Shown piece after piece: positions 1-64,000 of a DNA stretch of 64,000 bases. The DNA lies in the NCBI GenBank assembly GCA_024222455.1, contig JAAEPD010000147.1:1-64000 (forward strand), in the 5' to 3' direction. The position numbers and the translations under genes were made by a program. Origin of the DNA: Aureispira sp. Its GTDB lineage: Bacteria > Bacteroidota > Bacteroidia > Chitinophagales > Saprospiraceae. The notes beneath the pieces were generated by a model that did not search any database, was not told where the DNA came from, and was given only the letters and a program-made list of their open reading frames with translations. Numbering within the stretch: the first letter of the stretch is position 1; every line of letters begins with the position of its first letter.

Positions 1-1
1 A

Positions 2-163
2 CACTATATGCTATCTATGATGATAAATCGTATGACTTGCTTTTGTGTAATTTTTCATCTTGCTAAGATAACCATTTGCAAGGACTTAAGTCTTTTCCGT
101 CTGAAGACGGAGGATTTAAACCATTTAGAGGACATTAAACAATTATTCAATAAAAATCAATAA
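2..163 (+). CDS. Possible 3' end of a gene entering from the left edge
   Basis: A frame open from the left edge runs 53 codons to a TAA at 161-163. Its last part (…FRLKTEDLNHLEDIKQL…) has an acidic/leucine pattern that could be the C-terminus of a real protein, but the first part is rich in Met and Cys and unconvincing. A run this long can arise by chance in AT-rich DNA. A second frame gives 21 codons to a TAA at 64-66. No family is recognised. Confidence 0.3.
   Translation, partial: HYMLSMMINRMTCFCVIFHLAKITICKDLSLFRLKTEDLNHLEDIKQLFNKNQ
96..111. other. Small hairpin upstream of the META-domain gene
   Basis: TCCGTC (96-101) and GACGGA (106-111) can pair across a TGAA loop. There is no strong U-run on either side, so it is only a weak terminator candidate for whatever precedes the window, and it overlaps the possible partial frame 2-163. 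Confidence 0.3.
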
Positions 164-251
164 GCCCATACACCATTTTAGCAAAGTACAGAATCTATGG
201 AAGTATTCTAACTCATTATTATTGAAGAATACACCACTTAAATTAGATAAG

Positions 252-1013
252 ATGTACTCACTAAAAATTGCAATCCTAGTTTTATTTTCAATCAGCATTT
301 TTCACCATAGCCATGCTCAAAAGAGTGAACAAGAAATCCTTGAACTCAATAAGGTCAATAAGGATAAATCTAAATTTACGATGATGAGTAACAGCCTAAC
401 CGAAACAGGAAGTATTGCTGATCAACTTTGGTTGGTTGCCAGTCAAAAAGGAGAAAAAAATGGGCAACCTTGCTTGTTGGTTAAATCGCCAAGAAGCACT
501 ACTTGGACTGAATTAGAAGCCAAAATTGAAGACTTCCGTTATACAGAAGGGTTTGAATATAAAATTATGGTCAAACATGAACAGTTTTCGGATAAATCTA
601 AAGCTGATGAATACAGGTTAGCAGGAGTATTAGAAAAGAAAAAGAAGAAAAGCGATATACGAAAGGCTACAGAACAAGGTACCTTTGATAATACAACTTG
701 GTCTTTTACTCATTTTGAAGGTAAAAAGATAAAAGAGGGATACATCAAGTTCTCCAAACATGGAATTTCTGCCTCTGTAGGTTGCAACTCTATGAGTGGA
801 ATGTCATTCAAAGCTAATCAAAAAAAAGGAACACTTCAATTCACTAATACTGACAATGGAATTATGACTTGTATGGCCTGTTCCGACAGAGCTATGATGA
901 AACGAGAAGATAGGCTATTCCCTCTATTGAAAGAAGTAACCAACTATGAAGCTACAGCAGATAAACTGATCCTAAAAAATGGAAATAAGATTTTAATGCA
1001 ATTGAAACGATAA
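252..1013 (+). CDS. Secreted DUF4377 + META-domain protein
   Basis: Residues 1-23 from ATG 252 form a signal peptide (MYSLKIAILVLF… ending SHAQ); an upstream in-frame TTG at 222 would place ten polar residues before it, so 252 is preferred. The first half resembles DUF4377 (pattern PCLLVK…W..…IEDFRYTEGFEYKI). The second half is a META domain like that of HslJ, with GTFDNTTWSF, GCNSMSG and the TCMACSD motif. META proteins are envelope or lipoprotein-like proteins; HslJ is linked to novobiocin resistance in E. coli. Here the export signal is of the general type, with no lipobox Cys. It stands alone, convergent with the minus-strand AlgJ-like gene. Family assignment is firm, physiological role unknown. 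Confidence 0.85.
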   Translation: MYSLKIAILVLFSISIFHHSHAQKSEQEILELNKVNKDKSKFTMMSNSLTETGSIADQLWLVASQKGEKNGQPCLLVKSPRSTTWTELEAKIEDFRYTEGFEYKIMVKHEQFSDKSKADEYRLAGVLEKKKKKSDIRKATEQGTFDNTTWSFTHFEGKKIKEGYIKFSKHGISASVGCNSMSGMSFKANQKKGTLQFTNTDNGIMTCMACSDRAMMKREDRLFPLLKEVTNYEATADKLILKNGNKILMQLKR

Positions 1014-1035
1014 TAAAAGCTCATCTAATAAAACT

Positions 1036-1070
1036 GGAGCAAGCTAATAATGTTTGCTCCATTTTTATTT
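1036..1070. terminator. Terminator between convergent genes
   Basis: GGAGCAA (1036-1042) pairs perfectly with TTGCTCC (1054-1060), followed on the plus strand by ATTTTTATTT. It lies between the META gene stop and the stop of the minus-strand AlgJ-like gene. Confidence 0.7.
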
Positions 1071-2526
1071 AGTTCTTCTCTGCTTCTTGCTGAAGCACAT
1101 ACTCTACTTCTTGCCTTAATGCTTTTTCTAGGGATATCCCCTTTTCATCAGCTTGTTTCTGAATATGTTCCATCCACTCAGTATTTCTACGAGCTTCTTG
1201 CATTTTATCATAAATAGCTTTCTCTTTTTCCAAAAATACAGGATCTTCTAGTATAAACTCAATCTCTGCTCGCAAAGCATCATCTATACTAATTCCTTTT
1301 GCTGTTGCCTGTTTCTGGATATGAGCCATCCACTCAGGATTCTCTTTGGCCTCCAGTATTTTTTGCTGAATAATAGCCTCTATTCTCACAGATACTTGAC
1401 CTTTAGAGTCTATTAACCATTGGTCTAATTGCTCTATAAATCCCCAAGTAAAATTGCCCAGTGCTGGTGTGGTGAAATAAATACAAACAACATCTTGTTG
1501 CTCTATTGTTGTCCCAAAATCAACCGTTTTGAGATCAACTTGGCCAGGATAAGACTCCTTATTGTAATACCAAAATTGGCTATTGTTATAAATATTCTCT
1601 AAACCACCCCATCTCACAAATCGCCAAAAATAGCTATCCCCTATCGTCAATACCTTAGGCTTATATTTTCCTTCGCTATTGATTACCAAATTAGGATAAG
1701 GCATTGCTCTATTGGGTATATTAAACAACAAATTAAGTGCATGTTCTATATCCGCATCCTCATCTCTCAACTCTTCGCTCCACTCTACCGAATTCCAACC
1801 AAAATCAGTTATATCTTTCCCTAAGGCAGTTTCAATGTTTTTCAACATACTATCCACCACCAAAGCTGCACCATAAGAACTATAATGTATTCCTGTTTTA
1901 GGGTACAATGGATAAGATGTAGTGTCTTTCATTCCCAAAAACCATTCATTGGCATTGATATGGTTTATCCCATATTTTTCAAAACCTTTGGTGTATAACT
2001 TATAATCATTTTTCACGGTATCTATATCAACTTGATGCTCTACAGGCAACAACTCTGCATAGTAATCAATCTTGCTAGGAGCCAACATAATCAAGAAATG
2101 TTTTCCTCTAGCAGCAAGTTCTTTTTGTACTCGTTGAGCAGCTTGCAATCTAGCTTCTGCTTTCACCTCTCCTTCATACCAAAATCCATTGCGATTTTTG
2201 ATATAATCCATCTGAAAAAGATAGCCTTGCTGACCAATTACAGAACCTTTAGCATTAGCATAGGAATATAAAGCATAGTCCAATTGATTATGCAATCGAA
2301 TAAAAGTACTTCTAAATCCAAACGAATTGCCTATGTATTTTTCTTTTTGAACTTGATAGTCTCCCGATAGCCAAGACTTGCTAGAAAGACTGACATCAGC
2401 AGGTGCTTCTTGATGTCCTCCCAAAGGAGCCAGTTCTATTAGATTAGTTGTTTGTTGTAGAATAGGCAAAAACATTAGTATGAGAATGCCTACAAATAGT
2501 CCGTTGACTAGTTTAGTGTTATTCAT
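1069..2526 (-). CDS. AlgJ/AlgX-like SGNH acetyltransferase partner of the MBOAT protein
   Basis: An N-terminal membrane anchor (residues 8-28) precedes an ALGX/SGNH-hydrolase-like domain: 'LAPSKIDYYAELLP' near residue 150, 'GIHYSSYGA' (the Asp/His-x-x-Ser region) near 215, and 'LTIGDSYFWRF' carrying the GDS serine near 295. Proteins of this family act in the periplasm, moving acetyl groups supplied by an MBOAT partner onto exported polysaccharide. That partner is encoded directly upstream with 12 bases between them. The C-terminal tail (residues about 396-485) contains two copies of a 52-residue helical unit ('EWMxHIQKQAxxKGIS…ALRxExE'). I believe related Bacteroidota proteins carry one copy of such a tail, but that is from memory. 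The substrate polymer cannot be inferred. Confidence 0.8.
   Translation of the reverse strand: MNNTKLVNGLFVGILILMFLPILQQTTNLIELAPLGGHQEAPADVSLSSKSWLSGDYQVQKEKYIGNSFGFRSTFIRLHNQLDYALYSYANAKGSVIGQQGYLFQMDYIKNRNGFWYEGEVKAEARLQAAQRVQKELAARGKHFLIMLAPSKIDYYAELLPVEHQVDIDTVKNDYKLYTKGFEKYGINHINANEWFLGMKDTTSYPLYPKTGIHYSSYGAALVVDSMLKNIETALGKDITDFGWNSVEWSEELRDEDADIEHALNLLFNIPNRAMPYPNLVINSEGKYKPKVLTIGDSYFWRFVRWGGLENIYNNSQFWYYNKESYPGQVDLKTVDFGTTIEQQDVVCIYFTTPALGNFTWGFIEQLDQWLIDSKGQVSVRIEAIIQQKILEAKENPEWMAHIQKQATAKGISIDDALRAEIEFILEDPVFLEKEKAIYDKMQEARRNTEWMEHIQKQADEKGISLEKALRQEVEYVLQQEAEKN
1072..1341 (-). repeat. Two-copy 52-residue tail repeat in the AlgJ-like protein
   Basis: Residues 396-447 and 448-485 align: NPEWMAHIQKQATAKGIS / NTEWMEHIQKQADEKGIS, then ALRAEIEFIL / ALRQEVEYVL. 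The unit is predicted helical and lies outside the catalytic domain. Confidence 0.7.
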
Positions 2527-2538
2527 ATCTTATACTAA

Positions 2539-3984
2539 TTAGAATCTATAATAAATAAATGGATTGAACCCTCCTGCAGCAATCACTGAAAGCGAAAAGG
2601 TAAATAGCAATATTGCAATAACAAACATTACCAGTATTTGCCAATTTTTATACTCTCCAAAAAAGACTAAATCTTGTGTTTTCTTAATTGGTTTGAGCAG
2701 TGTACTAAATGCAAAAGCTAAACCTATAAAAAAGATCACAAAAAACTCTGTACTGAATGGCAATGCAATTGCTCTAAAGTCAAAAGCAAATAGTTTTTTG
2801 TAGAAACGAATAGCAACACTTATATCCTCTATTCGGAAGACGACCCAACCCAATACCACGACAAAAAAGGTATAAACCAAGCTAATAATAGTACCTAAAC
2901 GTTCTAATATTTTTTTCAAAAATAGTCGTTCCAACACTAAAAACAAGCCATGATATGCCCCCCAAATAACAAAGCTCCACGAAGCCCCATGCCATAAACC
3001 TGACATCAAGAATACAAACCATAAATTAAAATATACACGACCTTTGCTCTTTACACGGTTTCCACCTAATGGGATGTATAAATACTCTCGCATCCAAGCT
3101 CCCAATGTAATATGCCAACGCCTCCAAAACTCACTAATACTCTTAGAGACATAAGGGTTGTCAAAGTTCTCTGGGAAGGTAAATCCGATCATTCGACCTA
3201 TACCAATAGCCATATCTGAATAGCCCGAAAAATCGAAGTATATCTGTAAAGTATAGGCCAATATACACCACCAAGCAATTGGTGTACTGAGTTGATCCCA
3301 ATTGATGTGTTGTAAACCTTCTACACCTTCCCCCAATATAGAGGCAACAGCTGCTCCCAATACATTCGCAATCAAGACTTTTTTGCCTAAACCAATACAA
3401 AACCTATAGAAACCTAACAATCGATCATTAGCAGTTTCTTTACGCCCTTCAATTTGATCAGCAATAGTATTGAACCGAACAATTGGTCCTGCTATCAACT
3501 GAGGAAACATCATGATATACAACAGATAATCCCACACTCGCACTAGTGGCTTGTGGACTTTTCGGTATACATCTATAGAATAGGTTAAGGTCTGGAAAGT
3601 ATAAAAGGAGATGCCTATAGGTAAGGCTATTTTGAGCCAAGGTACTTGACCTACTCCCATTTGCCCTAGAAGGGCATTAACATTTTCTACAAAAAAATTG
3701 GCATACTTGAAGAAGGCAAGCAAGCCCAAATTTAGGGCTATGGACAACCCCAATAGCAGCTTTTTCCGTTTCTGCTCCTCTGTGTTGTGCATCCACTGAA
3801 CTAGATAAAAATCTAGAAATGTAGACCCCAACAAGAGGAAAACAAACTTTGGTGCGCCCCAACTATAAAAGAACACACTAAACAATAAAACTACTGTATT
3901 CTTAAACTGTTTGGGGCTTAGATAATAACAAACCAAAAACAGTGGAAAAAAATATAGTAGAAAGGTTACGCTACTAAAAACCAT
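2539..3984 (-). CDS. MBOAT family O-acyltransferase (AlgI-like)
   Basis: A polytopic membrane protein of 481 residues, the usual AlgI length. AlgI-type MBOAT features are visible: 'FNSVTFLLYF'-like start (VFSSVTFLLYFFPLFL), 'LPIGISFYTFQTLTYSIDVYR', 'GFTFPENFDNPYVSKSISEFWRRWHITLG', and the catalytic-type His in 'GLWHGASWSFVIWGAYHG'. It transfers acyl groups across the cytoplasmic membrane to the periplasmic AlgJ-like partner downstream. The pair probably forms an operon starting here. Whether the acceptor is an exopolysaccharide, a lipid glycan or a wall polymer is not shown by the context. Confidence 0.9.
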   Translation of the reverse strand: MVFSSVTFLLYFFPLFLVCYYLSPKQFKNTVVLLFSVFFYSWGAPKFVFLLLGSTFLDFYLVQWMHNTEEQKRKKLLLGLSIALNLGLLAFFKYANFFVENVNALLGQMGVGQVPWLKIALPIGISFYTFQTLTYSIDVYRKVHKPLVRVWDYLLYIMMFPQLIAGPIVRFNTIADQIEGRKETANDRLLGFYRFCIGLGKKVLIANVLGAAVASILGEGVEGLQHINWDQLSTPIAWWCILAYTLQIYFDFSGYSDMAIGIGRMIGFTFPENFDNPYVSKSISEFWRRWHITLGAWMREYLYIPLGGNRVKSKGRVYFNLWFVFLMSGLWHGASWSFVIWGAYHGLFLVLERLFLKKILERLGTIISLVYTFFVVVLGWVVFRIEDISVAIRFYKKLFAFDFRAIALPFSTEFFVIFFIGLAFAFSTLLKPIKKTQDLVFFGEYKNWQILVMFVIAILLFTFSLSVIAAGGFNPFIYYRF

Positions 3985-4088
3985 GCCTCTAAAACTCTAT
4001 AAATGTATGCAATATTAATCTCTTTTATCAAAGGCACACAAAATAGACTTTTTTAAGATAAGATGAGTAGTAATCCTAAAAACTTTAG

Positions 4089-4772
4089 CTAAAAGCCATA
4101 GTAGAACCCTATTCTATATTCCCATGGAGCATTGGATAGTGTTGGTATATTTGGATTAAAATACAATACATTAACTAAGATTTCTGTAGTAAATCCAAAA
4201 CCTTTTTCGAATTGTGTAGTATATCCTAATCCTACATTCAGCGCTGGAGCAGAAACCTGTTGGAGTATTCCATTTTGTCCATTATTGCTATTACGGTTAT
4301 CAACTATTCGGCTAGTTGCGTATTCTGCCTCTACATGTGCATAGATTGACTTCAAAGTCCTTACCTGCGTAAAAGGTCTTATTCGAGCAAAGACTCTACC
4401 TCCAAAAACATTATTAGAAAGTTTTGAATAAGAATCAAAGGCATATTCATAAACCCCTCCTACTCCTAAGGAAATAATATTGGCCAAACGATAACCAATA
4501 TAAGGTGATAGACCTACAAAAAAAGTGCGTCCACCAAAGAAGATGCCTAAATCTGTCCCCACAAAAAAGTTTTGTAAAGGAGGCAAAGGTTTACCATTTT
4601 CGTCTACTTTTGGTGTTTTCCGAGGACGTTTTTTAGTTGTCTTATTATTATTGTTATCAACTCGCTCGTCAATTACTTCATCATCATAAACCTCATCGTT
4701 GCCTTGGGCAAAACCATTTTGACTCCCGAACAAGAGAAAACAAAACAAACTGAGTATAACTGTATATTTCAT
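4089..4772 (-). CDS. Outer-membrane beta-barrel protein, unknown role
   Basis: A signal peptide (MKYTVILSLFCFLLFG… FAQ) is followed by an acidic stretch (NDEVYDDEVIDERVDNNNN) and a basic Lys/Arg/Pro stretch, then from about residue 70 alternating aromatic/hydrophobic strands (NFFVGTDLGIFFGGRTFFVGL, SPYIGYRLANIISLGVGGVYEY) ending in FYYGF, an outer-membrane-type C-terminal aromatic. At 227 residues it is the size of small 8-strand barrels. It sits 104 bases upstream of the MBOAT gene on the same strand, so co-transcription is possible. No specific family recognised. Confidence 0.65.
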   Translation of the reverse strand: MKYTVILSLFCFLLFGSQNGFAQGNDEVYDDEVIDERVDNNNNKTTKKRPRKTPKVDENGKPLPPLQNFFVGTDLGIFFGGRTFFVGLSPYIGYRLANIISLGVGGVYEYAFDSYSKLSNNVFGGRVFARIRPFTQVRTLKSIYAHVEAEYATSRIVDNRNSNNGQNGILQQVSAPALNVGLGYTTQFEKGFGFTTEILVNVLYFNPNIPTLSNAPWEYRIGFYYGF

Positions 4773-5235
4773 ATATGCTGTGCGTTTACTACTATTAAAA
4801 CATTAGAACTTTCATCTAGTTTATAAAAATATGTAATTTTAAACATATTCTAAATTTGTAACAACTTTTGTACTAACTTCACAAACCATTACACTAAAAT
4901 ACATTGTTTTTTAATTTTAAACGTTGAAATTAACATAATGGTTAATCAATTAACAACTTAGCACCTTATTTAGGGCAAAAGTATCTAAATTTCTATAAGA
5001 AGTAGAGATACTTACTACCAATGTTTATAGCTTGAATCTTAAATGTTGAATTATTTATAGTAGTAGTTTTGTCCAACGTTAAATGTTATTTGCCCAAAAT
5101 TTCATTTTCAATTATAAGATCCTTTAATCCTACAAAACACCATTGGTATTCCTTAAATTCATTCAACACTAAACATTTTTTCATTCATAATTGGCAATAA
5201 ACATTTAGATGTGTTTGCCTTAGCACCTTATTTTA
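4773..5235. other. Intergenic region between divergent genes (no gene seen)
   Basis: 463 AT-rich bases upstream of both the barrel gene (minus) and the RDD gene (plus). It contains the 15-base direct repeat CTTAGCACCTTATTT at 4957-4971 and 5219-5233, the second copy ending two bases before the RDD ATG, and the inverted repeat AGTATCT (4980-4986)/AGATACT (5006-5012). No open frame with coding character was found. Confidence 0.6.
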
Positions 5236-5760
5236 ATGACAATTTCTGTTTATCATCCCAATTATGCATCTGTATTCAAACGCCTGCAAGCTATGGTGAT
5301 TGATATTGTACTAGTTGGTTTAATTACATTTATGCTCATAGAATTTGGAAATGGTTGGCATCGAAATATTCCTATAATTTCAGATTTCTTGGGTCAATTA
5401 TTTTATGATCCAGAGCCAGCCCAACAAGTCTTCATTTTCATACTATTATTTTTAGCTTATGATGCTAGCCTAAGCAGCTCACCATTGCAAGGAAGTATAG
5501 GAAAAGTAAACTCTAAGATTAGAATAGTAGATTTAGATCATTTACAAATATCTGTATTCAAGGCATTCTTCAGAATTGTACTTAAGTTAATTGTGCTTAT
5601 ACCTGCATTTTATTTATTAGCAGAATGGCCCCAAACTCTTACTAACTCAGTTTATCTTACTGTTGCTTGGTTTTTATTTTTAGGCTTATTTTGGTTGTAC
5701 AGTACTAGATTTCAATTCCCTTATGATTTTTTTGCGCAAACCATAGTTGTTCCTAAATAA
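5236..5760 (+). CDS. RDD family membrane protein
   Basis: The 174-residue protein matches the RDD family pattern: 'ASVFKRLQAMVIDIVLVGL' (Arg and Asp of the first helix), a second helix near 60-80, 'GSIGKVNSKIRIVD…ISVFKAFFRIVLKLI', and a final 'DFFAQTIVVPK' resembling the D…A.T.VV ending. RDD proteins are small polytopic inner-membrane proteins; some take part in Na+/H+ exchange, most are uncharacterised. The stop codon overlaps the 3' end of the convergent gene by eight bases. The start is supported by the conserved RDD helix beginning just inside it. Confidence 0.8.
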   Translation: MTISVYHPNYASVFKRLQAMVIDIVLVGLITFMLIEFGNGWHRNIPIISDFLGQLFYDPEPAQQVFIFILLFLAYDASLSSSPLQGSIGKVNSKIRIVDLDHLQISVFKAFFRIVLKLIVLIPAFYLLAEWPQTLTNSVYLTVAWFLFLGLFWLYSTRFQFPYDFFAQTIVVPK

Positions 5761-6343
5761 CCGAAAAAGTCTTATACTCTGTATATTTATAGTACTTAGG
5801 TCTAGAATCTACCCGAATATGCAGCCAAGACACGCCCAAACCAGCAGTACTCAACCAAATAGGTTTCTGATCATTTAATCTTGCTCGATAAGCTTTTGCA
5901 CAAGTGCGCCACAATTCATTTTTTTGAACTATTGGTGCATTCCTTAACACCTTTGCCAAATGTGTATAATTCTGATTTTCATCAATAGGATAAGGTACAA
6001 TCAGTTGAGCATCGCCACCCAAATTTGGAAAATCAACAATCAACTTATCCTCTTCAAAATGTTCTGCAAACACATGGGGTTCTGCCTTAATACTCAATAA
6101 TGCCCTCCCATAAACTAATACAAACTCAAAGGGTCGATCTAAAGTTGCTTTAGTCATTGGAGGAGTTTCCCAATAAAAAGCTTCAAAATCTACAGCAGAT
6201 AAGAGTTCATTGTAATACATACAAAAGTCCACAGAATGCTCCCACAGATCTAACACCTCCCCAAAAGAAAGTTGCGTACCTTCTTTTAGAAGGTAAAAAT
6301 GCATAGTTTGGTTGTCTATAATCTTTGTTGAGGCAGTCCACAT
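5753..6343 (-). CDS. Cytoplasmic protein resembling the DUF6940 family
   Basis: A 196-residue soluble protein with no signal or membrane segment. The motifs 'FYWETPPMTKATLDRPFEFV', 'PNLGGDAQLIVPYPID' and 'YTHLAKVLRNAPIVQKNELW', ending in 'LSTAGLGVSWLHIRVDSRPKYY', resemble what I recall of DUF6940, a family without known function. It lies 9 bases downstream of the 6353-8176 gene on the same strand and is probably co-transcribed. Its 3' end overlaps the convergent RDD gene by eight bases. Family name moderate, function unknown. Confidence 0.65.
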   Translation of the reverse strand: MWTASTKIIDNQTMHFYLLKEGTQLSFGEVLDLWEHSVDFCMYYNELLSAVDFEAFYWETPPMTKATLDRPFEFVLVYGRALLSIKAEPHVFAEHFEEDKLIVDFPNLGGDAQLIVPYPIDENQNYTHLAKVLRNAPIVQKNELWRTCAKAYRARLNDQKPIWLSTAGLGVSWLHIRVDSRPKYYKYTEYKTFSVI

Positions 6344-6352
6344 AAATTTTGG

Positions 6353-8176
6353 TTATTCTTCTATTTCTATTATTTCTACATAAGGTCTATTCAGCAACAT
6401 TCTAGCATAATAATGTTTGCCATTAGGCGCTGTTAGTAGTTGAGTTCCTTCAGTAGCTGGAGGAGCAGCATAATTAGCCCAAATTTTTTCTTGCTGTTGA
6501 GCATAATTATAAAACTGTGTTTTTATAGGATAAGGCCCTGCTTTTATTTTACCAGCTTTGGTGCAGATCATATATTTTTCTATAGTTTTAATATCCGTCC
6601 AACCAAGTTCGTCAGCCTCTTCTGTAGGGTAAGTCATTTCAGAATAAACAATCAATAAATCATCACCATAGTTCACTATTTTACCAAAAGCTTCATCTGT
6701 ATTTGGAGTATTTGTCAAGTTCACCTTACACAATGGCTCTCCTTCCCTATTCACACCAGCCAAAAACAGGTCATTATAATACTGATCAAAAAAGTATTCT
6801 GACGATCTTCCCTTTACATCTTCTTCTGTATCATAACAAACAAAAGTATTATCCCCATCTACTACAAAATCCCCAATTCGAGTATCAGCCACCTCATTAT
6901 CACCAGCCTTCCCTGCTATTGTCATAAAAGAATTACTCTCATAATCATCATAATCTTCATCCTCCTCTATGTAAGAATCTAAGCCCAGTAAATCATACTG
7001 CAAACCTCTAGGATGAGCATCCCCCAAATTTAAGTAAATTGCACTATTCCCATCTACTTTGACCAACTGCTGAAAAGAATGACTTACAGACCAATCTTCA
7101 TACACTTCCAAATTGCCTTTTTCATCAATAATATCAACACGACTCCCTTGGTGTGCTATACCATCACTGTATAACATTTGAGTAGCATAATGGGCTACTA
7201 ATTTACCAGCCCCATAAGCTAAAGAACCACAGCCCCTATTCGTTTCTACATATATCTGATCGCCCACCTCTTTTGTTTCACGTTTGGTGGTCAACTGAAC
7301 GTCCAATATTTTTTGATGCTGGCGATTATATGTCTGGCAATAAATATAAGAAACACCTTCATTCAAATATTTAGACTCCTTTCCTGTCAATACAGCATAA
7401 CCATCAGGTAAAGCACAAAAAGAGCTTAAATCTAGTCCCTTAAGTTCATGCTCCCAAGTTTGTTTTTTGCTATCGAGATCAAAAGCAGTTACTACAAAAC
7501 CTCTTCGTATAGAATGCCATGCAATCATCAACTCATTTTTGTCATTAATATCCATCCAAGGGCCATTGCCATAAATCTGCCCTATATCACTCAAGGGTGC
7601 TAAAGTTGATTTCACTTTGTTCTTAATAGGTCCTGCAACATCTAAACTCTTGGTATTTGTAGAAGGCTTAGGAGTTGTAGGTTTCTCAATATTTAATCCT
7701 TTTAGATTGATTTTCATAGCATCCAATACAGCTGCCTTATCTGCGGATTTAGCAGATCCCTCAAAACATAAAATTGTTCCCGAAAAAGTTTGAAAAAATA
7801 GTGCTACGCCAAAACCACCTTCATCAACTTGTTCAAGAATCAAGCGCTTAAAAAGATTAGGATTTAGACTAGAAGGGAAATATTTACTCTTTACGGTTCC
7901 AGGCACTTTCATATTCGCTCTTTCCTTCATCGAAAAGTTTTCTGCTGTAGCCAAGCTTAGTTCTAGAGTTTCTCTACTATAAAAAAAGTAGAGTGCTTGT
8001 GCAAACTGGATTTCCTTATAATTAAATGGATTGCCATAATTTACAACAGAACCATTCTCTGCCTCAAACTCATAGATAGTCTCCAAAGTTATCCCATGCA
8101 AAGGAACCTCAAAATTCAGTGTCTGCGCCCAACTAAATTGAGTCAAGAACAAAAACAAAAAGCTTAATCTTATCAT
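6353..8176 (-). CDS. Secreted protein of unknown function, possibly propeller-like
   Basis: The start is placed at the ATG ending at 8176 because MIRLSFLFLFLTQFSWAQ from there is a complete signal peptide; an upstream ATG at 8200 would add eight residues. The mature protein has an N-terminal alpha/beta part (residues about 20-160) and a long beta-rich part with repeated aromatic/Asp strand patterns (WMDINDKNELMIAWHS, WEHELKGLDLSSFCALPDG) that could be a degenerate propeller. Acidic clusters such as EEDEDYDDYE occur near residue 400. It probably forms a two-gene unit with the DUF6940-like gene. No catalytic motif recognised. Confidence 0.6.
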   Translation of the reverse strand: MIRLSFLFLFLTQFSWAQTLNFEVPLHGITLETIYEFEAENGSVVNYGNPFNYKEIQFAQALYFFYSRETLELSLATAENFSMKERANMKVPGTVKSKYFPSSLNPNLFKRLILEQVDEGGFGVALFFQTFSGTILCFEGSAKSADKAAVLDAMKINLKGLNIEKPTTPKPSTNTKSLDVAGPIKNKVKSTLAPLSDIGQIYGNGPWMDINDKNELMIAWHSIRRGFVVTAFDLDSKKQTWEHELKGLDLSSFCALPDGYAVLTGKESKYLNEGVSYIYCQTYNRQHQKILDVQLTTKRETKEVGDQIYVETNRGCGSLAYGAGKLVAHYATQMLYSDGIAHQGSRVDIIDEKGNLEVYEDWSVSHSFQQLVKVDGNSAIYLNLGDAHPRGLQYDLLGLDSYIEEDEDYDDYESNSFMTIAGKAGDNEVADTRIGDFVVDGDNTFVCYDTEEDVKGRSSEYFFDQYYNDLFLAGVNREGEPLCKVNLTNTPNTDEAFGKIVNYGDDLLIVYSEMTYPTEEADELGWTDIKTIEKYMICTKAGKIKAGPYPIKTQFYNYAQQQEKIWANYAAPPATEGTQLLTAPNGKHYYARMLLNRPYVEIIEIEE

Positions 8177-8352
8177 ATTTTGGAAGTTTAAAACCAACAA
8201 ATTTCAATCAAATATAAAACACTTTACCTACAACGTTCTATTCAAGTTATTAGTCTTTTTTTAACAGAAAGAGCTTTCTAGCTATGCAAGATATGAGCAG
8301 ATTTTTTGTAACTTGATGCCCTATTATTATAAGACTAAAGATATACAAAATT

Positions 8353-11300
8353 ATGAGATTATTGTTAGCTGTTTTAATACTCTGGACAAGTACTTTGTCT
8401 ATATCTTATGCCCAAGATGCACCTTTATGGCTGCGTTATTCGGCAATATCTCCTGATGGGAAAACTGTCGTTTTCAGTTATAAAGGAGATTTATATAAAG
8501 TTGCTAGTAGTGGAGGAACGGCCACAGCACTAACCATGCATGCAGCTCATGATTATATGCCAATATGGTCCAATGATAGCAAAACCATTGCTTTTGCATC
8601 TAACCGTTATGGCAATTTTGATGTATACTCTATGTCTATAGAGGGAGGTTCTCCTACACGATTGACTTTCCATTCTTCCAATGACTTGCCTACTGATTTT
8701 TCGCCTAAAGATGATCATATTCTATTTCAATCTTTGCGTATAGATGATAGCGAAAATCGTTTATTCCCATCAGGACGTTTACCTGAACTATACAGCATTC
8801 CTAGCAAAGGAGGACAACCAAAGCAAGTCCTGACAATACCAGCAGAACGTGCTCAATATTCTCAAAAAGGAGATAAAATTATTTATCATGATCGAAAAGG
8901 CTATGAAGATGAGTTTAGAAAACATCACACTTCTTCTGTAACTCGTGACTTGTGGGTATATGATAACAATAAAAAAACATATACACAACTAACCACCTTT
9001 GCGGGGGAAGATCGTAATCCTTTATATTCTAAAGATGAAAAAACAATCTTTTATCTTAGCGAAAAAAGTGGAACATTCAATGTACACGCTCTGCAAGCAG
9101 ATAAGCCTACAGAGACACGCCAAGTAACTAAGCTAACCAAACACCCTGTACGTCATTTGAGTATTTCTACAGAGGGAACTCTTTGTTTTAGTTATAATGG
9201 AGAACTTTATACTCTAAAAGATGGTGCTGAGCCTCAAAAAATCAATATCAAAATCTTTACAGATGATCGCTATAATGAAGAAAAGATAGTATCGGCAACA
9301 GGTAGAGCTACAGATATGGCTGTTTCGCCTAATGGTAAGGAAGTAGCTTATATAATAAGAGGAGAAGTCTTTGTATCCTCAGTAGAAGGAGGCATGACTA
9401 AACGTATAACCAACACTGCAGAACAAGAACGTTCAGTTAGTTTTAGCCCTGACGGGAAAGCTATTTTGTATGCAAGTGAGCGTGATCAGAGTTGGAACTT
9501 ATACCAAACTAAATTGGCTAGAGAAGAAGAAACCTATTTTTTCAATTCTACTATACTAAAAGAAGAAGCCGTACTGGTCAGTAATGATGAAACATTTCAA
9601 CCTTCTTACTCTCCTGATGGCAAAGAGGTTGCCTTTTTGCATGAGCGTACGGAACTAAAAGTTATCAACTTAGCCTCTAAAGGTGTCCGTACTGTATTGG
9701 CTGGCAATAAGAATTATTCTTATAGTGATGGAGACCAATATTATCAATGGTCACCTGATAGTAAATGGTTTTTAGTAGAATTTTTGCGCCCTCAGCAGTG
9801 GATTGGAGAAGTTGGTTTAATAAAGGCTGATGGTATTGGCAAAGTCATTAACCTCTCTAAAAGCGGTTATAATGAAGGTCGCCCTCAATGGGCTATGGAT
9901 GGCAAAATGGTCATCTGGGCTTCTGACCGTGATGGAATGAAAAACCACGCAAGTTGGGGTGGCCAATATGATATCTATGGTTTGTTTTTCACGCAAGACG
10001 GTTATGATAAATTCCGTTTATCTAAAGAGGAATATGCCTTATTAAAAGAAGAAGAAAAAAAGGATAAAAAAGAACCAAAGAAAGAGGAGAAGGAAGAAAA
10101 AGACGATAAATCCAAAGACAAAAAGAATAAAAAAGGCGACAAAGCTGATAAGACTGATAAAGATACCAAAGAAGATACAGACGATAAGGACAAAGTCAAA
10201 GACTTAGAGTTTGAATTGGATAATATCAAAGATAGAAAGGTTCGTTTGACTATTCACTCTTCTTCTATCAGTGATTTTGTGCTGTCTAAGGATGGTGAAA
10301 AATTGTACTACTTAGCTAAATTTGAAAAAGGCTATGACCTTTGGGAAACCAATGTACGTACTAGAGAAACTAAAATCTTGGTCAAACTCAAATCAGGTGG
10401 AGGTGGGCTACAGTTGAGTAAAGATGGTAAATTTTTGTTCTTCTTTTCTAGAGGCAAAATCAAGCGTATAGAGCTGAGTAACAAAAAACAAAAACCTATC
10501 GGAATGAAAGGTGAAATGGTGCTCAAACGAGCTGCTGAACGTGATTACCTTTTTGAGCATATGTGGAGACAAGTCGTTAAAAAATTCTATCTAAAAGATC
10601 TACATGGTGTAGATTGGGATTTCTATAAAAAAGAATATGCTCGCTTTTTGCCACATATCAACAATGGCCATGATTATGCTGAAATGATGAGTGAGTTGTT
10701 GGGTGAACTTAATGCTTCTCATACAGGTTGCCGTTATCGCCCTTCTAGTTCAGGTGGTGATCAAACCGCTTCTTTAGGAATATTTTATGATGCTTCTCAT
10801 ACAGGCAAGGGAATCAAGATAAAAGAAATAATGCCCCAAAGTCCTTTAATAAAGAAAAGCTCTAAAATTAAGGCTGGAACTGTTATTGAAAAAATTGACG
10901 GTGTCGAAATCACAGCAGACCTTAATTATAATAAACTACTCAACCGCAAAGAGGGTAAATATACACTATTGTCTCTATTTGATGCCAGTTCTGGTGAGCG
11001 TTGGGAAGAGGTAGTAAAACCTATTGGTCGCAGACAAGAGTTTAATCTACGTTACAAACGTTGGATAGAAAACTGTAAGGCAATTACGGAGAAAGTATCG
11101 GGTGGTCGCATTGGTTATGTACATGTCAAGGGTATGAACAACGAAAGTTTTAAGGCTGTATATGAAGAAGCTTTAGGCGAAAACTTTGAAAAAGAAGCGA
11201 TTATAGTAGACACCCGATTCAATGGTGGAGGTTGGCTGCATGATGATTTAGCTACCTTCTTGAGTGGTACACCTTACTTAAAAATGATGCCTAGAGGTCA

Positions 11301-11661
11301 AGATTTAGGCAGAGAACCTATGTTCAAATGGTACAAACCTTCGGCTGTTCTAATGGGTGAAAGCAACTACTCTGATGCTCATATGTTCCCTTATGTGTAT
11401 AAGGCGTTAAACGTTGGTAAATTGGTAGGAATGCCTGTTCCAGGCACGGCTACTGCAGTTTGGTGGGAACGCCTACAAAATGGGATGGTTTTTGGTATTC
11501 CACAAATTGGTATGGTGACTAATGATGGTAAATATCTAGAGAATACTCAACTAGAGCCAGACATTAAGGTTGCCCACAAAATGGAAGAGGTAACTAAAGG
11601 TAAAGATGCTCAAATAGAAGCTGCGGTCAAAGACCTTTTGAAACAACTAGATAAAAAATAA
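8353..11661 (+). CDS. Tricorn-like S41 serine protease with N-terminal propeller
   Basis: A signal peptide (…LSISYAQ) suggests periplasmic action, unlike archaeal cytoplasmic tricorn. Residues about 30-560 carry WD40-like/PD40 strands (SPDGKTVVFSYKGDLYKV, SPDGKAILYASERD, SPDSKWFLVEFLR). Residues about 564-616 are a Lys/Glu/Asp-rich linker. A second propeller-like part, the tricorn core, a PDZ domain (about 820-900) and the S41 domain follow. By comparison with tricorn the catalytic residues are His790 (NASHTG), Ser1007 (SNYSDAH) and a Glu in 'NTQLEPDI' near the end. The family degrades peptides. It stands alone with its own terminator. A very good family match; the natural substrate is unknown. 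Confidence 0.9.
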   Translation: MRLLLAVLILWTSTLSISYAQDAPLWLRYSAISPDGKTVVFSYKGDLYKVASSGGTATALTMHAAHDYMPIWSNDSKTIAFASNRYGNFDVYSMSIEGGSPTRLTFHSSNDLPTDFSPKDDHILFQSLRIDDSENRLFPSGRLPELYSIPSKGGQPKQVLTIPAERAQYSQKGDKIIYHDRKGYEDEFRKHHTSSVTRDLWVYDNNKKTYTQLTTFAGEDRNPLYSKDEKTIFYLSEKSGTFNVHALQADKPTETRQVTKLTKHPVRHLSISTEGTLCFSYNGELYTLKDGAEPQKINIKIFTDDRYNEEKIVSATGRATDMAVSPNGKEVAYIIRGEVFVSSVEGGMTKRITNTAEQERSVSFSPDGKAILYASERDQSWNLYQTKLAREEETYFFNSTILKEEAVLVSNDETFQPSYSPDGKEVAFLHERTELKVINLASKGVRTVLAGNKNYSYSDGDQYYQWSPDSKWFLVEFLRPQQWIGEVGLIKADGIGKVINLSKSGYNEGRPQWAMDGKMVIWASDRDGMKNHASWGGQYDIYGLFFTQDGYDKFRLSKEEYALLKEEEKKDKKEPKKEEKEEKDDKSKDKKNKKGDKADKTDKDTKEDTDDKDKVKDLEFELDNIKDRKVRLTIHSSSISDFVLSKDGEKLYYLAKFEKGYDLWETNVRTRETKILVKLKSGGGGLQLSKDGKFLFFFSRGKIKRIELSNKKQKPIGMKGEMVLKRAAERDYLFEHMWRQVVKKFYLKDLHGVDWDFYKKEYARFLPHINNGHDYAEMMSELLGELNASHTGCRYRPSSSGGDQTASLGIFYDASHTGKGIKIKEIMPQSPLIKKSSKIKAGTVIEKIDGVEITADLNYNKLLNRKEGKYTLLSLFDASSGERWEEVVKPIGRRQEFNLRYKRWIENCKAITEKVSGGRIGYVHVKGMNNESFKAVYEEALGENFEKEAIIVDTRFNGGGWLHDDLATFLSGTPYLKMMPRGQDLGREPMFKWYKPSAVLMGESNYSDAHMFPYVYKALNVGKLVGMPVPGTATAVWWERLQNGMVFGIPQIGMVTNDGKYLENTQLEPDIKVAHKMEEVTKGKDAQIEAAVKDLLKQLDKK

Positions 11662-11684
11662 GAATTCTTATTCTGAATAATTCT

Positions 11685-11719
11685 AAGCGGAAATGGCTCA
11701 AAGCTGTTTCCGCTTTTTT
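11685..11719 (+). terminator. Rho-independent terminator after the tricorn-like gene
   Basis: AAGCGGAAA (11685-11693) pairs with TTTCCGCTT (11707-11715) and is followed by a run of T to 11719. Confidence 0.85.
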
Positions 11720-11840
11720 GTTTACTTCCCAGACCTTACTGTTCACTCAATATTAGTAGTCATTCACCTAGTTTTATTGTTTTTAATGTTTTAAGTCTCG
11801 ATATTTGAAGTATAGTTTTAGTTTATAGTCCTTATAATGA

Positions 11841-11920
11841 ATTAGTTAAAGCCCCAAAGTTAACTAATAAAGAACCCCTCTCCTTTTCTTAATAGGTCTA
11901 TTGAGGGGATGCACTTTTTT
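11841..11920 (+). other. Structured leader upstream of the split helical gene
   Basis: The stretch holds ATTAGTTAA/TTAACTAAT (11841-11849/11860-11868), then CCCCTC (11875-11880) pairing with GAGGGG (11903-11908), followed by a T-rich run. It could be a terminator or attenuator ahead of ATG 11961, or two operator-like dyads. The rest of 11720-11960 holds no evident gene. Confidence 0.35.
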
Positions 11921-11960
11921 TATTATTTTAATATCACTTCACCCAAACACCTTAAATACT

Positions 11961-12287
11961 ATGAAGGCACAAACATTAGAGCAGCTTAAACCTTTATATA
12001 CCCAAGCAGTTAGCAATTATAAAGACTTTGTAGAAAAAGCTGCTAAAGATTATGTTATTACGGCTCAGGAAACACAAAAACTAGTTGAGTTAGATAAAAA
12101 AATGCAATTACTAAAAGTTGCAATTAAAAACATGTCTAAGGTCCGCAAAATGAGTGTTTCTGTAAAAAAAACTGGAAATAAATTTTGGTCAGAGATCAAT
12201 AACCAAGCAAATGATAATGCTGCTTTGTATAAAAAAGAATACAAAGATGCAAGTACTTTCAATGGAATGAAAAGCTATCTATTATAA
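11961..12287 (+). CDS. N-terminal part of a helical protein, probably frameshifted
   Basis: The start is ATG 11961 (MKAQTLEQLKPLYTQ); an upstream non-ATG extension to 11901 runs through the leader hairpin and is rejected. The 108-residue product is Lys-rich and predicted all helical, with no signal peptide, and ends …NGMKSYLL. One extra A in the four-A run 12270-12273 would explain the ending: without it the frame continues GMKAIYYNDAIKHYSD… straight into the next gene, giving about 413 residues. The downstream frame has no stop from 12271 to its end. The function is not recognised. Alternatives are two overlapping genes or a sequencing error. Confidence 0.6.
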   Translation: MKAQTLEQLKPLYTQAVSNYKDFVEKAAKDYVITAQETQKLVELDKKMQLLKVAIKNMSKVRKMSVSVKKTGNKFWSEINNQANDNAALYKKEYKDASTFNGMKSYLL

Positions 12288-12366
12288 TGATGCCATTAAA
12301 CATTATTCTGATATAAGTCGTGTTGCTAAGTGTGGTAAACAAATTGCACAAGGAATTTCAGGAATA

Positions 12367-13203
12367 ATGGCAATAGGCCGTTTTGATGCTATAAAAATAA
12401 GTGAATTAATCAATCTAGTTGCAGCAACTAGCTCTAAGGTTTCAGCCAAGGGACCTAAGCATGTTTTGCACATATATATGACGGAGTTAGGAAAACTATC
12501 TAATCAAGTTAAAGGTGGGCTATCTATACAAGAAGCCAAAATTTTAGCTGGTACTGTTAGCAGTTTTTATAAATTATTAAAAAGTGAATATACAGACTCT
12601 GTTATCTTACTAGAAAAAGGTAATCGATATAGAAAAAATATCCAAGCTATAGAGGTAGCAGCTCGCCAGTTTCAATCTAAAATAAAAGGCTTAGCTGTAG
12701 AAGTTTTAAAAAATGGCCTAAAAATATTAGGTATTAAGCATGCAGATAAGATTGCAGGGATGTTTAAAGTCTTATTGGATAGTGCTCAAGAAATAGTAGG
12801 AGAACGTTTAATTTTGAAAGGACAATCTGTTACAGCTTCTCAAGTGTTTGATATTGTAGTAACAAAAGCCACAGCTCATATTGTTAATGGTCAAATAACA
12901 AAAATAGCAGATAAACTAACCAAAAGATTCCAAAGTGATGCACAACTAGGATTTATAAAAACTCAAACCGGAAATGGTGTAGGCTGGGTCAAAGATGCAG
13001 TCAATATTATGTTTGCTAAAGGTACTATTCCGAGTAAATCTGATGTTCGAAAAGCATTCAAAAAAGCATTATCCAAATTTGGCGATAAATTTACATCAAA
13101 ACTAGATAGCACTATATATGACCATCTGTCTTTAGTTGCTTTATCTATTATCAAAGAGATGATTTTTGATCAAATGAAAAAACAAATATTAAAACTAAAA
13201 TAG
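12367..13203 (+). CDS. C-terminal part of the same helical protein
   Basis: 278 residues from the first in-frame ATG, but its frame is open from 12271, and the 32 codons before the ATG read as ordinary helical protein (KQIAQGISGIMAIGRFDAI). That points to an original fusion with the gene at 11961. The protein is rich in Lys, Ala and Ile and predicted helical; amphipathic segments such as ADKIAGMFKVLLDSAQEI recur. No signal peptide, catalytic motif or known family is recognised. A strong hairpin follows at 13259-13289. If the frameshift is real, translation of this part would need reinitiation or slippage. Confidence 0.6.
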   Translation: MAIGRFDAIKISELINLVAATSSKVSAKGPKHVLHIYMTELGKLSNQVKGGLSIQEAKILAGTVSSFYKLLKSEYTDSVILLEKGNRYRKNIQAIEVAARQFQSKIKGLAVEVLKNGLKILGIKHADKIAGMFKVLLDSAQEIVGERLILKGQSVTASQVFDIVVTKATAHIVNGQITKIADKLTKRFQSDAQLGFIKTQTGNGVGWVKDAVNIMFAKGTIPSKSDVRKAFKKALSKFGDKFTSKLDSTIYDHLSLVALSIIKEMIFDQMKKQILKLK

Positions 13204-13258
13204 TTTAGAGCGTGTATCAAAAAAGGTACAGAATAACAATATGATTACTATTATATAC

Positions 13259-13289
13259 AACCAGCGAGGAATTGTATTCCTCGCTGGTT
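13259..13289. terminator. Perfect 13-bp hairpin between convergent genes
   Basis: AACCAGCGAGGAA (13259-13271) pairs perfectly with TTCCTCGCTGGTT (13277-13289) around a TTGTA loop. It lies between the split helical gene and the minus-strand DUF5686 gene, so it can serve both. The downstream U-run is weak. Confidence 0.75.
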
Positions 13290-13351
13290 ATTGTATTATA
13301 TATTTAGACTTATTTTAACTCAACCTCCTTAATCCCTTTTTCTTTTGCTAT

Positions 13352-15754
13352 CTAAAAAGAAATATTTACACTTACTCGATAAGCAAAATTATCCCACAAC
13401 TTGTCAGGCAAATGATATACTCCATATCGATAAAACATCCCTCCTCCTATTCCAAAATACAGGGCTTTGAATAGCTTAAGTTTTATTAGGTTATTAATCA
13501 TCAAACCCGATTCAAAATACCCCTTATTCATTACCTTGAGATCTAGACCTTTGTGTTTTTCTATATTACTCAACCAACCAAAGCCAATCCCTTGGTAGAT
13601 CGCAAATTCAGGTTGAAATTTCTTAATTTTGAACAACAAGGAACCAAAGTCATGCTTAAAAAACAGATAAACAAACCGATCAGCTGCAAACTCATTAACT
13701 CTAGCAGTTTGGAAGGTATTATTGATCAAAAATGGTCGTGTTCTACTAAAACTTCCTCGGCCATTAAATAGTAAAGGATAAGGCAAATCACCTATGATCC
13801 AACCACCTTTCAGGTTAATAGATGTTCTACCTACACTTTTGATAAAAAAGCTACTTTCTAAACCTAAAGTTAGTTTATGATAATCAAACTCCGCATCCCA
13901 AACACCAGCTATACCTTTATTATACTGTAGATATAAGACCGGGAATTTAGTTTTAGCAATAACATTATGTGCTCCCATTTGCACAATTCGTTCCTTATAA
14001 GTAAACCGAAGTTGCCCACCTACTTCAAATGTTGTAAACTGGCTCATATCCCCGTTGCTATCCTCAAATGTATAGGTATATCCTGGATCTATAGTTTTTC
14101 TTGACACAAAAGTTCGCACTTGTACATGCCTAAACATTCGCCAATACACAGCCGCCTCTATACGTTCTACATAATCCATTTGATTGAGTACATAGCGTCG
14201 AGCAAAAGTTTGTGCAGGAGTTACCCATTTAGAAGAGACCTGAGGCGTTTCTATAATTGAAGCAGGCTCCACCACATCTTGAGCATAACTCATCTCTATC
14301 GCAAAATCTTTTTTCAATAACGGTTTCAACAATAAACTTCCTCCATACTTCCATTCTTTATCTCCAAATCCATAACCAAAATAACCTCCTACCGAAAAAT
14401 GCTTAGATAACTTACTACTAGTATACAATCCTAATCCCACTCGTGAACCTTCAAATTCATTGGCATCTACAATTTTGCTATAATCTAATGCCATAGGCCC
14501 CAAGGTCAAACGACCAATAGGAAGATCTTCTGTAATTCCTACCAAAAAATCAAGCTTAAACTTCTTGCCTAAACTGTCTACAAACTGGTAAGAAAACTCC
14601 TCTTTACTATTCAATTTTCGCTGTCTATATTTATTCCAAAACGAACTGTCTTGACGAGTTGCCTTTCTATCTATAATCACATTAGTAGGACCAAAATCTC
14701 TTGTTCGAAGAGGTGGATCAATTAGAATACTATCCAAATAACTCCGTCCTTCTAGTTTTAATGCCGAATTACCAGGGAATGAGGGCATAGGAACTCTTAA
14801 CTCAAAGTTAAGTTGAATAGGAAACCACTGAGAAGAATCTACATAAGCATAAAACTGTTCAAATTTCACATCCAACAGGCTGAATTTCACAGCATTTTCG
14901 GCCAATACATTCTGGATAGCATAACCATTGGTATTTATATATAGTACACCTTTGAATGCATCAAAAGTTTTGCCCTTTCTCGGAAAAAAAGAAATCACAT
15001 AAATAGAATCTTTGCCTTGATACAAGGTATCTTCTAATCTATATTCATATTTTGTAATACATCCTGGGCTAATAGGGTTTCTGAACTCCTTATCTGCTAT
15101 AATAATATTCTCCTCATAAAAAGAAAAGGGCTGAAAATCAGTAGCTAATGCTGCAATCATAGGGTTTTTCATTCCTGACATTCTATTAGCTAAAATCACC
15201 TCTTGATCCTTGTCTGGAAACTTGAATTTACGCTGAGTCAAAGACTCCATCATTATCAAATATATATTAGGAAAAAGGACAGAATCTGGTAATCCTATTA
15301 TTTCGCTACGTAACTTATTATGGCAGTTATACTGAAAAGATTTGACCAACTCTGGATTATGCTTTTTCCTATTTTTGATAGTTTTCCTAATAATTCTGTA
15401 GGCAGGATTCTCGCCAGCTACTACTACTACCTCATCTATTTTGAGAGATGCCTTTTGCAAACCAAGCACTAAAGGTTGTGGTAAACTGTCCAACCCAAAA
15501 GTTTTAGTTTGGTAGCCCACATAGCTTAGCGTAAAGGTTTTAATTGCCTGATCGCTACTAAACTCAAAATAACCATCAATATCTGTAGTTTCCCCTAATT
15601 GAGCATCATCATTAAAAAGCAAATTGACAAAAGCCAAGCCTTTTTTGCTTTGCTGGTCTACAACTTGCCCTTCAATTTTATATTCCTGAGCGGTCAGTAT
15701 AAATGGAGATATTAAACAACAGTAGATTAATAGTTTGATTATATGCATAGACAA
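13352..15754 (-). CDS. DUF5686 / carboxypeptidase-regulatory-like outer-membrane protein
   Basis: A signal peptide (…SPFILTAQ) is followed by a CarboxypepD_reg-like domain (residues about 24-105: IEGQVVDQQSKKGLAFVNLL… TDIDGYFEFS… LSYVGYQTK) and then 'AYRIIRKTIKNRKKHNPE', the hallmark opening of DUF5686. The C-terminal half consists of beta-barrel strands and ends VSVNISF with a terminal Phe. At 800 residues it is normal for the family. These Bacteroidota proteins are outer-membrane barrels related in layout to TonB-dependent receptors but lacking a plug; their ligand is unknown. The gene is monocistronic, divergent from the TPR gene at 15975. Confidence 0.85.
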   Translation of the reverse strand: MSMHIIKLLIYCCLISPFILTAQEYKIEGQVVDQQSKKGLAFVNLLFNDDAQLGETTDIDGYFEFSSDQAIKTFTLSYVGYQTKTFGLDSLPQPLVLGLQKASLKIDEVVVVAGENPAYRIIRKTIKNRKKHNPELVKSFQYNCHNKLRSEIIGLPDSVLFPNIYLIMMESLTQRKFKFPDKDQEVILANRMSGMKNPMIAALATDFQPFSFYEENIIIADKEFRNPISPGCITKYEYRLEDTLYQGKDSIYVISFFPRKGKTFDAFKGVLYINTNGYAIQNVLAENAVKFSLLDVKFEQFYAYVDSSQWFPIQLNFELRVPMPSFPGNSALKLEGRSYLDSILIDPPLRTRDFGPTNVIIDRKATRQDSSFWNKYRQRKLNSKEEFSYQFVDSLGKKFKLDFLVGITEDLPIGRLTLGPMALDYSKIVDANEFEGSRVGLGLYTSSKLSKHFSVGGYFGYGFGDKEWKYGGSLLLKPLLKKDFAIEMSYAQDVVEPASIIETPQVSSKWVTPAQTFARRYVLNQMDYVERIEAAVYWRMFRHVQVRTFVSRKTIDPGYTYTFEDSNGDMSQFTTFEVGGQLRFTYKERIVQMGAHNVIAKTKFPVLYLQYNKGIAGVWDAEFDYHKLTLGLESSFFIKSVGRTSINLKGGWIIGDLPYPLLFNGRGSFSRTRPFLINNTFQTARVNEFAADRFVYLFFKHDFGSLLFKIKKFQPEFAIYQGIGFGWLSNIEKHKGLDLKVMNKGYFESGLMINNLIKLKLFKALYFGIGGGMFYRYGVYHLPDKLWDNFAYRVSVNISF

Positions 15755-15974
15755 TTGTTCTATTTTTGATGTTTAGAAGAGTAAAGGACGGAAAGTTTAG
15801 TGTATTAAGCAAACCCAAAATAGCTATAAGTTAAACGTTCACAGTAATGCTAAATAGCAGAACGTCCCTAAAAACGAGGTTTAAGCCACTTGGGTTTGGA
15901 AGCCTCCAAGTATATTTTTATATTGTGTTATAGATTATCGTCACCAACTAAAAATCAAACACAATCCTAAAACC

Positions 15975-17597
15975 ATGAAAAAAATCCTTTTCCTTTCTAT
16001 TTTCCTACTATTACAACTCAGCTCTTTTGCACAACAAGATTCAGTTTTAGCTCAACAGTATTACAAAGAAGCTATAGAAACAGAAGATTGGGATACTAAA
16101 CTAGAATTGCTACAAAAATCACTGGATGCAGGTTATGACGCTCTCTTCATTTATGAACAGATGGGCTATGTATATGAGTTCACCAACAAACTAGATTTAG
16201 ATTTAGCTATAGAGTACTATAAAAAATCACTCGAATTCGTAGAAACAGACTATCAAGCTTCTATCATGAACTCGAGTATAGCGGGTCCTTATATTACCAA
16301 AGAGGACTATGCTTCTGCCGAAATATATTGCAAAAAGGCATTAGATACTGATCGCCCTTATGCTGGAGCCTATATTCACATGGGAGATATCCTATACTAC
16401 AAAGAAGATTACCGAACAGCCATATCATACTATAGCAAAGGCACTTGGCACGATCCTTATTCTGCTTATTATAGTTTAGTTTTATGTTATGAAAACTTGG
16501 AGGAATACATTAGCTCTCTCTATTATGCAGAAAAACTTTTATTAGAAGCTCCTGATTTAGATTATGCAAAAAAAGCTAAGATTAGAGGCCTATATCATAC
16601 AAACAAAATAGAAGAAGCATTAGCTGCACTCAAAAATTGGTACCCAACAGATACAGAATTTGAGAGCTATGAAGAATATAGAGATTTAGGTATTTTATAT
16701 TTCAATGTAGAATGTTTCAAATACGCCCAAAAACTATACACAAAAGCTAGTGAATTATTGGAAAAAGTATCGCCAAGAACAGGTGCTCAAGATACAGCAC
16801 TATATTATCTCAAAAGAAATGTAGGTCTTTCTTATTCTTGTAATGGAAAACATGAAAAAGCTAGAGAAGTCTACGAAAAGCTAAAAGCTACACACAGCAA
16901 AGATTACTACTTATGGTATATCTGGGCTTATGATTATATGGTAGCTGCAGACTACAAAAATGCCATCAAACTATTCAAAAAATCGCTAAAAATTAAGCCT
17001 GATTATGTTGGGAGCATTACAGATTGTGCTCTATGTTACTCTCGTTTAGGAGATTCAAAAAAAGCAGTAGAACTCTATACTGAAGCTATTGATCATTATT
17101 CAGAAGATGCTGCACTTTTCAACGATCGAGCTTGGGAGTATATTCAAATGAAGGAGTTGGACAGGGCTTACCATGACATCCATCGTGCTATGGATTTAGA
17201 GCCAGAATCGGTAGTATCTATGATTACTTTAGGAGACTATTATTTTGCAAAAGAAGAATTTGATGAAGCGATTGAGACCATGAATGAAGCGCTAAAAGCT
17301 CCAGGACATACCAGTGCTACAGACCAATATGCTTATTATACAAGAGGGAAGGCTTATGCTAGTCGCCACAATGGAGGCTTAGCAATTGCAGATTTTGAGG
17401 CAGTGCTTGAGATAGATCCTAACTTTGCACCAGCACTACAAGAGCTTGGCATAGCTATCAAGAGAAAAGGTAATTATTGTGATGCAAAACCACATTTGGA
17501 GCGTGCTATACTCAAAAAAGATAAGTTCAAAGACTACGATTTTACTAGAGCTCAAAAAACATTGGACCAAATCAAGGATAAAAACTGTAGAGATTAA
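15975..17597 (+). CDS. Exported TPR-repeat protein
   Basis: A signal peptide (MKKILFLSIFLLLQLSSFAQ) precedes about a dozen tetratricopeptide units spanning the rest of the 540 residues, for example 'DYASAEIYCKKALDTDRPYA', 'KNAIKLFKKSLKIKPDYVGS', 'FDEAIETMNEALKAPGH' and 'GLAIADFEAVLEIDPNFAPA'. TPR proteins are protein-binding scaffolds; here it would act in the periplasm or at the envelope. The upstream gap 15755-15974 contains ACTTGG (15888-15893)/CCAAGT (15906-15911), a possible hairpin. The gene converges on the minus-strand operon ending at 17704, with a strong dyad between. Partner unknown. Confidence 0.8.
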   Translation: MKKILFLSIFLLLQLSSFAQQDSVLAQQYYKEAIETEDWDTKLELLQKSLDAGYDALFIYEQMGYVYEFTNKLDLDLAIEYYKKSLEFVETDYQASIMNSSIAGPYITKEDYASAEIYCKKALDTDRPYAGAYIHMGDILYYKEDYRTAISYYSKGTWHDPYSAYYSLVLCYENLEEYISSLYYAEKLLLEAPDLDYAKKAKIRGLYHTNKIEEALAALKNWYPTDTEFESYEEYRDLGILYFNVECFKYAQKLYTKASELLEKVSPRTGAQDTALYYLKRNVGLSYSCNGKHEKAREVYEKLKATHSKDYYLWYIWAYDYMVAADYKNAIKLFKKSLKIKPDYVGSITDCALCYSRLGDSKKAVELYTEAIDHYSEDAALFNDRAWEYIQMKELDRAYHDIHRAMDLEPESVVSMITLGDYYFAKEEFDEAIETMNEALKAPGHTSATDQYAYYTRGKAYASRHNGGLAIADFEAVLEIDPNFAPALQELGIAIKRKGNYCDAKPHLERAILKKDKFKDYDFTRAQKTLDQIKDKNCRD

Positions 17598-17605
17598 AGT
17601 AGTAG

Positions 17606-17669
17606 TTAGACGATTAGTAGTTAGTATATAGATTGTACCATGTCTAAATACTAACTACTAATCGTCTAA
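17606..17669. repeat. 22-bp perfect inverted repeat between convergent genes
   Basis: 17606-17627 and 17648-17669 are perfect inverted copies (core AGACGATTAGTAGTTAGTAT) with a 20-base loop. It can act as a bidirectional terminator, but its TAGTTAG-type composition also links it to the repeat at 17683-17707 and the one at 21979-22143, so it may be a small dispersed intergenic element. Confidence 0.75.
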
Positions 17670-17682
17670 ATTCTAATATCTA

Positions 17683-17707
17683 AAAGCGAAGCGATACTAA
17701 CTACTAT
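17683..17707. repeat. Dispersed intergenic repeat, copy 1
   Basis: AGCGAAGCGATACTAACTAC abuts and overlaps the stop codon of the minus-strand TPR gene. Nearly the same sequence (GCGAAGCGTACTAACTACT) occurs at 22124-22142, again just beside a minus-strand stop codon. Confidence 0.6.
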
Positions 17708-18321
17708 TTAATCAAATCCAAACCCTCCTTAGCAGACTTATCATCAGGCGAATACAAAAGTACCTTATTGAACAAAGCCTTAGCCTTAGCCGAATCGCCC
17801 AAGAAATACTTAGTCCACCCTAACATTAGCAAACTATCATAGTCAAAAGGATAGAGATTAAGCACCTTTTCGAAGTATTTAGCAGCTGACTTATAGTCTT
17901 TTTTACCATAATTCATTAAGCCCACCCTATAGTTCACTACAGTGTTATTAGGGTCTATCGCCAAAATATCTTTGTACTGATTACCAACCTTATCCCAACT
18001 TCCCAAAGCTGCTGCAGGGTACACAAACCCCAATTTAGGCTCTATCGCCATTGGATACATTTCTATACATTTTTGGTAGTAAGTGGTTGACTCAGAGAAT
18101 CGTCCTGCCATATAGTGCAACCAGCCTAAACGTAAGTTTAACTCATAAGATTTTTCATCATACACTCCTTTTAGTGTTTTGATTGCATCAGAGTACTTCC
18201 CCTCCTTTTCCTGTGCATAACTCTGCTTAAAAGCATTCATTGTGGCAGCGCTTTGCGCCTGCATCTGTGGCAATCCGATCAACATGACCATCAGCACCAT
18301 TATTACTTGTAATCCCTTCAT
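17704..18321 (-). CDS. Periplasmic TPR protein, last gene of the PqqD/ATP-grasp operon
   Basis: A signal peptide (MKGLQVIMVLMVMLIGLPQMQAQ) is followed by four to five TPR units (YSDAIKTLKGVYDEKSYELN, FSESTTYYQKCIEMYPMAIE, YKSAAKYFEKVLNLYPFDYD, SAKAKALFNKVLLYSPDDKS). It is only two bases downstream of the barrel gene 18324-19622, so the two are almost certainly translated from one message. A periplasmic scaffold helping the outer-membrane partner, whose own N-terminus is also TPR-like, is a reasonable inference. Confidence 0.8.
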   Translation of the reverse strand: MKGLQVIMVLMVMLIGLPQMQAQSAATMNAFKQSYAQEKEGKYSDAIKTLKGVYDEKSYELNLRLGWLHYMAGRFSESTTYYQKCIEMYPMAIEPKLGFVYPAAALGSWDKVGNQYKDILAIDPNNTVVNYRVGLMNYGKKDYKSAAKYFEKVLNLYPFDYDSLLMLGWTKYFLGDSAKAKALFNKVLLYSPDDKSAKEGLDLIK

Positions 18322-18323
18322 AG

Positions 18324-19622
18324 TTATAATCTAAATTTTAGTCCTGTAAAGACATTATGATAATAAAAATCAAAATTCTGTTCTTGTTTATAATCCAAAG
18401 AATAGCCTAAATTCCATGATATTTTTGGTGTAATGTAATATTCTGCTTTGGCACCAACTTGCCAATTGGTAGGACTAATAGAATTGTTGAATATAGCTCC
18501 ATCATAACGCACAAAATCGGTAACAGGTGCTTGAAAAAAGCTGAGTGACATCCCAAACTTATCAGTCAACTGTCCATGCAAAGAGGCACCCCAAATTGGT
18601 TTTAAACTGCCATCATTATTCATATGTATTGCAAATGAACCACCCAAAGTCAATCGATTGTTCCAAACAGGCAATCGATAAGATGCATCTAATCCAAACT
18701 GCCATTTATCAGTAACAGAGTTATTCTCAAAAGTAGTATCTTTCACCAACATAGGAGGGTTAGGCGGAATACCTTGTGTAATTTTAACCTGTGTTGAACT
18801 CTGCCCAGACAAGGACATATAAGCCCCATAAGGTTTGACCATAACCCTCCCAAAAGTCTTTTGAACGCCCAAATATAAGAGTAAACTATTTTCTTTTGTA
18901 GTATTTGTAATATCAGTAGGTCCATCAACTCTAAGTATCTTATTAGTATAACCTCCATTCAAATGTATATAATGCAATGCTGGTATGATCTGCCAACCTT
19001 TGCCCAACAAGACATTCCCTTTTAGGTAATAATCATATTGATTGTATTTCACACCCAAATAGTTTTGAGACAAGAAGCTAAAATTATGATACAGCTTCAA
19101 GAAGCTACCAAAACGATGCCCCATACCTATACTCACAACTCCCATATGTCCTATAGAATCAGGCTGCGAACTAAACCGACCACCAGCATCAAAAGTTATA
19201 TAATCTAACCAACGATTCTTTTGAGCCCCCCATTTCTTTCGAGTACTATCAGGGTAAGCCTTTGCAAAGCGCAGAGCCTCTCCTTCTTTATCAGCAAACA
19301 ACTGACTGTAATACAAATATTCGGGTGCATATGGATCCGCATTATTAAACTCCAAAGTCTTTTTGAAGTGTTTGGTACTTTGCCAATAATTATTGCGAGA
19401 ATATTGAGCTACTCCCATTCGGTAACGCAATCCATAATAATCAATCTCTTGTTTTAATGCACTATCTCCCAACGACATGAGGGTTTTCCACTGCCCTTTA
19501 TAGAAGTAAGATAAGGTCCGTTGCTCCACCTCAGGATAGCTCAACTCTTCCTGTGCAAATATACCTTGCCCTAAGCCAGCTATGCAGCATAGCAGCAAGA
19601 ATAACCTTTGTATATTGTTCAT
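18324..19622 (-). CDS. Outer-membrane protein: N-terminal TPR plus beta-barrel, YaiO-like
   Basis: A signal peptide (…GLGQGIFAQ) leads into a TPR-like region (residues about 25-130: YFYKGQWKTLMSLGDSALKQ, RNNYWQSTKHFKKTLEFNN). From about residue 150 the pattern is beta-barrel: RWLDYITFDAGGRFSSQPDS, GHMGVVSIGMGHRFGSFLKL, ending FTGLKFRL. The architecture and barrel start resemble YaiO-family outer-membrane proteins. It sits 72 bases after the urea-transporter/M23 gene and two bases before the TPR gene. Within the operon it is the likely outer-membrane component. The cargo or ligand is unknown. Confidence 0.7.
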   Translation of the reverse strand: MNNIQRLFLLLCCIAGLGQGIFAQEELSYPEVEQRTLSYFYKGQWKTLMSLGDSALKQEIDYYGLRYRMGVAQYSRNNYWQSTKHFKKTLEFNNADPYAPEYLYYSQLFADKEGEALRFAKAYPDSTRKKWGAQKNRWLDYITFDAGGRFSSQPDSIGHMGVVSIGMGHRFGSFLKLYHNFSFLSQNYLGVKYNQYDYYLKGNVLLGKGWQIIPALHYIHLNGGYTNKILRVDGPTDITNTTKENSLLLYLGVQKTFGRVMVKPYGAYMSLSGQSSTQVKITQGIPPNPPMLVKDTTFENNSVTDKWQFGLDASYRLPVWNNRLTLGGSFAIHMNNDGSLKPIWGASLHGQLTDKFGMSLSFFQAPVTDFVRYDGAIFNNSISPTNWQVGAKAEYYITPKISWNLGYSLDYKQEQNFDFYYHNVFTGLKFRL

Positions 19623-19694
19623 TTGGAAATTTTATATAATGATAAGATTCCTTTTCTTCCTTTTTTCCCTTCCCGTAAAGTCTCCTCCTTGCTT

Positions 19695-21914
19695 CTAAAC
19701 AACCTCCAATACTTCCTCAAAACTAGTCACTAATTGTCGAGCTACGATTGTCTTATTTTTAAGCTTTATTCTAAATACATCTATCTGATTTTCACGCAGC
19801 TCTAAATCAAAAGTCAATCGATCTTGCAAACGCCCAAAACTCTTCTTATCTAGGTGTGTTTCTAGTATAATTTCTTTAGGTCGCATACTGTTGTCAATAT
19901 GCTTATAATTAAGTTGATAAGCCAACTCTCTGTAGATCATAAATGGTGCAATAAAATCTTGTAGGTATCTTCCTATTCCGCTATCCGCTAGTTGTAAAGG
20001 CACCTTATCTTGAATATCAATCTGTTTGTAATAACCCAACAAGACCTTGTACGTTGCTAAATAGAAGTAGTACAATAGTGAGTTTCGATCCCCCTCAAAA
20101 GTTGTAAAATAATGCAAAGTTCCATCATTTACATAGTAAGCATAAGAACCCGTTTTTCGGCAATACAAGTAGGGTTGATTCAAGCCATTTGTATGTACTT
20201 CCCATTCTACCAACTCTCTCTGTCCATCCTCTTCCACTTCAAAAGTTAAACTCTGTCCAGGTATAAATTTGAACGCTTCTCGCATCAAACCAGTTGTTTT
20301 TATACCAAAGATCGTTTCACCCTCTTTAGGATATTCAAATGTTTTGAACTCATAACCACCTTTATCATCCTTTAGCATATAATAAGCCAATGGATATTTC
20401 ATCGTTTTGGAGCCTACATAAGGATTAGCCTGTACTTGGAAGTGTATATGTGGTTCTGGCGAACGCCCAGAATTACCCAAATAAGCAACCACTTTTCCTT
20501 TCTGAACATAATCTCCAACAGCTACCTTAAACGAACCAGCTTTGAGGTGACTAATCTTGGTATATAGATGTTCTGTATGTTTGATTACAATAGAGTTACC
20601 CCAGTTATTTTGAATATCTACATCACCAATTGCATTATCAGGCACATCATCCACTATAGCAACTACATAGCCCGAAGCTGGAGCCGACACTGGCAATCCA
20701 TAACAGTAAAAATGCTCAACTAATGCACCTCCATCTCTATAGGTTTTGTCTTGATCATCTGTTATCACAAAATCCCATGCAGCATTCCAATCACCTTTGT
20801 GAGTATGCTTACCTTCATGCCCTTGCGAAACAGTCCATTCTCCAAAAAATGGCAAGCCTATTTGATAATAAGTTGTATTCGAAAAACGCTTAATATAGTT
20901 ATCATAAGCATATAAATTCTTTTCGGGAGAATATTGTTGTTTAGTTACTTTCAAGAATTTATGCTGTGTACTGAAATTCATTACATAAATAACCATAATG
21001 ACTATAATAGCAAAAGGCAAAGACAATACAGGCAACTGATAAGGCATAAAAATAGCACTAAACGCTGCAATCAACATAGCTATAACAGGAGTTAGTATAA
21101 CCAGTAAACTATAGGTTTTCCATGTTGGAATAAAGAAGAATCCACCAATAGCCATTGCTGACAAAATAAAGTTGAACCCAATATAACTATAGTAGAGTTG
21201 CGTCATATCTGCACCCACAAAATAGTAGAATAAATAACCTGTAATATAACCCACTAAAGACAGTGAAAATGCAATACGAGAACTAATCAAAATCCCTACA
21301 GCAATCAACATTCCAGTCACTATATTTCCATGAAATAGGATAGCTGCTAAAGAATTAAAGTATGCATCTAAAATCAAGGGCAGTTCTATACTATGTATAT
21401 ACTCGTAGAGATTGACCAAAGTCATTCCGCCAAAACGATACAAATCATTCATAGCATAGATAGAACTAACATCTAGAGCCAAAGCATCGTATTGCCGAAC
21501 TGCTAACATGATAATCCAATAAGCCAATAAAAACGGTAAACTCAGGAACGGCACGCCCAACTGAGACAGATAGCCTAGCAAGGCCACAGACAGGAACAGC
21601 GTCAGCAAGCAGGCCGAGAAAAACACCAGCACAAACTGACCATTCACCTCAAAAGCCAATGCTAATCCCATAGCGACCAATAAGCTGTTGAGTCCATACA
21701 AACCTTCTCGAATCGTATGTTTATCAAAGCCTAGCCAATCTGCCAATAAATTAGTAGTCAGAGCAGCAGCCAAGCCCCACAGTCCAAGATCCCAATTGAC
21801 AAAGGAAGCCAAGATCACCAACACTGCCAACCATCTATTCTTAGAAAAGAAGATCTGAGCATAGCTATGCAGAACACTGTCTGTATAAAACCCTATATGT
21901 TGTTTAATATTCAC
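19695..21914 (-). CDS. Urea transporter fused to an M23 (LytM) peptidase domain
   Basis: Residues about 25-320 form ten or so membrane segments with the internal pseudo-repeat of UT/Yut urea transporters ('GLYGLNSLLVAMGLAL' and 'HGNIVTGMLIAVGILI' occupy equivalent positions). Residues about 350-520 are an LytM/M23 metallopeptidase domain: His in 'HTHKGDW', Asp in 'AAWDFVI', the 'VSAPASGYVVAI' strand, 'NSIVIKHTEHLYTKISHL' and the closing 'SPEPHIHFQV' HxH motif. Residues 560-739 are an unassigned beta-rich then helical tail. The metal ligands appear present, so activity is plausible. It lies between the decarboxylase gene and the barrel gene in the operon. The domain order is seen; urea as substrate is family knowledge only. 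Confidence 0.85.
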   Translation of the reverse strand: MNIKQHIGFYTDSVLHSYAQIFFSKNRWLAVLVILASFVNWDLGLWGLAAALTTNLLADWLGFDKHTIREGLYGLNSLLVAMGLALAFEVNGQFVLVFFSACLLTLFLSVALLGYLSQLGVPFLSLPFLLAYWIIMLAVRQYDALALDVSSIYAMNDLYRFGGMTLVNLYEYIHSIELPLILDAYFNSLAAILFHGNIVTGMLIAVGILISSRIAFSLSLVGYITGYLFYYFVGADMTQLYYSYIGFNFILSAMAIGGFFFIPTWKTYSLLVILTPVIAMLIAAFSAIFMPYQLPVLSLPFAIIVIMVIYVMNFSTQHKFLKVTKQQYSPEKNLYAYDNYIKRFSNTTYYQIGLPFFGEWTVSQGHEGKHTHKGDWNAAWDFVITDDQDKTYRDGGALVEHFYCYGLPVSAPASGYVVAIVDDVPDNAIGDVDIQNNWGNSIVIKHTEHLYTKISHLKAGSFKVAVGDYVQKGKVVAYLGNSGRSPEPHIHFQVQANPYVGSKTMKYPLAYYMLKDDKGGYEFKTFEYPKEGETIFGIKTTGLMREAFKFIPGQSLTFEVEEDGQRELVEWEVHTNGLNQPYLYCRKTGSYAYYVNDGTLHYFTTFEGDRNSLLYYFYLATYKVLLGYYKQIDIQDKVPLQLADSGIGRYLQDFIAPFMIYRELAYQLNYKHIDNSMRPKEIILETHLDKKSFGRLQDRLTFDLELRENQIDVFRIKLKNKTIVARQLVTSFEEVLEVV

Positions 21915-21978
21915 CTGCTCTATATTTTAAATACTGCTTAATAGATGATTAGAATTTAGTTCACTCCGTTCATGAGAT

Positions 21979-22143
21979 CGCTTCGCTAAGTTAGACTATG
22001 ATAAGACTATAAAATTATTTTAGCCTCTCAACTATTTCTAAGCACTAAACTAAGAACAAAAAAACTATAAACAAAAAAACATCTAAATACTACTAGACAT
22101 AGTCTAACTACTAACTACTAAACGCGAAGCGTACTAACTACTT
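21979..22143. repeat. Long imperfect dyad with dispersed repeat copy 2
   Basis: CGCTTCGC (21979-21986) and GTTAGACTATG (21990-22000) recur inverted as CATAGTCTAAC (22098-22108) and GCGAAGCG (22124-22131). The right arm holds TACTAACTACT as in copy 1. The 231-base spacer between the decarboxylase and transporter-peptidase genes has no coding character. Confidence 0.6.
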
Positions 22144-22145
22144 CC

Positions 22146-23504
22146 TTACAGTTCAAAAGATTTCAAATGCTCAGGCACACGCTCCAAATGCATCATATAA
22201 TCCAAATCTTCGCTATCACGCACCAAATGCACCTTACTATCCAAATCCACCATTACTATACGAGGACGAAGCGCAATAAACTGCATCCACTGTGTCATAT
22301 TGTAAGCCCCTACTCTATGCACCACTACTTGATCACCTTTATTCAAAGGAGGCAATTTTACATTTTCACGAATCACGTCAATATTCATACACAAAGGACC
22401 ATACAGTACTGCATCTTCTGCATATTGACTACACTCTTGAGCTGGAGAAATAGTATGTTCATACCAAAAAGAGGTAAACATCAGATTGACACCAAAATCT
22501 AAGATTGTAGCTCTACGACCATCAGACAATCGCTTATTTGCCAATACAGACCCTAACAAGTATCCAGCATCATCTACCATTGCTCGACCTGTTTCCAAAA
22601 TCAACAAAGGCAACTCATCTGGTTCAAAACCAGCATTCAACAAAGCTGTACTAATATGCTCTGCATAGTCTGCAAAAGTGGGTGCTACATCTGAGCCACT
22701 TAGGTAAGCCCCTTTCAGAGTATTTTTAGAAGCAAAACCACCACCTAGATCTAAATAGTGGATACTATGCCCAAATTTCTTTTTGATATTCAGTGCCAAA
22801 TCTGCCATCTTACTAGCAGCCACACCATAAGCCTGAGCAGCCAACATATAAGTCCCAATATGACAATGTAAACCAATCAAATCTAGCTTTTTGCTGTGCA
22901 TAATCTTATTGATTGCATCCCAAGCCTGTCCATTTTCATAGTTGAACCCAAAACGATCCCACATTGGCTGTATACCAGTATCCATATTGATACGAATAGC
23001 TACTCTAGGACGTTTATCCATTTCATCGCTCAACTCAATTAAGCTGTACAACTCATCCAAATGGTCGATATGAATAGGTGAACCATTCGCTATAGCAACT
23101 CTATGATCATCTGTTGTTTTATCTGGGCCATTAAAAATGATCTTATCTCCAGGAACTCCATTGCGCAATGCTTTTTCGTACTCAAAGCGAGAAACGACCT
23201 CCCCCCAAGATCCTTCTTGATGAAAAACATTACAAACTGCATTCATATAATTGGTCTTATACGACCATGCAAACTGCACATTTGGGTATCGAGTACTAAA
23301 AGCAGATTTAGCTTTTCGGTAAGTATCTCTCAATGTCTTTTCAGAGATGACAAATAATGGTGAGCCATGTTCTGCTATCAAATCCTTAACGGCTACGCCG
23401 TCTATATGTGTATGTGGAATAAATCCTTGTTGTGCTCCAAATTTATTGGTAACGCCTGTGTTTAATGCCTTTATCACTGGACGCTCATATCTTAGCTTAG
23501 TCAT
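22146..23504 (-). CDS. PLP-dependent decarboxylase of the LysA/alanine-racemase-fold family
   Basis: A 452-residue fold-type III PLP enzyme. Visible features: the PLP lysine Lys83 in 'WSYKTNYMN', 'GLHCHIGTYM', 'LDLGGGFASKN', 'ILETGRAMVDDAGYLLG' (E-x-GR phosphate-binding region, with Thr instead of the usual Pro), and 'YGPLCMNIDVI' containing the active-site Cys of the GPxC motif. Family members decarboxylate diaminopimelate, lysine/ornithine, arginine, carboxyspermidine or carrier-bound glutamate (BtrK). The altered EPGR and CxSxD motifs and the context (ATP-grasp plus PqqD-like, no lysine genes) argue against a housekeeping LysA. Substrate unknown. Confidence 0.8.
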   Translation of the reverse strand: MTKLRYERPVIKALNTGVTNKFGAQQGFIPHTHIDGVAVKDLIAEHGSPLFVISEKTLRDTYRKAKSAFSTRYPNVQFAWSYKTNYMNAVCNVFHQEGSWGEVVSRFEYEKALRNGVPGDKIIFNGPDKTTDDHRVAIANGSPIHIDHLDELYSLIELSDEMDKRPRVAIRINMDTGIQPMWDRFGFNYENGQAWDAINKIMHSKKLDLIGLHCHIGTYMLAAQAYGVAASKMADLALNIKKKFGHSIHYLDLGGGFASKNTLKGAYLSGSDVAPTFADYAEHISTALLNAGFEPDELPLLILETGRAMVDDAGYLLGSVLANKRLSDGRRATILDFGVNLMFTSFWYEHTISPAQECSQYAEDAVLYGPLCMNIDVIRENVKLPPLNKGDQVVVHRVGAYNMTQWMQFIALRPRIVMVDLDSKVHLVRDSEDLDYMMHLERVPEHLKSFEL

Positions 23505-23529
23505 ATCTTTTTGTTTTTAAACAATTAAA

Positions 23530-23593
23530 AATGTAGAATTAAGAATGAAAAATTATTGTTCTCCCCTTTGTTCCTAATTCTTAATTTTACATT
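23530..23593. repeat. Inverted repeat in the decarboxylase/ATP-grasp spacer
   Basis: AATGTAGAATTAAGAAT (23530-23546) and ATTCTTAATTTTACATT (23577-23593) pair over 17 positions with one G-T. It may attenuate transcription between the two operon genes or be a small mobile repeat. Confidence 0.55.
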
Positions 23594-23609
23594 CTAAATT
23601 TTTAATTTC

Positions 23610-24659
23610 CTAAAGCTCTCCTGTCACTGCAATCTGCTGAAAATCCTTCAAGTCGCAAATCATATCGTAGGAATATCGGATAAACATCTTCCCCACATCA
23701 TAATCCTCAAAAGGATCAACTTTCTCGCCCATTGCCATCCGCACCAACGCTTCAGGGTGATTCTGTCCACAACCTACAGCTAAGTACACCCAAGCAGGAA
23801 ATCTAGGATTTATCTCAATCAAGTAAGGGTCACCTGTACTATCTTCTTTGATCAACTCCAACTCTAGTCCACCGCCCCAATTGGTGCTTTCTACCAAGTG
23901 TCGAGCCATTTCTACAAGCGATTCATCTGCCAAAGAAATACCTGCCCAACCTTTTCCCGTATCGGTTATATAAGTCTTGCGCATTGGCACAGCACCAATC
24001 AATTTGCCCTTACCATCGCCAATAGCGGTTACATTCAACTCTTGGCCTTGCACAAACTGTTGTAAGACAATGGGAGTCCCCCATTTAGCACTAATCTTAT
24101 GGAAATAAGCCTGCGCTTGTTCATAAGAAAAAGCCTTGTATGCTTCATAAAACTTCCCTTTTACCATTACAGGATAATCGAAAGTTTTGAGTGTCTGTGC
24201 TAGCTCTTCTATATTAAAAACGACAGCACTTCTAGGTACTAAGATATTGTGTTTATCACCATACTCATTCAGTTTGCCTTTGAGACGAGCATCAAACTGC
24301 TCCATGGTAGGCAAAAGGCTGTGGATACCCATACTTTCAAGCTTAGGTGCTAGTTTGATAAAACTAAACAGCTCTGCATCAAAATTGGGGATAATAACAT
24401 CTATTTTTTCCTTACGGTGAATGTATTCCAAACGACTAAGCAGTGTTTCGTGTCCAACTGAGGGATAAGGAATTTGGTAAACTTTATCTACCAAATCTCG
24501 CATATAAATCCCTGGTTCTAGGTTTTCGTAAGACAAGCCAATGATTCTTGCCTCAAAATGCTTACTCTCCTTCAATCCTCTGATCACTGCTATCCCTGGA
24601 CCAGGACTATCAACCGCATTCAGCCCTGTAACAGCTATATTTATTTGTTGCTTTTTCAT
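23610..24659 (-). CDS. ATP-grasp ligase (carboxylate-amine ligase type)
   Basis: 349 residues with an N-terminal Rossmann-like preATP-grasp part ('INIAVTGLNAVDSPGPGIAV', 'IDVIIPNFDAELFSF'), the nucleotide-binding lysines in 'YPVMVKGKFYEAYKAF', 'PIVLQQFVQGQELNVTAIGD', and the Mg-binding 'GGLELELIKE…PYLIEINPRFPAW' motif. It resembles the CarB/PylC-type group that joins a carboxylate to an amine through an acyl phosphate. It lies between the PqqD-like and decarboxylase genes on one strand. By analogy with BtrJ/BtrK of butirosin synthesis, it could load an amino acid that the decarboxylase then processes; that is inference. Confidence 0.85.
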   Translation of the reverse strand: MKKQQINIAVTGLNAVDSPGPGIAVIRGLKESKHFEARIIGLSYENLEPGIYMRDLVDKVYQIPYPSVGHETLLSRLEYIHRKEKIDVIIPNFDAELFSFIKLAPKLESMGIHSLLPTMEQFDARLKGKLNEYGDKHNILVPRSAVVFNIEELAQTLKTFDYPVMVKGKFYEAYKAFSYEQAQAYFHKISAKWGTPIVLQQFVQGQELNVTAIGDGKGKLIGAVPMRKTYITDTGKGWAGISLADESLVEMARHLVESTNWGGGLELELIKEDSTGDPYLIEINPRFPAWVYLAVGCGQNHPEALVRMAMGEKVDPFEDYDVGKMFIRYSYDMICDLKDFQQIAVTGEL

Positions 24660-24721
24660 AATATTTTTCCATTTAATAGCCCATGCATTCTTAACTTTAT
24701 CAAGCTAAAAATAACAGTCCC

Positions 24722-24741
24722 TTTTCTAATGAATTAGAAAA
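24722..24741. repeat. Hairpin between the PqqD-like and ATP-grasp genes
   Basis: TTTTCTAA (24722-24729), loop TGAA, TTAGAAAA (24734-24741). The neighbouring 24760-24815 is a degenerate TCAATTAT/TCAACTAT repeat. No short peptide gene was found in 24660-24819. Confidence 0.5.
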
Positions 24742-24819
24742 ACTTCATCGACTAATTGTCAATTATGAATGAGCCAATAACTAATTATCAACTATCCATT
24801 ATCAACTGTCAATTATAAA

Positions 24820-25059
24820 CTAATCCAACAGATCATACTGCTTCAACATTTTCACAAAATCATGTATATCTCGTTCTGCAGTGCTATCATCTATAGCATA
24901 TTTGTTGGTTACTTCTTGCTGAACAACTTTAGTATCTTTTCCGGCTTTGATCATCTCTAAAATAAACAATCCAATAGGATTAGTAGAAAAGGAATCTCCT
25001 CTTGCTGCATTAAATACAAAACCATTTTCGCTGATGGCTATACTCTTTTTCAATCTCAT
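24820..25059 (-). CDS. PqqD-like small protein (RiPP-recognition-element fold)
   Basis: 79 residues matching the PqqD pattern: a strand 'GFVFNAARGDSFSTNPIG', the helix 'LFILEMIKAGKDTKVVQQ', then a winged helix 'YAIDDSTAERDIHDFVKMLKQYDLLD'. PqqD proteins bind a peptide substrate and present it to a modifying enzyme; stand-alone versions also occur in non-RiPP operons. It is the first gene of the minus-strand operon, just downstream of the promoter at 25137-25168. There is no radical-SAM gene nearby, which is unusual. It could be a peptide chaperone, or could itself be the carrier modified by the ATP-grasp enzyme. Confidence 0.8.
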   Translation of the reverse strand: MRLKKSIAISENGFVFNAARGDSFSTNPIGLFILEMIKAGKDTKVVQQEVTNKYAIDDSTAERDIHDFVKMLKQYDLLD

Positions 25060-25136
25060 AATGCTTATTTTTTATAATAGAACGATTCAGTTAGTAATTG
25101 AGCTCTTTATGTTTGTGTGACACAGTTAACATACTG

Positions 25137-25168
25137 CTAAGATAAGGCCAGAATCGGCATTCTACAAA
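25137..25168 (-). promoter_or_regulatory. Bacteroidota-type promoter of the pqqD-like operon
   Basis: On the minus strand TTTG (25168-25165) is followed after 20 bases by TATCTTAG (25144-25137), close to the TTTG-N19-TAnnTTTG consensus. The start codon is about 80 bases downstream. Confidence 0.55.
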
Positions 25169-25194
25169 CCCTCTTCAACCAATAGCAGGTTTAA

Positions 25195-25256
25195 ATCAGT
25201 AAATGGCCTATATTTATCAATAAAGTGTTATTTTTATCACTAAATGGTCATTTTGA
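25195..25256. promoter_or_regulatory. Three phased direct repeats, candidate LytTR operators
   Basis: Units begin at 25195, 25216 and 25236: ATCAGTAAATGGCCTATATT, ATCAATAAAGTGTTATTTTT, ATCACTAAATGGTCATTTTG. Spacing is 21 and 20 bases, i.e. two helical turns, the arrangement used by LytTR-domain regulators. They lie directly upstream of the operon promoter and 80 bases from the LytTR gene. Confidence 0.55.
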
Positions 25257-25337
25257 CTCTGTGAATAGACTAAAAAACTCTATTTTAGGTTATTCTATTT
25301 ATAATTACCCTATCCAAAAACATAAGAATAGTAGAAA

Positions 25338-26045
25338 ATGGCAATCAATTGTATCATACTAGAAGATAGTCCACACAACAGTCAGTTGTTGGAAAGTCAT
25401 ATATACAAGCTACCTTCCCTAAATATGGTGCAGGTATGCCAAGATTTTGATAGCCTAGAAACAGCCTTAACTACAATTGAGGATATTGAGATTTTATTTT
25501 TGGTGGTAGAAGAATTAGATGCTACACACTATGTCTTTTTGGATAAGTTGCCACAACGCCCTTTTATTATAGTACATAGTGGTAAGGAACAGTTGGCTAT
25601 AGAAGCTTTTAAACTACAGGTTGTAGATTTCTTGCCTAAGCCCCTAAATTTTGAAGCACTCTCTACTGCTGTCAAAAAGGTGCTTGACCTAACAGTTGAC
25701 CCAAGTCTACTGGATGGATGGGCTCGCAAAAAATACTTCTTTGTTAAGTCTGATTACAAAATTGTTAAGATAGATTTTGATGAGATACTCTACATAGAAG
25801 GCATGGGCGAGTATGTGCGTATCTATGCCACCAACCAAAAAGTGATTACACTCCTATCGCTAGCCAAACTAGCCAAGATATTACCTCCTAGCTTTATTCG
25901 TACACACCGTTCTTATATTATTAATCTAGATCGAGTCGATTTCATACAGACCAACTCTGTAATGATTGGCGACAATGAATTACCTATAAGTAAGAGCCAG
26001 AAAAAGCCTTTTTTGAAGCATATTAATGAGAATGGGTTGTTGTAA
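25338..26045 (+). CDS. LytTR response regulator with a degenerate receiver
   Basis: Residues 1-115 form a CheY-like receiver: acidic pair Glu9/Asp10, Ser in 'IIVHSGKEQ', and Lys in 'FLPKPLN'. The phosphoacceptor position is Val56 ('LFLVVEEL' instead of 'LFLDIQMP'), so ordinary phosphorylation is not possible. Residues about 130-235 are a LytTR DNA-binding domain ('KIVKIDFDEILYIEGMGEYV', 'FIRTHRSYIINLDRVDFIQ'). No histidine kinase is adjacent. It is divergent from the pqqD-like operon with the phased repeats in between, which suggests it controls that operon in a phosphorylation-independent way. Confidence 0.88.
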   Translation: MAINCIILEDSPHNSQLLESHIYKLPSLNMVQVCQDFDSLETALTTIEDIEILFLVVEELDATHYVFLDKLPQRPFIIVHSGKEQLAIEAFKLQVVDFLPKPLNFEALSTAVKKVLDLTVDPSLLDGWARKKYFFVKSDYKIVKIDFDEILYIEGMGEYVRIYATNQKVITLLSLAKLAKILPPSFIRTHRSYIINLDRVDFIQTNSVMIGDNELPISKSQKKPFLKHINENGLL

Positions 26046-26068
26046 GATATTCCTACTAAAATACCAAC

Positions 26069-26587
26069 TTATGGAAACCCTATAGATGAGTTAGTAATAG
26101 CTATTAAGAAAGCAGAAATGAGTATTGCCCACATTATTAATGAAAAAACCCCTAAAATAATTGCTGCAATTGCATAGCCTTTCCCTCCATACTTATCTGG
26201 TTTTTGTATTGTCCTACTTAAAAAAATGCTCCCTAAGACTAAAGCTACTAATGCTAATACAGGAAAGATTAAACCAATCAGACTCAAAACAAAAATTGTC
26301 CTATTAGGACTCTCATTGGATTCTGTTTTTGTCTTCTGCTTAACCTTTTTCAGACGTTTATTCAGACGTTTTTCTTGTTTAACTTTAGTTGCTCTATCCA
26401 ACTTGCTAGATAAGCGGTTCAAACGTTTATTCAGCTTGGCTTGACGCTTCTCTTGTTGGGTGGTTACCTTTGGGGCTTTTCCCTCATCTCTTGAAGATTC
26501 TAGAGTGGGTGCATAGCTTGCTGATGATAGAAGCATAGCCAATATCAATAAACCAATAGATAAAATACTCTGTTGATATTTATACAT
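26069..26587 (-). CDS. DUF4190-like membrane protein, paralogue 1
   Basis: The start is the ATG ending at 26587 (MYKYQQSILSIG…), which matches the other paralogues; the longer frame to 26653 runs into the remnant of a fifth copy. Layout: signal/anchor segment ending SSASYAP, a highly basic helix with two 'RLNKRL'-type turns (KLNKRLNRLSSKLDRATK), then two or three hydrophobic segments with 'YGGKGYAIAAIILGVFSL', the Gly/Ala-rich pattern of DUF4190. 24 bases from the convergent LytTR gene's stop. Probably an envelope membrane protein; role unknown. Confidence 0.7.
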   Translation of the reverse strand: MYKYQQSILSIGLLILAMLLSSASYAPTLESSRDEGKAPKVTTQQEKRQAKLNKRLNRLSSKLDRATKVKQEKRLNKRLKKVKQKTKTESNESPNRTIFVLSLIGLIFPVLALVALVLGSIFLSRTIQKPDKYGGKGYAIAAIILGVFSLIMWAILISAFLIAITNSSIGFP

Positions 26588-26618
26588 AGACATAGGTTTT
26601 ATTAAAAACATATACAAA

Positions 26619-26748
26619 CTACCACCAATTAGCTGCAATAAGAGATGGCACAAAGATTACAGCAAATAAGAAAGCAAGTCCTCCCAAAACAATAACGGCA
26701 ATAACAAAACCTACTCCTCCATTTTTAGAGTTTTTCCATATTTGTCAT
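26619..26748 (-). pseudogene. Remnant C-terminus of a fifth DUF4190-like paralogue
   Basis: The minus strand reads GGVGFVIAVIVLGGLAFLFA VIFVPSLIAANWW then stop at 26619-26621, closely matching the C-terminus of paralogue 3 (AIAAIVLGGLAFLFAVIFVP). The part before it (MTNMEK…) matches paralogue 2 but is in another frame, and nothing further upstream remains before the stop of paralogue 2. It is therefore a truncated, frameshifted copy. Confidence 0.75.
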
Positions 26749-26749
26749 C

Positions 26750-27295
26750 CTAATATCCCAACCCAGCAAAAAGAGCACTTACTACTAAAAGGGAAACAGC
26801 TAATAAAAAAGCTGTTGCGCCCAAAACTATAGCAGCAATTGCAAAACCTTTTGCTCCAGATTTAAAGTGTTCCCTATTTGTCATCTTAAAAAAAATAAGC
26901 CCTAATACAAATGAAACTATCGAAAATACAATAGCTCCAATGCCAATAAAAGGATTAAACATAGTCAAAACAGCAAGCACCAATGCAATTATACCCAGAA
27001 TAAAGGCTATTATACTTCCTGTCTTACTTTTCTTATACTGCTGTTGCTTAACCTTTTTTATCCGTTTATTCAGACGCTTCTCTTGCTTATCCTTAGTTGC
27101 CTTATCCAACTTACTAGACAAACGATTCAAGCGCTTATTCAGCTTAACTTGTCGCTTCTCTTGTTGGGTGGTTACCTTTGGGTCTTTACCCTCATCTCTT
27201 GAACTTTCTAGATTCGGTGCATAGCTTGCTGACGATAGGAGTATAGCCAATATCAATAAACCAATAGATAAAATACTTTGTTGATATTTATACAT
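26750..27295 (-). CDS. DUF4190-like membrane protein, paralogue 2
   Basis: 181 residues from ATG 27295 with the shared N-terminus MYKYQQSILSIGLLILAILL, the 'APNLESSRDEGKDPKV' stretch, the basic helix (KLNKRLNRLSSKLDKATK) and two hydrophobic blocks: 'IIAFILGIIALVLAVLTM' and 'GFAIAAIVLGATAFLLAV'. A third hydrophobic stretch lies between. The N-terminal 80 residues are nearly identical to paralogue 1, the membrane part less so, suggesting recent duplication or gene conversion of the 5' half. 33 bases downstream of paralogue 3. Confidence 0.7.
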   Translation of the reverse strand: MYKYQQSILSIGLLILAILLSSASYAPNLESSRDEGKDPKVTTQQEKRQVKLNKRLNRLSSKLDKATKDKQEKRLNKRIKKVKQQQYKKSKTGSIIAFILGIIALVLAVLTMFNPFIGIGAIVFSIVSFVLGLIFFKMTNREHFKSGAKGFAIAAIVLGATAFLLAVSLLVVSALFAGLGY

Positions 27296-27328
27296 AGAAA
27301 TAGGTTTTATTAAAAATAAAAAAAACTA

Positions 27329-27874
27329 TCACCAATTAATTGCAATAAGAGATGGCACAAAGATTACAGCAAATAAGAAAGCCAATCCCCCTAAAACAAT
27401 AGCAGCAATCGCAATTTTTCTGCCCCCATATTTATTTGAATATTTATTTATTTTAACTAAAAAAATAAGCCCTAATATTAAAGCAATTAACCCAAATGAA
27501 GCTGCACAAAGCCCCATAATAGCGAAAGCAACACCAAATGCAGTAAGAATAGCAAGTACCATTGCAATTAACCCAAAAACAAAACCTACAATAGCTCCTG
27601 TCTTACTTTTCTTATATTGCTGTTGTTTAACCTTTTTTATCCGTTTCCTTAAACGCTCTTTTTGCTGAGTACTAGTTGCTTTATCTACCTTACTAGACAA
27701 ACGATTCAAGCGCTTATTCAGCTTGGCTTCTCGCTTCTCTTGCTGGGTGGTTACCTTTGGGGCTTTACCCTCATCTCTTGAAGATTCTACAGTAGGTGCA
27801 TAGCTTGCTGATGAAAGAAGCATAGTGAGTATCAACAACCCAATAGAAAGAATACGCTGTTGGTACTTTTGCAT
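27329..27874 (-). CDS. DUF4190-like membrane protein, paralogue 3
   Basis: 181 residues starting MQKYQQRILSIG. The same modules: signal segment, 'PTVESSRDEGKAPKV', basic coiled helix (KLNKRLNRLSSKVDKATSTQ), then membrane segments 'AIVGFVFGLIAMVLAILTAF' and 'KIAIAAIVLGGLAFLFAVIF'. Its C-terminus is the closest match to the pseudogene at 26619-26748. Located 44 bases downstream of paralogue 4; the set reads as one leftward transcription unit. Confidence 0.7.
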   Translation of the reverse strand: MQKYQQRILSIGLLILTMLLSSASYAPTVESSRDEGKAPKVTTQQEKREAKLNKRLNRLSSKVDKATSTQQKERLRKRIKKVKQQQYKKSKTGAIVGFVFGLIAMVLAILTAFGVAFAIMGLCAASFGLIALILGLIFLVKINKYSNKYGGRKIAIAAIVLGGLAFLFAVIFVPSLIAINW

Positions 27875-27918
27875 AATATTAAAGTTTAGGTTAAAAAATA
27901 ATAGCCACGTAACGAATA

Positions 27919-28470
27919 CTAAAAACCTCCTATCCCTCCTGAAGCAGTTATAGCTATTAATACATACATAACATATATTAAAAACCCTAGTATTGTCAAA
28001 GCTCCTAATACTATAGCAGCAATTGCTAAACCTTTTCCTCCATAGTCACTAGGATTTCGTTTCGCCAATTTTGTAAAAACAATACCTAAGATTAAAGCTA
28101 CTAATCCAAATATAGGTGATAGTATAATAAACACAGGCGATATAGCGACAAATAGAGCCATTACGATGGCAATTATACCAAAGGCAAGGCCTACAATAGC
28201 TCCTGTCTTATCCTTATACCACTTAACCTTTTTAATTCGTTTGCTTAAACGCTCTTTTTGTTTTGGACTAGTTGCTTTATCCAACTTACTAGATAAGCGA
28301 TTCAAGCGTTTGTTCAGCTTGGCTTGGCGCTTCTCTTCTTGGGTGCTTACCTTTGGGGCTTTACCCTCATCTCTTGAACTTTCTAGATTAGGTGCATAGC
28401 TTGCTGACGATAGAAGTATGGTGAGTAACAATAAACCAATGGATAGAAGGATAGGTTGGTATTTTTGCAT
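27919..28470 (-). CDS. DUF4190-like membrane protein, paralogue 4, first of the array
   Basis: The start is the ATG ending at 28470 (MQKYQPILLSIGLLLL), not the longer frame to 28614, because all copies align from here and a perfect promoter -7 element lies at 28501-28508. 183 residues with the same signal segment, 'APNLESSRDEGKAPKV', basic helix, and hydrophobic blocks including 'GLAIAAIVLGALTILGFLIY'. The basic helix is shorter than in the others (RIKKVKWYKDKTGA). Role unknown; the array invites a dosage or variation explanation. Confidence 0.7.
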   Translation of the reverse strand: MQKYQPILLSIGLLLLTILLSSASYAPNLESSRDEGKAPKVSTQEEKRQAKLNKRLNRLSSKLDKATSPKQKERLSKRIKKVKWYKDKTGAIVGLAFGIIAIVMALFVAISPVFIILSPIFGLVALILGIVFTKLAKRNPSDYGGKGLAIAAIVLGALTILGFLIYVMYVLIAITASGGIGGF

Positions 28471-28500
28471 AAGATTAGATTTTAGGTTAAGAGTATAAGA

Positions 28501-28508
28501 CAAACATA
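28501..28508 (-). promoter_or_regulatory. Promoter -7 element of the paralogue array
   Basis: The minus strand reads TATGTTTG, a perfect TAnnTTTG, about 30 bases before ATG 28470. The best -33 candidate (TTTG, 28538-28535) is 26 bases away, longer than usual. Confidence 0.4.
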
Positions 28509-28655
28509 CCTCATAAACCATATCTATAACATGACAAATATCATAATCAATAGTGATTTTTAGTAAAAAAAGGAGCCATCTGATAAGGCGAACAGTTAGA
28601 TTTTGAACAAACATAAAATATTGCTACTACCATTAAGCTCTCCACCTAAAAAAAG

Positions 28656-28671
28656 CTCACAAGCTTGTGAG
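28656..28671. repeat. 16-bp perfect palindrome
   Basis: CTCACAAGCTTGTGAG in the gap between the giant gene's terminator and the array promoter. A second perfect palindrome, AGATGCATTGCAATGCATCT, is at 28752-28771 just after the giant gene's stop. Confidence 0.5.
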
Positions 28672-28697
28672 TATTAAATACAAACAATAAATAAATC

Positions 28698-28731
28698 AAA
28701 AAAGCAGCCTACTCTAAGAGTAAACTGCTTT
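28698..28731 (-). terminator. Terminator of the giant SprB-repeat gene
   Basis: On the minus strand AAAGCAG (28731-28725 side) pairs with CTGCTTT (28707-28701 side), with an inner TACTC/GAGTA stem (28710-28714/28718-28722), followed by TTTTTT. It lies about 50 bases after the stop. Confidence 0.75.
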
Positions 28732-28778
28732 CATAACATTCTATATTATACAGATGCATTGCAATGCATCTCAACATA

Positions 28779-31700
28779 TTATCTCAACAAGGTTACATCA
28801 CCTTTAAATACCTCTACAGAGCCATCCAAATAGCGAACCTCTATATAATAAACAAATACACCTGTGTTCATTAGTTTACCTTTGAACGTACCATCCCATC
28901 CATGACCTCCTAAGTTAGGTGGAGAATCATTGTGGCTCACTATCAACTCCCCCCAACGATCAAAGATCATGAATTTCTGTACCACATCTACACTAGGCCC
29001 TGCATAAACCATAAAGTGATCATTCACTTTATCACCATTTGGACTAAAGGCACTTGGAATAAACACATCTTCACGCTCGTTCACCTTCACAAAAATATCG
29101 GCATAATTAGGACAACCATTATCTCCTTGTACATTGACTACATAATTGGTCGACTCCCAAGGCTGTGCTTTTACGTGATGACAAGTGTCACAGTCTAACC
29201 AATCGCTTGGAGTCCATGTAATCTTAGGATTATCTGGTGCATTGACTGGCATAAACACATTGAAATCAACGGTTTCACCTCTGAATATCTCCATATCATC
29301 AGGCACCTCCAAAACAATCGAATCAGGTCGAGTAATGGTTGCATACGTTTCATAACCACAATTGTAAGCATCAATTACGCCTACTTGGTATTTGCCAGGA
29401 GATAGATTAGTGAATACAGAATCTGTATTTGGAATACTATCTTTTAGATAATATAAATAAGGAGGTGTACCACCATAAGCTTTTATGGCTATTTGCCCAT
29501 CATCTGAATTAAAGCATTTAGTACGACTTCCTGTAGCTTCTGCAACTAAACCATCAGGTTGTGCAACAGAGGTATCTAAAGTAATAAAACAACCATTATC
29601 ATCTGTCAATGTAACTGTATAATCACCAGCCTTAAGCCCTGCTGCTCTAGAAGAAAGTCCATCACCAAACACAGCACCATTACTCCATGTATATCTAAAT
29701 GGAGGTGTTCCACTACCTTGATATAACATGACTTCTATTTGTCCTTCATCACCACCATTACATTCTATATCGATCACATCTGTAATCTTTGCATTGATTG
29801 GAGAAGGTTGATAAATAAAGACTTCTTGCACAATTTCGCAGCCTTTTGTATCTGTAACAGTACACCAGTATAGTTCAAATGCATTCAAGCCTGTAACAGT
29901 AGTCGTTGTTTCGCCTGTAGACCATTGATAAGTAATTGGGCCACTACCACCAGAAGCTGTTACATTAGCCGTTGCATTAGAATCACCATAACAAGTCACA
30001 TTGGTATGCCATGTGGTGATCTCCATTCCATCAGGGTTGTCTATAAATACAGTTCCAACACCTGTACAACCATTATCATCAGTTACTGTCAAGGTATTAT
30101 TACCATAAGGTAAATAAACTATCACACTATCTATATAACCAGCATCCCAACTAAAGCTATAAGGTCCACCAGTACCACCTGTGACAACAGGCGTAGCTTG
30201 CCCATCATGATCATCCTTACAAGTTACCCCAACCACATCTATAAAGTTAACTATAATCTGATTAGGTTGCCCAACTGTATAGGTCTCAGAGAAGGTACAG
30301 CCGTTGGCATCGGTCACAACTACAGTGTAATTAGCTGCACTTAGATTCCAAATAGTACCTGTTGTTTCTCCATTTGACCATAAGAAGCTATATCCTGGTG
30401 TACCTCCTGTAGGTGTCACATTAATATGCCCATCGCTATCTCCATAACATGCTACATCTTGTATCACATAACGACTAATACTCAGTGGTCCTGGTTCTGT
30501 AATCACTACCAATTCGGATAAAGAACATCCATTAGCATCCGTTACGGTTACATAATGAGTTCCTTGTGTTAGATTATTGGCGATTTGAGTAGATTCTCCA
30601 TTAGACCAATTGTAGGTATAAGGTGTAGCACCTCCGCCCATATTTGCTTGAGCTTGACCATCTGTACCTCCACTACAACTTACATTTTGCAAGTTGGTAG
30701 TGCTTAAACTCAAGGCTGCAGGATCTATTAAGGTAGTACTTGCGGAAATAGTACAACCATTCACATCTGTTATTACTACAGTATATGTTCCTGCTACTAA
30801 GCCTGTTGCTATTGTAGTAGTCTGACCATCTGACCATAAGTAAGTATATGGCCCAGTACCATCACTAGCTGTTGCCGTTGCAGCGCCATCACTTGCTCCT
30901 ACACAACTAATATCAAATCCATTATGATTAGAACTAACATTGGCTGTTGCTTGAACAGTAGTAGGCTCCGATATAGTTATGGTTGTAGTTGTTTCGCAGC
31001 CATGTGCATCTGCTATAGTAGCAGTATATGTACCTGCAACTAAGCCTGTTGCATCTTCTGTATTTTGACCATTTGACCATAAATAAGTATATGGTGCAGT
31101 GCCTCCTGCTCCTAAGGCATTAGCAGTTCCATCATTAGCTCCATTACAACTAATTTGAGCTCCATTATAATCAGAGGTTACAGAAGAACTCGCTGTCAGT
31201 AAAGTTGGTTCTGTAACAGTACTAACTACTAAATCTGTACAACCATTAGCATCTGTTACAATTACGGTATAAGTACCTGCTGTCAATCCTGTAACATTAT
31301 CAACAGTAGCACCTGTTATCCAGTCATAACTATATGGAGCAGTACCTCCTGTAGCTGTTATTGCCACGGCACCATCATTTCCTCCATTACAGTTGACATG
31401 AATAACGGTAGAACTTGCCGCTAAAACAGTTGGCTCTCCTATAGTCACTGTTCCATCTATTGTACAACCATTCGCATCGGTAATAGAAACAGTATGTGTT
31501 CCTTCATCTAAACCTGTAGCTGTTTGAGTCGTTTCGCCATTCGACCAAACAAATTGATAAGGCAAAACTCCATCAGAAGGATTAGCTATAGCTTGTCCAT
31601 CACTACCTCCATTACAATTCACATCTTGTAGGTTAGTTACAACTAATGCTAACGGTTCTGGTTGTGTCAGTGAATCTGTAGTCATTGTCCAACAACTATT

Positions 31701-34700
31701 AATATCTGTAACAGAAACTGCATAAGTCCCAGGATTTAGTCCGGAAACTGTTGTGCTTGTTTGTCCATCAGACCAAACAAAGGTATAAGCTCCTGTCCCC
31801 CCATTGGCAGATACTTGTGCAACACCATCACTACCACCGGCACAACTTATATTATATCCATTATAATTAGATAGAATAGTTGTACTGATTGTCAATACTG
31901 GTGGAGGTGTTATACTCACACTTGCAGTGTCAGTACAACCATTGGCATCGGTAATAGTTACAGGATATAGACTTGCTTGCAAACCAGTAACAGTTTGAGT
32001 TGTTTGTCCATTCACCCAATAATAAGTATAAGGCCCTATACCACCATTGGCATTGGCGACAGCTGTTCCATCATCAGAATCTGCACAACTGAGTTGAGCA
32101 CCATTATAATCGGAAGTAATAGTAGCTGTAGTTATTACTGCACTTGGTTCTGTCACTGTTGTTGTTATAGTCATGGTACAACTATTCGCATCAGTTATGG
32201 TAGCTGTATAAACACCTGCTATCAAGCCCGTAGCAGTTTGCCCAGACTGTGTATTAGACCAACTATAGGTATAACCTGCTGTGCCACCTCCTACTGTTAG
32301 GGCAATACTTCCATCTGCACCTCCATTACAACTTACAGGAGTCATTGCATCTGTTACAGACAGAACAGTTGGCTCTGTCAATGTAGCACTATCTGCAATA
32401 GTACAACCATTGGCATCTGTTACGGTTACAGCATGTGTGCCTACTCCCAAACCTGTTGCTGTTTGGTTGGTTTGTCCATCTGTCCATACAAAAGTATAAT
32501 TGGTGGTACCTCCTATTATATTAGCATTGGCTTCACCATCTGTAAATCCATTACAACTAGGATTTTGAGTATTATCAATAGTTAAGGTCAATGTACTTGG
32601 CTCTGTAACTACTACAGAAGTGATAGTTACACAACTATTGGCATCTGTAACAGTGACATCATATCCTCCTGCTGCCAAACCTGTTGCAGTTTGATCTGTT
32701 TGGCCATCAGACCAAATATAAGTATAGGGTGTTGTTCCTCCTGTAGCTACTACGGTTGCATTTCCATCAGCAGCACCATTACAAAGCGCAGCTATTGAAG
32801 ATATAGTTGTAGTAATTGCATTAGGTTCAGATATAACAACTGTAGTCACAGCAGCACATCCATTATCATCAGAAACAGTAACCGTATGTATACCTGCTGC
32901 TAGGCCTGTAGTTGTTGGTCCAGATTGAGTATTTGACCAATTGTAAGTTAAAGTTCCGGTTCCGCCAGTTCCTCTAGCTATAGAACTTCCATCACTACCT
33001 CCATTACAACTCACATTAATTGCAGTATCAATAGCAGGAACTATAATAGTTGGGTCAATTAAAGTAACTAAAGCTGTATCGGCACAACCATTAGCATCTG
33101 TTACCGTCACTATATAACTGCCTGCACTTAAACCACTAGCAACTTGATTTGTTCCTGTGCTTGACCATGCATAAGTATAATTAGTAGTACCTCCTACAAC
33201 AGTAGCAGTTGCTTGTCCATCACTATCCCCATTACAAGAAACATCTGCGCCATTATAATCTGAACTAACAGCAGCTGTTGCGTTCAAAGAATCTGGTTCT
33301 GTAACCACTACTGCTATAGCCGAAGAACAACTATCTACATCTGACACCGTCACATGATAAGTACCTGCACATAGCCCTGTTGCCATTGCGCTAGTTTGTG
33401 CATTTGGATCATCCCAAATAAAGGTATAAGGTACTGTAGTATTTCCACCAGCGGCAGATACAATAGCAGAACCATTGCAATCTGTGTAACAATCAGGTGT
33501 TGTTATATTAATAATAGAAATGGCTAAAGAACTATTACTTGGTATATTAATATTGTCCGTAGCTGTACAACCATTGGCATCCGTAATGGTAATTGCATTA
33601 AAGTTTGGACACAAGTCAATTGGGGAAGCTGTGGTATTTCCGTTTGACCAAGCATAAGTATATGGTCCTGCTCCTCCCGATACTGAAATAGTAGCTGTAC
33701 CATTACATCCTGTGTTTCCACAATCAGAAGGTGTTGTATTCTGAATAGTTACTGCTAATGCTGTTGGTTCTGTAATTGTTACGTTTGCAACTGTTGAACA
33801 ACTATTGGCATCACTTACTGTTACAAGATGTCCTCCAGCTGTCAAGGCAGAAGCAGTTTGTGTTGTTTCTCCATTATCCCATAAATAACTGTAAGCGGTT
33901 GTTCCACCTGAAGGTGTAGCTGTAGCTTGTCCATCTGACAACCCATTACAACTCACTCCTTGTACTTCTGCTGCTAAAGATTGTAAAACATCAGGTTCCG
34001 TTAGGTTAATTGTTTCGACTACAAAACAACCTGCATTATCACTAACTGTAGCCACATAAGTGTTAGCGCAAAGTCCAGTGAGAGAAGCTGTAGTTTCACC
34101 TGTACTCCAACTGTAGATATATGGTGCTGTACCTCCTAATGGTGTAATATTTATAGCCCCATCACAATCTCCATTACAAGAAATAGCTTGTGTAATGGTA
34201 GAATTTACATTCAAAGCACCTGAATTACCAATATTGATAGTCAAAGTAGCTGTACAAGTATTAGCATCTGTTACGGTTACTATATTATTACCAGAACATA
34301 GTCCAGTTGCATCTTCTGTGGTTTCACCACTAGGCCATTGGTAAGTAAATCCTCCTGCTCCACCACTTGCTGTGATATTAGCAGTTGCATCACAAACCCC
34401 ACAACTCGCTACTGTTTGTGCATCTAAAGCAATATTAATAGCTGCTGGTTCTATAATAGAAACAGGTACTGTAATGGTACACCCATTGGTATCTCGAACA
34501 GTTACGGTATAATTATTTGCTGAAAGGCTACTGAACAGGCCTGTACTGTTAAAGTTAACACCATCTAGGGTGTATTGATAAGGTGCTACGCCTGCTCCAG
34601 CATCTGCTTGTACTGTTATTTCACCATCTGTGCCTCCATTACAACTCACATCTATAGTAGATACTAAAGTGGCTGTAAGCGCTGTAGGTTCTGTAATGGT

Positions 34701-37700
34701 AAAGACTACTGAATCTTGGCAACCATTGGCATCTTCTACTAAAACACCATAATCATCAGCAGTCAAACTACTGAATACATTGCTTGTTCCTGTAGATACT
34801 TGTCCACCTGCATTATACAAAGTATAGGTATAGGTTGGTGTACCATTGGCTGCTAGAATTTCAGCACTTCCAGTCGCATCCCCATTACAAGCTACATTGG
34901 TTTGATTGGCAATAGTAGCCGTAACACTGGTTGGTTGTGTTATAACAACTCTAATAGTATCATAACATCCATTATCATCGCTAATAGAGACTAAATAATC
35001 TCCTGCACATAAACCTGTAGATGTTGCTAACAAGTTGCCACTAGGCCAAGTATACCCATAATCAAAGGCTACTGTTCCTCCAGTAGCTTGTACTGTTGCT
35101 TGGGCATCACAAATGCCATTACAAGTAGCTGCTGTAGCACTAGCTACACTGGCTATAATTGGATTAGGATTACCTATATTAACTGTTGCAGATTCATAAC
35201 ATCCATCATTATCAAATACCGATACGGTGTATGCTCCTGCACACAGCCCTGTAGCTATTGCAGCTGTCTGGCTAGCTGCATTGGCATCCCATAAATAGGT
35301 ATAACCAGTAGTAATATTACCTCCTGAACCAACGACTGTAGCAGCTCCATCACAAGCATTATTACAACTTTCGTCCACTACACTATTGATATTAGCAAAT
35401 ATTGGGTTTGGTGTAGTAATAACTGCATGAGAAGTATCAAAACAGTTATTAGAACCCGTAACTGTTACATAGTAGGTACCTGCCGCAAGTCCTGTAATGG
35501 TAGAGTCGGTAGCTCCTGTACTCCATACAAAACTAAATGGTGGCACTCCTCCACTAACTATCTGAGCTGAGGCTGTTCCATCATTTTGACCAGAACAGCT
35601 CAATGGAGTAGTAACTGGAGATAACAATGGATTAGTAGTTGTGGTAATCATAATCTCTCCAGAGTTATCTCCACCTAAGAAACTAAATCCACCATCTATC
35701 TGTATAACATAGCTTGTATTTGGTTGTAAACTGGTATAAGTCTGTGACCAGTTGATTGGCATCACATCACAACTTGTAAAAGTCTGACAATCGACCAATG
35801 CAGCAGGATTATTGTCACAAGGTGTTGAATCTTGGAATAAGGATATATTAAATCCATCACTTGGTGTAATTCCTAACAAGCAGTTTCCATTAGAGATAGC
35901 ATTGATAACATGCAAAGTTACATCACTACCATTACAATCTGATAAGAAGGAATAGTATAAAGAATGTTCTGGGTTGTCCCCTTCACTACATTCAAAATAC
36001 CCAGGTGTTCCACCAGATACATCTTCGCCCCCCGCTCCTGCTGTATTGAAACAATAAGGTACATTGGGTTGCATAGGTACTGTCAATGCATTTAAGCAAT
36101 GGTCTGCTCCACAACCTTCAGAGACACAGATTTCATAATCTTCGCCATCGTCATCACCATCATCATTGAATACTTGTAAGAATACTGTTGTACCAGGAGG
36201 TGCTGAAACTTCAAAAGAAACATCATCAAAAAGACCACCACCATCACAATCTAATGGTGTTAGGTTGCCACAAGTTCCTGTGTAAGCAACTACTGTCAAC
36301 TCAGAGAAGTCTCCAATAATTCCACCTCCTACACCATCATCGTTACCTTCTACAACAGCAACTCCCGAACTTGGCATAGTGAAGGAATACCATGTATCTC
36401 CACAGTTGCCATTACAACCTTGTGCATAAGCAGGATTGTAAGAAATAGTTGGTTGTCCATAATTAAATTGTTGGAAAGTACCATTAGCATTGAGACAAGA
36501 TTCTGCTTGTACAGTTAGCATAGTAGCACTATCACAATAGTTGTTGTTAGGTTCTGGATCGCCAGGATTGCCTGTACCATATTGTGGGTAAATATCTTCT
36601 ATAGAAATATTGAAGGTGCCTTCATCTACTAAACCAGAACCATCTACTTGTATAAAATAGGTGTTGCCTGGTGTCAAGCAAGTTGCTTCTATATTTTCAG
36701 GAATAATTGCTGTAGGCCAGTTAGAACTCTCTATTCGAGAAAATGACCCTGTACAAGTATTATTGCTAGAAGAGAATAGGTAAACTTCTGGATCCATCCC
36801 AAAGAAAATATTGGTTGAATTCACCTCAATTTCTACACGTCCTGAAGGTGGTGCTGTAAACTGATACCAAACAGTATTAGTGGCATAATTGCCAACCCCA
36901 GGTTCTCCAAATTCTACGTTTGCACATTCATTAGTCTCATTATTTATAGTTTGGGTAGTGTTGGGCACTCCAAAGTTGTAGGCATTACAAATATCATTAT
37001 TATAAGGGAAGTTGGTTGATCCACCATCATCCTTGACTTCTATAGTAAAGTAACCTTCTACTCCACCAAACAGACCTCCTGTGGCTCCATCTACTTGCAC
37101 AAAATAGGTTTGCCCAGCGACTAAACATTCTAGAGTCAAATCTTCATTGCTTCCAAATGGATTGTGAGAGCTTCCTAGCTCAACAAATGGCCCAACACAA
37201 GAATTAGTGGCAGACATATAAGCAGCAACTTGTAAGTCGATCTCATCGCCTAAATTGTTAGGGTCACTATTCAATTCTATTTCCACATTACCAGAAGCAG
37301 GTGCTTCGAAAGTAAACCAAACGGTTTGCTCCCTAGACCATGCTGAAGGGTTTGGCTCTCCTGGTTCTACATCTGAACAATGGTTCTGATAATCTACACC
37401 ATTGTTTATGGAACCACCATTGGGAACTTGTCCTAAGTTGACTGCATTACACAAAATATTATAAGGAGGTCGTACACCTGCACCATCATCTTCTATTTCT
37501 ATATGGAAATAACCTTCTTGGTTTAAGATAGAACCATCTACCTGCACCCAATAACGTCTACCAGGATATAAACAAGTAAGGTTAACTTCTGCATCAAAGC
37601 TAAATACGGGGTCATCATCACCATCTTCTAACAAGGACAGAGAACCAGTACAAGCATTGTTACTAGATTCGTAAACTGCTAATTGTAAATCTACACTATT

Positions 37701-40700
37701 CCCAACATTGTTAGGATCGCTTTCTACTTTAACCGTCACTTCAGAAGTTGCATTAGCTCCAACATGATTGGGCGCTATAAACGAGAACCAAACAGTTTGT
37801 TCTATCCCAAATGGGCTAGGCTCTCCTGGTTCTGTGTCTGCACAGAAATTGACATAGTCTACACCATTATTAATGTTTCCGCCAACAGGAACTGTACCTA
37901 AATCTATATGATCACAAATCAAGTCATTGGTTGGAATAGGTACACCTGTAGTTTGACTCAATGTAATATCAAAATAACCTTGTGTATCGAAGAACGAACC
38001 ATCTACCATTATAAAGTAAGTGTGTCCTGCCTCTAAACAATGTACTGTTATACTTTCGTTGAATATAATAGGATCGTACTCACTATCAATCTCAAAGAAA
38101 GAACCTGTACAAGAATCATTGCTAGAACCATATACTGCCAACTGTAAATCAATAGAGTTTTGATTTCCAAATGGCCAAGGTAAACTAGAAGTTGCATCTA
38201 CATTAACTGCATAAGGTCCACCTGTAGGAGGTGTTGTGAACTTATACCAAACAGTTTTGTCTGTTCCAAAATCAGAAGGATTAGGGTCACCTATATCATC
38301 TGCACAAAGGTTGTGTTGGTTAAGCAACGTTGTAGGACCTCCTGTAAATGGATTTCCCATATCAATAGCATCACAAATCAAATCATTAGTAGCTACTGGA
38401 ATTGCAGGTATTTCTGTAATTTCTATATCAAAATAACCTTCGATACCACCTAGAATAGCTAACCCACCACCATCGACTTGTACATAATAGGTTTGACCTG
38501 GATTAAGACAATATACATCAGCATCAAGGTCATAAATCACTAAGTCATCTCCACTAAATTCTTCTCGCCAAGGACCTGCACAAGTACCACTAATAGTTTC
38601 CCAAACAGCAACTTGTAGATCAATAGCATCTGTTCCACCAAAAACGGCATCACTATTCAAATCAATATTAACATTACCTGTAGAAGGTGCTACAAAGGTA
38701 TACCAAACAGTTTGATCACGTCCCCAAGCCGAAGGATTTGGCTCCCCTGCTGTACCAGCACAAAAGTTGTTTTGTGAAGGGTGTGAAGGACCAGGAGTAG
38801 TTCCTACAGATGTTCCTGTTGGGTCACCTAAAGCGATGGCATTACAAGGAAGATCATTAGTTGCTGGAGGATCACGAGGATCACCATAGACTTCTATATC
38901 AAAAATACCTTCTTGTAAGTCAGGATTCAAGATAGAACCTTCTCCATCTACCAAGATAAAATAAGTACGACCTGGTATCAGACATTCAACTTCCATGTCT
39001 TCATCAAATAGTAATCCTATCCCATCATGCTCACTTTTTAGCTCAGTTAGATTACCTGTACAAGTCATATTATCAGAATCATAAACAGCTACTTGCAAAT
39101 CGATTTGATCTGCAGTAAAAAATCCATGATCGTCTAAGCGAACCTCTACTTTACCTGAAGGTGGTGCTACAAAGGTGTACCAAACCCCCATATCATTCCC
39201 CCAGTTGTTAGGGATAGGTTCAAAAATATTATCTGCACAATAGTTGTTTTGATTATTTAGACCAACTGTCCCATTTGGTGCAGGTTGTCCTAATGGAATT
39301 GCATTACAAATTTCATCGTGAGGAGCAGGAGGAATCACTCCATCCGTAACAGTGATATCAAAAATACCATCTACATTAATTCCCGAACCATCTACTAGAA
39401 TCCAGTAAATTTGACCTGGCTCTAAACATTTTACGTCTAAGTCCTCATCAAAACCAAAGGGGCTATAATCGCTATCGATATAACTAACATTCCCTGTACA
39501 AAGGTTGTTGTCTGTTTCGTATAAGGCTAATTGTAAATCGACTGCATCTACACCTATTGGCCAAATCTGATCACTTTCTGCATCTATTATCACATGCCCA
39601 GAAGGTGGTGCTGTAAAACTAAACCATACCGTTTTGTCAGAGGCCCAGTTGCCTGGAATAGGATCATTGGTGTTGGTAGCACAGACATTGGATTGGCTAA
39701 GGTTGGGTGTACCTACAGAACCATTGGCGGGTACTGCTCCTAAATGTTGGGCATCACAGATCATATCTCCTGCTTGCTGGACTCCATCGTCAAAGATTTC
39801 GATACCAAAAAATCCTTCTTGCCCTGCTGAGGACAGAAAATTCCCTTCTCCATCTACCAATACAAAATAGGTTGTATTGGGTTGCAAACATTCTACAGGC
39901 ATTTCTTCATCCCAGAGCACACCTATCCCATCATGTTCTTTTTTGATTTCTGTTAGTGAGCCTGTACAGGTTCCATTACTAGACTCATAAATTGCTAACT
40001 GTAGATCTAACCCATCCCCTAAGTTTTGAGGATCGCTTACTGCATCTATGCGAATAATTGCTGCAGGATTGGCTGGTGTAGTAAACTGAAACCAAACACC
40101 TTGATCATTGCCCCATGGATTGGGCTCACCTGCTCCACTAGCACAATAGTTTCCATAATTGCTTAATCCATTGTTTCCTATAGAGCCATTAGATGGTAGT
40201 GTACCAAGATTAACTGCTCCACAAATTAAGTCATTAGCCGCTCCAGGAAGGTTGAATGCTCCTGTAGCTATGATTGTAAAGTTAACAGTACCCCAACTTC
40301 CATTAGAACCATTATTAGGTATAGTCATGGTATAATTGGCACTAGCACCTGGTGCTGGTGGCGTAAAGTTTTGTGTAATTGTTTCTGTACAACTCTGACT
40401 CACTACACAAACACCTCCATCATCCTCAAATGCACGAAATCTAATCTGAAGGTTTGTGGGATAATTGTTAGGACAATCAAAAGTTTCATCATACTGTGTA
40501 TTGGGTGGGTTGGTAAAACAAATACCTGCTCTAGGATAAGTTGTCCAGCCTTGTCCAGCAACCTCAAATCGCCAATGACGTTCGGGACCTCCCCCAAAAA
40601 AACCGTCAGTACAAGAGGTTCCAGAAGAACCACTGTTGACAATAACTCTCAATCGTACCTGTGCTTCAGTCAACACAGAAGAGGACGATATAATAATAAT

Positions 40701-40733
40701 TATCCAAATAAATTGTAGTAGTCTAATGTTCAT
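28779..40733 (-). CDS. Giant secreted repeat protein: PPC-like and SprB repeats, T9SS/gliding C-terminal domain
   Basis: 3984 residues. A signal peptide (…SSSVLTEAQ) and a unique 165-residue N-terminal part precede eight PPC-like repeats of about 150 residues (residues 167-1381; each with 'ND.IC.A..LG', 'VWY.F.AP.SG', 'DLQ.AVY.S.N..C.G', 'C..PG.TY.V.VDG'). Two divergent Cys-rich relatives follow. Residues 1701-3803 contain 27 SprB repeats of about 78 residues (core 'SCNGG.DG', 'TY.WS.GQTT', 'AGTYTVTVTDANGC'). The end (FIPSAFSPNGDKVNDHF… WDGTFKGK… VFVYYIEVRYLDG) is the gliding-motility C-terminal (CHU_C) sorting domain recognised by type IX secretion. SprB itself is a mobile gliding adhesin in Flavobacterium; a cell-surface adhesin is the likely role here. 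Confidence 0.92.
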   Translation of the reverse strand: MNIRLLQFIWIIIIISSSSVLTEAQVRLRVIVNSGSSGTSCTDGFFGGGPERHWRFEVAGQGWTTYPRAGICFTNPPNTQYDETFDCPNNYPTNLQIRFRAFEDDGGVCVVSQSCTETITQNFTPPAPGASANYTMTIPNNGSNGSWGTVNFTIIATGAFNLPGAANDLICGAVNLGTLPSNGSIGNNGLSNYGNYCASGAGEPNPWGNDQGVWFQFTTPANPAAIIRIDAVSDPQNLGDGLDLQLAIYESSNGTCTGSLTEIKKEHDGIGVLWDEEMPVECLQPNTTYFVLVDGEGNFLSSAGQEGFFGIEIFDDGVQQAGDMICDAQHLGAVPANGSVGTPNLSQSNVCATNTNDPIPGNWASDKTVWFSFTAPPSGHVIIDAESDQIWPIGVDAVDLQLALYETDNNLCTGNVSYIDSDYSPFGFDEDLDVKCLEPGQIYWILVDGSGINVDGIFDITVTDGVIPPAPHDEICNAIPLGQPAPNGTVGLNNQNNYCADNIFEPIPNNWGNDMGVWYTFVAPPSGKVEVRLDDHGFFTADQIDLQVAVYDSDNMTCTGNLTELKSEHDGIGLLFDEDMEVECLIPGRTYFILVDGEGSILNPDLQEGIFDIEVYGDPRDPPATNDLPCNAIALGDPTGTSVGTTPGPSHPSQNNFCAGTAGEPNPSAWGRDQTVWYTFVAPSTGNVNIDLNSDAVFGGTDAIDLQVAVWETISGTCAGPWREEFSGDDLVIYDLDADVYCLNPGQTYYVQVDGGGLAILGGIEGYFDIEITEIPAIPVATNDLICDAIDMGNPFTGGPTTLLNQHNLCADDIGDPNPSDFGTDKTVWYKFTTPPTGGPYAVNVDATSSLPWPFGNQNSIDLQLAVYGSSNDSCTGSFFEIDSEYDPIIFNESITVHCLEAGHTYFIMVDGSFFDTQGYFDITLSQTTGVPIPTNDLICDHIDLGTVPVGGNINNGVDYVNFCADTEPGEPSPFGIEQTVWFSFIAPNHVGANATSEVTVKVESDPNNVGNSVDLQLAVYESSNNACTGSLSLLEDGDDDPVFSFDAEVNLTCLYPGRRYWVQVDGSILNQEGYFHIEIEDDGAGVRPPYNILCNAVNLGQVPNGGSINNGVDYQNHCSDVEPGEPNPSAWSREQTVWFTFEAPASGNVEIELNSDPNNLGDEIDLQVAAYMSATNSCVGPFVELGSSHNPFGSNEDLTLECLVAGQTYFVQVDGATGGLFGGVEGYFTIEVKDDGGSTNFPYNNDICNAYNFGVPNTTQTINNETNECANVEFGEPGVGNYATNTVWYQFTAPPSGRVEIEVNSTNIFFGMDPEVYLFSSSNNTCTGSFSRIESSNWPTAIIPENIEATCLTPGNTYFIQVDGSGLVDEGTFNISIEDIYPQYGTGNPGDPEPNNNYCDSATMLTVQAESCLNANGTFQQFNYGQPTISYNPAYAQGCNGNCGDTWYSFTMPSSGVAVVEGNDDGVGGGIIGDFSELTVVAYTGTCGNLTPLDCDGGGLFDDVSFEVSAPPGTTVFLQVFNDDGDDDGEDYEICVSEGCGADHCLNALTVPMQPNVPYCFNTAGAGGEDVSGGTPGYFECSEGDNPEHSLYYSFLSDCNGSDVTLHVINAISNGNCLLGITPSDGFNISLFQDSTPCDNNPAALVDCQTFTSCDVMPINWSQTYTSLQPNTSYVIQIDGGFSFLGGDNSGEIMITTTTNPLLSPVTTPLSCSGQNDGTASAQIVSGGVPPFSFVWSTGATDSTITGLAAGTYYVTVTGSNNCFDTSHAVITTPNPIFANINSVVDESCNNACDGAATVVGSGGNITTGYTYLWDANAASQTAAIATGLCAGAYTVSVFDNDGCYESATVNIGNPNPIIASVASATAATCNGICDAQATVQATGGTVAFDYGYTWPSGNLLATSTGLCAGDYLVSISDDNGCYDTIRVVITQPTSVTATIANQTNVACNGDATGSAEILAANGTPTYTYTLYNAGGQVSTGTSNVFSSLTADDYGVLVEDANGCQDSVVFTITEPTALTATLVSTIDVSCNGGTDGEITVQADAGAGVAPYQYTLDGVNFNSTGLFSSLSANNYTVTVRDTNGCTITVPVSIIEPAAINIALDAQTVASCGVCDATANITASGGAGGFTYQWPSGETTEDATGLCSGNNIVTVTDANTCTATLTINIGNSGALNVNSTITQAISCNGDCDGAINITPLGGTAPYIYSWSTGETTASLTGLCANTYVATVSDNAGCFVVETINLTEPDVLQSLAAEVQGVSCNGLSDGQATATPSGGTTAYSYLWDNGETTQTASALTAGGHLVTVSDANSCSTVANVTITEPTALAVTIQNTTPSDCGNTGCNGTATISVSGGAGPYTYAWSNGNTTASPIDLCPNFNAITITDANGCTATDNINIPSNSSLAISIINITTPDCYTDCNGSAIVSAAGGNTTVPYTFIWDDPNAQTSAMATGLCAGTYHVTVSDVDSCSSAIAVVVTEPDSLNATAAVSSDYNGADVSCNGDSDGQATATVVGGTTNYTYAWSSTGTNQVASGLSAGSYIVTVTDANGCADTALVTLIDPTIIVPAIDTAINVSCNGGSDGSSIARGTGGTGTLTYNWSNTQSGPTTTGLAAGIHTVTVSDDNGCAAVTTVVISEPNAITTTISSIAALCNGAADGNATVVATGGTTPYTYIWSDGQTDQTATGLAAGGYDVTVTDANSCVTITSVVVTEPSTLTLTIDNTQNPSCNGFTDGEANANIIGGTTNYTFVWTDGQTNQTATGLGVGTHAVTVTDANGCTIADSATLTEPTVLSVTDAMTPVSCNGGADGSIALTVGGGTAGYTYSWSNTQSGQTATGLIAGVYTATITDANSCTMTITTTVTEPSAVITTATITSDYNGAQLSCADSDDGTAVANANGGIGPYTYYWVNGQTTQTVTGLQASLYPVTITDANGCTDTASVSITPPPVLTISTTILSNYNGYNISCAGGSDGVAQVSANGGTGAYTFVWSDGQTSTTVSGLNPGTYAVSVTDINSCWTMTTDSLTQPEPLALVVTNLQDVNCNGGSDGQAIANPSDGVLPYQFVWSNGETTQTATGLDEGTHTVSITDANGCTIDGTVTIGEPTVLAASSTVIHVNCNGGNDGAVAITATGGTAPYSYDWITGATVDNVTGLTAGTYTVIVTDANGCTDLVVSTVTEPTLLTASSSVTSDYNGAQISCNGANDGTANALGAGGTAPYTYLWSNGQNTEDATGLVAGTYTATIADAHGCETTTTITISEPTTVQATANVSSNHNGFDISCVGASDGAATATASDGTGPYTYLWSDGQTTTIATGLVAGTYTVVITDVNGCTISASTTLIDPAALSLSTTNLQNVSCSGGTDGQAQANMGGGATPYTYNWSNGESTQIANNLTQGTHYVTVTDANGCSLSELVVITEPGPLSISRYVIQDVACYGDSDGHINVTPTGGTPGYSFLWSNGETTGTIWNLSAANYTVVVTDANGCTFSETYTVGQPNQIIVNFIDVVGVTCKDDHDGQATPVVTGGTGGPYSFSWDAGYIDSVIVYLPYGNNTLTVTDDNGCTGVGTVFIDNPDGMEITTWHTNVTCYGDSNATANVTASGGSGPITYQWSTGETTTTVTGLNAFELYWCTVTDTKGCEIVQEVFIYQPSPINAKITDVIDIECNGGDEGQIEVMLYQGSGTPPFRYTWSNGAVFGDGLSSRAAGLKAGDYTVTLTDDNGCFITLDTSVAQPDGLVAEATGSRTKCFNSDDGQIAIKAYGGTPPYLYYLKDSIPNTDSVFTNLSPGKYQVGVIDAYNCGYETYATITRPDSIVLEVPDDMEIFRGETVDFNVFMPVNAPDNPKITWTPSDWLDCDTCHHVKAQPWESTNYVVNVQGDNGCPNYADIFVKVNEREDVFIPSAFSPNGDKVNDHFMVYAGPSVDVVQKFMIFDRWGELIVSHNDSPPNLGGHGWDGTFKGKLMNTGVFVYYIEVRYLDGSVEVFKGDVTLLR
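29325..35633 (-). repeat. Array of 27 SprB-type repeats
   Basis: 6309 bases encode 27 units averaging 78 residues, with consensus Cys-Asn-Gly-x-x-Asp-Gly near each start and a second Cys in DANGC near each end. Five units (11th, 16th, 17th, 20th and 21st) carry an insertion of the DYNG/NYNG/NHNG type before the first Cys. The last four are more divergent and contain more Lys, Asp and Glu. Confidence 0.85.
36590..40235 (-). repeat. Array of eight PPC-like repeats
   Basis: About 3645 bases encode eight units of roughly 152 residues, opening with NDLICGAVNLG, GDMICDAQHLG, HDEICNAIPLG, NDLPCNAIALG, NDLICDAIDMG, NDLICDHIDLG, YNILCNAVNLG and NNDICNAYNFG. Confidence 0.85.
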
Positions 40734-41170
40734 AGCCTAATAGTATTTATAGTAATAGTCTGTACATTTTTAACTTCATTAAGAGTTAAAAACAATCGTA
40801 AACTTTTCCAAAAAACTGACAATTAGAGGTTAGTAAGGTTAATCATCAAACTAAAGATCTCCTTAATTATCAACTCATTAGAAAAGATTCACAGACTAAT
40901 GTTATGGGTAATCACCAACATGAATGGTCATTACATATGTTTTATGGTAGTATTTTAGTATTCAAAACCAGTATTAAGGGGCTGATTTTAAACTAGTTGC
41001 TTTTTTTCTTTGGTTTTCTTTGGAACTAAAGGGTAAATATACATATTTAAAACGATAAGATGGGTCAAAACATTGCCACAAGTAGGGCAAATTACAGGGT
41101 TTTAGAATCTTCCTTGATGATACATGGAGTTATAACTTCTAAAAATCAACTATGTTCACTAAAAAGTGAC
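40734..41170. other. Intergenic region upstream of the giant gene (no gene seen)
   Basis: 437 AT-rich bases between the start of the giant gene and the stop of the LRR gene, both on the minus strand. It holds the promoter candidate at 40793-40822. A plus-strand frame at 41060-41272 enters the LRR gene antisense and is not convincing. Confidence 0.6.
40793..40822 (-). promoter_or_regulatory. Candidate promoter of the giant gene
   Basis: The minus strand has TTGT (40822-40819), 18 bases, then TACGATTG (40800-40793), one mismatch from TAnnTTTG, about 60 bases before the ATG. Confidence 0.4.
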
Positions 41171-42076
41171 TTAAAAAAGATAACTAAAATCAAATTCTAT
41201 GGCTGTGTTGGGCAAGAGTTCTTGCAAGCGGTCTTGCTGCTGAAAAGAGAGCTTATGTTTGGAGAACATTAGGTTTTTGAGTTGGGTGCATTGGGCTATG
41301 GTATCAGGGACATGCTCAATAGGATTTCCTGACAGATCGAGGTATTCTAGTTGTGAGAGTTGACCAATTTGTTCGGGAAGTTCATTCAGTTGATTATAAC
41401 TAAAATTAATGAAAGTTAGCTTAGGCAGCTCACATATTTCTTCCGGAAAGACAGAGAATTGGTTAGTTGTTAGCATTAAGGAATGCAACTCTCTGCATTG
41501 AGCTATTGCATAAGGTAAAAAAGTTAGTTTATTGTGTCCTAAATCAATGAATTCTAACCTAGACAAATAGCCTAACTCTTCAGGCAATTGAGTAAGATGG
41601 TTGCCTCTTAACTGTAGTCTTTTTAGATTGTGTAAGTTGCGAATATTAAGAGGTAGCTCTTTTAGATAGTTTTTTTGCAAATCTAACTCTTCTAAAGTAC
41701 TCAACTGTCCAATTTCGACAGGTAAAAATCTCAAAAAATTATTGATTACATTGAGCTTTTGTAGCTGATCTAAATTACCAATTTTTGATGGTAATTCTTT
41801 TAGCCCTAAATCATTAATAGTAAGCTCTTTTAAGTGCTTCAACTGTCCTATAACATGAGAGAAATGCTCTAAAGGTTTAACTATTTGGAGGCTGCCTTTA
41901 GAAAAGAATGTATGAACATTATGAAGACTCAACTCTTGAGGTAAAAAATCAGTGTAAGGGCTCAATAAATTGCCTAAGCCTACCTCTTGACCTTGTGCTA
42001 GCTGATAAGCCAAGTTGATATTCTCGGAGCATCCACTTTGGAATAGATTTAATATATTTTGATGCAGTTCTGACAT
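41171..42076 (-). CDS. Leucine-rich repeat protein
   Basis: 301 residues, no signal peptide. From about residue 80 there are nine LRRs of about 23 residues of the 'LxxLxLxxNxLxxLPxxIgxL' type (LKELTINDLGLKELPSKIGN, LEELDLQKNYLKELPLNIRN, LEFIDLGHNKLTFLPYAIAQ, LEYLDLSGNPIEHVPDTIAQ), followed by a short C-terminal cap. The N-terminal 75 residues are unique. Such cytoplasmic LRR proteins are numerous in some Bacteroidota and serve as protein-binding modules; the partner is unknown. No operon partner is visible. Confidence 0.85.
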   Translation of the reverse strand: MSELHQNILNLFQSGCSENINLAYQLAQGQEVGLGNLLSPYTDFLPQELSLHNVHTFFSKGSLQIVKPLEHFSHVIGQLKHLKELTINDLGLKELPSKIGNLDQLQKLNVINNFLRFLPVEIGQLSTLEELDLQKNYLKELPLNIRNLHNLKRLQLRGNHLTQLPEELGYLSRLEFIDLGHNKLTFLPYAIAQCRELHSLMLTTNQFSVFPEEICELPKLTFINFSYNQLNELPEQIGQLSQLEYLDLSGNPIEHVPDTIAQCTQLKNLMFSKHKLSFQQQDRLQELLPNTAIEFDFSYLF

Positions 42077-42090
42077 CTACTAAAATTAAG

Positions 42091-42120
42091 ATAGCGAGGC
42101 ACTTTTAGGCACCTCGCTAT
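42091..42120 (-). terminator. Terminator after the acyl-CoA dehydrogenase gene
   Basis: ATAGCGAGG (42091-42099) pairs with CCTCGCTAT (42112-42120), 36 bases after the stop on the minus strand. The U-run is modest. Confidence 0.6.
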
Positions 42121-42155
42121 TGTTTCTTATAATCTTCTGATAATGTAGATTATTA

Positions 42156-43310
42156 TTATTTCAAGATATTTCTAGAAATTACCAATTTTTGGATTTCAGA
42201 AGTACCCTCTCCAATTGTACATAATTTAGAATCACGGTAGAATTTTTCTACAGGGAAGTCTTTAGTATAACCATATCCTCCATGTATTTGAATAGCCTCT
42301 GTAGAAGCTTTCACACATACTTCAGAAGCATAGTATTTGGCCATTGCTCCAGCAGTTGTCATCTTCTTACCTTGGTCTTTTAGTGCTCCGGCTTTACGAG
42401 TCAACAACTCAGCTGCTTCGATCTCTGTAGCCATATCTGCTAATTTGAAAGCAATAGCTTGGAATCTTGAGATAGCTTTACCAAATTGCTCACGCTCTTT
42501 AGAGTATTTCAAGGCAGCTTTGTAAGCACCTTTAGCAATACCTAATGACAAAGCAGCAATAGAAATACGTCCACCATCTAAGATTTTCATAGCTTGGATA
42601 AATCCATCACCTTCATTGCCTAGTAATTGGCTCTTGTGTACACGACAGTTATCAAAAATCAACTCAGCAGTTTCGGAAGAACGCATACCTAATTTGTTCT
42701 CTTTTTTACCACCAGAAAATCCCTCCATACCACGCTCTATAACAAAAGCACTAATTCCGTGACTATCTAGCAAATCTCCAGTACGTACCAACACTACTCC
42801 AACATCACCAGAAATACCATGTGTAATCCAGTTTTTAGTACCATTGATCACAAAATAATCACCATCTTTTGTTGCAGTACATTGCATACGCATAGCATCA
42901 CTTCCTGTGTTGGCCTCTGTCAATCCCCAAAATCCTACATGCTCTCCGCTAGCCAACTTAGGTAAATATTTTTTCTTTTGCTCCTCGTTACCAAACATCA
43001 AAATATGGTTAGTTCCTAAAGAGTTGTGTGCAGCCAATGATAGTCCGATAGAACCACATACTTGAGCTACTTCCTCTATGATTGTAATATAAGCTTGGTA
43101 GCCTAACCCTGACCCACCATATTCTTCTGGCACCACTACTCCCATAAAACCTTGCTCACCCATTTTGCGGAACAAATCTTTTGGAAAAAATTGAGTCTCA
43201 TCCCACTCCATCAAATGTGGACGAATATGTTTTTCTGCAAAAGTGCTTGCACTTTCCTTGATCATTTGTAGATCTTCAGAAGCCTCAGGTGTCATATAGC
43301 TAGTATCCAT
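42156..43310 (-). CDS. Acyl-CoA dehydrogenase
   Basis: 384 residues with the full short-chain-type architecture: an N-terminal helical domain (…RPHLMEWDETQFFPKDLF), 'VPEEYGGSGLGYQAY', the FAD-contact 'WGLTEANTGSDA', the middle beta domain, 'GRISIAALSLGIAKGAY', 'REQFGKAISRFQAIAFKLADM', 'IQIHGGYGYTKDFPVEKFYRD' and the catalytic base Glu368 in 'IGEGTSEIQKLVI'. It catalyses alpha,beta-dehydrogenation of acyl-CoA in fatty-acid or branched-chain amino-acid breakdown with electron transfer to ETF. It stands alone, so chain length cannot be told from context. The ATG is preceded by a nested dyad at 43328-43391. Confidence 0.95.
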   Translation of the reverse strand: MDTSYMTPEASEDLQMIKESASTFAEKHIRPHLMEWDETQFFPKDLFRKMGEQGFMGVVVPEEYGGSGLGYQAYITIIEEVAQVCGSIGLSLAAHNSLGTNHILMFGNEEQKKKYLPKLASGEHVGFWGLTEANTGSDAMRMQCTATKDGDYFVINGTKNWITHGISGDVGVVLVRTGDLLDSHGISAFVIERGMEGFSGGKKENKLGMRSSETAELIFDNCRVHKSQLLGNEGDGFIQAMKILDGGRISIAALSLGIAKGAYKAALKYSKEREQFGKAISRFQAIAFKLADMATEIEAAELLTRKAGALKDQGKKMTTAGAMAKYYASEVCVKASTEAIQIHGGYGYTKDFPVEKFYRDSKLCTIGEGTSEIQKLVISRNILK

Positions 43311-43712
43311 AGTATTTTGATTTTAACTTGTTAAACATTAGGATTGGGTTTTGTAGCGGCCCCAATCAATAAGACGCTGCGAATTTAACAAATTTTTGTA
43401 AGTAATTTAAGATTGAATAGAGAATAACATCCGTTTTTAGATTAGAATGTCATATTCTTATATAAACAAGCTTCTTTTATTCCTTCTAATGTACACTATG
43501 AAAAAAATAATACAAAAACCCAGAATCATGTAGGATTATTGGTATCATCATCTATAATTTTTAACTTTACTAGGCAAAAACCCAAGCCCCCCTTAAAAAA
43601 CTGATAATCAACACTCAATCAAACACCATTTAATTTTTATATACTTTTATTTATCATCCAATTATAAAGCTTTAGTAAAAAAGCTAGCCCGTTTAAAAGA
43701 CAATTAAGCAAA
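43311..43712. other. Intergenic region between divergent genes (no gene seen)
   Basis: 402 bases. Adjacent to the dehydrogenase start is a nested inverted repeat: TTGTTAAA (43328-43335)/TTTAACAA (43384-43391) enclosing GATTGGG (43342-43348)/CCCAATC (43361-43367). The remainder up to the lipoprotein ATG is AT-rich without coding signal. Confidence 0.55.
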
Positions 43713-44198
43713 ATGATTAAATATTCCTTAGCATTCGCAATTCTCTTTATCATAGGTTGTTCTCCAGCAGGGGATCAAGATTCAAATAATAACAATAATG
43801 ATAATAGTGCTACTCAAAATGCGAATAGCTCCACTCAAAATTCAGATCGAGAAGGCCTTGAGGCATTTCTTAAAACTGCTTCAGAGGGTTGTAGTGTAGA
43901 AGACTCTCTTGACAATATTTACATTATTGATGATATGGGTGAGTTTGTAGCATTTGATGAAAACTCTGACAAGGTATTATTTAGGGGTGAATACTGCAAG
44001 ATTAAGGATAATCAAATAGAGTGTTTGGGATTTGAAAAAAAAGCTAACAATGCAGATACTCTTAAGACTATTAATTTTCCTGAGAACTACGGATTAGACA
44101 AAAGTGAATACTGCGTTCTTGATCAATTTGTGATTGATACTAAGAGTCGTACAGTCAATAAAGTAGGGCAAAAAGTAAATTATTGTGAAGAGCATTAA
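43713..44198 (+). CDS. Small lipoprotein
   Basis: 161 residues. MIKYSLAFAILFIIGC is a lipoprotein signal with the lipobox FIIGC; the mature Cys is followed by an Asn/Ser/Gln-rich linker (DSNNNNNDNSATQNANSSTQ) and a globular part with three Cys. No family recognised. Followed by an imperfect hairpin (44209-44225/44237-44252). The next gene begins about 100 bases later on the same strand, so the two may be linked. Confidence 0.7.
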   Translation: MIKYSLAFAILFIIGCSPAGDQDSNNNNNDNSATQNANSSTQNSDREGLEAFLKTASEGCSVEDSLDNIYIIDDMGEFVAFDENSDKVLFRGEYCKIKDNQIECLGFEKKANNADTLKTINFPENYGLDKSEYCVLDQFVIDTKSRTVNKVGQKVNYCEEH

Positions 44199-44321
44199 TT
44201 AAAGTTGTTAGGGTTTGTTCTTCTAGTTTTTTAATTAGAAACAACAAGCCCTGTATTTAATGATTTTAGAACATTTTTTAAAAATTTCAAAGCTATTCAA
44301 TATAGGTTAATAATATTTTTC

Positions 44322-46034
44322 TTGTTAGGGATAATAGAAATACAAGCTCAACAAGAATTTAGACATACTGTTTATTTTGAACAGGGAGAGGCAATTATAT
44401 CTCTAGAGCAACTCGAAGAGATAAAACAGTTTACGGCCAATGCCCAGAATCTAACGGAAGCCAAGGTAGTGGTAAGAAGCTATGCTAATGACGCAAAAGG
44501 GAATGATAGCAATAGCAATCTTTCGAGTCGTCGGGCTGCGTTGATGAAACAATGCCTTTTGAGAGAAGGTATACCTGAGGCTTATATTCAGACGGAGCAA
44601 ATGGGGGATGTTTTGTTTTCGAATGAGACAACTAACAATTTTCAGCGGGCAGAGCTAATTTTGACTACAGATCAGCACCTGTTTAAGCGAAAAAGCTATC
44701 AAGAAACTATATTTAATGAGGTTCAGGAGTGGTTCAAACCTCATTATGATTATTTCGATATTTATCCTAAGAGGGATACCATTCTTATTACCTCTAAGGG
44801 CGTTATTCTATATATTCCTACAGCCACTTTTGATACTGCTCAAATAGACACTACTGTTCAACTTTTAGTCAACAGTAGTCACAATCCAATGGATATTTTG
44901 GTTCATCAGATGAGCACCTTATCCAATCAAAAGCTGCTAAACACTAGTGGCTTGCTACATATACAAGCCTTTTTGAGAGGGCAAGAAATTATAATTCCTT
45001 TAGCTAAAGAAATTGCAATACTTTTCCCTAGCAACCAATATCAGTCTAATGCATTAGCCTATCAAAGTGATCCAATGCTGTTTAGTACTACTAATTGGCA
45101 ATCTACCAATACTGGGCCTTTAGCTTGTGGTGGTTTTTATACTGAGGAAGGTTATTTTTGTGACCCTCAATTTTTAAAACAACCTAAGTTGCCTAATTTT
45201 TCCAATCCCCCTTCCAAACCTATACTCACTAATATAGATTCTATTATTAGGATTTATGATGAACGCATTAAGACATTTGATGCTCAACTAAATGAGTTGG
45301 ACAATGACATAAACAATGTCCCTAAAGATAAAAAGAGTACACTACTTCCTAAACTCAAACAAAAACGAACAGCTATAGAATGGGCTCAAAAGAAAATTGA
45401 GCTAAAAAAGGATGATTTAAAAACGGACTACAACAAAGAAGTAGAAGAAAAAGAGGCAGTTTATTACAAAAAACTAGCCCTTTATAATACTCAGCGCAAC
45501 CAACAACAACAAAACTATATTAGACAACTCAATAACTGGGCAACAAGTAAAGACAGCATTCAAATACTCTGTGAGGGAGAACAAAAATTAGTAGCAGATA
45601 TAAACAATCAATATGGCAACAATCTATTGATGCAATGTAGACAACTTGCAGCCAATAGAGGTCTACAGAAACCTCTCGGGTTTTGGCTCACAACCAAGAA
45701 GTTAGGCTGGACGAATATTGCTAAAGAACTCCCTACAGGTAATACAACTGGTTATCATATTAATATCCAATATTCAGCCTATAGTGTCAGTGCTTTTATG
45801 GTCCTCAAAAATAGTCAAACTATCATAATGGGACAAGCAGCAGGAGGTAGAACAATTTCTTTTGGGAGACTCCCCTATGAGCAAGAGGCTACTCTAGTTT
45901 TTATACAACATGACGAAAAAGGTTTAAGTTGGGGTTTTTATGATGTGAATACAAGCATAGTCCCTCCTCATGTTGAGTTAGACTACTATAGTAGAAACGA
46001 AGTTTTTTCTAAATTAAGTGACCTAGGGAGCTAA
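44322..46034 (+). CDS. OmpA-like-domain protein with coiled coil
   Basis: 570 residues. Residues about 10-110 resemble an OmpA-type peptidoglycan-associating domain (FEQGEAIISLEQLEEIKQF, KVVVRSYANDAKGNDSNSNL, SSRRAALMKQCLLREGIPE) but at the N-terminus. The middle contains beta-rich sequence ('FDTAQIDTTVQLLVNSSHNP'), and residues about 320-400 a long charged coiled coil. No ATG begins the frame: from TTG 44322 the export signal would be cut short, while the frame stays open upstream and from ATT 44295 gives QYRLIIFFLLGIIEIQAQ, a complete signal peptide. The true start is thus probably a rare codon near 44295. Role: envelope protein. Confidence 0.7.
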   Translation: MLGIIEIQAQQEFRHTVYFEQGEAIISLEQLEEIKQFTANAQNLTEAKVVVRSYANDAKGNDSNSNLSSRRAALMKQCLLREGIPEAYIQTEQMGDVLFSNETTNNFQRAELILTTDQHLFKRKSYQETIFNEVQEWFKPHYDYFDIYPKRDTILITSKGVILYIPTATFDTAQIDTTVQLLVNSSHNPMDILVHQMSTLSNQKLLNTSGLLHIQAFLRGQEIIIPLAKEIAILFPSNQYQSNALAYQSDPMLFSTTNWQSTNTGPLACGGFYTEEGYFCDPQFLKQPKLPNFSNPPSKPILTNIDSIIRIYDERIKTFDAQLNELDNDINNVPKDKKSTLLPKLKQKRTAIEWAQKKIELKKDDLKTDYNKEVEEKEAVYYKKLALYNTQRNQQQQNYIRQLNNWATSKDSIQILCEGEQKLVADINNQYGNNLLMQCRQLAANRGLQKPLGFWLTTKKLGWTNIAKELPTGNTTGYHINIQYSAYSVSAFMVLKNSQTIIMGQAAGGRTISFGRLPYEQEATLVFIQHDEKGLSWGFYDVNTSIVPPHVELDYYSRNEVFSKLSDLGS

Positions 46035-46419
46035 TAAAAGAAGTTATTTTAGACTTAAATCTAAATCAGTTTGCTGATTACTACAAAATGCTAACATTTC
46101 CTGTTACATTGTCGCCAATTAAATTCTTAGTTCCTTTAAATTCAGTTATTCTGTATAAAATTGGATAAGAATTTAAAAATCATTATCTTTGTTAGATATA
46201 TAGATATCCATTTACTTTTAAAGGACTGTATAGCCCATAAAATCTAGTTCAAGGTTTATAATATAATCATTAGAACTTTTCTTTATTAGGTATATTTCTC
46301 CCTCTAATAGACTTAAGCATATCTTACAAAGAACTACTATTTTTTATTATATAAATACCCAACTCATTGGATTGAGCTGGCATAGCATTAATTTTCGTTA
46401 ACTAAAAACATAATAATAT
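46035..46419. other. Leader/intergenic region upstream of rpsU (no gene seen)
   Basis: 385 bases, AT-rich, containing the promoter at 46161-46191 and a weak dyad at 46358-46380 (CCAACTCAT…TTGAGCTGG) shortly before the rpsU ATG. The predicted 5' leader of rpsU would be over 200 bases. Confidence 0.55.
46161..46191 (+). promoter_or_regulatory. Promoter of rpsU
   Basis: TTGG (46161-46164), 19 bases, TATCTTTG (46184-46191), a perfect match to the Bacteroidota TAnnTTTG -7 element at the standard spacing. Confidence 0.6.
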
Positions 46420-46617
46420 ATGTTAATTATTGAAGTAAAGGACAATGAATCTATCGAGCGGGCACTTCGCCGTTACAAACACAAGGTTAGAAACACTAAA
46501 TTGTTGAAAAACTTGCGTAAAAATCGATATTTCGAAAAACCATCTGTAGCTCGTCGAAAAGAAGTCTTAAAAGCTGCATATAAGGATAGAAAAGAAAGAG
46601 ATTTTAGTGATCAATAA
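46420..46617 (+). CDS. rpsU: 30S ribosomal protein S21
   Basis: 65 residues, the normal S21 size, with the family pattern 'DNESIERALRRYKHKV' and the basic 'RKNRYFEKPSVARRKEVLKA' stretch. S21 sits near the 3' end of 16S rRNA in the small subunit and influences initiation; in Bacteroidota it takes part in sequestering the anti-Shine-Dalgarno. The strong promoter and long leader suggest independent regulation. The next small gene follows after 38 bases and may be co-transcribed, ending at the terminator 47079-47115. Confidence 0.95.
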   Translation: MLIIEVKDNESIERALRRYKHKVRNTKLLKNLRKNRYFEKPSVARRKEVLKAAYKDRKERDFSDQ

Positions 46618-46655
46618 GCCGAAAGATAAATCATTGTAGATCAGAAAATATAGAC

Positions 46656-47024
46656 ATGAAGGATAAAGAAAAATTAGATCAGCTATTACAAAAAGTACTC
46701 TCTTTTGTACAAAAAAGAGGTTACAAAGAAATCAAGACAACCTATTCTGATGAGTACGATGATCCAAAATCATTCAAGCAGATGTCAACTGGAGAGCTGA
46801 TTACTCCTTTGATCACAGCTTTAGATAGAGGCCATAAACACTATTTTGAATTAGCTATGAAACATGAGAATGTTCAAGATTTAGTATCTAAATGGAAATT
46901 GATGATCTTAATGGCTAATCACAAAAAAGGTGTTTTGCACTTATTTGCTCCTAGAGGACATAAGGCGTTTGTAGAGAGATTATGTGAGGATTACAAACTA
47001 GAAGCAAAAGTTATAGCGATATAG
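46656..47024 (+). CDS. Small cytoplasmic protein of unknown function downstream of rpsU
   Basis: 122 residues, soluble, with a mixed alpha/beta look: helix 'KEKLDQLLQKVLSFVQKRG', strand 'YKEIKTTYSDEYDDP', then helices and 'GVLHLFAPRGHKAFVERL', ending 'DYKLEAKVIAI'. No membrane segment, signal or catalytic motif. It shares the rpsU transcription unit and terminator, which hints at a housekeeping or translation-linked job, but this is only context. Confidence 0.65.
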   Translation: MKDKEKLDQLLQKVLSFVQKRGYKEIKTTYSDEYDDPKSFKQMSTGELITPLITALDRGHKHYFELAMKHENVQDLVSKWKLMILMANHKKGVLHLFAPRGHKAFVERLCEDYKLEAKVIAI

Positions 47025-47078
47025 GTAGTACGTTTTTGAGCACTAATATCATTGCTTATTTGCCTACTTAAAAAATAT

Positions 47079-47115
47079 GAGACTATCTGAATCAAATCAG
47101 ATAGTCTCTTTTTTT
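47079..47115 (+). terminator. Rho-independent terminator of the rpsU unit
   Basis: GAGACTATCTGA (47079-47090) pairs perfectly with TCAGATAGTCTC (47097-47108), followed by seven T. Confidence 0.9.
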
Positions 47116-47176
47116 ATGCAATAGTAGCAGTACTCGCCCCCCTATCCCATTCACAAGATTATACCACATTGAAACT

Positions 47177-48460
47177 ATGAGAAGGATAAGTATCTTAATT
47201 AGCCTACTACTGTCTTATCTATTGGGGATAGCACAGGATTCACGAATTCAAGATATTGACAGGTTATTAAAGTCTATTGATAGTAGCAACTTATTGATGG
47301 GGAGTCTTTCTATTTATCAAAAAGGTAAAGAAGTTTATAACTTCTCGATTGGATGGAGTGATTTAAGGAAAGATCTAAAGAACTCTAAGCATACAAAATA
47401 TAGAATAGGTTCAATCACAAAATCTTTTACAGCAGTAATTATCATGCAGTTGATTGAAGAGAAAAAGCTTTCTTTAGATACAAAAATCTCTGCATATTTA
47501 CCCAATATTCCTAATGCGAACACCATTACTATTGAACATCTACTGAGGCATAAAAGTGGCTTATTCAATATAACAGAATCACCAACTTTTCTTACTTGGA
47601 TGGAATCCTTCCACACTCGAAATGAAATGATTAATTTAATCATCAGCAGTGGGACTGTATTTAGCCCTGGTAAAAAAAAGAAGTATTCAAACACCAATTA
47701 TATACTACTGTCGATTATTGCTGAAAAGATTGAAGGGGCAAAATACGCTCAAATATTAGAGGAAAGAATTTTTTCTAAATGCCAACTAGCCAACACTTAC
47801 TATGGAGGGGAAATTAATACTAAACACAATGAGGCCCTTTCTTATTTTTATAAAGATTCTGATTGGGTAAGCTCTTCTATGACGGACATGAGTATTCCTA
47901 TTGGTGCAGGTGCAATTGTTTCAAATCCAGAAGATCTCAATACATTTTACTTTCAGCTATTTAATGGGAACTTGATTACTGAAGAATCCTTAAATCTGAT
48001 GACTTCTAATAATAACTTATTTGAATTCGCATTATATCCTGTGCTCTCTATTAACTCCAAAGCCTGTTTTGGTCATGAAGGCAGAATTGATGGATTTCAT
48101 TCCTTTTCCGCTTACTTCCCTGATGGTAAGATCTCCATTTCTTTTTGTGCGAATGCAGAGCTCATTTACTTAAATGAACTATTATTGCAAATACTCAATA
48201 TATATTTTGATATACCTCCTACCTCTCAAGAAAGAATAGGCTGTTACAAAAACGATAATATATCTCTAGAATTAACACCTATTAATAGTAGCTTACTTGC
48301 TAAAATAGACAACAGTAATTTTTACTTCCTAGAATCATCTGGAAAGAAAAAATACAGCTCATTACAAAATGATATTAGTATTAAATTCCTTAACAAGGAT
48401 AGACTAGTCATAAAAACTGCACAGAAAAAAGTGCTGTTAAAAAAAGAATTGAATAACTAA
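47177..48460 (+). CDS. Beta-lactamase-fold serine hydrolase
   Basis: A signal peptide (MRRISILISLLLSYLLGIAQ) is followed by a class-C beta-lactamase/esterase-type domain. The nucleophile motif SxxK is Ser79-Ile-Thr-Lys82 ('YRIGSITKSFTAVIIMQLIE'), followed by 'LLRHKSGL', the YxN motif in 'KKYSNTNYILLSIIAEKIE' and an HxG equivalent in 'CFGHEGRIDGFHS'. The last 90 residues are a small beta domain. The family includes D-aminopeptidases, esterases and PBP4-like carboxypeptidases; the substrate is not predictable. It acts in the periplasm or outside. Alone between two strong terminators. Confidence 0.88.
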   Translation: MRRISILISLLLSYLLGIAQDSRIQDIDRLLKSIDSSNLLMGSLSIYQKGKEVYNFSIGWSDLRKDLKNSKHTKYRIGSITKSFTAVIIMQLIEEKKLSLDTKISAYLPNIPNANTITIEHLLRHKSGLFNITESPTFLTWMESFHTRNEMINLIISSGTVFSPGKKKKYSNTNYILLSIIAEKIEGAKYAQILEERIFSKCQLANTYYGGEINTKHNEALSYFYKDSDWVSSSMTDMSIPIGAGAIVSNPEDLNTFYFQLFNGNLITEESLNLMTSNNNLFEFALYPVLSINSKACFGHEGRIDGFHSFSAYFPDGKISISFCANAELIYLNELLLQILNIYFDIPPTSQERIGCYKNDNISLELTPINSSLLAKIDNSNFYFLESSGKKKYSSLQNDISIKFLNKDRLVIKTAQKKVLLKKELNN

Positions 48461-48475
48461 ACCTATTACTCAATT

Positions 48476-48527
48476 TAATAGTCCGTGTGTTTTTAGCTTG
48501 AGAAAGCTAAAAACACACGGACTATTA
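48476..48527. terminator. Perfect 24-bp hairpin between convergent genes
   Basis: Arms 48476-48499 and 48504-48527 are exactly complementary (core GTCCGTGTGTTTTTAGCTT) around a GAGA tetraloop. It separates the serine-hydrolase gene from hutU and can stop transcription from both sides. Confidence 0.85.
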
Positions 48528-48559
48528 TCAATTCTCTTTGTATACGAAAAATTCTGCTT

Positions 48560-50581
48560 TTAAAGCAAGTTATCTAGCAATTCATCATCGGCAAAATTAG
48601 GTAATGTAACTTTCAATTTAGGATTGACCTCCATTGCTTGCTTAATGGCAAAAACGGCTCCATCATTTCGAGCCCAACTTCTACGAGCTATTCCATTATT
48701 CACATCCCAAAATAGCATAGATTCTAGTCTTCGGTCAGACTCTTTGCTACCATCTAAGAGCATCCCAAACCCACCGTTAATCACTTCGCCCCAACCAACG
48801 CCACCACCATTGTGCAACGAAATCCATGTAGCTCCTCTAAAAGCATCTCCCACAAAGTTCTGTACCGCCATATCCGCCGTAAATTGAGAACCATCATAAA
48901 TATTAGAAGTCTCTCTATAAGGCGAATCTGTTCCAGATACATCATGATGATCACGCCCCAAAATAACAGGCCCTGACAACTTACCATCTTTGATAGCTTG
49001 ATTGAATGCTTTAGCTATATTGATACGACCTGCACTATCTGCATACAATATGCGAGCTTGCGAACCAACAACTAGTTTATTCTCTTGAGCATTGCGTATC
49101 CAAAGCAAGTTATCAGCAAGCTGCTGCTTGATTTCCTCTGGAGCTTCAGCCAACATAGATTCGAGCACCTCTGCTGCCAAATTATCTGTAATCTCTAGAT
49201 CTTTAGGATCACCAGAAGCACAAACCCATCTAAAAGGCCCAAAACCATAATCAAAGCACATAGGCCCCATAATATCCTGCACATAAGATGGGTACTTGAA
49301 TGTTCCATCTTCCTTAAGAATATCTGCTCCAGCTTCATCTCTAGCAGCTTTCAAAAAAGCATTCCCATAGTCAAAGAAATACATCCCTTGAGCTGTCATT
49401 GCATTAACAGCATCTACATGTCTACGCAAAGTAGCTTGTACCTCTTGTTGAAACTGTTCTGGCTGTTCAGCCATCATTAGGTTAGCCTCATCCACACTCA
49501 TTCCTAAAGGATAATAACCTCCAGCATAAGGATTGTGCAAAGAAGTTTGGTCTGAACCTAAATCTACAAAGGTCTTATTAGCAGCAAAATGCTCCCAAAC
49601 CTCTACAATATTGCCATGATAGGCCAAAGAAACAGCCTCTTTATTAGCTCTAGCTTCTTCTACACGTGCAGTCAAAGCATTCAAATCGGTAAACACTTCA
49701 TCTACCCAACCTTGCTCATGGCGTTTATGTACAGCATGTCCATTTACTTCAGCTATTAAGCCTATAGCTCCTGCTATTACTGCAGCTTTTGCCTGTGCTC
49801 CTGACATACCGCCTAAACCTGCTGTTACAAATAGTTTCCCTGCCAAATCACTACTTCCTTTTTGCTGCATACGACCAGCATTCAAGACAGTGATTGTAGT
49901 TCCATGCACTATACCTTGTGGGCCAATATACATATAAGAGCCTGCCGTCATTTGACCATATTGAGTTACTCCTAAAGCGTTATATTTCTCCCAATCATCT
50001 GGTTTAGAGTAGTTCGGTATCATCATACCATTAGTAACAACTACACGAGGTGCCTCTGCATGTGAAGGAAATAACCCTAATGGATGCCCTGAATACATTA
50101 CTAAGGTCTGCTCATCAGTCATTTCTGCCAAATACTGCATAGTCAATAAGTACTGTGCCCAGTTTTGAAATACAGCTCCATTTCCTCCATAGGTAATTAG
50201 CTCCTCAGGGTGCTGTGCTACAGCAGGGTCAAGGTTGTTGTGAATCATCAACATAATTCCAGCTGCTTGCTTCGATTGGCAAGGATATTCCTCTATAGGT
50301 CGAGCATATAGCTTGTAGTCCGGACGAAAACGATACATATAAATACGTCCATAGTCCGCAAGTTCTTTTGCAAACTCTTCTGCTAAGACAGAATGTTGTT
50401 CCTTCGGAAAATACCTTAGGGCATTCTTAATAGCTAATTTTTTTTCTTCTTTGGTGAGAATGTCCTTACGCTTAGGTGCGTGACTAATCTCTGTATCTAA
50501 TGGCTTATTGATTGGCAATTTAGTAGGAATCCCAGCTAATATAGCTTCTTGAAATTGAGTTAATTGTTCTGTCATGTTCAT
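48560..50581 (-). CDS. hutU: Urocanate hydratase
   Basis: 673 residues, the longer form of the family (the common bacterial form is near 555). Motifs: 'TYGGNGAVFQNWAQYLLTM', 'YSGHPLGLFPSHAEAPRVVV', 'TAGLGGMSGAQAKAAVIAG', 'GSDQTSLHNPYAGGYYP', 'FDYGNAFLKAARDEAG', the Cys of 'YVQDIMGPMCFDYGFGPFRW', and 'ISLHNGGGVGWGEVINGGFG'. It converts urocanate to imidazolonepropionate in histidine breakdown using tightly bound NAD+. No other hut gene lies in the window, so the pathway must be dispersed. A promoter candidate lies at 50622-50651. Confidence 0.95.
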   Translation of the reverse strand: MNMTEQLTQFQEAILAGIPTKLPINKPLDTEISHAPKRKDILTKEEKKLAIKNALRYFPKEQHSVLAEEFAKELADYGRIYMYRFRPDYKLYARPIEEYPCQSKQAAGIMLMIHNNLDPAVAQHPEELITYGGNGAVFQNWAQYLLTMQYLAEMTDEQTLVMYSGHPLGLFPSHAEAPRVVVTNGMMIPNYSKPDDWEKYNALGVTQYGQMTAGSYMYIGPQGIVHGTTITVLNAGRMQQKGSSDLAGKLFVTAGLGGMSGAQAKAAVIAGAIGLIAEVNGHAVHKRHEQGWVDEVFTDLNALTARVEEARANKEAVSLAYHGNIVEVWEHFAANKTFVDLGSDQTSLHNPYAGGYYPLGMSVDEANLMMAEQPEQFQQEVQATLRRHVDAVNAMTAQGMYFFDYGNAFLKAARDEAGADILKEDGTFKYPSYVQDIMGPMCFDYGFGPFRWVCASGDPKDLEITDNLAAEVLESMLAEAPEEIKQQLADNLLWIRNAQENKLVVGSQARILYADSAGRINIAKAFNQAIKDGKLSGPVILGRDHHDVSGTDSPYRETSNIYDGSQFTADMAVQNFVGDAFRGATWISLHNGGGVGWGEVINGGFGMLLDGSKESDRRLESMLFWDVNNGIARRSWARNDGAVFAIKQAMEVNPKLKVTLPNFADDELLDNLL

Positions 50582-50621
50582 AAGTCCTTAGTAAGGTTGA
50601 ATAAATCAATTAGAATTGCTG

Positions 50622-50651
50622 TAAAAGTACAGCTTAATTTAAAACTCCCAA
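50622..50651 (-). promoter_or_regulatory. Candidate promoter of hutU
   Basis: The minus strand has TTGG (50651-50648), 18 bases, TACTTTTA (50629-50622), about 40 bases before the ATG. Confidence 0.35.
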
Positions 50652-50783
50652 GACCTTCTTCATCAAAAAACACGGTTTACATAAATTTAATACACCTCTC
50701 CTACTCATTTCCCTAAATTTAAGTAATCACTCAAAATTAGTTATATTGTAAATGTTAAACACAGTATATCTAATACACATACT

Positions 50784-50893
50784 ATGCAATTATTTGACAA
50801 TGATGCGATAAAGCTAACATTGGCGATTCATTAGTTATTCTTCGAACTAAATATAGTAAAGAGGATTTAGTAATAGATATCTTACCTAAATAA
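50784..50893 (+). pseudogene. Internally deleted paralogue of the following two genes
   Basis: It begins MQLFDNDAIKL at ATG 50784, like MQILDDQNLF and MQLLDDHQLE of the next genes, then jumps to another frame reading GDSLVILRTKYSKEDLVIDI LPK-stop, matching GDNLAVLKTKYTNHILDQN of the first neighbour. The whole membrane middle is missing, so this is a copy with a roughly 320-base internal deletion and frame change. Confidence 0.75.
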
Positions 50894-50898
50894 AGACT

Positions 50899-51330
50899 AT
50901 GCAAATACTAGACGACCAAAACCTATTCTATAATACAGACTATCCTAGAGCTAAGTTTTGGCTGGGCACTTTCTTCTATATAATATTAGGATTCATTGTA
51001 CCATTATTCTTTTTTATTCTTGCTTCCTTATTAGATATGTATATTGTAATGCTCCCCAGTCTCCTTTGGTCTTTCTTCTGTCTATTCAAAATGACCCCCT
51101 ACTTATTTGATGCCATCCAAGGAGACCATATAGTACAAACTAGTGTTATCACGAAAAAAACAAGCAGTGATGGTAGTTACTATATATATACAGAAGATAA
51201 AATCAATTCACCTTTAAATTTTTTGCCTGTAAAAGAAGGACTGTATGAAGATGCTAAACTTGGAGATAACCTCGCTGTACTCAAGACAAAATATACTAAT
51301 CATATTCTAGATCAAAACCTTCTACCTTAA
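50899..51330 (+). CDS. Small two-segment membrane protein, paralogue A
   Basis: 143 residues: a short cytoplasmic start (MQILDDQNLFYNTDYPRAKF), two hydrophobic segments (residues about 22-45 and 49-70) and a soluble beta-type C-terminal part (HIVQTSVITKKTSSDGSYYI, GDNLAVLKTKYTNHI). No signal peptide or known family. It lies 5 bases after the deleted copy and 5 bases before paralogue B, forming a tandem set. Probably inner membrane; role unknown. Confidence 0.65.
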   Translation: MQILDDQNLFYNTDYPRAKFWLGTFFYIILGFIVPLFFFILASLLDMYIVMLPSLLWSFFCLFKMTPYLFDAIQGDHIVQTSVITKKTSSDGSYYIYTEDKINSPLNFLPVKEGLYEDAKLGDNLAVLKTKYTNHILDQNLLP

Positions 51331-51335
51331 TAGCT

Positions 51336-51794
51336 ATGCAACTATTAGATGATCATCAATTAGAACCGTTGGCCAAAGATATTATGAATGCTAGAACAGT
51401 ATTTTTAATACGAACAGTATTCTATACTAGTTTCTCACTGCTTACACTTGCAGGATTTATCACACTTTATTTTGCTTGGGATTTACATTGGCTAATGATT
51501 ATTCTGTTTTTTGTTTTTATTCTTTTGGCAAAAGATGCTTTAGCAGTATTTCTTGATTTGATTAATAATCAAACAAAATATGAAGATCAAAAAATTACGC
51601 AAAGACAAAAAACAGATCAAGGTAAAGTATTGTTTGTTTTAGATACTAAAACTAGTCAACATATAAAACTAGAAGTAATAGATGAGCTTTATGAAGTAGC
51701 TGATGTCAATTGCTATGTTCGCACTTTGAAAGGAAAATATAGTGGTGCAGAAGTTGGCAAGATGATTATGCCTCCTCAAATTTCTAAACTCTAA
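51336..51794 (+). CDS. Small two-segment membrane protein, paralogue B
   Basis: 152 residues with the same plan as its neighbour: MQLLDDHQLEPL start, hydrophobic hairpin (RTVFYTSFSLLTLAGFITLY and WLMIILFFVFILLAKDALAV), then a beta-type tail (KITQRQKTDQGKVLFVLDTK, DELYEVADVNCYVRTLKGKY). The tail position 'ADVNCYVRTLKGKYS' is equivalent to 'GDNLAVLKTKYT' in A. Together with A and the pseudogene it records two duplications and one loss. Confidence 0.65.
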   Translation: MQLLDDHQLEPLAKDIMNARTVFLIRTVFYTSFSLLTLAGFITLYFAWDLHWLMIILFFVFILLAKDALAVFLDLINNQTKYEDQKITQRQKTDQGKVLFVLDTKTSQHIKLEVIDELYEVADVNCYVRTLKGKYSGAEVGKMIMPPQISKL

Positions 51795-52001
51795 ACAAAG
51801 TATCCTATTAAGCGTTCAAGATACTCTTCTAACTAAAGTTATAATTAAGAACATTTTTTACATTATTAAGAAAATCAATATAAATTATATCCATATTATA
51901 TTTTTTAGTAGCTTCGCAAATAGAGTTATATATCAAACAGGTACATGGTTCTATATTTTAATTTAAAATCAACATTCTTAATTTTTATTAAACCCACAAA
52001 A

Positions 52002-52643
52002 ATGAGTACAGTTCGATTAGGTGATGTAGCACCAAATTTCACAGCACAATCTACAGAAGGCGAAATCAATTTTCACAATTGGCTAGGTGACAGCTGGGGA
52101 ATTTTATTTTCTCATCCTGCTGATTACACTCCAGTTTGCACAACTGAACTAGGTACAGTAGCCAAATATAAAGCAGAATTTGACCAAAGAAATGTCAAAG
52201 TAGCTGCCTTAAGTGTTGATGGCCTAGATTCACATAATGGTTGGGTAAAGGATATTAACGAAACTCAAAATACAACTGTTAATTTCCCAATAATTGCTGA
52301 TGAAGACAGAAAAGTAGCTGTATTATATGACATGATACATCCTAATGCTGATAGCAAAATGACTGTAAGATCAGTATTTGTTATTGGGCCAGACAAAAAA
52401 GTCAAATTAACGATTACTTATCCACCTGCTACTGGCAGAAACTTTGATGAATTGCTTAGAGTAATTGATTCTTTGCAATTAACAGCATACCACAAGGTAG
52501 CAACACCTGCTAATTGGAATAATGGCGATGATTGTGTAATTGTACCATCTGTTGCAAACGAAGATATTCCTAGCTTATTTCCAAAAGGGCACACAGAAGT
52601 TAAACCTTATTTAAGGTTGACACCTCAACCAAATTTGAAATAA
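52002..52643 (+). CDS. 1-Cys peroxiredoxin (Prx6 type)
   Basis: The start is ATG 52002 (MSTVRLGDVAPNF), the normal Prx6 beginning; an upstream in-frame ATG at 51945 adds 19 hydrophobic residues without homology. 213 residues. The peroxidatic Cys46 lies in 'HPADYTPVCTTELG', with the conserved Arg in 'SKMTVRSVFVIGPDKKV' and the long C-terminal arm of the Prx6 subfamily (WNNGDDCVIVPSV…EVKPYLRLTPQP). No resolving Cys is evident. It reduces H2O2 and organic peroxides in the cytoplasm. Alone, with a strong terminator. Confidence 0.95.
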   Translation: MSTVRLGDVAPNFTAQSTEGEINFHNWLGDSWGILFSHPADYTPVCTTELGTVAKYKAEFDQRNVKVAALSVDGLDSHNGWVKDINETQNTTVNFPIIADEDRKVAVLYDMIHPNADSKMTVRSVFVIGPDKKVKLTITYPPATGRNFDELLRVIDSLQLTAYHKVATPANWNNGDDCVIVPSVANEDIPSLFPKGHTEVKPYLRLTPQPNLK

Positions 52644-52653
52644 GACATAGATA

Positions 52654-52686
52654 AAAAATAAAGAGCCTTAAAGGCTCTTTATTTTT
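52654..52686. terminator. Bidirectional terminator after the peroxiredoxin gene
   Basis: AAAAATAAAGAGCCT (52654-52668) pairs perfectly with AGGCTCTTTATTTTT (52672-52686) around TAA, giving U-runs on both strands. It serves the convergent LRR-BRCT gene as well. Confidence 0.9.
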
Positions 52687-52730
52687 TAATACTTTGACTA
52701 GATTCTTATTTATGGATAGGTCTTCCTCTT

Positions 52731-54623
52731 TTAATTATTATTCAGGATAACCTCACAACCAGCTTCTTCCAATTCTTTTTTAGTAGGCATATTATTGAAC
52801 CGTCTACTCAAATAGATCTTATTCAGATTAGGCATCTGAAGCAACTCTTTAGGAAACTGATACATATACATCATCCATCTCAAGTGGAGCTCTTCTAGCT
52901 TATTCATTTTCAAAACACTAGCAGGTAGTTTCGGGAATTTATTGCTGGAAAGATTGAGTACCCTTACTCCTTTTATCAAATGCAAATCATCTGGCAAATC
53001 ATCTAACTGAAGCCTAGAAAGATTGAGTACCCCATTCGCCTCCATCAAGTTTTTCAAATACTGTTGTTTCTCTGCTGTAGATAGATTAAATAGCGCAAAA
53101 TGAGCGCCCTTTTTATACGATTTATATAAATATTGAGCTACTTTTAGGGTATCTAACTCTCCTACCTTACAATAATACTCTAGGTTTCTTCTGATAGTAT
53201 CCTCACTCACCCACTGCCCATTTATAGATAATCTTCGCTTGATAGCAGTAGCAAATTGAGCTGGAGCATATTGCTCTACAAACCGTAAAATTTCTCTTCT
53301 TATTTTTTTAGAATACTGTCCTTTGTATAATAAAAATAGCTCTGTGATTAAGTCTTTAGGAAAGCCTCCTCCATGTAAAATCTCAAAACCTAAAAGAATA
53401 TTTTCTTCTGCCCCACTCATCAGTAAGGAGCGAACATGCTCGATATTATCGGTGGAATCTGTTGTTGTGGTTAGTAGATAAGGTTTATCTAACATATTCA
53501 ACTGCTCCACCAACATCTTTTCTGTCAAGATGGTAGCACCTGCGGTTATAATTTCGTCATAAACCTCTCCTGCATTTTTGCCCAACATCACATGAGTACT
53601 ATTTTTATCTATTTTAGTCCCTGTTTTAATATTCAGTTCCTTCAACCTTGCCTTGAGTTGCGATACTTTCCCTCCAAACTTGCCTCTAAATGTTACTTTC
53701 AAGGCTTTTTTCAATGGCTTTTTATCACTCAAAGTTCCAGCTATAATACGACTCTCAATCTCTAATAATGTTTCATTGCAAAGCTTATCTATTCCACTAT
53801 TCAACACCACCAATAAGTCCTTATTTTCCAACTCTCCTATGGTCCGTTTCTCACGCAATAAGTCCAATATCAAACTCTGATAATCTTCTGAAAAATAATG
53901 TCGCTTAATGCCTTTTAAGAGTTTCTCTAAAAAATAAACCTTCTTATATTTTTGTGAATGTTTTCCAGTCACTTCCAAGTTATCCAATTTGGCCAAGCGC
54001 AATAAATTAGGGGAAAGCTCATTGAGTAACCTAGCACTAATGCTCAGTTCTTTTAAGTTGGGCAAAGTAGTCAATACTGCAGGAAACTTCAAAAAGCTAT
54101 TACCTCCACACCTTATAGATTTTAGGCACTTCAACTCTCCTAGATTGGCAGGTAAAGCTCGCATATAGTTGTAGCGAATGTCGAGTGACTCTAGTTTGGG
54201 CAATTGCAACAACTCTTTAGGAAGAGTTTTAATTCGAGCTAAAGTACCAACTAAAATAAGATTTTTGAGGTTGGGAAGTTTAGCAATAGGTGTCCAATCT
54301 GTAGTCTTGGTAAAAGCCATTTTAGAGAGATTGAGTTCCTCTAAGCCTTCTAATTTAGCCAATACTTTAGGCAATTTCTGAAAAAAGCTACCTGCTAAAT
54401 TTAATTTTTTTAAATTTTTGAGCTGTCCTAACTCTTCTGGTAGATCTTTTAGAGAGTGGCAACCATAGATGTACAGCTCCTTAAGATTCTCCATCTGGCC
54501 AATTTCGGGAGGAAGTTGACGCAAGCTACTCTTATACGAAACCACAAAGCGTGCTTCGTGCATACTTCGAAGTATGTTGTTTTTGACCTCTAAATATTGT
54601 CCTTCAGCACTCACACTGTACAT
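52731..54623 (-). CDS. LRR protein with an internal BRCT domain
   Basis: 630 residues without signal peptide. Residues about 35-215 are LRRs (LKELYIYGCHSLKDLPEELG, LEELNLSKMAFTKTTDW, LKSIRCGGNSFLKFPAVL). A helical linker follows. Residues about 303-375 read as a BRCT domain: 'ALKVTFRGKFGGKVSQLKAR', 'LKELNIKTGTKIDKNSTHVM', 'DEIITAGATILTEKMLVEQL'. Residues about 385-530 are helical, possibly HEAT-like, and 540-630 are LRRs again (VRVLNLSSNKFPKLPASVLK). BRCT domains bind phosphopeptides or DNA ends, and in bacteria are best known from LigA, so this fusion is unusual. It follows recG on the same strand by 54 bases; a genome-maintenance link is only suggestive. Confidence 0.75.
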   Translation of the reverse strand: MYSVSAEGQYLEVKNNILRSMHEARFVVSYKSSLRQLPPEIGQMENLKELYIYGCHSLKDLPEELGQLKNLKKLNLAGSFFQKLPKVLAKLEGLEELNLSKMAFTKTTDWTPIAKLPNLKNLILVGTLARIKTLPKELLQLPKLESLDIRYNYMRALPANLGELKCLKSIRCGGNSFLKFPAVLTTLPNLKELSISARLLNELSPNLLRLAKLDNLEVTGKHSQKYKKVYFLEKLLKGIKRHYFSEDYQSLILDLLREKRTIGELENKDLLVVLNSGIDKLCNETLLEIESRIIAGTLSDKKPLKKALKVTFRGKFGGKVSQLKARLKELNIKTGTKIDKNSTHVMLGKNAGEVYDEIITAGATILTEKMLVEQLNMLDKPYLLTTTTDSTDNIEHVRSLLMSGAEENILLGFEILHGGGFPKDLITELFLLYKGQYSKKIRREILRFVEQYAPAQFATAIKRRLSINGQWVSEDTIRRNLEYYCKVGELDTLKVAQYLYKSYKKGAHFALFNLSTAEKQQYLKNLMEANGVLNLSRLQLDDLPDDLHLIKGVRVLNLSSNKFPKLPASVLKMNKLEELHLRWMMYMYQFPKELLQMPNLNKIYLSRRFNNMPTKKELEEAGCEVILNNN

Positions 54624-54677
54624 AAACTATTTTTTAGATTCAAAATATACAGAAATCTATATAAAAAAGATAGTTTT

Positions 54678-56786
54678 TTAACTAATTCTACCAAAACCAT
54701 GAGATTTACTAGTTCTTAATAAATACTCTTTTAGTTCTTTATTTTTAGGCAATTCTAACTTAGGATCTTCTTCTAGAATCTCTGTAGCAATGTGTCTAGC
54801 TGTTTTTAAAATAGCACCATCTCGCACTATATCCGCTATTTTGAAATTGAGCACCCCAGACTGTTGAGTGCCTTCTATATTCCCTGGTCCTCGTAGTTTC
54901 AAGTCAGCCTCCGAAATCTTAAAACCATCCGTTGTTTCTACCATAGTTTGCATCCTAAACCGTCCATCTGCAGAGAGTTTAAAACTCGTGAGCAGCACAC
55001 AATAAGCATCTCCACCACCACGACCTACACGACCACGCAATTGGTGTAATTGCGATAAGCCAAAACGCTCTGCATTTTCGATCACCATCATACTTGCATT
55101 AGGCACATTCACCCCCACCTCTATCACAGTAGTAGCCATCATGATATGCGTAGTCCCATCAATAAATCGTTGCATCTCAAAATCCTTAGCTTCTGGCTTT
55201 TGACGACCATGAACTACACTAATTTGGTATTTAGGCTTAGGAAACTCATGTTCCATTTCAGTATAGCCTTCCATCAAGTCTTTTACCTCACTCAATCCTT
55301 CATATTCAGACTCTTCTATCAAAGGATAAACGACATAAACTTGGTGTCCTTTAGCTATTTCTCGTTTCATCTGCCCAAACACCCAAAGACGCTGAGTTTC
55401 GTACTTATGAAAGGTTTTAATAGGCTTACGTCCAGGTGGCATTTCGTCTATTACAGATACATCCAAATCTCCATAAACAGTCATGGCCAAAGTACGTGGT
55501 ATTGGTGTTGCTGTCATCACTAAGATATGAGGAGGAGCAATATCATTTTTACGCCACATTTTAGCACGTTGAACCACACCAAAACGGTGTTGCTCATCAA
55601 TAATCACTATCCCTAAATTTTTGAAAGCAACATTATCTTCTATCAAGGCATGTGTCCCTATCAGAATATCAATATCTCCATTAGCCAACTCTTCTAAGAG
55701 TTTCTTGCGTTTTTTCCCTTTTACAGTTCCTGTCAATAAAGCTATTTGAAGTCCTAAACCTTCTGCCATTTCGGTTACAGACTGCAAATGCTGCTGAGCT
55801 AATATCTCGGTTGGAGCCATCAATGCTGCCTGAAATCCATTATCTAAGGCAATCAACATAGTCATAAATGCAACAATAGTCTTCCCACTTCCTACATCTC
55901 CTTGCAGCATTCGGTTCATCTGCTGACCAACAGCTAAATCCTTACGAATCTCTTTGATTACTCGTTTCTGAGCACCAGTAAGCTCAAACTCTAAATTGTT
56001 CTGATAAAAATTATTGAAATGCTCTCCTATTGTTGGAAATACAAAGCCTCTAACACCTATTTTCTTGAGTTGTTTACCTTGCAATATTCGCAATTGCATA
56101 AAGAAAAACTCTTCAAATTTCAATCTATTTTGAGCAGCTTTTAGTTGGCCTAAATTCTTTGGGAAATGAACATGCACAAAAGCTTCATAACGGCTAGGGA
56201 AACGTAGTTTTTCTACTAAATCGAGTGGCAATGTTTCTGGAAAACTTGCTCTATTAGGATGTATTTTTACAAACACGTTTCGAATTAACTTAGCAAGTCC
56301 TTTTGTATCTAAGTATTTAGCATTTAGTTTTTCTGTAGATCTATAAACAGCTGCTAAAGTTGCAGCAGCATCAGTATTAGCAGTAGTGACTGGTTCTATT
56401 TCAGGATGAACAATACTTAGTTTTTTATTAAAAACACTAGGCTTACCATAAACAATATACTCAGCTCCCACTTGCAGGTTTTGTATCCAGTTCAAGCCTT
56501 TGAACCAGACCAACTCCATCATTCCACTATCATCTCTAAAAGCTGCGACTAACCTACGTTTCCGCCCCTCTCCATAAGAATCCATACGACGAAGTATACC
56601 ACGAATTTGTACATACTCACTATCATCCTTTATATCCCGTATTTTATGGAATTTTGTTTTATCTACATACCTAAACGGGTAATGTTGTAACAATTGCCCA
56701 ACTGTAAAAATACCAAGCTCCTTGCCCAGCATATCAGCTTTTTTAGTACCAACACCTTTTAGATATTCAATAGAGTTATTTAGCAT
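54678..56786 (-). CDS. recG: ATP-dependent DNA helicase RecG
   Basis: 702 residues, the normal length. The N-terminal wedge/OB region ('LKGVGTKKADMLGKELGIFT', 'YPFRYVDKTKFHKIRD', 'GMMELVWFKGLNWIQ') precedes the helicase core: Walker A 'LQGDVGSGKTIVAFMTM', 'MAPTEILAQQH', DEQH box 'IIDEQHRFGVVQR', 'VMTATPIPRTLAMT', 'TTVIEVGVNVPNASMMVIEN' and 'QLRGRVGRGGGDAYC'. RecG remodels stalled replication forks and branch-migrates Holliday junctions. It is separated from the upstream lipoprotein gene by a terminator. Confidence 0.96.
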   Translation of the reverse strand: MLNNSIEYLKGVGTKKADMLGKELGIFTVGQLLQHYPFRYVDKTKFHKIRDIKDDSEYVQIRGILRRMDSYGEGRKRRLVAAFRDDSGMMELVWFKGLNWIQNLQVGAEYIVYGKPSVFNKKLSIVHPEIEPVTTANTDAAATLAAVYRSTEKLNAKYLDTKGLAKLIRNVFVKIHPNRASFPETLPLDLVEKLRFPSRYEAFVHVHFPKNLGQLKAAQNRLKFEEFFFMQLRILQGKQLKKIGVRGFVFPTIGEHFNNFYQNNLEFELTGAQKRVIKEIRKDLAVGQQMNRMLQGDVGSGKTIVAFMTMLIALDNGFQAALMAPTEILAQQHLQSVTEMAEGLGLQIALLTGTVKGKKRKKLLEELANGDIDILIGTHALIEDNVAFKNLGIVIIDEQHRFGVVQRAKMWRKNDIAPPHILVMTATPIPRTLAMTVYGDLDVSVIDEMPPGRKPIKTFHKYETQRLWVFGQMKREIAKGHQVYVVYPLIEESEYEGLSEVKDLMEGYTEMEHEFPKPKYQISVVHGRQKPEAKDFEMQRFIDGTTHIMMATTVIEVGVNVPNASMMVIENAERFGLSQLHQLRGRVGRGGGDAYCVLLTSFKLSADGRFRMQTMVETTDGFKISEADLKLRGPGNIEGTQQSGVLNFKIADIVRDGAILKTARHIATEILEEDPKLELPKNKELKEYLLRTSKSHGFGRIS

Positions 56787-56839
56787 AGCTATCTATTTCA
56801 CTTAGCAATGAACAAGTCATTTTTTCTCCATTGCTTAAA

Positions 56840-56863
56840 ATAAAAAGAGGCTACTTTAGCCCC
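56840..56863 (-). terminator. Terminator after the 56966-58030 lipoprotein gene
   Basis: On the minus strand GGGGCTA (56863-56857) pairs with TAGCCTC (56853-56847) with one wobble, followed by TTTTTATTTT. Confidence 0.65.
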
Positions 56864-56965
56864 CTTTATCTCTGTAAAAATACCACTATTTCTAATCTTT
56901 TTCAAGCTTTATATCAACAAACTAGTTACATTTCACAACTCTATTAACTCAAAGTTGATAATTAT

Positions 56966-58030
56966 CTAAAATTCTCCTTCTACTTTTACCAATCTTACTT
57001 TCACCTCCTCACCAGAAGGCACTGCTCTACAACGACGGTCTCCACTTATCTCACTATCACTGATCTCCCCTATCTTAAAATAATTGAATGTAGGCCCTAC
57101 ATTAAAAAACAATGTACTTCCAGTCTTAGCAATAGTCCATTTTCCACTCGCCTCCAGTCCTAACCATCCTATTTGACAAGTTTTATCTGCATTTAGTGTT
57201 ATCACTTCTGTATTGGTTGTATCTGCATTTGCTATTCCAGAGTTTAACTTAACTTCCCATTTCCCTACAAATTTAGCAGCCAACTCATCTAACTCTTCTT
57301 TAGTTGGAACATCTTTGACAGTTGTTAACTTCAATTTTTGAGCCTTCCCTTTATTAAAATACTCCCCCTCTAAATTTCCATCCTTAAAGTCTTTAATTTC
57401 AACAATATCCCAAGTCAACATATTTCCTGTCAGCTTATCCATAATCAATACAGAAGTTTCTTCATCAATTGCTGTCATTGTCCATATCGCAGGCTGTTGC
57501 ATAGATTCAGGATAAGCTGGAAAAACATAATTTCTCCCTAAAAACACTATTTCTAATCCCTTATCTCCAACAGATTCAATAGTCCCCGCCTCTAATTTAT
57601 AAGAATTACTCTGCAAATCAGTACTGATATTTTCTACATTTTTTGTTTTAGCCAAAGACTTATACACTCGATATGTTCCACTCCCAACCCCAGCTTGTTT
57701 AGTTGTAAAACTTTCTTTAGAATGAGATATAATCTCTAAGTTTTCTTCATCATTTACAGCATACACAAGCTTGAGTATATTCCCTGTCACTTCCCATTTT
57801 GCTTTGCTTTGTTTTAATTCAGCTCCCATAGAATTTCCCAACTCAGAAATCACAACCTCTCCATTTTCACTAAAACCTAAAACAATAGGCACTTTAGACC
57901 ACATAGTATCTTGCCCAATAATGTTGTACTGAGCTATATTAACCCAATTTCCTTCTGGATTTAGAGGTGCTTCGCCACAAGCTCCAAATAACAATGCAAC
58001 AAAAAATGCGTAATAAATTTTATAGTTCAT
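56966..58030 (-). CDS. Lipoprotein with two lipocalin-like domains
   Basis: The start is the ATG ending at 58030: MNYKIYYAFFVALLFGACGE is a lipoprotein signal with lipobox LFGAC; the ATG at 58054 adds eight polar residues. 354 residues. Two beta-rich modules are visible: residues about 20-110 ('GNWVNIAQYNIIGQDTMWSK', 'AKWEVTGNILKLVYAV') and about 240-354 ('FVGKWEVKLNSGIANADT', 'LNADKTCQIGWLGLEASGKW', 'RRCRAVPSGEEVKVRLVKV'), each with the GKW/GNW start typical of lipocalin-like domains. Ligand unknown; it would be anchored in the outer or inner membrane. Confidence 0.75.
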   Translation of the reverse strand: MNYKIYYAFFVALLFGACGEAPLNPEGNWVNIAQYNIIGQDTMWSKVPIVLGFSENGEVVISELGNSMGAELKQSKAKWEVTGNILKLVYAVNDEENLEIISHSKESFTTKQAGVGSGTYRVYKSLAKTKNVENISTDLQSNSYKLEAGTIESVGDKGLEIVFLGRNYVFPAYPESMQQPAIWTMTAIDEETSVLIMDKLTGNMLTWDIVEIKDFKDGNLEGEYFNKGKAQKLKLTTVKDVPTKEELDELAAKFVGKWEVKLNSGIANADTTNTEVITLNADKTCQIGWLGLEASGKWTIAKTGSTLFFNVGPTFNYFKIGEISDSEISGDRRCRAVPSGEEVKVRLVKVEGEF

Positions 58031-58136
58031 ATTCTCCTTATTTAGGTTTGACATTAGTGTGTGAAGTTTTTCTAATTAATTAGAAAATTAACTGCTATTA
58101 GTTTAAATAATTCTGCCCCAAATTATAGCTTTTCCA

Positions 58137-58781
58137 TTAAAAATAGGAAATCCTCTTTAGTTTTATATCAACATCTTGCTCCATGCAGAGACAGGCATAA
58201 GCGTCTCTTCGGCCAAAATCTATATTTTTTAACCTCCAACTAGAAGCATGTTCTCCTGTAAAAAACAGAGCAGACTGTTTATCTTTTATTTTAATATCCA
58301 TCAAACGCCCCAAACCAACCCCATTAGCTTTTAGAATAGCCTCCTTAGCAGTCCAATACCAATAAAAGGTATCTAAACTCTCATCTGAACTGATATTACT
58401 CCACTCCTCTTCATTAAAACAGTGTCGAAAATGCTTCCTGTTCAATATTCGGGCACACTCTAAATCCAAACCTAGATTCCCTTTAGCAGCAAATGCACAA
58501 GCTACTAAATCTTGAGAGTGGGTAATACTAAAAGAAATACCTTCTAATAGAGGTTTCTCTTCTTCATTATAATATAAATCCTCTAGTTTTTGGGCAGGTA
58601 ACCCCAATGTCTCTAACCCTTTTTTCAACAAGAGTCGTCCCAGCACAAAATTGAATGCATCTTGCGCAAACTTGTATCGAAGTGCTCGCTCTTCCATAGA
58701 TTTAGGCAGCTTTTGGAGCAAGTCATTTAGACTAGTCTTTTCTTTTATTTCTGTAGAGTTTGAATAGAATATAGAGATCAT
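58137..58781 (-). CDS. Sfp-type 4'-phosphopantetheinyl transferase
   Basis: 214 residues with the two hallmark motifs: 'ISFSITHSQDLVACAFA…LGLDLECARI' (residues about 80-110, Mg-binding Asp/Glu) and 'YWYWTAKEAILKANGVGLGR' (WTxKEAxxKxxG). It transfers phosphopantetheine from CoA to the serine of carrier proteins. It is divergent from the TetR-pfaA pair, in the position where pfaE-type PPTases are often found, so activation of the PfaA ACPs is the obvious job. Its -7 element TAAATTTG lies only 20 bases before the ATG. Confidence 0.92.
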   Translation of the reverse strand: MISIFYSNSTEIKEKTSLNDLLQKLPKSMEERALRYKFAQDAFNFVLGRLLLKKGLETLGLPAQKLEDLYYNEEEKPLLEGISFSITHSQDLVACAFAAKGNLGLDLECARILNRKHFRHCFNEEEWSNISSDESLDTFYWYWTAKEAILKANGVGLGRLMDIKIKDKQSALFFTGEHASSWRLKNIDFGRRDAYACLCMEQDVDIKLKRISYF

Positions 58782-58800
58782 CTTAGATGTTAATTTTTTG

Positions 58801-58808
58801 CAAATTTA
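58801..58808 (-). promoter_or_regulatory. Promoter -7 element of the PPTase gene
   Basis: The minus strand reads TAAATTTG, a perfect TAnnTTTG. A TTTG at 58827-58824 could be the -33 box, though with a short 15-base spacer. Confidence 0.4.
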
Positions 58809-58829
58809 CACTTTTATCTCACACAAAAA

Positions 58830-58860
58830 TTGGAGTTGTGGTTTTTCTTTCATTCCTTTG
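58830..58860 (+). promoter_or_regulatory. Candidate promoter of the TetR-pfaA unit
   Basis: TTGG (58830-58833), 19 bases, TTCCTTTG (58853-58860), one mismatch from TAnnTTTG. It lies back to back with the PPTase promoter. Confidence 0.45.
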
Positions 58861-58867
58861 TGGTACC

Positions 58868-58890
58868 AGCGGAACAAAAATATTACCGCT
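58868..58890. promoter_or_regulatory. Inverted repeat, candidate TetR operator
   Basis: AGCGG (58868-58872), 13 bases, CCGCT (58886-58890), located at the predicted transcription start of the TetR gene, where an autorepressor operator would be expected. Confidence 0.4.
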
Positions 58891-58946
58891 AGATCAATTT
58901 AATCTTTTATAAATGTTTGTTTATTAGCGCAATACCTTTAGTAAAG

Positions 58947-59564
58947 ATGGTTACAAAAGACAAAATAATAGAAGTTGCTCTAAAATTATTCCTACAAAAT
59001 GGAGTCAAAACGATTACAATTAGTCGCATTGTCAAAGAACTGCACACTTCTAAACGCACGATTTACAATCATTTTACAGACAAAACAGAATTACTTAAAG
59101 CCTGTTTAGCCGATTACCATGCAAGAGTAAGAAAAGAAAACGAAGGTGGAATAGAAGCTGCCTCTAATGCCATAGAAGCAATGGGACATATGCACCAACG
59201 CATAGTTTATAGAGCAAGCCAAACCAATCCTAATTTCTTTAACGATATACTACACTATTACCCAGGATTATTACAAGATTCTTATAAAAACACTGGCAAC
59301 TTTGCACATGCAGAACTACAGATGTTAGGAGAATGGGGAATTGAAGATGGCTTATTCATAAAAGATTTAGATATCGAAGTAACTAGCAAAACAGTATTAG
59401 CCTTACTCGAAATGCTAAAAGATACAAATCGGTTTCCAGTGTCAGAGTTTAGCAAAGAACGCCTAACCTTTGGAATTATGATCCCCTATCTAAGAGGTGT
59501 ATGCACAACTAAAGGCATGGAAGTACTAAAACAACAAGAAGAATTATTTAAAATATTACTATAG
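58947..59564 (+). CDS. TetR/AcrR family regulator of the PUFA-synthase locus
   Basis: The start is ATG 58947 (MVTKDKIIEVALKLF); an in-frame TTG at 58917 adds ten residues without homology. 205 residues. Residues 3-50 are the TetR helix-turn-helix ('LFLQNGVKTITISRIVKELH', 'TSKRTIYNHFTDKTELLKAC'). The C-terminal ligand-binding helices are diverged, with 'YHARVRKENEGGIEAASNAI'. TetR proteins next to lipid genes usually sense acyl-CoAs or fatty acids. It lies 65 bases before pfaA on the same strand and is divergent from the PPTase gene, so it can control both. Confidence 0.88.
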   Translation: MVTKDKIIEVALKLFLQNGVKTITISRIVKELHTSKRTIYNHFTDKTELLKACLADYHARVRKENEGGIEAASNAIEAMGHMHQRIVYRASQTNPNFFNDILHYYPGLLQDSYKNTGNFAHAELQMLGEWGIEDGLFIKDLDIEVTSKTVLALLEMLKDTNRFPVSEFSKERLTFGIMIPYLRGVCTTKGMEVLKQQEELFKILL

Positions 59565-59629
59565 ATTTTCTCTTTATAAATCAACATTCTAATAGTCGAA
59601 ATATCCAAAAATCAAATAGTCTAAAAAGT

Positions 59630-62600
59630 ATGAACATAAACAGCTCGCTCAGTAAAACACCAATTGCCGTTGTGGGTATGTCGGCACTTTTTGCCAACGC
59701 TCGAAACATTGAAGAATATTGGAATAACATTGTACAAGCAGTAGATAGCATTGTAGATGTGCCTGAAACACGTTGGAGAATAGAAGATTACTATGATCCA
59801 GATCCAACTGTAGCAGACAAAACCTATTGCAAAAAAGGTGGATTTATTCCAGATATCGACTTCAATCCTATCGAATTTGGATTGCCACCTAATATACTAG
59901 AAGTAACAGATGCTTCTCAGTTGTTGGCATTGATTGCGGCAAGAGATGCTTTTGAGCATGCGGGTTATGGCAGAGACTCTGCTAAATTTACAGCAGCCCT
60001 AAAAGATAAAACTGGTGTACTATTAGGTGTAGGTGGTGGACAAAAGCTGATCACTCCCCTAACTAGTCGTTTACAATACCCTATTTGGGAAAGAGCACTA
60101 AGAGCTTCAGGAATATCGGAAGATGATATTCCTCATATTGTTGATAAAATGAAAAAAGCCTATATCGGATGGAATGAAAATTCTTTTCCTGGTATGTTGG
60201 GCAATGTAATTTCTGGTAGAATTACCAATCGTTTTGATCTAGGTGGAATCAACTCTGTAGTAGATGCAGCTTGTGCAGCTTCTTTGAGTGCCATCAAAAT
60301 GGCGTTAAGCGAATTGGTAGAAGGTCGTGCAGATATGATGTTGACAGGTGGTGTAGATACAGACAACTCACCATTTATGTATATGTCTTTCTCTAAGACA
60401 CCAGCCTTTTCTAAGAAAAATAAAATCTCTCCATTTAGCGATGAAGCAGATGGAATGTTGATTGGTGAAGGTGTAGGTATGTTAGTTCTTAAGCGTCTAG
60501 AAGACGCTGAAAGAGATGGTGACACTATCTATGCTGTAGTTAAAGGAGTTGGAACTTCGTCTGATGGTCGTTTCAAATCTGTTTATGCACCTCGTCCTTC
60601 TGGACAAGCATCAGCAATGAAACGTGCTTATGAAGATGCTGGTTTTGAAGCTAAAACTGTTGGCTTAATAGAAGGCCATGGTACAGGCACTGGAGCTGGA
60701 GACCCAACAGAGTTTACCTCTATGAATATGGTTTTCAGTCAACACAACCCTGCTCAACCACATATTGCTTTAGGTTCTGTCAAATCTCAGGTAGGACACA
60801 CCAAAGCAGCAGCAGGAGCAGCAGGAATGATCAAGGCAGTAATGGCATTACACCACAAAGTGTTGCCTCCTACTATCAATGTAGATCAACCTAATTCTAA
60901 ATTTGAACTAGATAAATCGGCTTTATATATTAATACAGAATGTCGTCCTTGGATTAGCAAAGACTATCCTCGTCGTGCAAGTTGTTCTGCATTCGGATTT
61001 GGTGGTATTAATGTACACATTACTATGGAAGAATACCTTCCGAAGCCACATAGAGAGACTTATCGCATACACGAACCATACAAAACAGTTGTTTTACAGG
61101 CCAATACAGCTAATGAATTAGCAGCACTATGTCAAACACATTTAGATCAACTAAATACTCAAGATGTAGATATTGCTTATTGGAATCTGACTCAACAGAA
61201 CAACACTAAAATTCCTCAGCAAGCAGCTCGACTAGGTTTTGTAAGTACAGGTATTGAGAATGCTAAAGAGTTTTTGCAATTAGCTATTCAAAATCTAAAA
61301 ACAAATACTCAAGCATGGGAACATCCTAAGGGCATTTACTATAGACCTAATGGATTAGACACCAACAAAAAAGTAGTTGCGCTATTCTCTGGACAAGGTT
61401 CTCAATATGTAGGAATGGGTAAAGAATTGGCCAATGCCTTCCCTCAGTTCCAAGAAGTATTCGAAAAATCAAATCAAGCATTTGCTCAAAGCAACCGCAA
61501 AGCGCTTTCAGATGTAGTTTACCCTATTCCAGCATTTAACAAAGCTGACAAAAAGGTACAACAACAAGAGTTAACCGCAACACAAAATGCTCAACCAGCT
61601 ATTGGAGCTATCAGCATGGCCTTGTACAAAACATTGCAAGATGCTGGATTCCAAGCTAACTTTGCAGCAGGACATAGTTTTGGTGAGCTGACTGCACTTT
61701 GGGCAGCAGGTGTTTTTGATGATAATACTTATTTGGCACTAGCCAAAGCAAGAGGTGAAGCTATGTCTGCTCAGTCTTCCGGTGCAGATACGGGTACTAT
61801 GCTAGCTGTCAAATCTGATTATAACAGTGTTAATACAGCTATCCAACAACTACAAGGTGTCAAGATTGCTAATGTTAACTCTAACAAACAAGTTATATTA
61901 GGTGGTAGTACTCCTGCTATTGCAAATGCACAAACTGTATTAAAAGCACAAGGATTTACAGTTATTCCATTACCTGTATCAGCAGCATTCCACACTGAAT
62001 TTGTGGCACATGCACAGCAACCTTTTGCAGCATTTGTAGCTAAGCAGCAATTCCAAGCACCTCAGATTCCAGTATATTCTAATACCACTTCTACCCCTTA
62101 TGCAAATAATGCAGAAAGTATTAAGAGTATCCTACAAGGACAGATACTAAAACCTGTTTTATTCCAACAGCAAATAGAGAACATCCACAATTCTGGTGGT
62201 CGCATCTTTATAGAATTTGGACCTAAAGGAGTCTTAACTAATCTAGTTAAAGACATTCTAAAAGGTAAAGATCACATTGCCGTTGCCTTAAATGCTAATG
62301 CTAAAAAAGATAGCGATTTACAATTGCGTCAAGCAGTCGTACAACTAGCTGTTTTAGGTTTACAATTAGGTAATATAGATACCAGTAAAGCACCTACTAC
62401 AAAACCAGCAGCTAAATCAAAAATCAATGTAGTCTTAAGTGGTTATAATCATGTAAGTAAGCCTACTCAAAAAGCTTACTATGATGCATTGAATAACGGA
62501 TTTAAGGTAAAAAGTGGTGGTGTACAAATTGTAGAAAAAATTATCGAAAAGGAAGTTATAAAAGAAGTAGAAAAGATTGTTGAAGTGCCTGTTGGGCATG

Positions 62601-64000
62601 ACATTTCTATAGATTCCAATCACATCAATCAAGAAGACGAAGAAATGAACAAAGAATTCTTAGAAACACTAAAAGCAACTGTTGAGCATGTAACTAGTCA
62701 ACAGACTAAATCTTTAGAAATTTTCCAAAGTTTCTTAAGTGAACAAAACAAGCAATCACAGTTGTTGTTGCAAATGATGTCTCAGCAAGTACAGTTGATG
62801 AATCAACCAACTTTGCAAGCAGCACCTCAGACAATCCAATCTGCTCCTGTACAACAAGTACAAATACAAGAGCCTGTATTAACTACGGTTAATACAACGC
62901 CACAACCGAAACCTATCATAACTCCTGCTCCAAAGCAAGAAGTAGTTACACCTCCTGTGACATCAGCTCCTGCTCCTGTGAGTGGAGGATTGAGCAAAGC
63001 TAAGATAGAAAGCATCCTGTTGGCTGTTATCAGTGAAAAAACTGGTTATCCTGCTGAAATGTTGGAACTAAGCATGGATATGGAAGCTGACTTAGGTATT
63101 GATTCTGTGAAACGTGTGGAGATTTTCGGTGCAATGACGGAAGACTATCCTGAAATGCAAGGCGTAAATCCTAATGATTTGACAGAGTTGCGTACACTAG
63201 CTCAAATTGTTGACTACTTAGTAGGTAAAGCGGGTGGTAGCAATACAACGGCTGCTCCTGTAACTCCTGTAGCTGTTCAACAACCTGTAGAAACTAAAAC
63301 TGCTCCTGTAGCCACTCCTAATACTGGTGGAGGACTGAGCAAAGCTAAAATAGAAAGCATCCTGTTGGCTGTTATCAGTGAAAAAACAGGCTACCCTGCT
63401 GAAATGTTGGAACTAAGCATGGATATGGAAGCTGACTTAGGTATTGACTCTGTGAAACGTGTGGAGATTTTCGGTGCAATGACAGAAGACTATCCTGAAA
63501 TGCAAGGCGTCAATCCTAATGACTTGACTGAGTTACGTACGCTAGCTCAAATCGTAGACTACTTAGTAGGTAAAGCGGGGGGTAGCAATACAACAGCTAC
63601 TCCTGTAACACCTGTAGCTGTTCAACAACCTGTAGAAACTAAAACTGCTCCTGTAGCCACTCCTAATACTGGTGGTGGATTGAGCAAAGCTAAAATAGAA
63701 AGCATCCTGTTGGCTGTTATCAGCGAAAAGACTGGATACCCTGCTGAAATGTTGGAACTAAGCATGGATATGGAAGCTGACTTAGGTATTGACTCTGTAA
63801 AACGTGTGGAAATATTCGGCGCAATGACGGAAGATTATCCAGAGATGCAAGGTGTGAATCCTAATGACTTGACGGAGTTGCGTACTCTAGCTCAAATCGT
63901 AGATTACTTGGTAGGTAAAGCTGGTGGTAGCAATACTGCTCCTGCAGCTCCTGTTGTACAAGAAACTGTTGTTACTGAAAGTAATACAGGAATGGATAAC
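59630..64000 (+). CDS. pfaA: PUFA synthase subunit PfaA (KS-AT-ACP…), partial at the right edge
   Basis: The frame is open from ATG 59630 to the window end (1457 codons, no stop). Ketosynthase: residues about 10-470, with Cys215 in 'VVDAACAASLSAIKMAL' and His in 'GHGTGTGAGDPTEF' and 'SQVGHTKAAAGAAG'. Malonyl/acyl transferase: residues about 584-890, 'LFSGQGSQYVGMGKELANAF' and Ser683 in 'AAGHSFGELTALW'. A coiled-coil/Gln-rich linker (about 960-1115) leads to three tandem ACPs with phosphopantetheine serines Ser1159, Ser1274 and Ser1389 ('LGIDSVKRVEIFGAM'). This is the PfaA layout of long-chain polyunsaturated fatty acid (EPA/DHA/ARA) synthases; more ACPs and a KR are expected beyond the edge. 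Confidence 0.94.
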   Translation, partial: MNINSSLSKTPIAVVGMSALFANARNIEEYWNNIVQAVDSIVDVPETRWRIEDYYDPDPTVADKTYCKKGGFIPDIDFNPIEFGLPPNILEVTDASQLLALIAARDAFEHAGYGRDSAKFTAALKDKTGVLLGVGGGQKLITPLTSRLQYPIWERALRASGISEDDIPHIVDKMKKAYIGWNENSFPGMLGNVISGRITNRFDLGGINSVVDAACAASLSAIKMALSELVEGRADMMLTGGVDTDNSPFMYMSFSKTPAFSKKNKISPFSDEADGMLIGEGVGMLVLKRLEDAERDGDTIYAVVKGVGTSSDGRFKSVYAPRPSGQASAMKRAYEDAGFEAKTVGLIEGHGTGTGAGDPTEFTSMNMVFSQHNPAQPHIALGSVKSQVGHTKAAAGAAGMIKAVMALHHKVLPPTINVDQPNSKFELDKSALYINTECRPWISKDYPRRASCSAFGFGGINVHITMEEYLPKPHRETYRIHEPYKTVVLQANTANELAALCQTHLDQLNTQDVDIAYWNLTQQNNTKIPQQAARLGFVSTGIENAKEFLQLAIQNLKTNTQAWEHPKGIYYRPNGLDTNKKVVALFSGQGSQYVGMGKELANAFPQFQEVFEKSNQAFAQSNRKALSDVVYPIPAFNKADKKVQQQELTATQNAQPAIGAISMALYKTLQDAGFQANFAAGHSFGELTALWAAGVFDDNTYLALAKARGEAMSAQSSGADTGTMLAVKSDYNSVNTAIQQLQGVKIANVNSNKQVILGGSTPAIANAQTVLKAQGFTVIPLPVSAAFHTEFVAHAQQPFAAFVAKQQFQAPQIPVYSNTTSTPYANNAESIKSILQGQILKPVLFQQQIENIHNSGGRIFIEFGPKGVLTNLVKDILKGKDHIAVALNANAKKDSDLQLRQAVVQLAVLGLQLGNIDTSKAPTTKPAAKSKINVVLSGYNHVSKPTQKAYYDALNNGFKVKSGGVQIVEKIIEKEVIKEVEKIVEVPVGHDISIDSNHINQEDEEMNKEFLETLKATVEHVTSQQTKSLEIFQSFLSEQNKQSQLLLQMMSQQVQLMNQPTLQAAPQTIQSAPVQQVQIQEPVLTTVNTTPQPKPIITPAPKQEVVTPPVTSAPAPVSGGLSKAKIESILLAVISEKTGYPAEMLELSMDMEADLGIDSVKRVEIFGAMTEDYPEMQGVNPNDLTELRTLAQIVDYLVGKAGGSNTTAAPVTPVAVQQPVETKTAPVATPNTGGGLSKAKIESILLAVISEKTGYPAEMLELSMDMEADLGIDSVKRVEIFGAMTEDYPEMQGVNPNDLTELRTLAQIVDYLVGKAGGSNTTATPVTPVAVQQPVETKTAPVATPNTGGGLSKAKIESILLAVISEKTGYPAEMLELSMDMEADLGIDSVKRVEIFGAMTEDYPEMQGVNPNDLTELRTLAQIVDYLVGKAGGSNTAPAAPVVQETVVTESNTGMDN
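62990..64000 (+). repeat. Tandem ACP repeats with a 345-bp period
   Basis: Units start at 62990, 63335 and 63680, each opening LSKAKIESILLAVISEKTGY. They encode 115-residue units of ACP plus Pro/Thr/Val linker and are nearly identical at DNA level, with mostly silent differences. The linker after the third (APAAPVVQETVVTESN) differs, so the array may end or change type beyond the edge. Confidence 0.9.

Follow-up and report, generated by a model that had tools for sequence, protein, structure and literature searches.

A conserved six-gene operon of Bacteroidota in which a lasso-type RRE probably docks on a FigC-like decarboxylase

The DNA analysed, here called the window, is a stretch of 64,000 nucleotides from Aureispira sp. 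(assembly GCA_024222455.1, contig JAAEPD010000147.1). Six minus-strand genes, described in an earlier sequence-only reading, were all confirmed in the window as open reading frames with intergenic gaps of 160, 105, 231, 72 and 2 bases, and were assigned to Pfam families. They encode, in order, a PqqD-like protein (RRE), an ATP-grasp ligase, a decarboxylase, a fusion of a urea channel with an M23 peptidase, an outer-membrane TPR-barrel and a TPR protein. The gene set had been drawn as reaching position 25256, whereas the first gene starts at 25059 and 25060-25337 is the intergenic stretch between the RRE gene and a divergent LytTR gene. Throughout Bacteroidota and Ignavibacteria the same gene order was kept, at about 130 loci in all, many of them in free-living relatives of Bacteroides, with decarboxylase identities among syntenic loci as low as 46%; the operon was carried by 34 of 395 sampled genomes of the phylum (approximately 9%). 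Recurrence of one order at so many loci shows that the gene set is not due to chance, and the six genes almost certainly form one operon unit. The wide gaps of the window are atypical compared to the relatives, where gap medians, gene by gene, were -4, 18, 17.5, -13 and 2 bp and genes usually overlapped. Synteny in the relatives and this compact spacing, which argues for a single transcript of the six genes, both run against outcomes that would have refuted the earlier reading. Conserved neighbours at the loci were limited to the genes of the operon itself and to regulators. A search of the open-access literature gave no description of the six-gene combination, so the locus stands as the undescribed and conserved operon that it had been taken for. 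No PADLOC model matched any of the six proteins, and an anti-phage defence system was rejected.

The first gene (24820..25059, minus strand) encodes a discrete PqqD-like protein of 79 amino acids with a PF05402 match of 40 bits, the only PF05402 gene in the genome of the window. Its top NCBIfam match was lasso_PqqD_Strm, under the cut-off, and the closest solved chains were TbiB1 (nearest), TfuB1 and PbaB1. Lasso RREs bind the leader motif [Y/W]xxPx[L/V/I/F/A], and in LppB the leader Pro and Tyr are held by N33 and D70 (PMC13381572). N27 (24979-24981) and D64 (24868-24870) of the RRE occupy the positions of LppB N33 and D70 and are the predicted YxxP-binding residues; N27 was found in 116 of 116 loci and D64 in 109. 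Judged by these matches and by the presence of both the Asn and the Asp of lasso-type leader recognition, the "PqqD" protein is a lasso-type RRE. With PQQ biosynthesis (PqqA/D/E) it shares the PqqD-type fold, but its sequence is nearer to the lasso type, and neither PqqA nor the radical SAM enzyme PqqE was among the conserved neighbours of the operon, in agreement with the sequence-only reading that the pathway is not PQQ-like.

Discrete RREs serve as beacons in searches for peptide natural products. Around this operon, however, no separate precursor gene with a leader and no conserved family of small open reading frames bearing the motif were found, as the apparent lack of a precursor peptide had suggested. 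The gap between the RRE and ATP-grasp genes has a median of -4 bp and is at most 60 bp in 113 of 116 loci, which leaves too little space there for a precursor. Nor was a conserved carrier gene found in or around the operon, and the part of the earlier proposal in which an amino acid is ligated and decarboxylated while attached to a small protein or peptide was not borne out.

A candidate for the missing leader, not noted in the earlier reading, was found on the decarboxylase. Alignments of this enzyme to FigC and to DAPDC begin at residue 33-34, and residues 1-30 (23415..23504, minus strand) form an N-terminal extension outside the LysA/FigC-aligned part that is conserved across loci. Residues 6-11 of the extension, YERPVI (23472..23489), read YxxPx[I/L/V] and fit the motif bound by lasso RREs. 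The Pro was present in 123 of 123 sequences and the Tyr in 116, the other seven having Phe, while the two residues between them vary. Among 112 non-redundant pairs of decarboxylase and RRE residues, Y/D was observed 99 times, F/S seven times, F/Y four times, and F/H and Y/N once each. Where the motif Tyr is changed to Phe, the Asp of the RRE is replaced by Ser, Tyr or His; wherever Tyr is present the Asp is kept, with one Asn as the exception. This covariation reflects two to three independent events, the two clades concerned are neighbours where the tree is not resolved, and the covariation is therefore out of reach of statistical significance. From the motif, the contact residues and the covariation it is very probable that the RRE docks on the decarboxylase through a YxxP leader-like motif. 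Alternatively, the RRE could serve an unlinked precursor, the YxxP of the decarboxylase being coincidental or structural. YxxPx[LVIFA] is uncommon but not absent at other N-termini, where 10 of 666 proteins carry it among their first 30 residues; the near absolute conservation of Y and P around two variable residues, the covariation with the RRE, and the constant position of the RRE next to the same ligase and decarboxylase in the loci compared make this explanation very unlikely.

The decarboxylase itself (22146..23504, minus strand, 452 amino acids) belongs to the PLP-dependent enzymes of alanine-racemase fold, with Pfam matches of 113 bits to Orn_Arg_deC_N and 46 bits to the C-terminal sheet. 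Of the solved enzymes, FigC (7kh2) was closest with 242 bits, followed by DAPDC (181 bits) and BtrK (116-117 bits). The altered motifs pointed out previously were found as ETGR at 304-307 and C372-M-N-I-D376. K83, C372, M373, D376, W347, I375 and Q405 were invariant in 124 sequences, in which the equivalents of M355, T327 and Y331 of FigC were also retained. FigC is an N-citrylornithine decarboxylase in which H357, R387 and N389 bind citrate (PMC7857480). The equivalents of these three residues are I375 and Q405 in 124 of 124 sequences and M407 in 121 of 124, and the NCBIfam FslC profile gave 213 bits against a cut-off of 500. By its residues, the pocket resembles that of FigC without the citrate-binding residues. 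A function as LysA was ruled out by a sub-cut-off score of 213 bits for the LysA equivalog (cut-off 297.9), by Met instead of the acidic residue of LysA after the catalytic Cys (124 of 124), and by a separate LysA elsewhere in the genome of the window, as in 14 of 16 carriers; the decarboxylase is thus not the genome's only LysA, a possibility that would have counted against the earlier reading.

The relationship to FigC raises the possibility that the product is a metal-binding molecule, either a metallophore or a metal-stress metabolite, which would specify and not replace the general proposal given below. The relatives FigC, SbnH and AcsE all work in siderophore pathways (PMC7857480). A sigma factor of the ECF type and a PF13801 "heavy-metal resistance" sensor lie upstream at some loci, but most loci have other regulators. 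LytTR genes were found beside the operon at 14 loci; in the window, in Larkinella and in Flavobacteriaceae they lie upstream in divergent orientation. The candidate regulator of the window, a LytTR response regulator (25338..26045, plus strand), matches PF04397 with 73 bits. Three near-repeats at 25190-25248, a candidate LytTR operator, were not clearly above chance, and no clear counterpart was seen in three relatives. The loss of the citrate-binding residues and the lack of a TonB-dependent receptor among the conserved neighbours further speak against a metal-binding product, which is considered unlikely. No NIS synthetase (IucA/IucC) was found in any of 16 operon-bearing genomes, which likewise counts against a metal-binding product, and an NIS siderophore pathway was rejected. 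Compared to the rhizoferrin pathway of FigA/FigC (FslA/FslC), the operon has the closest decarboxylase, with the Met beside the catalytic Cys and, in the specificity helix, the Thr and the Tyr, but an ATP-grasp enzyme takes the place of the NIS synthetase, the citrate-binding residues are lost, and RRE, UT-M23 and TPR genes are added.

The ATP-grasp ligase (23610..24659, minus strand, 349 amino acids) was assigned with Pfam matches of 39 and 29 bits and NCBIfam. Its catalytic residues are intact, K127, K167, E207, E268, E282, N284 and R286 being invariant in 46 sequences. The closest solved chains were the CPSase large subunit and 2pn1; a model predicted from four sequences was poor (pLDDT 63). 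The conserved C-terminal tail, GE[L/I/V], was dropped as an acceptor or carrier tail, as divergent loci run past it. The ligase and the decarboxylase form a pair comparable to that of butirosin biosynthesis (BtrJ/BtrI/BtrK), the precedent named in the earlier reading. That comparison holds for an ATP-grasp ligase beside a decarboxylase of alanine-racemase fold and fails in that the decarboxylase is nearer to FigC/FslC than to BtrK and that no acyl carrier protein gene was found, the operon being without any further conserved gene. Graspetide RiPPs likewise have an ATP-grasp ligase within a small operon, but here the ligase is from another branch and a precursor peptide is lacking. This bears on the idea that the decarboxylase is itself the substrate, its extension being presented by the RRE to the ATP-grasp enzyme in a RiPP-like manner and perhaps then cut by the M23 domain encoded nearby. 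RREs usually deliver substrates rather than partner enzymes, and a K[F/Y/I/M]G segment, with K in 122 of 123 sequences, is also retained in the extension, past the YxxP motif. That K is Q at one locus (L171), however, other acceptor residues are too weakly conserved for an obvious target, the ligase resembles carbamoyl-phosphate synthase and not the graspetide type, and the catalytic residues of the decarboxylase are fully conserved. A modified decarboxylase is regarded as distinctly unlikely.

The fourth gene (19695..21914, minus strand) encodes a protein of 739 amino acids in which a urea-transporter channel, an M23 peptidase and a C-terminal beta domain are fused, UT and M23 being joined in 60 of 60 homologues. 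Its AlphaFold2 model had a pLDDT of 92.6, and Pfam gave 198 bits for UT (cut-off 25) and 55 for Peptidase_M23. Residues 1-342 (20889..21914) form a complete urea-transporter fold (3k3f, Z 38.1, rmsd 2.4, 311 aligned), which together with the Pfam score places them in the urea transporter family. Residues 346-527 (20334..20879) form an M23/LytM domain (DipM LytM, Z 14.1, rmsd 2.5, 125 aligned), and H372, D381, H456, H489 and H491, the His and Asp of zinc site and catalysis, were present in 60 of 60 sequences. The beta-rich domain at about residues 530-727 (19734..20327) was modelled confidently; it had no Pfam match and is hardly covered by the structure comparison. Homology and charge bias predict a cytoplasmic rather than a periplasmic position for the M23 domain. 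On that side of the membrane an M23 domain would be unusual.

Ordinary urea uptake or nitrogen metabolism would agree with the complete transporter fold. As in bacterial urea transporters (dvUT, Yut) with their LPxxxxPF pore motifs, the LPxLSxPF motif is retained, but the pore Thr is mostly Ser, M23 and beta domains are fused to the channel, and UT in relatives is always fused and bound to the operon. Urease alpha was not found in 23 of 28 carriers, and the remaining five gave weak matches of 24-31 bits. Ureolysis was rejected, urease being absent or doubtful in the 28 carriers tested, and urea uptake is extremely unlikely.

The operon ends with two envelope genes on the minus strand, whose products have signal peptides by eye. 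The first (18324..19622) encodes an outer-membrane protein with a TPR-like N-terminal part followed by a beta-barrel (weak OMP_b-brl and TPR matches); it is kept in most Bacteroidota and has been lost from those Ignavibacteria loci that diverge most. The second (17704..18321) encodes a periplasmic protein with TPR Pfam matches and is conserved at the operon end. Coupling to envelope export or processing, as put forward earlier, is thus upheld as far as envelope genes are attached to the operon and weakened by the predicted cytoplasmic position of the M23 domain. That position also counts against a role in envelope metabolism, with the decarboxylase acting on a muropeptide or another N-acyl-diaminopimelate and M23 hydrolysing peptidoglycan-type bonds. 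By its residues the M23 domain should be active, the decarboxylase is related to LysA, and TPR and outer-membrane proteins are encoded in the operon; but the DAPDC residues for the distal ammonium and carboxylate groups are replaced, Asp/Glu by M373, and the specificity-helix Arg is absent (PMC7857480). This function is judged quite unlikely.

The reading preferred here is one operon that makes and moves a small molecule, with RRE docking, ligation followed by decarboxylation, and coupling to the envelope; as a whole it has about an even chance of being correct. The ATP-grasp enzyme would couple a diamino acid, through one of its amines, to a carboxylate, and the FigC-like decarboxylase, going by its pocket, would then strip the alpha-carboxylate of the N-acyl amino acid; this order of the two steps has about an even chance. 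Binding of the RRE to YxxP at the decarboxylase N-terminus, in the way lasso RREs bind precursor leaders, is strongly suggested, and the RRE may hold decarboxylase and ligase together so that the intermediate passes from one enzyme to the other. The M23 domain might trim the product, which could leave through the fused urea-type channel; in the envelope, the TPR protein and the TPR-barrel may then take charge of it. Export as the direction of transport is possible, at slightly less than even odds. Known urea-type channels pass only very small molecules, a poor fit to export of an acyl-diamine.

Lasso-peptide and LPP biosynthesis (TbiB1, FusB1, LppB) share the RRE family, the Asn and Asp that bind Pro and Tyr, and the YxxPx[I/L/V] motif with the operon. 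In contrast to them, the operon is without a precursor, its motif sits on a decarboxylase, and its partner enzymes are unrelated to the lasso cyclase and B2 protease; neither an Asn-synthetase-like cyclase nor a B2 protease was among its conserved neighbours. The component folds are all known, but for every known kind of system tested a defining feature is missing. The chances are balanced that it represents an RRE without a RiPP, in which a leader welded onto an enzyme acts as the docking module of a ligase-decarboxylase complex, coupled to the urea-channel-peptidase fusion across the phylum. If so, RRE-leader recognition would be a general means of assembling enzymes, and the missing leader of some orphan RREs would sit inside a neighbouring enzyme. 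In about 9% of the sampled genomes of the phylum, the RRE seems to bind an enzyme rather than a peptide precursor.

The operon of six minus-strand genes proposed in the sequence-only reading was found at the predicted positions and with the predicted gaps, and every family assignment was backed by Pfam. The genes encode a PqqD-like protein (RRE, 24820-25059), an ATP-grasp ligase (23610-24659), a decarboxylase (22146-23504), a urea transporter-M23 peptidase fusion (UT-M23, 19695-21914), an outer-membrane TPR barrel (18324-19622) and a TPR protein (17704-18321). The proposed co-occurrence of these families also held: relatives whose ATP-grasp protein was about 60% and whose decarboxylase was about 70% identical had the same gene order. 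This order was present in nearly all named loci with a contig of sufficient reach, in 39 loci of the class Ignavibacteria, with decarboxylase identity down to 46%, and in ten loci beyond these sets. The operon is real and far from a chance arrangement. The wide gaps of the window are an exception, since the RRE to ATP-grasp gap across a set of 124 loci had a median of -4 bp, and 113 of 116 such gaps did not exceed 60 bp. The most divergent loci had no barrel gene, the TPR gene there directly following the fusion gene; RRE, ATP-grasp, decarboxylase, UT-M23 and TPR make up the core of the operon. When the phylum was sampled evenly, the decarboxylase was present in 34 of 395 genomes and 27 of 171 genera. 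No description of this combination was found in the open-access literature, to which the search was confined.

Further features were noted. In four loci (L026, L074, L093 and L103) the decarboxylase and UT-M23 genes are separated by a gene of the IF-2B family (eIF2B/MTNA-like, about 305 aa, PF01008). One genome, G063, has two operon copies; in the second (locus L213) these two genes lie about 1 kb apart. The operon was also present in a MAG record titled Bifidobacterium breve (locus L037, decarboxylase identity 71%), probably a misnamed or contaminated bin. In almost every Bacteroidota locus the ATP-grasp C-terminus (23610-23640, minus strand) is ..GE[L/V/I], for the most part right at the stop codon; a few residues are added past it in divergent Ignavibacteria.

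Judged by its sequence, the PqqD-like protein is a discrete lasso-type RRE. Its nearest solved relatives were TbiB1 (49 bits), TfuB1 and PbaB1, and it is the only PF05402 gene product in the window's genome. Discrete lasso RREs bind the precursor-leader motif [Y/W]xxPx[L/V/I/F/A] (PMC13381572). The same motif was observed here on an enzyme, as YERPVI at decarboxylase residues 6-11. Within the first 30 decarboxylase residues, which lie outside the region alignable with LysA and FigC, [Y/F]xxPx[I/L/V] had Pro in 123 of 123 sequences, with Tyr in 116 and Phe in 7. Tyr and Pro were constant in divergent Ignavibacteria, the middle two residues differing (YERP, YVRP, YSKP, YIKP, YTKP). Just 10 of 666 other proteins from the same loci carried the motif in their first 30 residues. 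The surroundings of the operon gave no conserved small ORF carrying the motif, and a RiPP pathway was rejected for lack of a conserved precursor there.

When LppB binds its leader, the kink at Pro is held by Asn33 and the Tyr hydroxyl is bonded by Asp70; binding was almost lost in N33A and was weakened in D70A (PMC13381572). These positions were transferred through the PbaB1 alignment (G42 = N33, Q79 = D70) to N27 and D64 of the window RRE. Among 116 loci N27 was invariant. At position 64, 109 loci had Asp and 6 had Ser, the remaining sequence being cut off. The six Ser64 loci were exactly those with Phe for Tyr in the decarboxylase motif. Further loci paired Phe with Tyr or His, and one paired Tyr with Asn, giving 99 Y/D, 7 F/S, 4 F/Y, 1 F/H and 1 Y/N among 112 non-redundant rows. 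This covariation is consistent with a contact, but cannot be significant because the tree held only two to three independent changes, in neighbouring, poorly resolved clades. Binding of the RRE to the decarboxylase motif is predicted and strongly suggested.

Against the models for LysA (cut-off 298) and FslC (cut-off 500) alike, the decarboxylase reached 213 bits. The nearest solved structures were FigC (242 bits), DAPDC (181) and BtrK (116-117). Residues were mapped by alignment to solved structures for 124 sequences, in all of which the PLP Lys and catalytic residues were invariant. The residue adjoining the catalytic Cys is Met, as against an acidic residue in DAPDC and ODC. FigC is an N-citrylornithine decarboxylase with assigned roles for its pocket residues (PMC7857480). 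The equivalents of Thr327 and Tyr331 were retained, and the citrate-contacting His357, Arg387 and Asn389 were replaced by Ile, Gln and Met; these replacements and the FslC score rule out FigC. LysA was ruled out by score, by pocket residues and by a separate, true LysA elsewhere in the genome, also present in 14 of 16 carriers (genomes with the operon) tested; the outcome named beforehand as fatal to the proposal, that the decarboxylase would be the genome's only LysA, thus did not occur. The pocket leads us to expect that the substrate carries an amide and a neutral group at the position of the LysA ammonium.

UT and M23 were both present in 60 of 60 fusion homologues. The confident AlphaFold2 model (pLDDT 92.6) showed a complete urea-transporter fold at residues 1-342 (3k3f: Z 38.1, rmsd 2.4, 311 aligned), a LytM/M23 domain at 346-527 (Z 14.1, rmsd 2.5, 125 aligned) and a beta domain at about 530-727, barely touched by the structural comparison. 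The M23 catalytic residues were invariant and the pore Thr was mostly Ser. Both termini of UT-B are cytoplasmic. This homology and the positive charge at the N-terminus and past the last helix predict a cytoplasmic M23 domain, on the same side as the three enzymes. In carriers the UT domain occurred only as the M23 fusion, plus one free UT. Since 23 of 28 carriers lacked urease and the other 5 gave weak matches, the channel probably does not supply ureolysis.

The first operon gene starts at 25059, and the intergenic region 25060-25337 is shared with a divergent LytTR regulator gene. In 14 loci, the window among them, the operon was flanked by LytTR genes. An AraC-type regulator preceded it in 18 loci (e.g. 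locus L022, 8205-8816, with similar genes in 17 others); its N-terminal part of about 100 residues had no Pfam assignment and, on visual inspection, seems metal-binding (HMA-like). Also found nearby were an ECF sigma factor in 10 loci and a periplasmic PF13801/LTXXQ protein in 8. The regulators differ among lineages and suggest envelope or metal sensing. The divergent promoter region holds three statistically weak near-repeats, C[A/C]nTTTAnTGAT, about 20 bp apart (25190-25248), which are perhaps a LytTR operator. Farther upstream on the minus strand are four tandem paralogous small membrane proteins (26069-28614, 181-231 aa), conserved in the N-terminal segment and variable in the membrane part, one with weak DUF4190 similarity. 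Next to them, also on the minus strand, a 3984-aa protein (28779-40733) is likely a gliding adhesin: it has 22 matches to the SprB repeat and carries a CHU_C type IX secretion signal.

Several known kinds of system were ruled out. The earlier view that this is not a PQQ-like pathway was upheld, as neither a radical SAM enzyme nor PqqA was present among the conserved neighbours. BtrI/J/K has a carrier, whereas the operon is without one, and a pathway of that type was rejected. An NIS siderophore was excluded by the synthetase being found in 0 of 16 genomes, and an anti-phage defence system by the lack of any PADLOC hit for the six proteins. The model with the best support has the RRE docking the ligase and the decarboxylase: the two enzymes would together build a decarboxylated amino-acid conjugate, perhaps with ligation first and decarboxylation second, and the pair would be linked to the channel-peptidase and the envelope TPR proteins, possibly for export of the product.
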